The translations under genes were made by a program, and so were the position numbers. The notes beneath the pieces were generated by a model. That model did not search any database and had not been told where the DNA came from. It saw only the letters and a list, made by a program, of their open reading frames with translations. A stretch of DNA of 34,461 nt from Chthoniobacterales bacterium (GTDB lineage: Bacteria; Verrucomicrobiota; Verrucomicrobiia; Chthoniobacterales; UBA6821). Shown piece after piece: positions 1-34,461 of this stretch. Positions within the stretch are counted from its first letter, which is position 1. Each line of letters starts with the position of its first letter. The DNA lies in contig JAPJNA010000077.1 of NCBI GenBank assembly GCA_026461395.1, positions 1 to 34,461 on the forward strand. Reading direction: 5' to 3'.

Positions 1-251
1 CGCTTTGCTGCCCGTCTGAGTCTCAGCACGTTCCACTGACTCATCAGAACCTTCTGCCAGAGCACGGCATCCACGGTGCGGGCTTTTCTCAGAAGTTCTC
101 CCCACGATTCCCCCCGTTTGGGTTGAAGCATTACTACAACTGTTATTCCGGCGGCTTTGAGAGCATCCAGATGTTGAAAGATCCTGAGCCTGCTACTGGG
201 ACTGATAGCAGGATCCTCCACCACGCAGAGTAGGGAGAGAGTTTTGTCCAT
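1..251 (-). CDS. Glycosyltransferase, N-terminal fragment (runs off left edge)
   Basis: On the minus strand an ATG at 251 opens a frame that stays open to the window edge (about 83 codons). The product begins MDKTLSLLCVVEDPAISPSS and continues with a segment reading SRLRIFQHLDALKAAGI and then DAVLWQKVLMSQWNVLRL. A short hydrophobic strand, a [S/R]RxRxFQ segment and a 'DAVxxQK' strand are how the N-terminal Rossmann half of GT-B (family 4-like) glycosyltransferases usually starts. This would be a cytoplasmic sugar transferase for surface polysaccharide. The catalytic C-terminal half is outside the window, so donor and acceptor cannot be guessed. It lies downstream of proS on the same strand with a 145-base gap. 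Family assignment is inference from a short fragment. Confidence 0.55.
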   Translation of the reverse strand, partial: MDKTLSLLCVVEDPAISPSSRLRIFQHLDALKAAGITVVVMLQPKRGESWGELLRKARTVDAVLWQKVLMSQWNVLRLRRAAK

Positions 252-270
252 GGATCGGAAGCAGAAAAGA

Positions 271-370
271 TATGGAACTCAGGAACTCAAAAATTAAAAG
301 AATAAGTGAAAGATGGAGTTATCTAATCAACCGATTGATCCCAAAAATATTCCTGAGTTCCTGAGTTCCA
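271..370. repeat. Inverted short repeat GGAACTCAGGAACTCA in proS/glycosyltransferase gap
   Basis: GGAACTCAGGAACTCA at 274-289 is repeated as an exact inverted copy at 354-369, separated by 64 AT-rich bases. A near-identical unit (15 of 16 bases) occurs at 7084-7099, beside the initiator tRNA gene. No T-run follows either arm, so this is not a classical terminator. It may be a dispersed intergenic repeat of this genome. Confidence 0.5.
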
Positions 371-396
371 AATTAGATTTCCCCGGCTGTTTTGGA

Positions 397-1929
397 TTAG
401 TAGGCCTTGCCGAAAATGACGCGGCGTTGGCTTGGTTCTCCAGTAAAGGGACAGATGCCCGGTTCATTGGTGAACTCATCCCCATTGGCTTCAGGGATGC
501 AGCGGATGGTTACCTTCAGCTCCTCCTTGATCTTAGCCTCCACTTCGGCGCTGCCATTCCAATGGGTCAGGGCGAATCCACCATGGATCTCGGGCTTCTC
601 CTGATTCTTCGGGGTGAAGAACTCATAGAACTCCTCCTTGGTGTCGATCTTCTTGGTGTGCACCTTGCGGAAGGCCAGCGCCCGATCCAGAAGTCCCCGC
701 TGGATCTCACTTAGAATCTCTGGCAGGCGGGCGGTAAGCGTATCGGAGGGAAGAAATTCCTTTTCCTTCGGTCCCTTGTCCCGGCGCGCCACGGCGGCGC
801 TTCCCGACTCCAGATCGCGGGGGCCGATCTCAATACGAAGAGGAACACCCTTCTTGATCCATTCCCAGGTCTTGGTACCTCCTCCGATATCCCGACTGTC
901 GATCTCGATGCGTAGAGGTTCACCTGCATAGGACGCGGAGCGGAGCGCCGTAGCGATTTCTTCAGCCTTGGCCAGCACTACAGCCCGCGTCTCCTCCTTG
1001 GGCGTGATGGGGATGATGACGATCTGGGTGCCAGCGATGCGGGGGGGCAGAACGGCACCGTCATCGTCGCCGTGGGCCATGAGCAGTGTCCCGATCAGGC
1101 GCGTGCTGACGCCCCAGCTTGTTGTCCAGGCAAGCTCCTCGGTGTTATTACGTGACAGAAACTTGATGCCTGAGGCCTTGGCAAAATTCTGGCCTAGGAA
1201 ATGGGAGGTGCCTGCCTGGATCGCCTTGCGGTCCTGGACCATCGCCTCGATACAGTAAGTGCGGACAGCACCGGGAAAGCGTTCACTCTCCGACTTCTCA
1301 CCCCTAATCACGGGAATCGCCAGCCATTCTCGAGCGAAGGTATCGTAGACACCGAGCATCTTCTCCGTCTCCTCAATGGCTTCGACTTCGGTCTCATGAG
1401 CCGTGTGCCCTTCCTGCCAGAGGAACTCGGCAGTGCGCAGGAAAAGACGCGGACGCAGCTCCCAGCGGACGACGTTCGCCCATTGATTCAGAAGGATGGG
1501 AAGATCACGGTAGGACTTCACCCACTTGGCATAGGTTGCACCGATGATGGTCTCGGATGTCGGGCGGACAACCAGCGGCTCGGTGAGCTCACCAGCGGGC
1601 ACGAGTTTCCCGTCCTTGAGTTCGAGACGGTGGTGGGTGACCACTGCGCATTCCTTGGCGAATCCCTCGACATGCTCAGCCTCCTTCTGCAGGTGGCTCA
1701 GGGGAATGAAGAGAGGGAAGTAAGCGTTCTTGTGGCCTGTCGCCTTGAACATAGCGTCGAGCGCCCCCTGCATCCGCTCCCAGAGAGCGTAACCCCAAGG
1801 ACGGATCACCATGCATCCGCGCACCTCGGAATTCTCGGCCATCTCCGCACTCCGGACGACCTGCTGGTACCACTCGGGAAAATCTTCTTCGCGACGCGGG
1901 GAAATAGCGTTTTCGTTGCCTTTGCTCAT
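397..1929 (-). CDS. proS: Proline--tRNA ligase, eukaryotic/archaeal type (ProRS type 3)
   Basis: Class II aminoacyl-tRNA synthetase that charges tRNA-Pro with proline in the cytoplasm. The 510-residue product shows the motif-2 region: RPTSE at residues 122-126, then RWELRP and FLRTAEFLWQEGHTAH. It lacks the long insertion of the bacterial-type enzyme. It ends with a C-terminal extension containing CPFTGEPSQ and a terminal tyrosine (FGKAY), as in the shorter archaeal/eukaryotic-type ProRS. Length fits that type (about 480-510). The start at 1929 gives the usual N-terminus ahead of DFPEWYQQVV; no convincing Shine-Dalgarno precedes it. It follows the M20 peptidase gene by 31 bases and is probably co-transcribed with it and the epimerase. 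Identification is firm. Confidence 0.96.
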   Translation of the reverse strand: MSKGNENAISPRREEDFPEWYQQVVRSAEMAENSEVRGCMVIRPWGYALWERMQGALDAMFKATGHKNAYFPLFIPLSHLQKEAEHVEGFAKECAVVTHHRLELKDGKLVPAGELTEPLVVRPTSETIIGATYAKWVKSYRDLPILLNQWANVVRWELRPRLFLRTAEFLWQEGHTAHETEVEAIEETEKMLGVYDTFAREWLAIPVIRGEKSESERFPGAVRTYCIEAMVQDRKAIQAGTSHFLGQNFAKASGIKFLSRNNTEELAWTTSWGVSTRLIGTLLMAHGDDDGAVLPPRIAGTQIVIIPITPKEETRAVVLAKAEEIATALRSASYAGEPLRIEIDSRDIGGGTKTWEWIKKGVPLRIEIGPRDLESGSAAVARRDKGPKEKEFLPSDTLTARLPEILSEIQRGLLDRALAFRKVHTKKIDTKEEFYEFFTPKNQEKPEIHGGFALTHWNGSAEVEAKIKEELKVTIRCIPEANGDEFTNEPGICPFTGEPSQRRVIFGKAY

Positions 1930-1960
1930 AGGTCGAGCAGGGTAGCCTTTTGGCTATTGG

Positions 1961-3076
1961 TTACGCAAGCGAGCGGAGGAAGCGCTCGAAGAAATCCACC
2001 CCAGCCTCCAGATCGGCAATGGAGATGAATTCATCTGCCGTGTGAGCCTGGGCAATGGAGCCGGGGCCGAGCGCGACAGCGGGGATTCCCTTGGCAGCGA
2101 AGACAGCTGCATCACAGAACCAAGGGGCACCTGTTGGCGTTGCTCCTAGGGTAGAGAGTTTCATGACCAGAGGATGTGCGGGATCGGTAAAGAGCGGCGT
2201 GGATCCCTGGTGATCGACCTGCACCCCATGAGCGACATTCTCGATCAAATTGATGATTTGGAGAGGATCGCTTCCGGGAATGATCCTGATGTCGAGGGTC
2301 GCCTCGCAGTGGTCGGGCACAATGTTCGTCTTGGATCCACCGCGGATAGTCCCGACGCTCAGCGTGGAGCGTCCCAGGAGGGGATGCTCGGTTTTGGAAA
2401 GCTCTGGAATGACCAGTTCTGTGATTCGCTCAATGACCGAGGTCATCTTGTAGATCGCATTCTCACCCAGCTCGGGTGTTGAAGCATGAACGGCCTTCCC
2501 ATGAGCCGTGAGGGTGACCCAGAGAGAGCCCTTATGGGCATGGACCGTCTTCAGGCCGGTCGGCTCCCCTGCGATCACGAAATCAAACTGCTCCTCATTC
2601 GCCAGGGCCTTTGCCCCATGCTGTCCTGACTCCTCGCCGACCAGACCAGCAAACCAGATCTCATGATTCAGTTTTGGAATTTCTGCACGGACTCGGGATA
2701 GGGCAGAGAGCATGGCAGCCATCGGTCCCTTGGTGTCGCTGGCCCCACGCCCCCAGATCTTGCCGTCGCGGACTTCGCCGCTGAAGGGATCGATCGTCAT
2801 TCCGACGACGCTGACGGTATCCATGTGAGGCGCCAGCAAGAGACGCGGCTTTATTTTACCATCACTTGGGTCACTCGGGAAACGCGCCACCACATTGGGA
2901 CGACCCGGCAGAACCTCTCGTAAGCTGACCTCGGCACCGAGTTCCCGCAGAAGTTTTTTCAAAGCAACCGCGATCTTTGCCTCACCCGGATCACTCACGC
3001 CGGGATCTCCCTCAGGGTTCACGCTCTGGATTCTGATCAACTCACTTAGCAATGTGACCGGATCAAGCGATTTCAT
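1961..3076 (-). CDS. M20 family metallopeptidase (ArgE/DapE-like amidohydrolase)
   Basis: A 371-residue cytoplasmic zinc hydrolase of the ArgE/DapE/ACY1/CPG2 family. Metal-site motifs are in order: APHMDTV (His84, Asp86), GRGASDTKGPMA (Asp114), VGEESG (catalytic Glu148, metal Glu149), GEPT (Glu171) and a C-terminal AHTADEF (His345). A dimerisation-type lid lies between residues 180 and 290. Members cleave amide bonds of N-acyl amino acids, succinyl-diaminopimelate or dipeptides, and sequence alone does not settle the substrate. ArgE- or DapE-like roles are possible, but no arg or dap gene is adjacent. It starts 2 bases after the epimerase stop codon, so translational coupling is likely. Confidence 0.88.
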   Translation of the reverse strand: MKSLDPVTLLSELIRIQSVNPEGDPGVSDPGEAKIAVALKKLLRELGAEVSLREVLPGRPNVVARFPSDPSDGKIKPRLLLAPHMDTVSVVGMTIDPFSGEVRDGKIWGRGASDTKGPMAAMLSALSRVRAEIPKLNHEIWFAGLVGEESGQHGAKALANEEQFDFVIAGEPTGLKTVHAHKGSLWVTLTAHGKAVHASTPELGENAIYKMTSVIERITELVIPELSKTEHPLLGRSTLSVGTIRGGSKTNIVPDHCEATLDIRIIPGSDPLQIINLIENVAHGVQVDHQGSTPLFTDPAHPLVMKLSTLGATPTGAPWFCDAAVFAAKGIPAVALGPGSIAQAHTADEFISIADLEAGVDFFERFLRSLA

Positions 3077-3078
3077 AA

Positions 3079-4077
3079 TCAGGCTCCGGAGTTCCTTGCT
3101 TTACCCGTGCCGTGGAGTTCGCGGTACCAGGCTACAAACTTCGGGATTCCCTCCCGGATAGGCGTGTGCGGCGCATAACCGAGCAGAGTACGCGCTTTCG
3201 TGATATCGGCAGCGGTTAGGGGCATGTCCCCTTTCTGCTCCGGTAGGCGCTCGATTATGGCCTTCTTGCCAAGGGCCTTTTCAATGGAGGCAATGAGCTT
3301 CGCAAGGGTTGTCGTCTCGTTTTCCCCGAGATTGAAGATTTCGAAAAGTGGTCCCTCCCCATCAACATAGGAGAGGGCTCCGAGCACCCCCTGGACGATG
3401 TCGTCGATGTAGGTGTAGTCGCGACGAGTCGAACCATCGCCGAACTGCTTAATGGGTCGCCCATTCTCGATCGCATCGGTAAAGCTGTGGATCGCGAGAT
3501 CAGGACGCTGTCCCGGTCCGTAGACCGTGAAGAACCTGAGACAAGCAATTCTCATTCCGTGAAGATTCACATAGTTGCCGCAGAGCTGTTCACCCGCGAT
3601 CTTAGTGGCCGCATAGGGCGAGAGTGACTGAAGGATTGGTAGGTCTTCCCTGAAGGGCACGGTCTTTCCAAGACCGTAAACCGAAGAACTGGAGGCAAAG
3701 ATAATCTTGTGGCAACCGGAGAGACGAGCCGCCTCCAGCACATGGAAGGTGCCGGTGATGTTCGTGTCGATGTAGAGCTTCGGATCTGCAATCGATGGCC
3801 GGACACCTGCACGGGCTGCCAGATGGATTACGGCATTGGGTTGAATTTTTTCAAAGATGCACCGGACGGCTTCCCAGTCACGCAAATCAATCTCGGCGAC
3901 TTCCACGGGAGAGCTAAACGAGGCAAAAGAAGCGACATTGGCCCGCTTGATAGCTGGATCGTAGAAATCATTGAAATCATCGATCACCGTTACCTCGTGT
4001 CCCTCCCCTTCACCTAGGAGGCTGCGAACCACATGGGATCCGATGAAGCCCGCTCCTCCTGTGACAATGATCTTCAT
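3079..4077 (-). CDS. NAD-dependent epimerase/dehydratase (UDP-glucuronate/UDP-glucose 4-epimerase-like)
   Basis: Extended short-chain dehydrogenase/reductase acting on a nucleotide sugar. The product (332 residues from ATG 4077) begins MKIIVTGGAGFIGSH with the GxxGxxG NAD-binding loop. It has the SSSSVYG strand (catalytic Ser near residue 130) and YAATK (Tyr155, Lys159). The substrate-binding RFFTVYGPGQRPD and the segment RRDYTYIDDIVQG resemble UDP-glucuronate 4-epimerases more than dTDP-glucose dehydratases. An upstream in-frame ATG at 4185 would add 36 basic residues before the Rossmann strand, which is atypical, so 4077 is preferred. It is the first gene of a minus-strand cluster with the M20 peptidase, proS and a glycosyltransferase. 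It probably supplies an activated sugar for surface glycans; the exact substrate is inferred. Confidence 0.88.
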   Translation of the reverse strand: MKIIVTGGAGFIGSHVVRSLLGEGEGHEVTVIDDFNDFYDPAIKRANVASFASFSSPVEVAEIDLRDWEAVRCIFEKIQPNAVIHLAARAGVRPSIADPKLYIDTNITGTFHVLEAARLSGCHKIIFASSSSVYGLGKTVPFREDLPILQSLSPYAATKIAGEQLCGNYVNLHGMRIACLRFFTVYGPGQRPDLAIHSFTDAIENGRPIKQFGDGSTRRDYTYIDDIVQGVLGALSYVDGEGPLFEIFNLGENETTTLAKLIASIEKALGKKAIIERLPEQKGDMPLTAADITKARTLLGYAPHTPIREGIPKFVAWYRELHGTGKARNSGA

Positions 4078-4383
4078 GGGGGGAGAATAACCAACATGGC
4101 TCACAGGGATAAAGGGATAAACGAGTCGCCGGGGTCGCCGAGTTGAAATACGACTCAGGAGCAGGCCTAGCACTGTACGAATCAATCTGCTTAAAGTTTT
4201 TCAGATCCCATTCCCGCAAGCACTTAGATCCATTCTATCACGAAATCATCCTCGCTCCTTCACTTTCCTTTTCTCTTTGTGCCTTTTGTGCATCTTGCGG
4301 CTAAACCTTTTTCCATAACGCCCCCCTCGATCCCTGTGAAATTCTGATGCTGTTTCCCTCTACTCCTGTGACATAATCAAAAG
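4078..4383. other. Divergent intergenic region, epimerase/alr
   Basis: Roughly 300 bases separate the divergent epimerase and alr starts, so promoters for both should lie here. A CATAAT at 4372-4377 directly before the alr start could be a -10 element, but it would leave almost no leader and has no good -35 partner. A CTTTGTG-type repeat lies at 4271-4312. No RNA gene or riboswitch was recognised. Confidence 0.4.
4271..4312. repeat. CTTTGTG/CTTTTGTG/CTTGCGG degenerate short-repeat tract
   Basis: Three imperfect units (CTTTGTGC, CTTTTGTGC, CTTGCGGC) follow one another and end in TAAACC. This resembles the dispersed intergenic tract built of CTTTGCG-type units and ending in GGTTAAA that I recall from many environmental bacterial genomes. 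Here it is degenerate. Assignment rests on pattern recall only. Confidence 0.35.
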
Positions 4384-5481
4384 ATGTCTCTTCCAATGCG
4401 CACCTGGGTCGAGGTCGATCATGCGACTCTCAAGCATAATCTCAAAGCCGTCAGGAAGATGGCCGGGAAAGCCGGGATCATGGCCGTCGTAAAGGCCAAT
4501 GGTTACGGGCATGGCCTGAACGAAGTTGTAGCAACTTTCAGCTCAGGCATCGAGGTGTTTGCAGTAGCTTCACTCGGAGAGGCCATCCAGCTTCGCCGCA
4601 CCGAGAAGAAAAAGCCGATTCTGCTCCTGAGCGCCGCCCTTCCTGTAGAGTATCCCGAGATCGGCCGTCACGGATTCATCCCCACCATCTCCTCTTTAGA
4701 GGAGGCAGTTCTCTATGCTGCTTCGGCCAAGAAAGGGGCTCTCATCCATTTCAAGATCGATACCGGCATGGGGCGCCTCGGCGCCCATCCCGAGAAAGCC
4801 TTTGCGATCCTTCGGGAGATTCGGAAGCTGACGCTCTCCCTGCACAGCATCTCGACTCATCTCCCTTCGGCTGACAGTGATCGAAAACTTACCAAAAAAC
4901 AGCTCAAGGAATTTGAAAACCTTCTCTCTTATCTGCGGGAGTTCACCCCCGAAGTACCGATCCATGTTCTGAATTCCGCAGGTAGTATGCTCTTCCCTGA
5001 GCATGCCCAGGATCTCGTACGCGTTGGTCTGGCTCTTTACGGAGTCTCTCCAGTTCCCCAATTTCAAAAACTACTCAAGCCAGCCCTGAGCTGGAAAGCC
5101 TCTGTGACTTTTATCCATGACCTTCCCGAGGGGCATGGAATCAGCTACGGCAGTACCTACACAACGCCGAGAGCCATGAAGGTCGCTGTATTGCCGGTCG
5201 GCTATGCGGACGGATATCCCAGACATCTCTCGGGCAAAAACGCCACCGTGCTTATCAAAGGCAAACGCTGCCCCGTTCTCGGGCGTGTCACCATGGACCA
5301 GATCATGGTCGATGTCTCAGCCGTCAAAGGGATCAAAGTCGGTGACGAGGCCGTCCTAATTGGCAAACAAGGCAAAACAGAAATCACCGCCACCGAGGTC
5401 GCTCAAAAAGCTGATACCATTCCTTGGCATGTGTTCTGCGGGATTACCGGCCGCGTTGCTTACATTCATAAGGGGGTATAA
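4384..5481 (+). CDS. alr: Alanine racemase
   Basis: PLP-dependent enzyme interconverting L- and D-alanine, which supplies D-Ala for peptidoglycan. The 365-residue length is normal. The N-terminal TIM barrel carries the PLP lysine in VVKANGYGHG (Lys37). The second catalytic base is the tyrosine in GISYGSTY (Tyr255), followed by the family motif PVGYADGYPR. The segment CPVLGRVTMDQIMVDVS is the conserved C-terminal beta-domain signature. The start at 4384 has a second in-frame ATG four codons on; neither has a clear Shine-Dalgarno, so the exact start is soft. The gene stands alone, divergent from the epimerase and followed by a 455-base gap. Identification is secure. Confidence 0.96.
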   Translation: MSLPMRTWVEVDHATLKHNLKAVRKMAGKAGIMAVVKANGYGHGLNEVVATFSSGIEVFAVASLGEAIQLRRTEKKKPILLLSAALPVEYPEIGRHGFIPTISSLEEAVLYAASAKKGALIHFKIDTGMGRLGAHPEKAFAILREIRKLTLSLHSISTHLPSADSDRKLTKKQLKEFENLLSYLREFTPEVPIHVLNSAGSMLFPEHAQDLVRVGLALYGVSPVPQFQKLLKPALSWKASVTFIHDLPEGHGISYGSTYTTPRAMKVAVLPVGYADGYPRHLSGKNATVLIKGKRCPVLGRVTMDQIMVDVSAVKGIKVGDEAVLIGKQGKTEITATEVAQKADTIPWHVFCGITGRVAYIHKGV

Positions 5482-5936
5482 AGGCAGGCATCGGAGGATG
5501 GCTAAGGGCTTACCAGCGAGCTCCTATTCGGACAGCAAGTGACCGCGCTGAGCCTTGCCTATGATGTCGGCGAACTGTCTAACCTGCTCATTGCCGGACG
5601 CATGCTCCGCTAGGCCCATATGGCCTGAGATCAAGGGGAAACACCCTCTTTTATGGAGGTGTAGTGCCCCCCTCCTTGAAGGCCTGTCACCTCACCAATC
5701 TCTGACTCCCGGCTTTATCATGGATGCAGAATAGTCAATAACCGTCACACCCCTTCATCCTTCCCAAAATCAACAAAACTTTGGAAAGGGCGCTTTCGTC
5801 AGCAGTTCGCTAGAGATTTTTGATCAGAGGAGATTTTCCATCAAGAATGTGAGTGGCGTTGAGGGCACAAAAATCATAAAATCTCACCCACACTCTTCAA
5901 GCAGACCTCTCTCAATCACATACGACTCTTTATTTT
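5482..5936. other. Long intergenic region between alr and trpS
   Basis: This 455-base stretch has no complete gene I can support. Its first 130 bases contain a short open segment resembling the tail of an oxidoreductase, annotated separately. The middle has small GC-rich complementary tracts, such as GGAGG near 5657 facing CCCCCCTCC near 5668, with no T-run. The last 200 bases are more AT-rich and should contain the trpS promoter, which I could not place confidently. Confidence 0.4.
5506..5613 (+). pseudogene. Possible relic of a FAD-dependent oxidoreductase C-terminal segment
   Basis: The frame from 5506 to the TAG at 5611-5613 reads LLFGQQVTALSLAYDVGELS and then NLLIAGRMLR before the stop. 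The ending resembles the motif (V/L)xNLLVAGRxxS near the FAD-binding end of large FAD-dependent oxidoreductases. An in-frame TAA sits directly upstream at 5503 and nothing recognisable precedes it, so if real this is only a decayed scrap. A 34-codon match by eye can be chance; confidence is low. Confidence 0.22.
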
Positions 5937-6899
5937 ATGCGCATTCTTTCTGGAATACAGCCCACTGGACTCCCTCATCTCGGTAACTACTTCGGGATGA
6001 TGAAAGCGGCCATCGAACTGCAGGAAACAGGTGAAGCCCTCTATTTTATAGCAGATCTTCATGCGCTCACGACAGTCAGAGATGCAGAAACTCTGCGACG
6101 AAACTCACGGGAAGTAGCGATCGACTTCCTCGCCTGCGGCCTTGATCCCACAAAGGCCTGCCTCTTTCGCCAGAGCGATATCACCTGTATTCCAGAACTT
6201 GCCTGGATCCTCTCCACAATCACCCCGATGGGACTTCTCGAGCGATGCCACTCCTACAAGGACAAGCTCGCCAAAGGCCTTCATGCTTCACTAGGACTCT
6301 TCTCCTATCCCGTCCTGATGGCAGCAGATATTCTGGCCTATGACAGCGACGTGGTTCCGGTCGGCAAGGACCAGAAGCAGCACCTTGAAGTCACCCGCGA
6401 TATCGCGGTGAAGATCAATGAACTCTATGGCGAGGTCTTCAAACTTCCCAAAGCAATAATACGCGATGAATCGGCAGCCATTCCCGGAACCGACGGGGCC
6501 AAAATGAGCAAGAGCTACGGGAACACCGTGGAGCTTTTCCTTGAGGAAAGCGCTCTTAAGAAAAAGATCATGGGGATTCAAACCGACTCAACACCCGTGG
6601 AGTCTCCGAAGCCACTTGAAGGATCCGCCATCCTGGGCATCTACAAGCATGTCGCATCCCCCATCGACTATGCTGAGATGGTGAGTGACTTTCTTGCTGG
6701 GGGAAAAGGATATGGAGACTTCAAAAAACGCCTTCTTTTGTCAGTTCGCGATTACTTCGCCCCGATGCGGGAACGTCGCGACCAGTTCGCCTCCGACCCT
6801 GCAGAAGTCGACCGCATCCTAAAACAAGGTGGGGAACGGGCTTCTGAAATCGCGGCGCCTGTCATGGAGCGCCTCAGAAGAGCCGTTGGCCTCCGGTAA
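5937..6899 (+). CDS. trpS: Tryptophan--tRNA ligase
   Basis: Class I aminoacyl-tRNA synthetase charging tRNA-Trp. The 320-residue product begins MRILSGIQPTG and carries the HIGH-like signature PHLGNYFG at residues 14-21, the specificity region YFIADLHALT, and DQKQHLEVTRDIA. The KMSKS loop appears as GAKMSKSYGN. Length is typical of compact bacterial TrpRS (about 320-340). The start at 5937 is the only one giving the standard N-terminus and has no obvious Shine-Dalgarno. It is followed by the initiator tRNA gene, which has its own likely promoter. Nothing suggests a T-box leader. Identification is secure. Confidence 0.97.
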   Translation: MRILSGIQPTGLPHLGNYFGMMKAAIELQETGEALYFIADLHALTTVRDAETLRRNSREVAIDFLACGLDPTKACLFRQSDITCIPELAWILSTITPMGLLERCHSYKDKLAKGLHASLGLFSYPVLMAADILAYDSDVVPVGKDQKQHLEVTRDIAVKINELYGEVFKLPKAIIRDESAAIPGTDGAKMSKSYGNTVELFLEESALKKKIMGIQTDSTPVESPKPLEGSAILGIYKHVASPIDYAEMVSDFLAGGKGYGDFKKRLLLSVRDYFAPMRERRDQFASDPAEVDRILKQGGERASEIAAPVMERLRRAVGLR

Positions 6900-6935
6900 A
6901 CTTACTCAGAAGAAGTTATTGCACGGGAATGCCCC

Positions 6936-6963
6936 TTGACTGCGTGTCAGTGAATGATATCTT
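6936..6963 (+). promoter_or_regulatory. Probable sigma-70 promoter of the initiator tRNA gene
   Basis: TTGACT at 6936-6941 is separated by 16 bases from TATCTT at 6958-6963, which ends 12 bases before the tRNA 5' end. The -35 box is near consensus and the -10 box matches four of six positions. Position and spacing fit a stable-RNA promoter. This is inferred from sequence only. Confidence 0.5.
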
Positions 6964-6975
6964 TTAAATTCTGGA

Positions 6976-7052
<77 letters not shown>

Positions 7053-7080
7053 TTTTTTTACAGGATTTCAGAATTTTTAA

Positions 7081-7250
7081 TCTGGAACTCAGAAACTCAG
7101 AAATGAGAAAGGCTTAAAGATCCGTAGCCTATGATTCAGAGACATAAAAAAGAGGGAAAAAACATTCCTTCATCCCGGCACTTACTTTCTTTCAGCTTTC
7201 CAGTTGCATTCCATTTCCCTTCTTGGCTTTCTAAGTTCCATATTAGTTTT
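7081..7250. repeat. Second copy of the GGAACTCAG-type intergenic repeat
   Basis: GGAACTCAGAAACTCAG at 7084-7100 differs by one base in 16 from the unit at 274-289. An inverted partial copy, CTAAGTTCCATATTAG, lies at 7231-7246, just before the exbD-like gene. Inverted outer ends around AT-rich DNA, as at 271-370, suggest a common dispersed element. The match between arms is weaker here than at the first site. Confidence 0.35.
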
Positions 7251-7262
7251 ACCTAACTCCCT

Positions 7263-7679
7263 ATGCGATTTTACACTAAACGGCGGAAGATGCCCTCAAT
7301 CACGGTTGTCTCTCTGATCGACATTCTCGCGATTCTCCTGATCTTTTTCATCGTTACGACGACCTTCAAGGAGCGCCTCCCGCAGTTGCAGATCAACCTT
7401 CCAGAGTCCAAGGCCGCATCGGCAGCGACTAGCCAACCGAAGAAGGCAATCCTCCTTCAGATAAAAGGGGCGGATCAGATCTCCTTCGATAACAAGCCCA
7501 TCACGGCCGCCGCTCTTCCTTCTGCGATCCATGAGGCGCAACGAGCCAACCCTGGTTGCTCAATCACGATGCAAGCTGACAAAGAGGCCCCCTTCGGAAC
7601 AGTCGTAACAGTTCTTGATGCCCTGCAAATAGCGGGAATCAAGAATATCCCTGCTATTGCAAAACCTCTGAACAAGTAA
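7263..7679 (+). CDS. ExbD/TolR-family biopolymer transport protein
   Basis: A 138-residue bitopic inner-membrane protein. It has a short basic cytoplasmic N-terminus (MRFYTKRRK), one transmembrane helix at residues about 14-33 with the conserved proton-path aspartate in SLIDILAILL (Asp20), and a periplasmic domain of about 100 residues ending in GIKNIPAIA. ExbD and TolR pair with ExbB or TolQ to convert proton flow into force on TonB or TolA. No exbB, tolQ or tonB gene is visible in the window, so the partner must be elsewhere. It precedes def by 22 bases on the same strand and may share its transcript. ExbD is more likely than TolR by motif, but the two cannot be separated with certainty. 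Confidence 0.82.
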   Translation: MRFYTKRRKMPSITVVSLIDILAILLIFFIVTTTFKERLPQLQINLPESKAASAATSQPKKAILLQIKGADQISFDNKPITAAALPSAIHEAQRANPGCSITMQADKEAPFGTVVTVLDALQIAGIKNIPAIAKPLNK

Positions 7680-7701
7680 CTACAACCCCTCACCCAACGG
7701 C

Positions 7702-8310
7702 ATGGCTCGTCCACGTAAAGACACATCACCCCCTAAGAAGTCACTCGTCAAGCCACTCGAAGTGGTGAAGTACGGTCATCCCGCTCTACGCAGCAAGGGA
7801 AAGAAGATCGAAAAGATCGATGACTCTATCCGTGCTCTCGCGGAGGAAATGATCGCTACCATGGACGAGGAGGATGGATGTGGAATAGCTGCCCATCAGG
7901 TCGGCCGCGCGCTTCAACTCGCCGTGATCGATGTGATGCCCGCCTTCGAGGATCGCCCCAGCAGAGCCTGGATAAACGGGCGCGAACTGGAGATCGAGTC
8001 CTTGATGCCTCTGGTGATGATCAATCCCGAAATTCATCCCATCGGTGAGAAGCGGACCCGAGAGGTCGAAGGCTGTCTCAGTATGCCTGGACTTTATGAT
8101 GAGGTGGAACGTCCAGAGCGTGTCCGCGTGATCTGCCAGGATCTCGACGGATCGATTTTGGATTTTGAGGCCGAGGGACTTCTTTCAAGGGCAGCCCAGC
8201 ACGAAGTCGACCACCTCCACGGCATTCTCTTCATCGATCATCTGCCGTCGGAATCGCTCAAAGAACATCAGTCGTTACTTCGTAAGTTTCAGTCTCAAGC
8301 CTCTCTTTGA
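7702..8310 (+). CDS. def: Peptide deformylase
   Basis: Metalloenzyme removing the N-formyl group from new proteins. All three family motifs are present: GCGIAAHQVG (residues 59-68, motif 1), EGCLSMPG (motif 2, metal ligand Cys125) and QHEVDHLHG (motif 3, metal ligands His167 and His171, catalytic Glu168). The product is 202 residues, slightly long for the family. It has a lysine-rich N-terminal extension of about 18 residues before LEVVKYGHPALR and a roughly 20-residue insertion between motifs 1 and 2. It lies 22 bases after the exbD-like gene and converges on the DEAD-box helicase gene. The presence of a formylatable initiator tRNA 650 bases upstream is consistent but probably coincidental. 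Confidence 0.95.
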   Translation: MARPRKDTSPPKKSLVKPLEVVKYGHPALRSKGKKIEKIDDSIRALAEEMIATMDEEDGCGIAAHQVGRALQLAVIDVMPAFEDRPSRAWINGRELEIESLMPLVMINPEIHPIGEKRTREVEGCLSMPGLYDEVERPERVRVICQDLDGSILDFEAEGLLSRAAQHEVDHLHGILFIDHLPSESLKEHQSLLRKFQSQASL

Positions 8311-8346
8311 GAGAGCAGATAGCCCTTCGACTAGGTAAAAAACGGC

Positions 8347-9570
8347 CTAACGCCGACGCTTCGCCCCATAGCTATAGCCCTTCAGCGTGCGAGCCCCACG
8401 GATGTTCTTGAGAACCCTTGCGGCCTCATCTTCCTGAAAGAGCATAGTGAAGAGATAAGGGAAGTTTTCGAGTTTTTCACGGGGGACTTTCTGCGCAATG
8501 AAGGTCTCTATAGCCTTCACATGGGGAAGCTCCTCGGCCGTCATGATCGTGAAGGCATCCCCCTCACTCTGGGCGCGACCGGTACGTCCGATGCGGTGGA
8601 CATAATCCTCAGGATGCTGAGGCACATCATAATTAATAACGTGACTGACTCCGGCGATATCAATACCACGGGCGGCGATATCGGTAGCAATCATCACCTC
8701 ATAACGTCCGGTCTTGAATCCCTCGAGCGCATCAACACGCTCCTGCTGGGAACGATTCGAATGCATCACGGCTACTTTATGTTTTTCGTTCTCAAGCTGA
8801 CGAGCGATGCGGTCAGCGCCATCCTTAGTGCGGCAGAAAACAATAACACTGTGGTATTCCGTACGGTCCAGCATTGCTTTGAGTAAATCGAGCTTCTGAT
8901 CAGCAGCTACCGGATAGAAGGCGTGCTTCACAGTTTCAGCAGCCGAGCGGCGGGCACCGATGGAAATCTTTTCGGGATTACGGAGGCACCAGGAGGAGAG
9001 GCGCTCAATTTCCTCGGGAATCGTGGCAGAGAAAAAGAGTGTCTGGCGCTCCTTGGGACACTTCTCGATGATCCTGCGAACGTCGGGTAGGAACCCCATA
9101 TCCAGCATCCGGTCGACCTCGTCGAGAACAAGAATCTCTAGGTCGCCGAAATTGATCTCCCCCTGCTGCATGAAGTCAAGCAGTCGACCGGGAGTTGCAA
9201 CAATGACGTCAACCCCGCGTGCCAATGCCTCGCGCTGCGCTCCATAACCAACCCCTCCGAAGATGACAACCGTCTCCAGATCGGTAAAGGCAGAGAATTC
9301 CTTGAATGCTTCCTCTACCTGAAGGGCAAGTTCGCGTGTCGGCTCCAAAATCAGGCACCGCGTCTTGCCATTAGACTTCTTAAGCTTGCTCAGAATGGGT
9401 AGTCCGAAAGCGGCCGTTTTTCCGGTCCCTGTCTGAGCAGAGGCAATAAGATCTCCCCCACTGATCGCGATGGGAATCGCTTGTTCCTGAATCGGTGAAG
9501 GTTCGACATAACCCATCCGCTGAGCGCCGTGGACAACGGCTTCTAAGAGTCCAAGATCCTGAAATGACAT
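8347..9570 (-). CDS. DEAD-box ATP-dependent RNA helicase (RhlE/DeaD-like, DEVD variant)
   Basis: A 407-residue RNA helicase core with a short basic tail (YSYGAKRRR). Motifs in order: Q motif PSPIQEQAIPIA, motif I AQTGTGKT (Lys51), Ia PTRELALQ, Ib TPGRLLD, motif II DEVD at 150-153 in place of DEAD, motif III SAT (181-183), motif IV region VIVFCRTKDGAD, motif V ATDIAARGIDI and motif VI HRIGRTGR. DEVD keeps the catalytic Asp-Glu and final Asp, so ATPase activity is expected. It probably remodels structured RNA in ribosome assembly or mRNA decay. It lies 20 bases downstream of the phosphopantetheinyl transferase gene on the same strand. RhlE versus other subfamilies is not resolved. Confidence 0.93.
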   Translation of the reverse strand: MSFQDLGLLEAVVHGAQRMGYVEPSPIQEQAIPIAISGGDLIASAQTGTGKTAAFGLPILSKLKKSNGKTRCLILEPTRELALQVEEAFKEFSAFTDLETVVIFGGVGYGAQREALARGVDVIVATPGRLLDFMQQGEINFGDLEILVLDEVDRMLDMGFLPDVRRIIEKCPKERQTLFFSATIPEEIERLSSWCLRNPEKISIGARRSAAETVKHAFYPVAADQKLDLLKAMLDRTEYHSVIVFCRTKDGADRIARQLENEKHKVAVMHSNRSQQERVDALEGFKTGRYEVMIATDIAARGIDIAGVSHVINYDVPQHPEDYVHRIGRTGRAQSEGDAFTIMTAEELPHVKAIETFIAQKVPREKLENFPYLFTMLFQEDEAARVLKNIRGARTLKGYSYGAKRRR

Positions 9571-9590
9571 GAAGAAGATGAAGGTAGCAG

Positions 9591-10319
9591 TTAGCGGAGA
9601 TCACACCAGCGAATAAGAGAAGGCATGATCTTAGTGGCCAACGCCACATGGTAGCGCTGATCTAATATCCCCATCATCCAATGGGCAACGGACCAGCTAT
9701 CGCTTCCGATCTCAACATTCAGACAATCCCCTTTCTCATCCTTAGGAACCGACTTGACCTTAGTCTGAGCAAGAAGCTTTCCCATACCACGCCCATCAGC
9801 CTTGATTGCCGCTTCACGGCATGTCCAGAGCTTGAAAAAGGTTTCTGTATCATTCTTATCCTTTATCAAGAGAGCTTCCTGATCTGAAAAAAAACGGGAA
9901 GCAAGGGCAACACTATCAAGCTGTCTCTCGATCTCCAGATCAGCTCCGATTTCCTCTTCGGAGAAAGCAACCATCACCAGATCGCCGCTGTGAGTAATGC
10001 TAAAGAGGGGATTAGAATCCCCTACCAGATAAGGTCTTCCCTCGGAAGATAAGCGAATCTGCAATTTCACAGGATCCACGGAAAGCCAGTGGGAGAGAAT
10101 ATTTCGGACAAGACGTCGTCCGGCAAGAATCCCCTGCCTTGCTGCAGTTGATGACATCGATTCGCACCGCTTTTGTTCCTCTTCACTAACAGGGATTTCC
10201 GCAAAGACATCAAGATGTGCAATAAATAGGCTCACCTCTTTCCCCTTAGGGAGCATCCCAGGAAACGGAGCATCTATTAGGAACTCCGGAATGTTTGGTT
10301 TTTTAGTACTTGCCATCAT
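9591..10319 (-). CDS. 4'-phosphopantetheinyl transferase superfamily protein (Sfp/AcpT type)
   Basis: Transfers the phosphopantetheine arm of CoA to carrier proteins. The magnesium/CoA site appears as IGADLEIE (Asp127, Glu129 from ATG 10319) and the second signature as LWTCREAAIKADG (Glu169, Lys173), a variant of the usual WxxKEA with Arg for Lys. An upstream RLSSEGRPYL and FSITHSGD match the family substrate-binding region (GKP..; F(N/S)xSHS). About 242 residues is the Sfp/AcpT size. Starts at 10340, 10319 and 10316 are in frame. 10319 leaves about 30 bases before the divergent basic-protein gene rather than 8, and is preferred weakly. No polyketide or peptide synthetase is nearby, so the carrier partner is unknown. 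Confidence 0.82.
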   Translation of the reverse strand: MMASTKKPNIPEFLIDAPFPGMLPKGKEVSLFIAHLDVFAEIPVSEEEQKRCESMSSTAARQGILAGRRLVRNILSHWLSVDPVKLQIRLSSEGRPYLVGDSNPLFSITHSGDLVMVAFSEEEIGADLEIERQLDSVALASRFFSDQEALLIKDKNDTETFFKLWTCREAAIKADGRGMGKLLAQTKVKSVPKDEKGDCLNVEIGSDSWSVAHWMMGILDQRYHVALATKIMPSLIRWCDLR

Positions 10320-10348
10320 CAAAGACTTAACAAATAACAAGCTTTGTT

Positions 10349-10768
10349 ATGAACATTACAAACATTAGTTCAGTTGCCTTGCGCAACCTTATAAAACTCA
10401 CGGAGCGCAAGGAATCGCTCGTCAAGCAAATCGAAGTTATCGAGGGACAACTTGCCTCTCTGATTTCGGGAAAGCCGGTTCGCAGCACCTCCAAACGTCG
10501 TGGTCGCCCCGCGAAGAAAGGTCCCAAGTCCGCAGGGAAAAAAATCGCAGGAACAACCAAGCGTGCACCTCGCGGAGCCATCAAAAAGAAGATTCTGGCC
10601 GCACTCAAGGCCGCTGGAGACGCGGGTATGAAAGTCACTGATCTTTCCAAGAAGATCGGTGTTAAGAATGCCAACGTGCATGTCTGGTTCAGCAGTACCG
10701 GATCGAAACTTCCTGAAATCAAAAAAGTAGGCAAAGCTCATTACAGGATTCAGGAGAAGAAAGCCTGA
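10349..10768 (+). CDS. Basic AT-hook/winged-helix protein, putative nucleoid-associated
   Basis: A 139-residue, very lysine-rich protein with three parts. Residues 1-40 form a predicted coiled coil (LIKLTERKESLVKQIEVIEG). Residues 41-75 are a low-complexity Lys/Arg/Ala/Pro stretch containing an AT-hook core, KRRGRPAKKG (49-58). Residues about 76-135 look like a small winged-helix domain (KKKILAALKAAGDAGMKVTD then LSKKIGVKNANVHVWF and YRI). Plausible role: a DNA-binding architectural or regulatory protein, loosely histone-H1-like in composition. I cannot name a characterised homologue. It is divergent from the phosphopantetheinyl transferase gene and ends in a strong terminator, so it is transcribed as a single gene. 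Confidence 0.75.
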   Translation: MNITNISSVALRNLIKLTERKESLVKQIEVIEGQLASLISGKPVRSTSKRRGRPAKKGPKSAGKKIAGTTKRAPRGAIKKKILAALKAAGDAGMKVTDLSKKIGVKNANVHVWFSSTGSKLPEIKKVGKAHYRIQEKKA

Positions 10769-10789
10769 TTTTTTCCGAAGCTTAGTATC

Positions 10790-11620
10790 TTAACCGGGAA
10801 GTTGGTCTTTAAAGACCACTTCCCGGTTTCTTTTTTCCGAGGGGGACTTTTTCCCCGTTCGGTAAAGATGAATGGCTTCGGCTGTCCCCTCACCTGCAGG
10901 GAGTTCGGAAACATGGCCTCCCGCTTTGGAGACCGCATCTTTAACGCTCGTATGAGAGTTGGAAGGGCAGGCGACCATCGCCGCGACATCACCAAAGAGC
11001 ATCGGCAAATCGTTCTGATGGTCCCCGACTGCCAAAATTTCCGACGAGGGCATATCGATCAGACGGCTTAACTCGGCAAGCGCGCTACCCTTGTCATAAC
11101 TGCGGTGGCAGAACCGCAGGTAAATATTACTGCGCTGGTAGTGAAAATCCTCCGGCTTTCCCGGCAATGCTCCCAGCTCACTGATAATCTGATCGAGCTG
11201 TTCTTCACTGGCAGCGACTAAGCCCTCGGGAATCCCCTTGTAATGTTGTTGGAAACTAACGCCTTCATAAGAATCCACCAGCTTCGAAATATGCTCAAAG
11301 AATGTTCCACTCTCTTTGAAAAGCAGATCGTGGTGCACTCTGCAAATTTCATTCCACTCCCCATAGTCGAGCCAGCCCCCCTTACCGTCAGGCTTATGGA
11401 TGTGACGTTCATTCGTGAGTATATAATCCGGAGAAACGGAGGCACCAAGCCCCCTCAGTCCATCCAGTGCACTCTCCAGCGAGCGTCCGGTGTTCACAGC
11501 CCAGAGCGAACCTCCACGCACCGCCTCGGAAAGCTCACGATCCAAAGAGGGGCTGCAGTGTTCGGGGTAAATCGTATCGGCGAGGGTGCCATCAAAGTCA
11601 GTGCTTAGTAAGCGGATCAT
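10790..11620 (-). CDS. HAD superfamily hydrolase, Cof/sucrose-phosphatase-like (type IIB)
   Basis: A 276-residue haloacid dehalogenase-like phosphatase. Motif I is STDFDGTLAD (nucleophile Asp8, acid Asp10), motif II lies in WAVNTGRS, and motif IV is AVGDHQNDLPML, where GDxxND binds magnesium. A cap domain sits between motifs II and III, as in type IIB (Cof) enzymes. The C-terminal tail (VVFKDQLPG) is encoded by the terminator hairpin of the opposing gene. An in-frame ATG at 11662 exists, but ATG 11620 is preferred because GGAGAG sits 7 bases upstream and the protein then starts right at the first beta strand. Substrate is unknown; sugar phosphates are typical. It converges on the basic-protein gene. 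Confidence 0.85.
   Translation of the reverse strand: MIRLLSTDFDGTLADTIYPEHCSPSLDRELSEAVRGGSLWAVNTGRSLESALDGLRGLGASVSPDYILTNERHIHKPDGKGGWLDYGEWNEICRVHHDLLFKESGTFFEHISKLVDSYEGVSFQQHYKGIPEGLVAASEEQLDQIISELGALPGKPEDFHYQRSNIYLRFCHRSYDKGSALAELSRLIDMPSSEILAVGDHQNDLPMLFGDVAAMVACPSNSHTSVKDAVSKAGGHVSELPAGEGTAEAIHLYRTGKKSPSEKRNREVVFKDQLPG
10792..10836 (+). terminator. Rho-independent terminator of the basic-protein gene
   Basis: Arms AACCGGGAAG (10792-10801) and CTTCCCGGTT (10819-10828) are perfectly complementary. The inner TGGTC (10803-10807) pairs with GACCA (10814-10818) after a single bulged T. A T-rich tract (TTTCTTTTTT, 10827-10836) follows on the plus strand. It lies 24 bases after the stop of the basic-protein gene. 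No T-run follows on the minus strand, so it should act in one direction only. The hairpin lies inside the last codons of the opposing HAD gene. Confidence 0.88.
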
Positions 11621-11703
11621 CAGGAAACTCTCCCCATGACGCTTCCGGTGTGCAATCAACAAATTACGTTCTTCTTCCGAATCAGGAATGATAGGATTGA
11701 TCT

Positions 11704-11982
11704 ATGAAATCAGCTTACGAACTAGCCATGAGTCGCCTGGAAAAGACTGCCCCATCCCTCGAGCTAAGCTCTGATCAGAAAAGGATGCTGGCAGAAATCG
11801 ACTCAGAGTTTGAGGCGCGTATCGCCGAGCAGCGAATCTTCATCGACGGAGAGATAGCCAAGGCCTTTGCGGATGATGCACGAGTTGCTGAACTTCGAAA
11901 GCAACTTGCCAGCGAGATCGCCTCCTTAGAGGAAAAGCGAGAGGCCAAAAAGGACAAGGTTCGCCGGGGAAACGTATCTTGA
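11704..11982 (+). CDS. Small conserved coiled-coil protein of unknown function
   Basis: A 92-residue, highly charged protein beginning MKSAYELAMSRLEK, with a predicted long alpha-helical hairpin or coiled coil over residues 20-85 (rich in Glu, Lys, Arg and Ala). No signal peptide, transmembrane segment or catalytic motif is visible. From memory, proteins with the opening MKSAYELAMxRL and similar size recur in Verrucomicrobiota and related phyla, always unannotated; I cannot verify this here. It is divergent from the HAD gene, with 83 bases between the starts, and converges on the transglutaminase-like gene. Function not assigned. Confidence 0.7.
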   Translation: MKSAYELAMSRLEKTAPSLELSSDQKRMLAEIDSEFEARIAEQRIFIDGEIAKAFADDARVAELRKQLASEIASLEEKREAKKDKVRRGNVS

Positions 11983-12016
11983 TTCATCAGTCGGGTCATT
12001 GCCGGCTCCCACGTGT

Positions 12017-13966
12017 TTAGGGCTTCCCTCCAGCTTTCAGCCAGAGCTTCCTTAACTCCTTATCTAGAAGAGAACCCCTGGGGGGTTTGATCGTTTCAAA
12101 AGCCTGCTTCAGGACACGCCTCGCCAGATCGGGTCGCTGTTTGCTTATAAACTCTCCTGCCAGAGGGGCTGTTACCCTGTAAAAAAACTCCCCTCTTCCG
12201 GCGACGCCCTGAGTCCGAAGCTGCTCTTCATAGAACCTCAGGGCAGACTCTGGATCGTTCGCCTTCATCTGAGAGGAGATCACCACACCGGCAGCTCCGG
12301 CACTCAGGTCATTTCTCACACCGAAGTTCTCGCGGATGATCTGTTCCGAAAGATATTTGACTGTATTTCTATCACCGCTTACCTCGGCAAGTCGGGCCAA
12401 AGCCGCCTGATGCTGAGTCTTGAGATCTCTGAATCGTGAAAACTGGCGGATTGCTGCTTCGTGATGGTGCTGGATTTCCGAACACGTTGAGCCTGTGCGA
12501 ACAAGCCAATCCTCCAAGGCATCCCAAAAGAGAGGGTCTTCAGGACAACGCGAAAGCGCGCTCCGCAGCGCTTGCCCCTCGGATAGTGCATCATTCCGGT
12601 GCCGGAAAATCGTCGCCATCACAAGATCCCTTCTGCTCGCCTCACGAGCAACCCGATTCCGGGAGTTAAGGCTCATCATCGTAATGTCATGATCCGTGAC
12701 TGGAGACCAGTTCTTGGGATCCAAAGCTACACCGGTGGCAACATTTTTCTCCCCATGCCTGCCGACATTCAGATCCCAGTTACCATGGTTCTTGAGATAG
12801 CCAACCCAGGCATGCCCCCCATCTCGGCCCTCGCCGGCAAAAAAGATTGTCGGGATTCCAAGGGCTTTTCCAGAGACGGCTGCGTAATAAGCTTGATCGA
12901 CACAGATCCCCCCATGATTCCGAATGCTGGCGAGTGAATACGTTCCACAGGGCCAGACATAACTATCCTTTAATACCCTTTCCTGATCATAGGAAATCGC
13001 ATGAAAAGCATGCGGCGGAAGTTCCCTGGAGCGTGAAGCAGAATTTCTGATGTAATCGAGATCCAAGGCTGCCACAGGCGCATCGACAACAAACTTCAAT
13101 TCACACACATCCAGACGCCGGGGATCCCGTTGCAGTTTTCCCTTTCTGAAGGCATCAACAACCGATGAAAAGATTTCGGAGGGCTCAGACGAACCCTTGG
13201 TAACATCAACAGGAGCTACCTGTCGATGAGGCCATGAATCGGGAAGCGGCTGATCATGCACCATGGCAATAGCCAGTGCGAGATTCTGATATTCCTGCCA
13301 ATCGGTAGGTGAAGACTTCCAGATCGACTGGAAATTGAGCAAAACCTTTGGTGCAAAATCATCCTCTCCGAAGGCATCGGACCACGATTTCCAAAAGCTC
13401 TTGTTCTGTATTGTTGCCTCCACAAAGGAGCCATCAAGCCGACTTATCAAAGTGCCGTTCCTCGACTCGAAAGGTTGCCTGATCAGACCCGTGAGGACCT
13501 GGCCAAGCATTTGAGAATTGCCTGCGAGTTCTTCAGTTACACGATGCTGATACTGATCATACCGGCGAACTAAAGGGGCTCCGGGTTGATGTATTGTGAC
13601 ATGGAAGCGTACCCCCTGGGTTGTTTGTTCACGACTCACCGAGAGATGATGCGACAGCCATCGTTTCGTCACGGAGGCTTCTTCCGATACTAGCAGGTCG
13701 ATCCATTGGTAGAGATCAACCCATCCAGCAATATTTTCCAGCGAGGACGATCCGGAGCGTCCGGAAACTGCTGGTTTCCATTGCAATGCAAGGGCATTGC
13801 CAAGTTCACGATGAAACTCTGCCAGTCGCCCATCCCTAGCGATCCGGGACACGAGGCTTGGATCGGGTTCATGAAAAATATCAATTTGACCGGCAGTGAC
13901 CGATGGATCCTTAAGCAACAGGATCAGGCAAAGAATGAGAAGATTCCGTGCGAGGGGAAATATCAC
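12017..13966 (-). CDS. Exported transglutaminase-like (cysteine protease fold) protein
   Basis: A 649-residue protein with an N-terminal signal peptide or anchor (hydrophobic LLILCLILLL, then a likely cleavage near TAG-QID around residue 26). A transglutaminase-like core lies at about 320-410: the cysteine in RNHGGICVDQAYYAA (Cys355), the histidine in GGHAWVGYL (His385) and the aspartate in NWDLNVGRHG (Asp398) form the expected Cys-His-Asp triad. The C-terminal 200 residues look like a helical, TPR-like solenoid. Members of this fold act as peptidases or cross-linkers, and the substrate here is unknown. Its start overlaps the pilT stop by 4 bases (ATGA), so the two are probably co-translated, suggesting a link to pili or the cell envelope. 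Not a known pilus component as far as I recall. Confidence 0.78.
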   Translation of the reverse strand: MIFPLARNLLILCLILLLKDPSVTAGQIDIFHEPDPSLVSRIARDGRLAEFHRELGNALALQWKPAVSGRSGSSSLENIAGWVDLYQWIDLLVSEEASVTKRWLSHHLSVSREQTTQGVRFHVTIHQPGAPLVRRYDQYQHRVTEELAGNSQMLGQVLTGLIRQPFESRNGTLISRLDGSFVEATIQNKSFWKSWSDAFGEDDFAPKVLLNFQSIWKSSPTDWQEYQNLALAIAMVHDQPLPDSWPHRQVAPVDVTKGSSEPSEIFSSVVDAFRKGKLQRDPRRLDVCELKFVVDAPVAALDLDYIRNSASRSRELPPHAFHAISYDQERVLKDSYVWPCGTYSLASIRNHGGICVDQAYYAAVSGKALGIPTIFFAGEGRDGGHAWVGYLKNHGNWDLNVGRHGEKNVATGVALDPKNWSPVTDHDITMMSLNSRNRVAREASRRDLVMATIFRHRNDALSEGQALRSALSRCPEDPLFWDALEDWLVRTGSTCSEIQHHHEAAIRQFSRFRDLKTQHQAALARLAEVSGDRNTVKYLSEQIIRENFGVRNDLSAGAAGVVISSQMKANDPESALRFYEEQLRTQGVAGRGEFFYRVTAPLAGEFISKQRPDLARRVLKQAFETIKPPRGSLLDKELRKLWLKAGGKP

Positions 13967-15048
13967 TGCAGATTAGGATGAGAGCGCAGAAGACCTTCAA
14001 TACGGAACCTGTCTCGTGCCCCAGCAACCGCATCTTCCTTGCTGATTCGCCGTTCAAGATAAAGCTTTTCGAGCATATCATTGAAAGTGTGCATACCATC
14101 CTTGCGACCTATCTCCATGAGTCCGACGATTTGTTCGAACCGACGATCCCGGATGCAAGAGGCGACCGCACTATTATTGGTCAATAACTCAGTGACCATG
14201 ACGTGATTCTTTTCATCCTCAGAAAGAAAAATTCTCTGGGAAAGAATTGCACAGAGCGTGTTCGCTAATAGTCCGAGAATTTGCTCCTGCTCGTCACCGG
14301 GAAAGTTTTCAACAATACGGTACAGCACACCTGGAGCATCATTGGTGTGAAGGGATGCAACGACAAGGTGTCCGGTCTGCGCAGCTCTGAGTGCCACGGA
14401 GGCAGTCTCAGCATCGCGTATCTCACCTACCATAATAATATCTGGAGCCTGTCGGAGTGCACGTCTCAAGCCTTCGGCAAAGTTTGCCGTGTCGATTCCC
14501 ACTGCACGCTGAGTGAAAAGAGACCGGTTTTTTTCGAAGATGAACTCCACGGGATCCTCGATCGTAACGATATGGCGTTCCAGATTTTGGTTTACCCAAT
14601 CGAGTAGTGAGGCAATCGTTGTGGATTTTCCTGAGCCCGTGGATCCCGAGACAATTAATATGCCGGATCGGCGTTTCATGATCTCGCAAAGCGGTAATGA
14701 AGGAACACCCAAAGTATGGATATCCGGTATAACCGAATTGATCCTCCTTAGAACTGCTCCCTGCCCTCCAAAATGATCATGAAAATTCACGCGAAAGCGT
14801 ACTCCCTCGGAGGAGATGAATCTTGCATCGTGATCCGTTGAGGTCACAGGCACTCCGCAGGCGTTTCGAAATGCAATAAGATCCTCACGGGTAACGACAG
14901 GCGCCTCCATCGGTGTGATACTTCCCGATACCCTGACGATCGGTGGTTCCCCTACGTGAAGAATAAGATCGGATGCCTTGTACTCATGGGCAGCCCTGCA
15001 ATAGAGCTCGATCGATTCCGGAGGGGCATCCATGGATAAGTCGATCAA
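13963..15048 (-). CDS. pilT: PilT/PilU-type type IV pilus twitching ATPase
   Basis: Hexameric cytoplasmic ATPase that powers pilus retraction. The 361-residue protein has the PilT N-terminal PAS-like domain (SDLILHVGEPPIVRVSG), Walker A GSTGSGKS (135-142), the Asp box VTIEDPVEFIF, Walker B IIMVGEIRD (204-212) and the His box QTGHLVVASLHTND. It lacks the N1 extension of PilB/GspE, so retraction-type is favoured. The C-terminal region (QIVGLMEIGRKDGMHTFNDM) is a PilT-like tail, but the canonical AIRNLIRE motif is changed to CIRDRRFE, so PilU-like behaviour is possible. It lies about 4.7 kb from the pilus-like operon and overlaps the transglutaminase-like gene by 4 bases. Confidence 0.9.
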   Translation of the reverse strand: MIDLSMDAPPESIELYCRAAHEYKASDLILHVGEPPIVRVSGSITPMEAPVVTREDLIAFRNACGVPVTSTDHDARFISSEGVRFRVNFHDHFGGQGAVLRRINSVIPDIHTLGVPSLPLCEIMKRRSGILIVSGSTGSGKSTTIASLLDWVNQNLERHIVTIEDPVEFIFEKNRSLFTQRAVGIDTANFAEGLRRALRQAPDIIMVGEIRDAETASVALRAAQTGHLVVASLHTNDAPGVLYRIVENFPGDEQEQILGLLANTLCAILSQRIFLSEDEKNHVMVTELLTNNSAVASCIRDRRFEQIVGLMEIGRKDGMHTFNDMLEKLYLERRISKEDAVAGARDRFRIEGLLRSHPNLQ

Positions 15049-15092
15049 TAGGACAAATACCTGGAACCGTCCAGCAGGCTGTGTCCTTAAAA

Positions 15093-15168
15093 TGGTAGCG
15101 CGTACGGGATTCGAACCCGTGCGCCAGCCTTGAGAGGGCTGTGTCCTAACCGACTAGACGAACGCGCC
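15093..15168 (-). tRNA. tRNA-Glu (CUC)
   Basis: A 76-base cloverleaf on the minus strand with encoded CCA. It opens GGCGCGTTCGTCTAG, typical of tRNA-Glu. The anticodon arm is CAGCC-CTCTCAA-GGCTG, giving anticodon CTC at 34-36, and the T arm is CACGGG-TTCGAAT-CCCGT. It decodes GAG. It sits between pilT (minus) and glutaredoxin (plus). An 11-base copy of part of the tRNA (GGCTGTGTCCT) recurs just past its 3' end at about 15077-15087. Confidence 0.94.
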
Positions 15169-15228
15169 ATAAGAGAATTTAACTGTGAGCCATGATCTGG
15201 ATGCTGGCAAGGAGAGAGATCAACCATC

Positions 15229-15468
15229 ATGATGAATTCTATGAAACTCTATATCAAAGGAGGATGCCCCTGGTGCGTGATGGCAGAAACCTGGCTTGAC
15301 CAACGGGGTGTAGACTATGAGGCAATTGAGGTGCTTTCTGACGCAACCGCTTTTGCAGAGATGAAGAAGATTTCGGGGCAGTCAAGAGCTCCGGTTCTTG
15401 TGACAGCAGAGGGAAGAATCCTCTCCGATTTCGGTCCCGAGGAACTCCCAGGGTTTCTGGGAGTCTGA
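15229..15468 (+). CDS. Glutaredoxin family protein
   Basis: A 79-residue thioredoxin-fold protein with the dithiol site GGCPWCVMAE (Cys13, Cys16) after a first beta strand MKLYIK. It has the cis-proline segment SRAPVLV and the glycine-containing C-terminal segment DFGPEELPGFL. It probably reduces protein disulfides or glutathionylated proteins in the cytoplasm. In-frame ATGs at 15229, 15232 and 15241 are possible. AAGGAG lies about 14 bases before the first, so 15229 or 15232 fits better than 15241, although the fold could begin at the third. The gene converges on trpD, and its last codons form a GC-rich hairpin. Confidence 0.88.
   Translation: MMNSMKLYIKGGCPWCVMAETWLDQRGVDYEAIEVLSDATAFAEMKKISGQSRAPVLVTAEGRILSDFGPEELPGFLGV
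15444..15464. terminator. GC-rich hairpin at the glutaredoxin/trpD junction
   Basis: ACTCCCAG (15444-15451) and CTGGGAGT (15457-15464) form a perfect 8-base stem with a 5-base loop, within the last codons of glutaredoxin and 10 bases from the trpD stop. No T-run follows on either strand, so it may be a weak or Rho-assisted terminator, or merely stabilise the mRNA ends. Confidence 0.4.
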
Positions 15469-15474
15469 GCGGAT

Positions 15475-16548
15475 TTAGCAGACTGCGTGGGATTTTGAGG
15501 ACTTCCTGAGCCGATCGAGCACACGGGAAGCCTCTCCCGATGCGATACTCTCCACAGCAAGCAACAGGGATTCCGCAAGTGTTCTCCCGATGCCGGCAAG
15601 ATGCAGAGCTGCGGCTGCATTAAGCACGATCATGTCACGGGCAGGACCAATTTCCTGGCCGGACAGAATGGATTGGATACGCAGGGCATTCGACTGAGCA
15701 TCGCCGCCGAGCAGCAATTCTGGGGATTCAATCGTGGAAAATCCAAGCTCCTGCGGATGGATGACGAATTCCCGAAGGGTTGGCCCATCATCATTCCGCT
15801 CGCGGAACGCCACAACCTTGGAAGGTCCCGTGATGGAGAGTTCGTCGACTCCTGCGTCACGCTGCAGCCCCTCCCCATGGACAGCCCACGCGGCATGCCG
15901 TCCCAGCATACCAAGTGCCTCGGCATAGAACCGCAACTGAGTGGGATTGAAAATGCCGGTGAGTTGAGCCTCGGGAAGGGCTGGATTCAGAAGCGGTCCT
16001 AGAAGATTAAAAATGGTCATCTGCCCCTTGGCGGCCAGAGATCTCCTGAGTGGAGCCATCGTTGCGATCATGGGATGAAAATCAGAGGCCAGAAGAAAGA
16101 CGCATCCTGCACTCTCCAATACTGAGGCAACCGAGGAAGGCTTGATGTGAAGTGTTATTCCGAGAGCCTCCAAGACATCGGCACTCCCACAGCGCGAACT
16201 GACTCCACGGTTCCCATGCTTCACGACTCGGGCACCCGCTCCTGCAGCCACAAACATCGCGGCAGTCGATATATTGAGGAATCCAGCGCGGTCTCCTCCC
16301 GTACCACAGAGTTCTAGCAGGGGAGAGCCGGAATCACGCTCGATTGTCACTTTCACACCTCGATTCAGGATAACATCGGCAAATCCGGCTAACTCAGCAG
16401 CTGTTTCTCCTCGTCTATGAAGCGCCGACAAGAAGGCACTCTTCGGTTCTTCTCCAATTCCTTCCCGTATCAGGAGTTCAAGCGAAGAGGCTATTTCGGT
16501 ATCGGAAAGCTGAGCATTAGACAAAGGATCGGGAAAGAGTTTGATCAT
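15475..16548 (-). CDS. trpD: Anthranilate phosphoribosyltransferase
   Basis: Second step of tryptophan synthesis: joins anthranilate to phosphoribosyl pyrophosphate. The 357-residue length is normal for a stand-alone TrpD without a fused glutamine amidotransferase. The PRPP-binding signature CGTGGD (81-86), NIST (92-95) and KHGNRGVSSRCGSAD (from residue 110) are intact. HPMIATMAPLRRSL and FNLLGPLLNPA match the anthranilate-binding and C-terminal conserved segments. It lies 24 bases after the EamA transporter gene in a minus-strand aroD-eamA-trpD cluster, linking shikimate and tryptophan synthesis. No trpE or trpC is adjacent. Identification is firm. Confidence 0.95.
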   Translation of the reverse strand: MIKLFPDPLSNAQLSDTEIASSLELLIREGIGEEPKSAFLSALHRRGETAAELAGFADVILNRGVKVTIERDSGSPLLELCGTGGDRAGFLNISTAAMFVAAGAGARVVKHGNRGVSSRCGSADVLEALGITLHIKPSSVASVLESAGCVFLLASDFHPMIATMAPLRRSLAAKGQMTIFNLLGPLLNPALPEAQLTGIFNPTQLRFYAEALGMLGRHAAWAVHGEGLQRDAGVDELSITGPSKVVAFRERNDDGPTLREFVIHPQELGFSTIESPELLLGGDAQSNALRIQSILSGQEIGPARDMIVLNAAAALHLAGIGRTLAESLLLAVESIASGEASRVLDRLRKSSKSHAVC

Positions 16549-16572
16549 CTCGGTACTTGCCTATCAAAAGAG

Positions 16573-17496
16573 CTATTCCAACACGAGTGTCATCGCACCG
16601 AAGAGAAGCAATGCCCCAATCAAACGCCGGGTCATCACTCCTACCCTGCTTGGACTCGTCGAAGAATCACCGGCCATCGCTCCCAGAACCCAGACCAGCA
16701 GGACACTCCAAAGACACCGCGATCCGTACAAAATATTGGTCATGGTGGCGCTTCCGAAGAGGCCGATTGCCGAGTACATGGCAAGAGCCTGAACGGCCAG
16801 CAGCAAGGCTCCGCCAAGAAGCCAGGGAAGAGACGTGAAAAACGGGCTCCCCTCAACAAGGAAACTGCGGATGCCCCCTCCACTAACACTGGCCCTCGAA
16901 CTCATAAGTCGGGGGACATAGACCAACGAAAACAGACCAACGGAGCCGAACATGAGCGGGGCAAACCTACTGTATCCTACCGAGGGAACCCAGCATTGCA
17001 CCAAGACGTCGGTAAGGGCAAAAACGGCGGCAGCGGATAGGGACCATGCAACAGCCTCCAGCAGCCTCGCATGGTTCCCGCCAGGAGAATAGGAGATGAG
17101 GGCAATACCAAGGCTGGCCATTAAGGAGGCCATCCAGATGGCATGAGGAAGACTTTTTCCAATCAGAAAAAAGGAGAAAAGTGCAACCAGTAGAACCTTG
17201 GATCCCAAGAGCGGCGTGGCGACGGAGACATCACCAGTGTGGATGGCCTTGAATGTGAAGATCTGCCCCAGAAAAAACAACCCCCCACACGCGACCGGCG
17301 GCAGGATCATCCCGAGTGCCAAGGGATGACCCGGCAATAACCAGAGTCCTTGGAACAAAACGGCCATGACTGTGTTGCAAAGAAAATTAACCCAGTCACC
17401 CGATACGCCAGCACCAAGAGATCGCTTAATCGCGACTGCTCCACAGGCGTAACCAAAGCCTGCCGCCAGAGGCAAGACCAATGCGATGGGGCTCAC
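16573..17496 (-). CDS. EamA/DMT superfamily transporter
   Basis: An inner-membrane permease of the drug/metabolite transporter type: 307 residues with about ten hydrophobic helices arranged as two EamA halves, the second starting near LLEAVAWSLSAAAVFAL. Substrate cannot be read from sequence. The neighbouring aromatic pathway genes make amino-acid or aromatic-metabolite export a guess only. The start is taken as GTG 17496 because it overlaps the aroD stop (GTGA, 4 bases) and has GAGG 10 bases upstream. The ATG at 17583 would add 29 Arg/Pro-rich residues and a 91-base overlap with aroD, which is unlikely. Confidence 0.82.
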   Translation of the reverse strand: MSPIALVLPLAAGFGYACGAVAIKRSLGAGVSGDWVNFLCNTVMAVLFQGLWLLPGHPLALGMILPPVACGGLFFLGQIFTFKAIHTGDVSVATPLLGSKVLLVALFSFFLIGKSLPHAIWMASLMASLGIALISYSPGGNHARLLEAVAWSLSAAAVFALTDVLVQCWVPSVGYSRFAPLMFGSVGLFSLVYVPRLMSSRASVSGGGIRSFLVEGSPFFTSLPWLLGGALLLAVQALAMYSAIGLFGSATMTNILYGSRCLWSVLLVWVLGAMAGDSSTSPSRVGVMTRRLIGALLLFGAMTLVLE

Positions 17497-18203
17497 CTCG
17501 GCAGAACCTCGTCTAGGATTACGCGGAGCTTCTGAGCGGGCCACTGGCCTGGAACCTGCGGACTTCCAAGCCACCCGTAACAAAGCGGCGTTCCGAACCC
17601 TGCAAGAACGATCCTGGAAAAACGCCCAGCATCCCCCATCCCCATCGCGATGACGGGAATCTCGGTCCGGCTCAACTGGAGATCAATCAGACGCTGCAAG
17701 TCATGGCGGTCCCGTAGCAGTGTCGCCACCTTGAAGAGATCTGCTCCATGAACAGCGGCTTGAGAAGCCAGTTTTTTCAACATAGGAAGCGTCGGAGTGG
17801 CCTTAAAATCATGATGCGAGAGGATAAGCGTCCTTCCATGCTGATGGGCCCGGGCAATCACGGGAGCGAGTGAGCGGGCTGAGCGCAGCTCGATATCCAG
17901 CGCCGAAGCCCATGGAAGTGCGGATTCCAACAAAGCCTGACGGCTTGATTGGGAAAGATTCCCAGCACCACCCTCAGCGGGATGGCGGGCCGTTGCTATC
18001 AACGGAAGGGGCCAGCGCACAGGCAGTCCGGTCAGGGGCAGCGCGTCAAGCCTGACCTCGAGAAGATCAATGCCTCGCAGCAAGGAATCCGCGGTCGCCG
18101 CCTTTTTTAAAAACTTTAGTCCAGCCTGATCGTGGAGCGTTCCCACGACGAGGGAAGCTCCTTCCCGAAGGAGGGGCTGAAGGCTCTGGATTTGACGGCG
18201 CAT
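17493..18203 (-). CDS. aroD: Type I 3-dehydroquinate dehydratase
   Basis: Third shikimate-pathway step: dehydrates 3-dehydroquinate through a Schiff-base lysine. From ATG 18203 the protein is 236 residues, a normal length for type I. The substrate-binding EVRLD (Glu49, Arg51), catalytic His131 in SHHDFKATPT, Schiff-base Lys158 in GADLFKVATL and the C-terminal PGQWP segment are all present. A longer frame from 18284 would add 27 poorly conserved residues and overlap the divergent sugar-transferase gene, so 18203 is preferred. It is the first gene of the minus-strand cluster with eamA and trpD. Type I enzymes are less common than AroQ in many phyla, but this one is complete. Confidence 0.9.
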   Translation of the reverse strand: MRRQIQSLQPLLREGASLVVGTLHDQAGLKFLKKAATADSLLRGIDLLEVRLDALPLTGLPVRWPLPLIATARHPAEGGAGNLSQSSRQALLESALPWASALDIELRSARSLAPVIARAHQHGRTLILSHHDFKATPTLPMLKKLASQAAVHGADLFKVATLLRDRHDLQRLIDLQLSRTEIPVIAMGMGDAGRFSRIVLAGFGTPLCYGWLGSPQVPGQWPAQKLRVILDEVLPR

Positions 18204-18246
18204 GATCTTCACTTTAGTAATGTCATCTTTTCTTTCCTTACCCACT

Positions 18247-19629
18247 ATGAACCGCAAGCAGGAAATCTCCAAGGATCTACCCATGATTCTCGACGGACTG
18301 ATGGTCGGCGTCTGTCTCTGGGTATGTTACCTGCTCAGATCGACAGGGATCATCCGCCTCGACCGACTGGGCGAGATCCCCTCCTTTTCGAGCACCCTTT
18401 GGATTCTTGCACTCATTATTCCGTTCACGCCGCTCCTTCTCGATCTGCATGGTTATTACGAGCAGCCCCTTTCGCAGCCCCTAGAGAAGCTCCTAATCAA
18501 GATCGTTAAGGCAGGCTTCTGGCTTATCCTACTAATCAGTGCCGCATCGATTTTCGGACGTCTGGAAATCCCGAGTCGATCCGTTCTGATCCTCTTCCTG
18601 ATTCTGACACCTGGATTCTTGATCCTCAGAGTCAGAATGATGAGGAAACTCCTGATCCATTTTTACAATCAAGGGAACTTTGGAGAGCAAAGTTTCCTGG
18701 TGGGAAATGATGCTGATTGTGAGGCCTTCCTCTTGGGAATCTCCCCTTCAGAGCTGATGGAGCTTCAGATTGTTGGAATGATGGATCTGGCGAAACATGA
18801 TCCACAAACAATCCTGCAAAACATCCGCGAGAAAATCGCAGGCAGGGTTATTTTCGTCTCGTCCAAATCTGCTGCAAACAACGATCTCCCGCTCACCTGT
18901 GAGATCGAGGGGTTAGATGTCTGGATTTTATCCGAAAATATCAATGGCATTACCAGCACTCCTTCCTTTGAGCAGGTCGGCAAAAATCGGATGCTGTCTT
19001 TCTGCAAATCACCTATTGATTTTTGGCAGCAATTCATCAAAAGAATTCTGGATGTCTGCGGGGCTATGATAGGGGCAGTCGTTCTTTCACCAATTTGCCT
19101 GATAATCGCCATCACCATCAAGTGCACCTCTCCCGGGCCAATCTTTTTTTCCCAAGTACGAAGCGGAAGAAGAGGGAAACGTTTTACGATTTACAAATTC
19201 CGTTCCATGGTCGCAAATGCCCCGGAACTGCATGCCGACCTCTCGAAGCAAAACGAGATGGAGGGGCCCGTTTTTAAAATCAAGAAGGATCCCCGGGTCA
19301 CGCGCTTCGGGGCATTCCTTAGGCACACGAGCCTTGACGAGGTGCCACAACTAATCAACGTGCTGCGTGGAGAGATGAGCATCGTCGGCCCCACGCCACT
19401 CCCAGACTACGAAACCAAACTCATAGAAAAAAGTACTCACCGGCGCCGCCTGAGCGTAAAGCCAGGACTCACCTGCCTCTGGCAGATTCAGGGGAGAAGC
19501 TCGATCAAAAGCTTTGATGACTGGGTCCAGCTTGATCTTGAATACATCGACAAGGCATCTCTGTTTCTCGATCTCTGGATCATCCTTCGCACCATTCCCG
19601 CCGTACTTTTACGTAAAGGAGCGCGATAG
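18247..19629 (+). CDS. Undecaprenyl-phosphate sugar-1-phosphate transferase (exopolysaccharide polyprenyl glycosylphosphotransferase)
   Basis: Inner-membrane enzyme that starts a lipid-linked surface polysaccharide by moving a sugar phosphate onto undecaprenyl phosphate. The 460-residue protein has four or five N-terminal hydrophobic helices (to about residue 135), a central Rossmann-like domain (about 145-250) and the C-terminal bacterial sugar transferase domain (265-455). In the latter, KRILDVCGAMIGAVVLSP is the re-entrant helix; YKFRSM, DEVPQL, SIVGPTPL and KPGLTCLWQ are the catalytic signatures. An in-frame ATG at 18202 would start inside the aroD start region, so ATG 18247 (MNRKQE) is preferred. 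Sugar specificity is unknown. Followed by the pilus-like operon after 94 bases. Confidence 0.92.
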   Translation: MNRKQEISKDLPMILDGLMVGVCLWVCYLLRSTGIIRLDRLGEIPSFSSTLWILALIIPFTPLLLDLHGYYEQPLSQPLEKLLIKIVKAGFWLILLISAASIFGRLEIPSRSVLILFLILTPGFLILRVRMMRKLLIHFYNQGNFGEQSFLVGNDADCEAFLLGISPSELMELQIVGMMDLAKHDPQTILQNIREKIAGRVIFVSSKSAANNDLPLTCEIEGLDVWILSENINGITSTPSFEQVGKNRMLSFCKSPIDFWQQFIKRILDVCGAMIGAVVLSPICLIIAITIKCTSPGPIFFSQVRSGRRGKRFTIYKFRSMVANAPELHADLSKQNEMEGPVFKIKKDPRVTRFGAFLRHTSLDEVPQLINVLRGEMSIVGPTPLPDYETKLIEKSTHRRRLSVKPGLTCLWQIQGRSSIKSFDDWVQLDLEYIDKASLFLDLWIILRTIPAVLLRKGAR

Positions 19630-19702
19630 CAGCGCAGGATAGCTGCCCTTGCGAAAAGATAAATCGAGAGCGTTCTTTCTGGATTTTGTGAGGAAAATCC
19701 GT

Positions 19703-19711
19703 TGGTATAAA
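19703..19711 (+). promoter_or_regulatory. Possible extended -10 promoter of the pilus-like operon
   Basis: TGGTATAAA at 19703-19711 fits the extended -10 pattern (TGnTATAAT) 12 bases before the first operon ATG. No good -35 box lies at the proper spacing; TTGTGA at 19686 is only 14 bases away. A very short leader would result. This is tentative. Confidence 0.35.
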
Positions 19712-19723
19712 TGACTCATTTTT

Positions 19724-20359
19724 ATGTATCGCCCCACTCTCCCCCTGTTACTGAAAAGACTCTTTAATCCCTGTGCATTTCTCTTGTTTTGCAGCTTGTC
19801 GTTGCACTCACAAAATACCACGGGCTTCGTGATTTCAAAGATCGAACCGGCCATTATCACAACGCCTGCGATCTCCTATTCCGGAGGCACCCAGAAGCCC
19901 TCTCGTCCGAAAAACTGGTTGGAAATCGAGGTTACTTTCGGCTGGCAGCCCACGGGGCCAATGACCGCCGCTGACAAGTATGCGGACGACATTGTTGTGG
20001 ACTACTACGTCCTGCTGTCGAACAAGAGTTCATCTTCCCCTCAGGGAACACTACTCACGGGGCAGGTCACTCACACCTCCGTGCCAGCTATGCAAAATGA
20101 CCTTAAGTCAGTCATGTATGTTAGCCCAAGAACATTGGAACGCCTCTTCGACGGGAAGCCTCCCGCCAGCGCCTCTTCAGCAATAGTCGATATCGGTGTC
20201 ACCATCTCCCGCCAGGGACAGTTGGTCGCCCAAAAAAGCCTCAAGTCAGCCGGTGTCTGGTGGCCACAATATCAAAAGACCAGCGGCTTCTTGCTCAGTA
20301 AAAACGAGACTCCCTTCGCATCCCTCAACTCCGACTATTATGAGGCGGTGAAGAAGTAG
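19724..20359 (+). CDS. Amuc_1102-like pilus-associated exported protein
   Basis: A 211-residue protein with an N-terminal signal sequence (RLFNPCAFLLFCSLSLHSQ, residues about 12-30), then a domain rich in beta strands (WLEIEVTFGWQPTG, VVDYYVLLSNKS, AIVDIGVTISRQGQ) consistent with an immunoglobulin-like fold. No catalytic motif is visible. Its place directly before the PilM-like gene matches Amuc_1102 of the Akkermansia pilus-like locus, and the size is similar. It likely acts in the periplasm or at the surface with the other operon products, but the biochemical role is unknown. The assignment rests on gene order plus general features, not on a recognised sequence motif. It precedes the PilM-like gene by 41 bases. 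Confidence 0.65.
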   Translation: MYRPTLPLLLKRLFNPCAFLLFCSLSLHSQNTTGFVISKIEPAIITTPAISYSGGTQKPSRPKNWLEIEVTFGWQPTGPMTAADKYADDIVVDYYVLLSNKSSSSPQGTLLTGQVTHTSVPAMQNDLKSVMYVSPRTLERLFDGKPPASASSAIVDIGVTISRQGQLVAQKSLKSAGVWWPQYQKTSGFLLSKNETPFASLNSDYYEAVKK

Positions 20360-20400
20360 TAAGGGTTCTCCAGAAAACCCCGCCCTTATAGCTTTCCCCC

Positions 20401-22101
20401 ATGGCATCGCCAAAAAAGACCTTGGTCCTCGATCTCGGAATGCAGTCCCTAAGGATTGCCGAGTTTTCTTCGACTGAGAGCGGTGGATTAAAGCTTCTGC
20501 GAGGCGCCCGGAGAGAACTCATGCTCGATCCAGCGCTCGATACATCGCGACCGGATCAGATCCGACTCGCCCTTAAGGACATTCTAAAAGCATGGAGGAT
20601 CACTCGGTCGGATGTCGTCTGCGTACTGCCTGCCCATACGGTCTTCACGAGGGTTGTTCCCCTGGAAGTCCCTGGAGGCTCATCGAGCCAAGTGGCGGCC
20701 GTTGTCGGTTTTGAAGCCCAACAGAACATACCCTTCCCTCTGGAAGAAGTCGTCTGGGATTATGTCGTGATGGGAAATACCCCGTCCGGTGCTGTGAATG
20801 TTATTTTTGCAGCTATCAAAACTGACTTGCTGGAATCGCTCTGCGATTCAGTAGCCTCCACCGGCCTAAATATTACTGCCGTGCTGGTAGCTCCCCTCGC
20901 GCTCTATGATGCATTCCTCCATGCTTCTTCAGCAACTGCATCGGAAACGACCCTCCTGCTGGATATGGGATCTCGGACTTCCAACATGATCATCTCTGCA
21001 GAAGGATCCTTCTTCTCACGAAGCATTCCTTCCGGAGGATTGGCTGTCACTTCCGCGATTGCCAAGGATATCCATGCAGAGCTTGATGAGGCGGAAAAGC
21101 TGAAGATTGCCCGCGGTAGCGTTGCGCTTGGTGCCGGCTTCGAGCAAGCAACCGACCCCATCGAGGCCAATATCGCACGTATTGCAAGACAGACTCTACT
21201 CAAGACTCAGGCCGACATCAGTCGCTCCCTAAGCTACTACAGATCAAACCTCGGGGGAAATGAGCCCACGTTAATTCTTCTAACAGGAGGAATGGCCTAC
21301 CTCCCCTATCTGGCTGAATTCTTCAACGAAAAACTGCAGAAAAAGACCTCTTTCTTCAATCCGATGGAAGACATCGGAGTTGCCGAATCCGCGCACTCCT
21401 TCCTTGAGTCGAATTCCAATAATTTGGGGGAACTAGTGGGAGGGGCTTTGGTATTGACCTCCTCCCCGCGAACCAAGATCAACCTCCTTCCCCCATCTGT
21501 ATCCAAGAAACGATCCTTCGCCAAACGCATCCCTTACCTGGCTGCTGCCGTCCTCTTTTTCCTTGCAAGTCTCGGGGCCTTGTATGGCTTTGCTTTGCAA
21601 GCAACCTCCTTGACGCGTGCCACGACGGCAACGATCGATAAGCAGATCGCCGACCAAACCAGTATATCAAATCGGATTAAGACCAAAGTAGAGAACGAAC
21701 TCGCCATCCAGCAGACGACTGACATCCTTCTTTCTTTGGTTAGCCTTTGGGAAGCCTACCCGAGGATCCTTACCGAACTGAGCACGAAGGTACCTGAGCG
21801 GTATCTCTGGATCACAGAAATCCAACCTGCAGTGGATACTTCTGCGAGGGGCGTTTCTCCCAACAGTAACGATGGCTCCATCAAGGCTCTGTTAGTCAAA
21901 GGGCTCTACCTTGACAATCCCAAGCAGGCCTCAGTGATCGATGATTTCGTCACTTCCCTTCAGTCCTCGGATGTCTTTGCCGTCGAGGAAAAGGAAAAAT
22001 CCAAGATCATCACTCAGCGAGGCAGTCCCAATGGGGAATACTGGGCTTATCCTTTTTCACTCAGGATTCCTCTTCGCAATCCCTTCACTCCCCTTCCCTG
22101 A
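20401..22101 (+). CDS. PilM-PilN fusion (Amuc_1101-like pilus assembly ATPase-fold protein)
   Basis: A 566-residue protein. Residues 1-352 are a PilM/FtsA-type actin-like domain: VLDLGMQSLRIAEF (phosphate 1), FEAQQNIPFPLEEVVWDY (PilM signature), LLDMGSRTSNMII (phosphate 2, 187-199) and LLTGGMAYLPYL (adenosine loop). It then has INLLPP at 360-365, followed by a basic stretch, one transmembrane helix (about 378-400), a coiled coil and a small alpha/beta domain. This is how PilN proteins begin and are built. In classical systems PilN's N-terminal INLLP peptide docks in a groove of PilM; here both are in one chain. It is probably the cytoplasm-to-periplasm link of the pilus machine. Its stop is 4 bases before the next ATG. 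Confidence 0.85.
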   Translation: MASPKKTLVLDLGMQSLRIAEFSSTESGGLKLLRGARRELMLDPALDTSRPDQIRLALKDILKAWRITRSDVVCVLPAHTVFTRVVPLEVPGGSSSQVAAVVGFEAQQNIPFPLEEVVWDYVVMGNTPSGAVNVIFAAIKTDLLESLCDSVASTGLNITAVLVAPLALYDAFLHASSATASETTLLLDMGSRTSNMIISAEGSFFSRSIPSGGLAVTSAIAKDIHAELDEAEKLKIARGSVALGAGFEQATDPIEANIARIARQTLLKTQADISRSLSYYRSNLGGNEPTLILLTGGMAYLPYLAEFFNEKLQKKTSFFNPMEDIGVAESAHSFLESNSNNLGELVGGALVLTSSPRTKINLLPPSVSKKRSFAKRIPYLAAAVLFFLASLGALYGFALQATSLTRATTATIDKQIADQTSISNRIKTKVENELAIQQTTDILLSLVSLWEAYPRILTELSTKVPERYLWITEIQPAVDTSARGVSPNSNDGSIKALLVKGLYLDNPKQASVIDDFVTSLQSSDVFAVEEKEKSKIITQRGSPNGEYWAYPFSLRIPLRNPFTPLP

Positions 22102-22105
22102 ACTG

Positions 22106-23062
22106 ATGAACAAGATCACCAAATGGTTTGCGGGCAACAAGCTGGCAGCCTCTCTTTTAGCCCCCCTGATCCTTGGAACACTCATCCTTGGATTTCTGGC
22201 CTATCAGGCATGGGATGATTATGGAACTGCCTCTGCGGATTATACCTCCAAGGCATCCCAACTGGTGAAGCTCTCGCAAACTAAACCGTTTCCCAGTCAG
22301 GATAATCTCTCCAAGCTTGAAGCAACCATAAACACTGAGCAGTCCAGCCTGGACGCCCTCATCAAGGATCTCCAGAAGTATCAGGTGCCCTCCTTTGCCG
22401 ACATTGGCAAAGCAAAACTCCAGGATCGACCTCAACGCTTTCAGGATGCACTGCGTATCGAGGTGACTAGGATCAAATCACTAGCCGCAAGCGCTGGTGC
22501 CACACTACCACCGGGATTCTATCTCGGCCTTGATGAATACGAAAATCGTCTTCCCTCCCAAGAGGATGTCCGAATTCTTTCCAAACAACTCACCATTCTG
22601 AGCTGGCTAGGCGAATTGCTTGCCACCCATAAGGATCTGATTCTTTCTGAATTCTCTAGATCCACCTCAGAAATGTTGGCGAAAAAGGATTCGCCGAAAA
22701 AAACACCCCCAGCTCTTCCGGGGAAAGTTTCCACCCCCTATGAGAATGCCTGCAGTATGAAGTTGAGCTTTCGATGCAACCAGGGTTCTTTTCGGGAAAT
22801 TGTGAATGCGGTTTCAACGGCACCTTATTTCCTGATTATTGATCAGCTCCTTATTCGCAACACCTCTAGCGAGCCCCCCAGACGCGATACGCAACCGCCC
22901 ACTGCAGCTTCCCCTCTGGACGGAAGCACCCCGATTCAGAGACTCCCAATCATTGTTGGAAGGGAACTTCTCGATATCTCGCTGAATCTCCGCGGACTGG
23001 AGTTCCCTGATCAGGGATCATCCACCTCAACGAACTTGCAACCCAAACCTGAGGCAAGGTAA
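22106..23062 (+). CDS. Amuc_1100-like pilus-associated membrane protein
   Basis: From ATG 22106 the protein is 318 residues, essentially the 317-residue length of Akkermansia Amuc_1100, the TLR2-active outer-surface protein of that genus. It has a short cytoplasmic N-terminus (MNKITKWFAGNK), one transmembrane helix (about 13-34), a long coiled coil (about 38-130) and a C-terminal alpha/beta part (FRCNQGSFREIVNAVSTAPY, VGRELLDISLNLRGLEF) reminiscent of the ferredoxin-like domains of PilO/EpsM proteins. It probably forms part of the periplasmic alignment complex. A longer frame reaching back to 21941 overlaps the PilM-like gene and is rejected. The next gene follows after 7 bases. Host interaction cannot be inferred here. 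Confidence 0.75.
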   Translation: MNKITKWFAGNKLAASLLAPLILGTLILGFLAYQAWDDYGTASADYTSKASQLVKLSQTKPFPSQDNLSKLEATINTEQSSLDALIKDLQKYQVPSFADIGKAKLQDRPQRFQDALRIEVTRIKSLAASAGATLPPGFYLGLDEYENRLPSQEDVRILSKQLTILSWLGELLATHKDLILSEFSRSTSEMLAKKDSPKKTPPALPGKVSTPYENACSMKLSFRCNQGSFREIVNAVSTAPYFLIIDQLLIRNTSSEPPRRDTQPPTAASPLDGSTPIQRLPIIVGRELLDISLNLRGLEFPDQGSSTSTNLQPKPEAR

Positions 23063-23069
23063 CAGGCCT

Positions 23070-24158
23070 ATGAATAATCTGATCATTCGCCACTACCATT
23101 TAGTGCTCTTGGGAATCGCCTCGCTTATTTCCATAGGTACCGCCGTGTTTCTGATCACCCAGTCGCTCGGATTTCAAGACTCTCTCAAAGGGGCCGATTC
23201 CCTCTCAAAACAGGAAAAAATCCCGTCGCCACTGGCCTCTTCGAATGCAGTCGTTGCTATCGAGCATTTGAAAAAGCCCACGCTTTGGAATCCGAGTGAC
23301 AATGGCTCATCCCCGCTGGTCTCGCGTCCATATCTCCTCAAGGAAGGCAAACTCATTGATCCGATGGTGGGTAACGAGCCGCTCTACCCCCCCGTTCCGA
23401 ACCAGTGGCTCATCGATCACCAACTCGACTATACGGATGTTAATATTCTGGATCGTGATCCCAAGCATAAGGGATTTACCGTGCGTGAGGAATTTCTAGC
23501 AGGAACCGATCCCAACAACGAGGAAGAGTTCCCCCCGCTACACACGAAGCTCAATTATGGTGAAAATGATATCCGCAAGAGTAGCTATATCCTGGAATTT
23601 GTGGGTGTTGAAACGAATGCGCTCACTGACTCCAATGGGATCACCGATACAAAGAATATGACAGTTGAGTATCAGTTGAGACCATCTCAACCTCTTCCCA
23701 ATCCATCAAAAGGGAACCGCCCCGACACTTCCGTAAGGGTCGTACTCAAAGGGGAAACCGTACCTGGAGCCCCCTTCCTCAAAATGGTGGACTACAGCGA
23801 TAAGAAAAAAACGATCCATGATACAGAGTATGATGTGAGCGAACTCATCCTGCAAAACACCCTCACCGGAGAGCACCTCACCCTGATGAAGAAGAATTCT
23901 TCTAGAGAATACAGAAAGTCACCCATTGAACTTGTTGAAAGCGTCACCTTCCATTACCAACTCTCTGGCGCTCCTGTTGAGGATGTTACGGTGGAACGGG
24001 GCAAGACCTTCAATCTGTCCGGCTTGGAAAAAAAACATGTAGAAACTTATAAGCTCCTTGATTTCTCAAAAGAGGGGATTCTGCTGAGCAAGGATGGAAA
24101 AAATTACACAATCAAGTCATCCTCTTCTCCATCCCCGAGTCCGAGCCCTTCTCTGTGA
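23070..24158 (+). CDS. Amuc_1099-like pilus-associated protein (PilP-position)
   Basis: A 362-residue bitopic protein: short N-terminus, one transmembrane helix (about 9-31), then a periplasmic region. Residues about 122-150 contain an acidic Asp-rich loop (VNILDRDPKH, EEFLAGTDPNNEEE) like the thrombospondin type-3/dockerin-like calcium loops common in Verrucomicrobiota. The C-terminal half holds beta-rich repeats (KKTIHDTEYDVSELILQN; YKLLDFSKEGILLSKDGKN) and a Ser-Pro tail (SPSPSPSPSL). It sits where pilP lies in pilMNOPQ operons and where Amuc_1099 lies in Akkermansia, so a secretin-linking role is the best inference. Its TGA overlaps the next GTG (GTGA). No catalytic motif. Confidence 0.65.
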   Translation: MNNLIIRHYHLVLLGIASLISIGTAVFLITQSLGFQDSLKGADSLSKQEKIPSPLASSNAVVAIEHLKKPTLWNPSDNGSSPLVSRPYLLKEGKLIDPMVGNEPLYPPVPNQWLIDHQLDYTDVNILDRDPKHKGFTVREEFLAGTDPNNEEEFPPLHTKLNYGENDIRKSSYILEFVGVETNALTDSNGITDTKNMTVEYQLRPSQPLPNPSKGNRPDTSVRVVLKGETVPGAPFLKMVDYSDKKKTIHDTEYDVSELILQNTLTGEHLTLMKKNSSREYRKSPIELVESVTFHYQLSGAPVEDVTVERGKTFNLSGLEKKHVETYKLLDFSKEGILLSKDGKNYTIKSSSSPSPSPSPSL

Positions 24159-26746
24159 GGAGCTTGTCCTCATTAATCCCCCTTCGCATCACAATGACTC
24201 AACCCCTGAACATCTCGAAGATACGCCTGCGAACACTTGTTCTTTCCATAGTGGCTATCAGGTTCATCGTTGGAGTAGCTCTTTCACCTTCATTTGCTTA
24301 CGCGCAGCAGAGCGGGGTCATTGGCCAATCGGAGCGTGAAATCCGGATTCTTCAAGAAAGAAGTAGCTGGGCGCAGACCCAGACTCAAAAAGCCATCACC
24401 GCCATGGCGGACAAGGATTACGAATCCGCTTTTGCTTTTTCCAAGAGCGCCGTAGATGCATTACCCTACGGTGGTGAGTCTTCTGCAGGCTTGCGTTCTC
24501 TGTCTCTTGAGACCTTTTCCAAGTCTGCTTGTGCCTTGGCCAGGCAACGGGTGAGCGAAGGCTACTACGATGATGCTGAGTTGGTGGTGAAAACAGCCAC
24601 CGATAAGCCTTATGCATCGTCTTATGCACCCTTGCTGGATCTTCAGAAATCACTTCGTGACCCAAACCATTTCAACAGGACTATCACTCCCGGATTCGTC
24701 GCCAAGGTGACTCAGGTTGAACAGTTGATGAACGAAGCCGAGGGGCTCTACGCATCGGGTCGCTTCGATGCTGCGTTCAACAAATATCAGATGGTTCTCA
24801 ATCTGGATCCTGAAAATAGATCTGCCCGTCTCGGGATGGAAAAAGTCAATAAAGAGCGGTCTGATTACGCGGAAACAGCCTACACTGAGAGGAGGAGTCA
24901 GATGATCACCGACGTAGCAAGGGCATGGGAACTCCCTGTGCCAAAAATCAATACAGGCGCCACTACGATCGTCGAGCAGAGCCCTATCGATATGCAGGGC
25001 ACCAGTGCCATCAGCCGAAAACTCCAAGAGATCAGGCTTCCTCAACTCTCCCTTTCCGACGAGACCGTACGCGAAGCTGTGGAAAAGCTTCAGAAAAAAT
25101 CACGCGTCTTGGACACAACCGAAACAGATCCCGCCAAGAAGGGAGTGAATATTGTTCTCAAGCTCGATCCGGCCAAGGAAGCAGTCGATGGCGGCACCAA
25201 ACTCAATCTTTCCCTCAACGACCTCCCTCTTGGAGAGGCCCTGAAATATATCGCCTCGGCTGCAAATCTTAAGGTCAAGATAGAACCGTACGCGGTGGCC
25301 ATCGTTCCCCTCTCCGAACCAACAGAGACCCTTATCTCGAAAGAATACAAGGTGCCTCCAGGGTTCATCTCCAGCGCCTCTGCTTCTACCCCAACCGGTA
25401 CACTTCCGACGGCAGGAGTTCCGGGGTCATCTGGTACAGTAGGTAAAGCGGGCGCGAAGGAGTTTCTGGAATCCCAGGGCGTCACCTTCCCCGCGGGAGC
25501 CAGCGCGACATACCTGGCTTCAAGCAGTAAGTTGCTTGTGAAGAACACCCAGTCAAACCTCGACCTGATCGACTCCCTGGTGGAGGTCTCGCTAGCCACG
25601 CCCCCCAGTCAGGTGGAAATCGAGGCCCGCTTTCTCGAAGTCTCACAGAATAATCTCCAGGAACTTGGCTTTGACTGGCTGATGGGGGCATTCCAACTTC
25701 CTGGTGGTAGTGGAGTCAATACCGGAGGCGGCACGGTTGGCAATCGACAGGGACAGGCCAACAGAGGCAATTACCCTTTTGTAAGCCCTGCTGGCCAACC
25801 TGCCGGAGCGATGGCTGTGGATCCACTCGGCAATGTCACCGCAGGAAATGTCACCTCAGGAAACCGAACAGGTTCGGCCGCTGTTACCGCGAATGCATTG
25901 GATGCCCTCCTTTTCGGTTCGCCCACAGGACCGGCGGCAGGCGTCCTAGCATTGGCGGGAATCTTCACGAATCCCCAGTTCCAAGTCGTACTACGAGCCA
26001 TTAATCAACAGAAGGGAGTTGATCTTGTCTCTGCACCCAAGGTGACCGTCACCAGTGGGCGCAAGGCCACAATCAACATCACTCAGAAATTCCCCTACCC
26101 GAAAGACTACTCACCTCCGACTGTTGTTGCGGCCACAACACCAGGACAAATACAGCCTGCGAATCCAGCCACACCAACCTCCTTTGAGACGCGAAATTGC
26201 GGTGTGCAACTTGAAGTGGAACCAACCGTTGGGCCTGATGGCTACACTATTGAGCTCAGTCTTTCTCCTCAGATCACGGAGTTTCAGGGTTTTGTTAATT
26301 ACGGCTCACCTATTAACAGCATTGCTACAGTGTACGACGCAATTTTACAAAATAGATCTATCGGCACTCAAAGGGTTTTTCTTACAGCAAATACAATTAA
26401 TCAACCTGTCTTTAGCGTGCGCCAGGTCGATACTCAAGTGACGGTCTATGATGGACAGACAGTTGTCTTGGGTGGACTCATGCGGGAAGATGTCCAGAAG
26501 GTTCAGGACAAGACACCTATTGTGGGAGATCTTCCCCTAGTGGGATCCCTCTTCCGCAGCTCGAGCAACCAGCGGATTAAGAGAAACCTTCTCATCTTCG
26601 TCTCAGCCGGTCTCCTGGATCCCGCAGGCCAACCCCTGATCAAAACAGTGGAAAATGGAACGGAAATCTCTATTCCCGACGCGAGAGCTGTTGCCTCCGA
26701 GGCAATTCCGGGTGATCCCTCGACCGCTTCGAAATCCAGCCGATGA
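24155..26746 (+). CDS. Type IV pilus outer-membrane secretin, Amuc_1098/PilQ-like (copy 1)
   Basis: An 863-residue protein from GTG 24155, or 850 from ATG 24194. Signal peptide ends near AYAQQ (residues 48-52). Residues 60-240 form helical/TPR-like repeats (EAEGLYASGRFDAAFNKYQ). An STN/N0-N1 type domain follows (about 295-400, GVNIVLKL, LNDLPLGEALKYIA, IEPYAVAIVPL). Then come an N-domain (about 440-500) and the secretin core (about 600-825), with the signature VGDLPLVGSLF at 790-800 and KRNLLIFVSAGLL. Secretins form the outer-membrane pore for the pilus. The GTG overlaps the previous stop by 4 bases, matching the tight packing of the operon; the ATG gives a cleaner signal peptide. Its stop overlaps the next start. 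Confidence 0.88.
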   Translation: MRSLSSLIPLRITMTQPLNISKIRLRTLVLSIVAIRFIVGVALSPSFAYAQQSGVIGQSEREIRILQERSSWAQTQTQKAITAMADKDYESAFAFSKSAVDALPYGGESSAGLRSLSLETFSKSACALARQRVSEGYYDDAELVVKTATDKPYASSYAPLLDLQKSLRDPNHFNRTITPGFVAKVTQVEQLMNEAEGLYASGRFDAAFNKYQMVLNLDPENRSARLGMEKVNKERSDYAETAYTERRSQMITDVARAWELPVPKINTGATTIVEQSPIDMQGTSAISRKLQEIRLPQLSLSDETVREAVEKLQKKSRVLDTTETDPAKKGVNIVLKLDPAKEAVDGGTKLNLSLNDLPLGEALKYIASAANLKVKIEPYAVAIVPLSEPTETLISKEYKVPPGFISSASASTPTGTLPTAGVPGSSGTVGKAGAKEFLESQGVTFPAGASATYLASSSKLLVKNTQSNLDLIDSLVEVSLATPPSQVEIEARFLEVSQNNLQELGFDWLMGAFQLPGGSGVNTGGGTVGNRQGQANRGNYPFVSPAGQPAGAMAVDPLGNVTAGNVTSGNRTGSAAVTANALDALLFGSPTGPAAGVLALAGIFTNPQFQVVLRAINQQKGVDLVSAPKVTVTSGRKATINITQKFPYPKDYSPPTVVAATTPGQIQPANPATPTSFETRNCGVQLEVEPTVGPDGYTIELSLSPQITEFQGFVNYGSPINSIATVYDAILQNRSIGTQRVFLTANTINQPVFSVRQVDTQVTVYDGQTVVLGGLMREDVQKVQDKTPIVGDLPLVGSLFRSSSNQRIKRNLLIFVSAGLLDPAGQPLIKTVENGTEISIPDARAVASEAIPGDPSTASKSSR

Positions 26747-29406
26747 ACAAGCTGCATATCATTGTCATGCACAGCTTCAAACCTTCTTTTTACCCTCGTC
26801 TCCTCCCACTTTTGTTCGTTGCGAGCGTCGTTATGGCCGGCTTCGGTTCCTGGAAACTGAGGGCACAGACTCCATCAGTCGTTGCAGATTCGGAACGAGC
26901 AATCGTTCGCAGTCAGGAAGACCTGATTCAAGCACGCGTACTGATGCAGTCTGCCATGCAGAAATACTCCCAGCACGACCTCAAGGGGGCCTATGCCCTA
27001 GCCGTGGAAGCCATGAAGCAAGCCCCTTCGGGCACCTCTGCCAGTCGCATAAGGAGCACTCTCCTTTCGGACTACACGACCATCGCGCTGGCCTTTGCCC
27101 GTGAGTTGGCTCAGAACGGCCTCTTCACCGACAGCATCGCCAGAAAGTCAGGCATCATGGACGCCAACGGTCTCCCTCTCTCGGCTGAAGGCGTCGCCAA
27201 ATCCATCTTGGACCCTTCCATGAATCCAAGCTCTAAAGCCGCAGTGAAATTTCTCTCCGATCTGGAACAGCCAGGCATCTTTAACAAAACAGTCACCCCC
27301 ACCTTTGCAGCCAAGCGCGAAGAGGTGATCAAGCTTCTCAGGCAAGCTTCCGACCTCGCAAAAACAGGTCGCAACGAACTGGCCCTCAAACAATACGAGG
27401 CGATCCTTCAGATCGACCCCTATAACAACGCTGCACGCCTAGGAATGGAGGAAATCCACAACTCCACGAACAAGTATGCTGACGAGGCTTATAATGAGAC
27501 GCGAAGCAGAATGCTCTGGCAGGTTGATAAAGCCTGGGAGCGTCCACCTCGTAAGTCGAAACAGGGGCGCACGACCGAATCAGTAGGTCGTCAACAGGAC
27601 ATACGGGGAACGGATCAGATCACAGCCAAGCTGAATTCCATTATCATACCCAAAATCGACTTGAGCGACTCGCCGATCAGTGAAGCTGTCGAGTACCTGA
27701 AGCAGAAAAGCGTTGAGCAGGATCCAAACCACAAGGGTGTGAATATTTTCCTAAAGCTCGGCTCACAACCATCCTCATTACTACCTCAGGGTGTGACATC
27801 CACCAATGCCGCCGCTACCGGTGTGTCCGCCCAGCCCAACGCGGGATCAACAGAGCCTCATGTCACACTGGCCCTCTCCCATGTGCCTCTCTATGTAGCC
27901 CTCGACTACATCAGCAAGCTCTGCAATCTGAAGCTCAAAATCGATCCCTACGCTGTCTCGATCGTCCCTCTCTCAGAACCAACGGACATCCTGATCACCA
28001 AAGAATATCAAGTTCCCCCGACCTTCATCCCACCTAAGGCTCTGGATGGAGGGGCGTCTCTCCCTCAGGCTGGGGCTACAGGAGTGGGCGACCCGAACAA
28101 GGCACGCGTCGCGCAACGTCAGGAGGCCAAGGAGTATCTGATTTCTCAAGGGGTGGTTTTTCCGGATGGTGCCAGTGCCAACTACCTCCCCTCTGGCAGT
28201 AAGCTCGTGATTCGGAATACAAGGGATAATATCGATCAGATCGATGCCCTTGTGGATGCCGCAATGGGGGTCGCCCCATCACAAGTCGATATCCAGACGA
28301 AATTCATAGAAATCAATCAGAACAACATTCAGGAACTTGGATTCGATTGGTTGCTCGGACCATTTAGCATCGGAGGTAGCGGCGTCTATGGAAGCGGTGG
28401 TGGTGGATCCAACTCTCTGACTGGTGCGAATTATCCCTTTGCCGGTCCTGGAGGTGTACCTGCTGGCATGAATACCGTGGGCAGTCTCCGGAGTGGTGAT
28501 CGGGCCATCAGCCAGAATTCCATCAGCTCCCTTCTAGCTGGTCAGGCAGGCGGCTCCTTATCTCCTGCCCCCGGAGTCTTTAGCGTGGCTGGGGTCTTCA
28601 CGGATCCTCAATTCCAAATGGTCATTCATGCCCTGAATCAGAAAAAAGGGGTGGATTTGATGGCCGCCCCCAAGGTCACGACCAAGAGCGGCGTCAAAGC
28701 CACAGTCAAAATCGTCAATGAGTTCATCTATCCGCGCCAGTACGACCCTCCAACATTTACTCAATCTCAAGGTGGTGGACAGGGCGGGAATATTGCAATT
28801 GACCCAAAGACGATCCCTCCACCAACAGTGACCCCTGCCTTTCCGAGGGATTTTACAAAACAGGATCTCGGCGTGGTCTTGGAGGCCAAGCCGACGATTG
28901 GGCCCGATGGTTATACGATCGACCTGGAGTTAAACCCCAAAGTCACGGACTTCGATGGCTTTATCAACTATGGATCCCCCATTAATGGCGTGGGATATAC
29001 GGAAGGATTCTTTTTAAATCGTCCTGCTCTCATCCCAGTTTCGCAAACACTCACTACGAATACGATCAACCAACCGGTCTTTAGCGTGCGTGAAGTCAAT
29101 ACCTTCGTGACGGTCTGGGATGGCCAGACCGTGGCACTCGGGGGGCTGATCCGAGAGGATGTCCAGAAGATTCAGGACAAGGTGCCGATCTTAGGAGACC
29201 TTCCGATGGCCGGCCGACTCTTCCGCTCCGATGCAGACCAAAAAATTAAAAAGAACTTGGTCATCTTCGTAACGCCCCGAATCCTTGATGCCGAAGGCCA
29301 ACCGCGTCGCGGCGACACTGAGGAATCTGAGATCGTGACGCCCTTGGGACTACCTCAAGACTTGCCCCAGCCGTCCATGACGTCACCCGCTGTCAGAGGA
29401 AAATAA
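26743..29406 (+). CDS. Type IV pilus outer-membrane secretin, Amuc_1098/PilQ-like (copy 2)
   Basis: An 887-residue paralogue of the preceding secretin with the same plan: signal peptide (hydrophobic LLPLLFVASVVMAG, cleavage near RAQ at about 42), helical repeats (about 60-240), N0/N1-like domain (about 300-420, GVNIFLKLGS, LSHVPLYVALDYIS, IDPYAVSIVPLSEP), N-domain (about 450-510) and secretin core (about 620-845) with LGDLPMAGRLF at 817-827. Its extra region (about 545-590) is a Gly/Ser-rich loop. Eyeballed identity with copy 1 is highest in the core and near SIVPLSEP. It starts in a 4-base ATGA overlap with copy 1, so both are made together. Akkermansia, as far as I recall, has a single gene here. 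Confidence 0.88.
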   Translation: MNKLHIIVMHSFKPSFYPRLLPLLFVASVVMAGFGSWKLRAQTPSVVADSERAIVRSQEDLIQARVLMQSAMQKYSQHDLKGAYALAVEAMKQAPSGTSASRIRSTLLSDYTTIALAFARELAQNGLFTDSIARKSGIMDANGLPLSAEGVAKSILDPSMNPSSKAAVKFLSDLEQPGIFNKTVTPTFAAKREEVIKLLRQASDLAKTGRNELALKQYEAILQIDPYNNAARLGMEEIHNSTNKYADEAYNETRSRMLWQVDKAWERPPRKSKQGRTTESVGRQQDIRGTDQITAKLNSIIIPKIDLSDSPISEAVEYLKQKSVEQDPNHKGVNIFLKLGSQPSSLLPQGVTSTNAAATGVSAQPNAGSTEPHVTLALSHVPLYVALDYISKLCNLKLKIDPYAVSIVPLSEPTDILITKEYQVPPTFIPPKALDGGASLPQAGATGVGDPNKARVAQRQEAKEYLISQGVVFPDGASANYLPSGSKLVIRNTRDNIDQIDALVDAAMGVAPSQVDIQTKFIEINQNNIQELGFDWLLGPFSIGGSGVYGSGGGGSNSLTGANYPFAGPGGVPAGMNTVGSLRSGDRAISQNSISSLLAGQAGGSLSPAPGVFSVAGVFTDPQFQMVIHALNQKKGVDLMAAPKVTTKSGVKATVKIVNEFIYPRQYDPPTFTQSQGGGQGGNIAIDPKTIPPPTVTPAFPRDFTKQDLGVVLEAKPTIGPDGYTIDLELNPKVTDFDGFINYGSPINGVGYTEGFFLNRPALIPVSQTLTTNTINQPVFSVREVNTFVTVWDGQTVALGGLIREDVQKIQDKVPILGDLPMAGRLFRSDADQKIKKNLVIFVTPRILDAEGQPRRGDTEESEIVTPLGLPQDLPQPSMTSPAVRGK

Positions 29407-29412
29407 TCACAG

Positions 29413-29448
29413 AGCGGATCAAGAGAAGGAAGGTACTCTTGATCTGCT
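29413..29448 (+). other. Stem-loop between the pilus-like operon and coaE
   Basis: AGCGGATCAAGAG (29413-29425) and CTCTTGATCTGCT (29436-29448) form a stem of about 12 pairs with one G-T mismatch and a 10-base purine-rich loop. It starts just after the copy-2 secretin stop. No T-run follows, so it may be a Rho-dependent end, an mRNA stabiliser or an attenuator rather than an intrinsic terminator. Confidence 0.45.
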
Positions 29449-29469
29449 GAAACCATCAGATGCCATCAG

Positions 29470-30069
29470 ATGCCGTCCATAGCGATCACGGGTAGTATCG
29501 GGAGCGGCAAATCCCTTGCCCTAAAATTACTAGCTCAGCTTCTGCCGTCGAACATCTACAACGCTGATCTCGAAAATCGTAAACTGCTCGACCATGATGA
29601 AGAGGTCCGTGACCACATCAAAAAGGCATTTGGTGACGCCTGTTTTGACAGTTTGGGATATCCGGACAGGAAACACCTTTTTGAACTCATCACATCAGAT
29701 CAATCGGCGAAAACTTTGCTTGAGGGAATTCTCCATCCGCGATTAGAGAAAGTCTGGAAGCCGCGGGCTCTCGCATCCAGGGGGACCAAAAGTGATTTTT
29801 TCATCGCGGAAATCCCCCTTCTTTACGAGAAAGGTTTGGAAAACTTCTTCGATAAGGTCATTCTCGTTGCCTGCTCAGATTCAGTCAGGAGAGAACGACT
29901 GAAGTTGAATCGCCAGCTCTCTCACACCGAAACCTTGGCTTGGTTAAAAAACCAAACTACTCAGGAGCAAAAAATCCTCCTTGCGGATCACCTTCTTTGG
30001 AATGACTCCTCGACTCCCATGCTAGAACTCCAGATCCGGCATCTACTACCGCTTTTGAAAAACCTATGA
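29470..30069 (+). CDS. coaE: Dephospho-CoA kinase
   Basis: Last step of coenzyme A synthesis: phosphorylates the 3' hydroxyl of dephospho-CoA. A 199-residue P-loop kinase with GSIGSGKS (8-15), the NADLENRKLL segment corresponding to the substrate-binding DxD/xxR region, ILHPRL (CoaE signature HPxxR region), FFIAEIPLLYEKG and VACSDSVRRERLK. Length is normal. The start is preceded by a tandem CCATCAGATG duplication, which creates an out-of-frame ATG at 29460; the annotated ATG gives the conserved N-terminus. It overlaps rho by 4 bases (ATGA), indicating translational coupling. It is also a possible physiological partner of the phosphopantetheinyl transferase (CoA consumer) at 9.6-10.3 kb. Confidence 0.92.
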   Translation: MPSIAITGSIGSGKSLALKLLAQLLPSNIYNADLENRKLLDHDEEVRDHIKKAFGDACFDSLGYPDRKHLFELITSDQSAKTLLEGILHPRLEKVWKPRALASRGTKSDFFIAEIPLLYEKGLENFFDKVILVACSDSVRRERLKLNRQLSHTETLAWLKNQTTQEQKILLADHLLWNDSSTPMLELQIRHLLPLLKNL

Positions 30070-31421
30070 ACTCCGGCCACATCCCTCATGAAGCCGATGC
30101 AGAACTCCCCTTAACGGATACTCCCATGCAAACCTCCTCAAAGGAGGTGCTTCCGGTCGAGATACCTTCTCCGCTGGATATGGATGTGCTTCACGGTTCA
30201 AGCCATAAGATTCTCCTGGAGTTGATTGCCTCCAGAAACCTTCCCCTGCACCGGGATTCCTCAAGACATCATCTAGTGCTCGATCTGGCGAGGGATCAAC
30301 TGAAGAGGGGCGGCACTCTCACGGCGGAGGGAATCCTGGAGTTTGCTCCAGATGCACCGATGATCCGCTGGCCTCAATTTAATTTTCAACCTACTCCCTG
30401 CGATCTCAACCTTCCCATTCCCTTGCTTCGCCAGTACGAGTTGCGCCCCGGTCTGAGAATCAAGGGAACGGTCGCGTTACAATCCGAACGGAAGCTGGCG
30501 CTCCAAACACTCACGGACATCGAAGGAATACCGGCAGAGTCTTGGAAAAGCCCAACGGAGTTTGACAATCTCACGGCCATGTTCCCCAACAGGAGGATCT
30601 ATCTGGAGCAGCCAGGCAAAAATAATCCGACGGCTCGGGCCGTTGATCTGATCGCCCCACTGGGAATGGGTCAGCGCGGGTTGATCGTGGCTCCCCCACG
30701 TGTAGGAAAGACCATGATGCTCAAGAGCCTGGCCCTCGCGATCCGGGCCAATCATCCCGATGTCCATCTCATGCTCCTCCTGGTGGATGAGCGACCCGAG
30801 GAGGTCACCGATCTACGAAGGGCACTGGACTGCGATATTTTCAGCTCCACCTTCGATGAACCCACTGCGCGCCATGTACAGGTTTCAGAGATGGTCTCGG
30901 AACGCTCCAAGCGCCTTGTAGAACTGAAAAAGGACGTCGTGATTCTTGTGGATAGCATCACACGCCTTTCGCGCGGCTATAACAACAACATCCAGGGCAA
31001 AGGCCGCACCATGAGCGGCGGCGTGGACTCGGCGGCCCTTGCTCGTCCCAAAAAATTCTTCGGCTCTGCTCGCAATGTCGAGGAGGGAGGGAGTCTCACC
31101 ATTCTCGCCACCGCCCTGGTGGAAACGCATAGCCGCATGGATGACTTGATCTTCGAGGAATATAAAGGGACGGGAAATATGGAAATCTACCTGGATCGTT
31201 CCATCATGGAGCAGCGTGTTTTCCCGGCCATCCATATCACTAAGTCTGGAACCCGTCGGGAGGAACTTCTTTATCATCCAGACGAATACGAGCGGATCCT
31301 GAAGTTACGGAAGCAACTCATGGAGATCCCGGCGGTCGAGGCAATGCAGATCCTCTGCCTGAACATGGAAACCACCAAGAGTAACGCAGAACTCCTTCTT
31401 GGAGGGATCAAGGGACTCTAA
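30066..31421 (+). CDS. rho: Transcription termination factor Rho
   Basis: Hexameric RNA-dependent ATPase that ends transcription. The 451-residue protein has a 60-residue acidic/variable N-terminus, the Rho N-domain (about 55-140) and the ATPase core. Core motifs: Walker [22 protein letters not shown] (Walker B region), the Q-loop region [11 protein letters not shown], the R-loop [20 protein letters not shown]-like [10 protein letters not shown], and [11 protein letters not shown]. The primary RNA-binding RNP1 motif, normally DGFGFLR, is instead DAPMIRW in [19 protein letters not shown], so the key aromatic residues are missing. Walker A has Arg for the usual Lys (PPKAGKT). Coupled to coaE by a 4-base overlap. 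Identification is certain; the RNA-binding change is discussed in the findings. Confidence 0.96.
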
Positions 31422-31472
31422 GGATTCTCCAAGGATTCTCCGATCCTCTGAGCCTTTCCCAACAACCAGAGG
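31420..31472 (+). other. Tandem 11-base repeat and small hairpin after rho
   Basis: AAGGATTCTCC occurs twice in tandem (31420-31430, 31431-31441), beginning within the rho stop codon. CCTCTG (31445-31450) can pair with CAGAGG (31467-31472), the latter including part of the AGAGGAG that would be the only Shine-Dalgarno-like site before the next gene. No T-run is present. Either a weak terminator-like structure or chance. Confidence 0.3.
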
Positions 31473-31494
31473 AGAAAAGCTCTTCTGACTCGAC

Positions 31495-34110
31495 TTGGAG
31501 AACTCCCTCAATAAACATCTCGCAGTGACTGAGCGTGTAATTGTCCGATCAAAGTTCTTCTTCGAGGGGGAGAAGAAATTCTTTGTTAAAGGAGTCACCT
31601 ATGCACCATTCGCCCCTGATTCGGAAGGATTCCAGTTTGGACCCAATGAGCAGGTTGCCCGTGATCTGGCCGTCATTCGAGAAACAGGTGCCAACCTGAT
31701 CCGTATCTACACGACTCCGCCGCGTTGGTTCCTAGATCTCTGCCTAGAGAATGGCCTGCGAGTTCTCTTCAGCATTGCGTGGATGGAGCATGTCGAGTTT
31801 CTGAATGATGCGAAGGTAAGAGCCTCCGTGGAGAAAGCCGTTCTCGATGCCGTGAGGGAGCACAAAGGCCATCATGCGATCTTCGGTTACCTGCTGGGAA
31901 ACGAGATCCCCTCCTCCATGGTGCGCTGGCTGGGAGCAAAGAGGGTAACCGAATTCCTGGAGCATCTGGTCAACATCGCCCGTCACGAGGATCCGCGGGC
32001 ACTCTACTCCTATGCAAGCTATCCTCCCACAGAGTACCTGCTTCCGCAAAACGTCGACTTCCTGACATTCAATGTCTACCTGCACCGCAGAGAAGATTTT
32101 GAGCGCTATCTAGCCCGCCTTCAGAATCTGGCCGAGGACAAGCCCCTCATGATGGGTGAATTCGGGATGGATACGATCCGGCACACCGAAGAGGAACAGG
32201 CAGAGATGATCGGTTGGCATCTGGATGCTGTCGTGCGGGGAGGTCTTGCAGGAACCATTCTCTACGCCTGGACGGATGAGTGGCATCGCGGGGGCATGGA
32301 AATCCTAGACTGGGCCTTCGGTCTTGTGAAACGCGACCGCACACCCAAAAAGGCACTTTCGACGGTCAGGGAGTTTTTTGACAATAGCCAATCTATCACG
32401 CATCACGCGCCCCTACCCCGCGTTCCCAAGGTCTCGGTGATTGTCTGTAGCTACAATGGTGGCCAGACCTTGGAAGCATGTCTTCGCTCCCTCAAAAAAA
32501 TCGATTATCCCGATTACGAAGTTGTCGTTGTCGATGACGGTTCGACGGACCAGACAAAGGAGATTCTCTCTCATCACCCCTGGGTAAATGCCATTTACCA
32601 GACGAATCACGGCCTCAGTTATGCGAGGAATGTCGGCGCGGCGGCGGCCACTGGCGAGATTATTGCCTACACCGACAGCGACTGCATGGCAGATCCTGAC
32701 TGGCTCTACTATCTTGTAGGAACCCTCCTCTCGGGGAACTATGCCGGCGTCGGGGGACCGAATATCTCCCCTCCCGCTCAGAATTGGCATCAGGCATGCG
32801 TTGCCGCCGCACCGGGAGGCCCGAGTCACGTTCTTCTCACGGATGTCGTCGCGGAACATATCCCCGGGTGCAACATGGCCTTTTACCGCTGGGCCTTTGA
32901 AAAGATCGGAGGCTTCGATCCAGAATACCGAAAAGCTGGTGACGACGTGGACTTTTGCTGGCGCCTTCAACAGGAGGGCGAGGTGATTGCCTTCAGCCCT
33001 TCGGCCATCGTGTGGCACTATCGCCGCTTCACCCTGAAGGCTTTCCGTAAGCAGCAGGAAGGTTATGGAGAGGCCGAATCCCTCCTTCGCTTTAAGCACC
33101 TGGTTTTCTTTGGTCCGACCGGTACAGCCAAGTGGAAGGGGCAAGTCTATGGAGCACCGCGATTCACATGGCTGATCAACCAACCCGTGATTTATCATGG
33201 CGTCTTTGGTGAAGGGCTCTTCCAGTGCATCTACCCCACCCCGCAGTCGGAACTGGCCGCCTATCTGAGCAGCATCGAATGGGTCACCCTTACCGCCTTT
33301 CTCTTTCTCCTGGCCATTCCTTTCCCCGTCCTGCGGATCGTGGCCTATCTGATGTTCGGAGGCACCTTCCTCGTCGCTCTATCCTACATGATTCATGCCA
33401 AGCTGGAGCCACGTTTCGATACGATCAGGGCACGTCTGCTAGTGGCATTTCTCGCCCTTTCCCAGCCCTTGGTGAGAGGATGGGCCCGATACTTCACCTG
33501 GCTCAAGTTCAAGCGCACGCCGGAATCCGTCATCGCCGCCAAGGAAAAAGACTTCAAGCCCAGTAAGATCCGCGGGCTCTCGAAACTTGTTTTGTGGAAT
33601 GAGGAAGGAAAGGGGCGCGAACTTCTGATCACTTCGGTCATCGAGGCTTTGGAAAACGAAGGCTGGAGCTACTCCACCGACACGGGTTGGAAGGATTGGG
33701 ATGTCCAGATTTATGGAAGTTTCTGGTGGGGAGTCACCATGAGAAGCGTTACCGAATACCATGGCGGCCCTAAATGCCTGACTCGTGTAGGCCTCGCCTC
33801 CCGGATGGTGGCAACCACGTTTTTGGCAAATTTCCTTATGATCAGCCTACTGATCTATCTCGCGGCGTCAGGACATTCGATGCTTCTTCCCCTAGGCCTT
33901 TACGCGGCGGCCATGTTTGTCATCTGGACTCGAGGGTACCGTTTAAAGAAACGAGTTGTCGAACTGGTGGAGGCAAGCGGCCAGCGAATAGGACTCAGTA
34001 GGGTCGATCCGCGGAAAAGCAATGCATTCAGTGAAACGCGAAAGGATACAGGGGAAGCGTCTGAACCATCAGGCGAGAGCATCGAAACCCCGGTATCCCC
34101 TCAATCCTGA
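31495..34110 (+). CDS. Glycoside hydrolase (clan GH-A TIM barrel)-GT2 glycosyltransferase fusion, membrane protein
   Basis: An 871-residue two-enzyme protein. Residues about 15-300 form a clan GH-A-type TIM barrel (FVKGVTYAPFAP, ANLIRIYTTPP) with the acid/base pair GNEIP (Asn136, Glu137) and nucleophile candidate MMGEFGMD (Glu222). Residues about 310-570 are a GT2 domain: VSVIVCSYNGG, VVVDDGSTDQT (DDGS 347-350), the DSD metal motif in YTDSDCMADP (394-396), GFDPEY and AGDDVDFCWRL, then KQQEGYGEAE in the Q/RxxRW position. The end has hydrophobic helices (about 595-640 and 790-835). It probably makes or trims a polysaccharide at the inner membrane. The start is TTG 31495, with GTG 31525 the alternative; AGAGGAG is 20 bases before the TTG. 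The start is uncertain. Confidence 0.85.
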   Translation: MENSLNKHLAVTERVIVRSKFFFEGEKKFFVKGVTYAPFAPDSEGFQFGPNEQVARDLAVIRETGANLIRIYTTPPRWFLDLCLENGLRVLFSIAWMEHVEFLNDAKVRASVEKAVLDAVREHKGHHAIFGYLLGNEIPSSMVRWLGAKRVTEFLEHLVNIARHEDPRALYSYASYPPTEYLLPQNVDFLTFNVYLHRREDFERYLARLQNLAEDKPLMMGEFGMDTIRHTEEEQAEMIGWHLDAVVRGGLAGTILYAWTDEWHRGGMEILDWAFGLVKRDRTPKKALSTVREFFDNSQSITHHAPLPRVPKVSVIVCSYNGGQTLEACLRSLKKIDYPDYEVVVVDDGSTDQTKEILSHHPWVNAIYQTNHGLSYARNVGAAAATGEIIAYTDSDCMADPDWLYYLVGTLLSGNYAGVGGPNISPPAQNWHQACVAAAPGGPSHVLLTDVVAEHIPGCNMAFYRWAFEKIGGFDPEYRKAGDDVDFCWRLQQEGEVIAFSPSAIVWHYRRFTLKAFRKQQEGYGEAESLLRFKHLVFFGPTGTAKWKGQVYGAPRFTWLINQPVIYHGVFGEGLFQCIYPTPQSELAAYLSSIEWVTLTAFLFLLAIPFPVLRIVAYLMFGGTFLVALSYMIHAKLEPRFDTIRARLLVAFLALSQPLVRGWARYFTWLKFKRTPESVIAAKEKDFKPSKIRGLSKLVLWNEEGKGRELLITSVIEALENEGWSYSTDTGWKDWDVQIYGSFWWGVTMRSVTEYHGGPKCLTRVGLASRMVATTFLANFLMISLLIYLAASGHSMLLPLGLYAAAMFVIWTRGYRLKKRVVELVEASGQRIGLSRVDPRKSNAFSETRKDTGEASEPSGESIETPVSPQS

Positions 34111-34194
34111 TCGTTTCAAGGATAACCTGATCCTTCTTGGATCATGAGAGTCGTGCTGGAAAGCCGGGGATTCAGATTGTAGGATAATACCTCC

Positions 34195-34461
34195 ATGCCC
34201 AACGTCTTCATCAAGACCTACGGTTGCCAGATGAACGAACGCGACTCCGAGCAGGTGGCGCGTGACCTTCAGAATCGCGGCCACAAACTTGTCTCTCACG
34301 AGAGGGATGCCGACGTGATTCTGCTGAACACATGTAGTGTCCGAGAGATGGCAGAACAGAAAGCCATTGGCAAGATGGGCATGCTACGTAAGCTCCGCAG
34401 GGAAAAACCAAAACTCGTGTTGGGATACATGGGGTGTATGGCTCAAAGACTGGGTCAAGAC
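34195..34461 (+). CDS. miaB: tRNA-2-methylthio-N6-dimethylallyladenosine synthase MiaB, N-terminal fragment
   Basis: An ATG at 34195 opens a frame that runs to the window edge (89 codons). The product begins MPNVFIKTYGCQMNERDSEQ and contains the three iron-sulfur cysteines of the N-terminal UPF0004/MTTase domain: Cys11 in YGCQMN, Cys47 in LLNTCSVRE and Cys81 in GYMGCMAQR. The radical SAM and TRAM domains lie outside the window. YGCQMNxxDSE is the MiaB/MTTase signature; RimO and MtaB differ at QMN. MiaB adds a methylthio group to modified A37 of tRNAs reading UNN codons. It follows the GH-GT2 gene after 84 bases. 3'-truncated by the window, not broken. Confidence 0.93.
   Translation, partial: MPNVFIKTYGCQMNERDSEQVARDLQNRGHKLVSHERDADVILLNTCSVREMAEQKAIGKMGMLRKLRREKPKLVLGYMGCMAQRLGQD

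Follow-up and report, generated by a model that had tools for sequence, protein, structure and literature searches.

Amuc_1100 of Akkermansia is a TLR2 agonist that has been studied as a host-directed probiotic protein. Its gene lies in a cluster that in Akkermansia muciniphila comprises five families in the order Amuc_1102-1101-1100-1099-1098, followed by coaE and rho (PMC5332112, PMC4960237, PMC13174399). The locus, named MUL2, was described across Akkermansiaceae in 2026 and tied to a type IV-like pilus and to glycan uptake, with the 1101, 1100 and 1099 proteins left uncharacterised or called only 'a PilM protein' (PMC13174399). Two further machines resemble it: the type IVa pilus operon pilM-N-O-P-Q of Pseudomonas, Myxococcus and Thermus, and the type II secretion set GspL-M-C-D, which has related inner-membrane folds and a secretin. 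Here we analysed a window of 34,461 nucleotides, one contig (C52) of a 2.03-Mb, 95% complete draft genome of a Chthoniobacterales (Spartobacteria) bacterium, assembled from a metagenome in 80 contigs. Our results indicate that this known kind of locus is a type IV pilus alignment operon spread throughout the phylum, of which this order has a variant with tandem secretins.

The operon consists of six genes on the forward strand, and re-derivation of the open reading frames gave exactly the spacing claimed in a sequence-only reading, with gaps of 41, 4 and 7 bases followed by two 4-base overlaps. The same reading had proposed that these genes encode the machine of the Amuc_1102-1098 cluster, and family, structure and gene order all bear this out. 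Each of the six products matched its expected NCBIfam family (E values from 1e-29 to 1e-232), an AlphaFold2 (AF2) model of the 1100 protein matched crystal structures of Amuc_1100 (Foldseek 2e-9; VIA Z 18.5), and the order is identical in an Akkermansia-type genome (L114), including the downstream coaE-rho pair. All five families passed their NCBIfam cut-offs in the L114 operon. In the window, the 1101 and 1100 proteins fell below their equivalog cut-offs and are backed by structure and synteny; these scores fit their distance from the Akkermansia proteins, to which they are roughly 15-30% identical. Across the operon, window proteins are only about 15-35% identical to their Akkermansia counterparts. 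Horizontal transfer from Akkermansia was considered and ruled out: the window secretins sit among those of other Chthoniobacterales, and the neighbourhood is common to them.

The first gene (19724-20359) encodes a 211-residue exported protein of the Amuc_1102 (MUL2A) family, over the cut-off of NF042424 (9.3e-30) and matched by phmmer to the Amuc_1102 structure 7dsz (9e-8). It is followed by a 566-residue member of the Amuc_1101 (MUL2B) family (20401-22101; NF045709 1.2e-138, 464 bits against a cut-off of 650), which also matches the PilM family PF11104 (1.7e-27). Positions 1-351 of the 1101 family profile match PilM (3e-58) and positions 356-483 match PilN (4.6e-8), the latter restricted to the N-terminal helix region of PilN; with the C-terminal part alone, PilN is matched at 2.1e-5. 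A predicted transmembrane helix lies between the two parts at residues ~381-399, and the junction carries the sequence INLLPPSV, which we take to resemble the N-terminal INLLP motif of PilN. Because the profile matches first PilM and then PilN, with a hydrophobic segment at residue 381, the 1101 protein is, as judged from sequence, a PilM-PilN fusion.

The third gene (22106-23062) encodes a bitopic protein of 318 residues, compared with 317 in Akkermansia. Its start lies within a longer mechanically called frame that begins at 21941 and is backed by homologues of equal length, such as L075:7926-8879. In addition to its NF038287 match (2.4e-40, 139 bits against a cut-off of 180), the 1100 profile (A2) matched structure 6lad at 1.4e-61. 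The AF2 model (pLDDT 83.5) gave its VIA Z score of 18.5 with the Amuc_1100 crystals and next matched PilO at Z 8.5, so that the modelled protein is PilO-like in fold.

The fourth gene (23070-24158) encodes a 362-residue bitopic protein of the Amuc_1099 family, over the cut-off of NF042425 (2.5e-40). For its AF2 model (pLDDT 86.7), the two best VIA matches were both PilP, at Z 6.1 and 6.0, with 66-69 residues aligned within residues ~172-280; the next entry, an unrelated protein, scored Z 4.3, which is 1.7 lower. A VIA Z below 8 can reflect a common arrangement, the match at Z ~6 spans one third of the protein, and Foldseek alone returned only small unrelated beta domains, with no significant match for this model. 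The model is thus suggestive, but not proof, of a PilP-like beta domain at residues ~172-280. The sequence-only reading had set a match to Amuc_1100 and Amuc_1099 against a fit to PilO and PilP. Both products do match the Amuc families, but the comparison does not discriminate and poses a false choice, because the fold of Amuc_1100 is itself PilO-like, so that a protein can be both, and the 1099 protein probably contains a domain resembling PilP.

The fourth protein had also been described as carrying a calcium loop. It is indeed a bitopic member of the 1099 family, but its TSP3-type loop (residues ~130-141) is DPKHKGF, against a family consensus of DPDGDGF, with lysines at the usual second and third ligand positions in the alignment. 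The degenerate form DPxxKGF is shared by the window protein and its eight closest homologues, whereas the loop is intact in most other members, including those of Akkermansia. Canonical calcium binding is therefore not expected, on this alignment, for these nine proteins. The DxDxDG loop is a common trait of the family rather than a curated requirement, and the window protein passes the NCBIfam cut-off with its loop altered; PF18884, the bacterial TSP3-type loop, was found in 13 of 46 members of the 1099 family and not in that of the window. Degeneration of this loop in the window's genus seems to be under-reported.

Set beside the type IVa operon, the locus has counterparts of PilM, PilN, PilO, probably PilP, and PilQ in matching order, with several differences. 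PilM and PilN form one protein; the PilP-like part is not a lipoprotein but bitopic, and contains the TSP3-type loop as well as a further beta domain at its C terminus; a 1102 protein heads the operon; and the secretin, which is present twice, carries a TPR-like region at its N terminus. Alternatively, the genes could encode a second secretion system, type II-like with GspL-M-C-D-like parts, for the export of enzymes instead of pili. The folds of GspL and GspM are related to those of PilM-N and PilO, and we detected weak profile matches to both (3e-4 each), EpsL and PulM matches for the 1100 model at Z 6-6.5, and similar scores of the secretins against GspD and PilQ models. By both profile and structure comparison, however, GspL-, GspM- and GspC-type matches do not beat the stronger ones to PilM, PilN, PilO and PilP. 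The genome also encodes a separate type II secretion system on contig C77, with its own GspD, GspG and GspM-like protein, and contains PilT-family ATPases, which are typical of pili. We therefore consider the secretion-system reading improbable.

The remaining parts of a pilus are present in the genome. PilB-type ATPases are encoded on contigs C66 (two) and C18 (one), PilT-type ATPases in the window (one) and on C1 (two), and a PilC/GspF platform protein adjoins a prepilin on C38, with many other prepilins elsewhere. Motors, platform protein and pilins are unlinked to the operon, with the exception of the PilT/PilU-family ATPase of the window (13963-15048, reverse strand; TIGR01420 353 bits, over cut-off), which lies about 5 kb upstream and is a candidate retraction motor. 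We infer that the scattered motors serve this operon rather than the type II secretion system. Overlapping the ATPase gene by 4 bases is a gene for a 649-residue exported-looking protein (12017-13966, reverse strand) without a Pfam or NCBIfam match, in which a transglutaminase-like stretch (GGICVDQAYYAA...GHAWVGYL...WDLN) can be seen by eye. This protein may be a pilus-linked partner.

To place the locus in its phylum, we examined its distribution by profile search. Of 241 Verrucomicrobiota genomes sampled, 188 contain the Amuc_1100 family (107 of 133 genera), compared with one match, below the cut-off, among 14 control genomes, and the 1102 profile was matched in 139 of the 241. Among the matches listed, wherever 1102 and 1100 share a contig (94 cases), the former directly precedes the latter on the same strand, and a 1098-type secretin directly follows 1100 in all 107 cases in which these two share a contig. 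The secretin profile itself (NF042912) found 233 of 241 genomes at E 1e-3, a figure we do not use for distribution because any secretin matches it, as seen in 8 of the 14 controls. We found no viral contigs that carry the 1100 protein. These counts point to an ancient operon that spans the phylum. Its presence in an environmental verrucomicrobium is no surprise and has largely been published (PMC13174399).

In the window's own order, 125 of 147 Chthoniobacterales genomes contain the 1099 family, including 91 of the 101 good genomes, and 104 contain the 1102 family. The 1099 family is almost completely missing from one family, f61, and from the 0.9-Mb f3 genomes, which are probably Xiphinematobacter; in two of these reduced f3 genomes (G036 and G057) the 1099, 1100 and 1102 families were not found. 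A 2.5-Mb relative of these two (G260) keeps the operon and its tandem secretins. By profile search, the locus is well kept in Chthoniobacterales and merely diverged in sequence, a degree of conservation that is higher than the MUL2 study suggests (PMC13174399) and seems to be under-reported. The nearest named relatives of the window are uncultured Spartobacteria of this order, with secretin identities of up to 88%. Most are metagenome-assembled and apparently from freshwater, a lake habitat being read from record names, in agreement with the environmental, non-Akkermansia background that had been claimed for the window.

Because the Amuc_1100 locus is phylum-wide, we infer on grounds of distribution, as the earlier reading had proposed, that host signalling is very unlikely to have been its original role. 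As Amuc_1100 here emerges as a PilO-type component of a pilus operon that most of the sampled Verrucomicrobiota carry, its immune effect is most simply read as a by-product of a basic surface machine.

The last two genes of the operon both encode Amuc_1098/PilQ-type secretins. Copy a (24155-26746; GTG start, 863 residues) scored 774.5 bits against NF042912 and 2.4e-33 against the Pfam Secretin family, and copy b (26743-29406; 887 residues) scored 750.7 bits against the NF042912 cut-off of 750. Akkermansia, in contrast, has one secretin in the operon and a second copy elsewhere. In principle, the tandem pair could be an assembly artefact or a very recent, meaningless duplication, given a draft genome of 80 contigs. 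The two copies, however, are full length and only 43% identical, and adjacent copies recur in 27 of the 57 Chthoniobacterales genomes (of 72 searched) with a strong secretin match. A further 23 of these genomes have a single copy, three have pairs that are split at contig ends or irregular, and four have fragments or a copy elsewhere; some pairs may be hidden by contig breaks. Pairs were found in families f1, f3, f4, f58, f63 and f66, and single secretins mainly in f2, f59, f60, f62, f64 and f65.

A quick-search tree with SH-aLRT support, built from 61 secretins, placed the first copies of 15 Chthoniobacterales loci, including the window, in one clade (a) and the second copies of the same loci in another (b). 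Two clades that each contain the same lineages leave an artefact or recent duplication exceedingly improbable. As clades a and b share their lineages and pairs span several families, the tandem secretins are, as far as the tree and pair counts tell, the product of an old duplication whose copies have both long been retained by six of the order's sampled families. Secretins of Akkermansiaceae group together, the remote second copy among them, and stand apart from those of Chthoniobacterales. The two Akkermansia secretins are thus not supported as orthologues of a and b, and the Chthoniobacterales duplication is apparently independent of Akkermansia's second secretin. The tree supports no single order of splits among a, b and the single-copy clades. 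A separate tandem pair, on long branches, was found in a genome of another order (G078, family f10) and looks like an independent event. Long open frames had hinted at fused secretins in relatives, but a stop codon separates the copies in both loci examined (L135 and L149). The old duplication in Chthoniobacterales seems to be under-reported.

Together, these comparisons make it very probable that the locus is a verrucomicrobial type IV pilus alignment operon (pilM-N-O-P-Q), vertically inherited and with an ancestral role in attachment and polymer uptake. In such a machine, the PilM half of the 1101 protein would face the cytoplasm and couple to PilB/PilT motors, and the PilN half would cross the inner membrane. 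The PilO-like 1100 and PilP-like 1099 proteins would span the periplasm and connect to the 1098 secretin (PilQ), which would let the pilus through, and the exported 1102 protein would be an accessory or a part that resembles pilins. Ancestrally, such a motor-driven pilus would have served to attach cells to surfaces and to take up polymers, and TLR2 activation by Amuc_1100 would be incidental to it. In Chthoniobacterales the secretin gene was duplicated in tandem, and both copies were retained. Pilus function in the window's organism is thus suggested by gene content, and the assignments of 1101 as PilM-PilN, 1100 as PilO-like and 1099 as PilP-like give these proteins directly testable roles.

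Alternatively, the machine may have become a dedicated importer of polymers, a function proposed for the Akkermansia mul loci, with separate secretin pores for pilus and glycan. Akkermansia requires mul genes for mucin uptake and Akkermansiaceae from aquatic habitats import fucoidan (PMC13174399, PMC12418764), the paralogous secretins have long been kept, and a polysaccharide-type sugar transferase lies directly upstream of the operon. No Sus-like genes adjoin the operon in the window, however, where only an ExbD/TolR-type protein is found 12 kb away, and the paralogues may equally make one mixed ring. A dedicated importer therefore seems doubtful. We likewise hold only tentatively that the secretins are functionally distinct paralogues on one PilMN-O-P base, forming either separate rings for pilus and polymer import or a single mixed ring; if so, Chthoniobacterales have long held a two-pore type IV pilus machine. 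The retained pair lends itself to the question of why one pilus machine should have two outer-membrane pores.

The neighbourhood of the operon is conserved on both sides. Upstream lies the sugar transferase, an exopolysaccharide polyprenyl glycosylphosphotransferase (18202-19629, forward strand; TIGR03025, over cut-off) that synteny shows to be kept in many Chthoniobacterales. It is preceded by aroD, encoding 3-dehydroquinate dehydratase (17493-18284, reverse strand; TIGR01093 1.5e-31, 110 bits against a cut-off of 139, with synteny), a gene also found beside MUL2 in Akkermansiaceae (PMC13174399). As mechanically called, these two divergent genes share 83 bases, and the transferase probably starts further in than 18202. 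Downstream, coaE, encoding dephospho-CoA kinase (29470-30069, forward strand; TIGR00152), and rho (30066-31421, forward strand; NF006886), both over cut-off, occupy the same place in relatives and in the L114 operon. The secretin and coaE are about 3 kb apart in two distant families, with other sequence in between (L147:4020-7156 and L148:4875-8329). Directly after rho, the window encodes an 871-residue protein (31495-34110) that combines a glycoside-hydrolase-like TIM barrel (GH72/GH2-like) with a family 2 glycosyltransferase and is kept in the closest relatives.

Follow-up and report, generated by a model that had tools for sequence, protein, structure and literature searches.

The gene at positions 20401..22101 of the window, by which we mean the whole 34,461-nucleotide stretch of Chthoniobacterales DNA that was analysed, encodes a PilM and a PilN in one polypeptide. 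Both halves are homologous to the PilM/PilN pair of M. xanthus, the fusion is spread throughout the phylum, and the internal PilN-type docking motif is conserved. We consider it fairly probable that the protein is a natural end-to-end fusion of type IVa PilM and PilN in which the motif is docked in cis and the periplasmic domain is paired with the Amuc_1100 product. In classical pili a soluble PilM is recruited by PilN: the N-terminal INLLP peptide of PilN binds a groove of the separate PilM, and the contact is an on-off one between two proteins. The fused gene is laid out as follows.

20401..22101, plus strand: PilM-PilN fusion gene, a single ORF of 566 aa, homologue of Amuc_1101 / MUL2B
20401..21453, plus strand: PilM actin-like domain, residues 1-351 (PF11104, VIA-align)
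21454..21477, plus strand: eight-residue spacer 352-359 from the PilM C-terminal helix to the motif, residues 352-355 variable
21478..21492, plus strand: internal PilN-type docking motif INLLP, residues 360-364 (conservation, alignment with M. xanthus PilN and the 5eou chimera)
21493..21789, plus strand: predicted continuous helix 365-463 forming the membrane segment and the periplasmic stalk (AlphaFold2 model)
21496..21531, plus strand: basic juxtamembrane stretch after the motif, residues 366-377, net +5, sequence SVSKKRSFAKRI
21532..21600, plus strand: predicted transmembrane helix, residues 378-400 (Kyte-Doolittle peak of 2.08 over 380-399)
21805..22086, plus strand: predicted periplasmic ferredoxin-like domain of PilN/GspL type, residues 469-562 (model of 436-566, VIA-align)

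The initial annotation had described one polypeptide with PilM and PilN, an INLLP sequence at residues 360-364 behind the actin-like domain, and a basic stretch followed by a membrane helix. The single open frame of 566 codons contains all of these at the positions claimed. Where a coiled coil had been proposed after the basic stretch, the AlphaFold2 model has one long helix, and the terminal ferredoxin-like domain (about 469-562) had been absent from that description. According to the positive-inside rule, the PilM side of the transmembrane helix should be cytoplasmic. The GC3 across the seam (0.55 versus 0.595) is uninformative on a recent joining.

The PilM half was identified with profiles and structures. 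The Pfam family PilM_2 (PF11104) matches residues 10-339 with 96.7 bits against a cut-off of 27, and at E<=0.01 it matches all members of two alignments, one of 30 members (A1) and one of 78 family members (A2), most of which belong to the same order as the window. The subfamily cut-off of TIGR01175 (PilM) was missed (105.4 bits versus 133, E 3e-30). In VIA-align the PilM part of the predicted model matches 2ych_A (Z 34.1, rmsd 3.0, 324 aligned) and 3jc8_Ma (Z 33.1, rmsd 3.4, 337 aligned). When the A2 profile was compared with the PDB sequences, its positions 1-350 corresponded to residues 36-389 of the 395 residues of M. xanthus PilM (E 1.3e-59), and further along the same chain 356-481 corresponded to residues 3-128 of M. 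xanthus PilN (E 2.2e-7). This leaves some six residues at the tail of PilM and some two at the head of PilN without a match, so that the two proteins are joined almost end to end.

For the PilN half, a profile of 30 phylum-wide rows covering this half alone (A4) matched M. xanthus PilN (3jc8_Na) from its N-terminus with E 4.8e-15 and with the INLLP motifs aligned, so that homology to PilN was found over the motif, the membrane helix and the stalk. The motif [IVL]NLxP does not stand at a free PilN N-terminus here; it is internal, at 360-364. Pfam PilN (PF05137) had no match in the window protein, and at E<=0.01 it recognised five of the 30 proteins in A1, with a best E of 7.1e-5, and not one of the 78 in A2. 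E. coli HofN itself found no match among the PDB sequences at E<=0.01.

Residues 436-566 were modelled separately (pLDDT 84.3). In VIA-align, where rows within 1 Z of each other are tied and Z values of 6-9.5 are moderate, the C-terminal domain best matches the periplasmic domains of GspL proteins, namely PulL 5hl8_A (Z 9.5, rmsd 2.7, 80 aligned), XcpY 5n7l (Z 9.0, rmsd 2.5, 79 aligned) and EpsL 2w7v_A (Z 8.3, rmsd 3.1, 81 aligned). PilO 2rjz (Z 8.7, rmsd 4.5, 100 aligned) and T. thermophilus PilN 4bhq_B (Z 6.0, rmsd 3.5, 74 aligned) are matched too, and an unrelated protein, a circularly permuted ribosomal protein S6, scores as high as Z 8.0. Foldseek alone gave nothing for the periplasmic domain at E<=0.001, so the predicted ferredoxin fold rests on VIA-align.

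The docking motif is conserved in a characteristic way. The phylum and class searches supplied 60 proteins for alignment; all 60 have L362 and P364, 48 have N at position 361 and 39 have L at position 363. The motif pattern was matched near the junction in 54 of these proteins; in the remaining six, L-x-P is kept and the change is at 361 or 363. Within A2, L362 is found in 78 of 78 rows, P364 in 72 and N361 in 59. Since residue 363 is free and often Arg, the kept unit is [IVL]-[ND]-L-x-P and not strict INLLP. In A4, L362 and P364 are the sole invariant columns of the whole PilN half, which argues that the tethered motif is under selection. Of the 78 A2 rows, 36 have R and 24 have L at residue 363, and the motif in the window's order often reads (L/I)NLRP. 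With Arg usual at 363 and P364 lost in six of the 78 rows, part of the classical motif is relaxed.

The spacing from G347 to L362 is 14 residues in 75 of 78 A2 rows and in 26 of 30 A1 rows. A constant spacer length was considered as an argument for cis docking and dropped, because equally variable control windows were often as constant (12 of 27 in A2 and 29 of 38 in A1, the spacer itself counted in). At the other end of the chain, the N-terminus up to query position 6 mostly amounts to just six residues in the verrucomicrobial proteins (66 of 78 A2 rows). In Pseudomonas, PilN binding reportedly opposes a PilM dimerisation that runs via the PilM N-terminus; judged from its length in the alignment, the short verrucomicrobial N-terminus is perhaps too small for such an arm competing with PilN.

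The gene lies in a pilus locus of the Akkermansia type.

13963-15048, minus strand: PilT/PilU-family retraction ATPase near the locus, over its cut-off
19724..20359, plus strand: Amuc_1102-family gene (NF042424, 103.6 bits versus cut-off 55)
22112..23062, plus strand: Amuc_1100-family gene, presumed partner in the PilO position (NF038287, E 2.5e-40, below cut-off)
23070..24158, plus strand: Amuc_1099-family gene (NF042425, 139 bits versus cut-off 50)
24155..26746, plus strand: Amuc_1098-family secretin, first copy (NF042912, 774.5 bits versus cut-off 750)
26743..29406, plus strand: Amuc_1098-family secretin, second copy (NF042912, 750.7 bits versus cut-off 750)

All five families are thus present within the window in the order Amuc_1102-1101-1100-1099-1098. 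The fused protein itself matches NF045709, the Amuc_1101 model, with 463.7 bits (E 1.2e-138), under the equivalog cut-off of 650. The Amuc_1100-family gene has a weak GspM match (E 3.2e-4), and its product found no match among the PDB sequences at E<=0.1. The two tandem secretin genes overlap at their ends, and two copies apparently occur in several relatives as well. Relatives of the neighbours were searched by tblastn (E<=1e-3) at the 39 loci with full flanks from the best 80, and were found at 34 (Amuc_1102), 32 (Amuc_1100) and 35 (Amuc_1099) of these.

Genes of the PilT, PilB/GspE, PilC/GspF and secretin types are all present in the window's genome, which contains six T2SSE matches, two frames with GspF/PilC domains and three secretins. 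It has one PilM_2 protein and no second copy, and no PilN match over the cut-off was found in it. At another locus (L002:400-2923, G000 contig C77) a 439-residue protein matches PilN weakly and PilM_2 not at all; it is followed by a GspM-like gene and a 216-residue gene, and a secretin lies further along the same contig. This second system is possibly a T2SS with a reduced GspL.

The initial annotation had asked how widespread the fusion is in the phylum. At E<=0.001, PF11104 has a match in 272 of the 288 genomes of the phylum, and 148 of its best 150 matches belong to frames 500 codons long or longer, the two short ones having 404 (at a contig end) and 334 codons. The Amuc_1101 model NF045709 matches 276 of the 288 genomes, 29 of them over its cut-off, and the weakest of these matches need not be true members; the best are unbroken frames covering up to all 608 model positions. 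All 30 A1 members are matched by the same model. Within its own class the window protein matches 93 of 113 genomes at E<=0.001. In a contig scan of the best 80 loci, mostly labelled Verrucomicrobiota, 79 carry a single frame of 520 residues or more, and the remaining one is cut by a contig end. The fusion is thus the norm in the phylum and no unusual exception, and PilM-PilN fusions as a kind are already in print. Two genomes of the same family, from the nearest sister genus (G280 and G350), gave weak piecewise matches (E 3.7e-21 and 2.9e-15), and G280 has no PilM_2 match; in this genus the gene may be decaying or diverging. Two contigs labelled Proteobacteria and Betaproteobacteria (L069 and L132) carry the protein at 61% and 31% identity, and these genomes are probably mislabelled.

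Among the nearest known proteins is Amuc_1101 (MUL2B) of Akkermansia muciniphila, the protein of NF045709, with the same gene order and homology over the full length. Its labels in the papers searched are FtsA or PilM and not PilM-PilN: it is called FtsA (PMC5332112, PMC6828834), a PilM protein (PMC13174399), or is named only as part of the pili cluster (PMC10688800, PMC7459334), and the word PilN is absent from all five. The products of Amuc_1098-1102, Amuc_1101 included, were reported there to be at least ten-fold enriched in the membrane or envelope fraction of Akkermansia (PMC5332112). This agrees with the proposal of the initial annotation that PilM is membrane-linked, for which the predicted transmembrane helix in the same chain speaks as well.

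The same architecture, a cytoplasmic actin-like domain, one transmembrane helix and a periplasmic ferredoxin domain, is found in GspL/PulL/EpsL/XcpY of the T2SS. By sequence the window protein is a PilM (3e-30) and not a GspL (3e-4; TIGR01709 20 bits versus cut-off 65), and in the one GspL inspected by eye, that of E. coli K-12, no [IVL]NLxP precedes the membrane helix. In Clostridioides difficile, PilM and PilN are fused in one T4aP protein, PilMN (PMC6916266); the likeness to the window fusion is one of description, C. difficile is a monoderm without a secretin, and in the same text the monoderm PilN is said to use perhaps a different, C-terminal motif for PilM. A similar chain layout is found in the engineered P. 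aeruginosa PilM:PilN(1-12) of 5eou, in which PilM is followed by the PilN peptide in one chain with a spacing within one residue of ours; it is artificial and is without membrane helix or periplasmic domain. This chimera and the T. thermophilus PilM with a PilN peptide are reported to reveal a PilM pocket for the conserved N-terminal motif of PilN (PMC5805733). Separate chains and a free PilN N-terminus are found in M. xanthus 3jc8, in T. thermophilus 2ych/4bhq and in E. coli HofM/HofN, where HofM ends three residues past GLALG and HofN starts with MNPPINFLPW.

The AlphaFold2 monomer of the window protein has a mean pLDDT of 88.1 and a pTM of 0.70, with values of 81 and 90 for the ten-residue blocks at the motif. 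It predicts a helix at 343-352, a coil at 353-364 and the long helix from 365 onwards. Residues 5..365 of the model align with 10..366 of 5eou_B, the ATP-bound chimera (Z 31.1, rmsd 3.8, 344 aligned of 352), in a VIA-align comparison that gives range ends and not contacts between motif and groove, AlphaFold2 moreover being a program that may have learned 5eou. From the alignment and a three-residue numbering offset we infer that the INLLP of the chimera lies at 361-365 in 5eou_B, so the aligned range ends in the register of the motif. Between the Gly of PilM and the Leu of the motif the chimera has 15 residues and the natural proteins have 14. The initial annotation had left open whether the tethered peptide docks in cis or is swapped between neighbours. 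The monomer model does not visibly place the motif away from the groove and follows 5eou_B to the motif end, which favours cis docking as far as a range end can, and the crystal of one chimera cannot by itself separate the two arrangements.

If the motifs were swapped, each would lie in the groove of the next PilM, and the fusion would close the cytoplasmic PilM ring into a chain. We regard this as unlikely, though a serious competitor, because the model follows the chimera's own chain path to the motif, because the spacer of eight residues is short, and because the chimera is reportedly monomeric in solution. The conserved motif and groove would serve swapped and cis docking equally, and PilM/PilN rings have been proposed in two papers, as a dodecamer (PMC8389850) and as a six-fold PilMNO assembly from AlphaFold3 (PMC13039148). 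Less probable still is that the motif is a hinge or relic whose Leu and Pro shape the turn into the membrane helix, the groove being empty or used by another partner. The freedom of residue 363 and the occasional loss of P364 would suit such a role, whereas L362 is invariant in both sets of proteins and N361 is retained in most of them, a pattern of PilN and not of a generic helix N-cap.

An internal start near the junction that also yields free PilN appears very improbable. The window does contain a stretch GGGAGGGG that precedes the in-frame TTG of codon 352 by eight bases; across the family, however, in-frame junction starts with a Shine-Dalgarno-like stretch number three of 30 (A1) and five of 78 (A2) versus control means of 2.3 and 6.0, and in the absence of any enrichment at the junction the idea of a dual product was rejected. 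A frameshift or a sequencing or assembly error near 21460-21500, which might have joined two genes, is excluded by the fused frames throughout the phylum, and no point in its favour was found. The cis-docked fusion remains our preferred reading.

For the cis-docked fusion the following course of events can be proposed. The PilM actin-like domain would sit in the cytoplasm, and eight residues past its last helix the motif [IVL]-N-L-x-P would fold back into the PilN groove of its own PilM. The chain would then turn straight into the continuous helix crossing the inner membrane, which would end in the PilN/GspL-like ferredoxin domain pairing with the PilO-like Amuc_1100 product. Recruitment of PilM would be built in, and since PilM would be tethered by a membrane helix in the same chain, it could not leave the membrane. 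The contact between PilM and PilN would be a one-to-one hinge or strut inside one chain instead of an on-off contact. With the ATPase bound to PilM inside, a movement of PilM driven by nucleotide or ATPase might be passed through the groove-held turn to the periplasmic ring. GspL is thought to pass such movement to the periplasmic side.

A PilM-PilN fusion is known in kind from GspL/PulL and from C. difficile PilMN. What is apparently new and, within the literature searched, undescribed in this family is the PilN half, the phylum-wide spread and the kept docking motif of PilN type. Among the publications found on PilM/PilN in connection with fusion or Verrucomicrobia, no title or opening of an abstract describes this fusion; Davey 2023 and Hughes 2025, which deal with the locus, may do so.

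For the phylum as a whole we tentatively suggest that the type IVa platform is built on a permanently tethered PilM-PilN with its peptide under selection, an independent GspL-like solution with a PilN-type lock. If this is true, the pilus could do without PilM leaving the membrane and without competition for the groove that receives PilN, and what has been proposed as an on-off PilM-PilN switch in Pseudomonas would have become an intramolecular hinge. With the fusion, the PilN so far lacking from the Akkermansia-type pilus locus, to which the much-studied Amuc_1100 belongs, is identified, and Amuc_1100 would take the PilO position. The phylum also holds a natural counterpart of the crystallographers' chimera, so that whether PilM and PilN need to separate for pili to work becomes a question testable via the two conserved residues.
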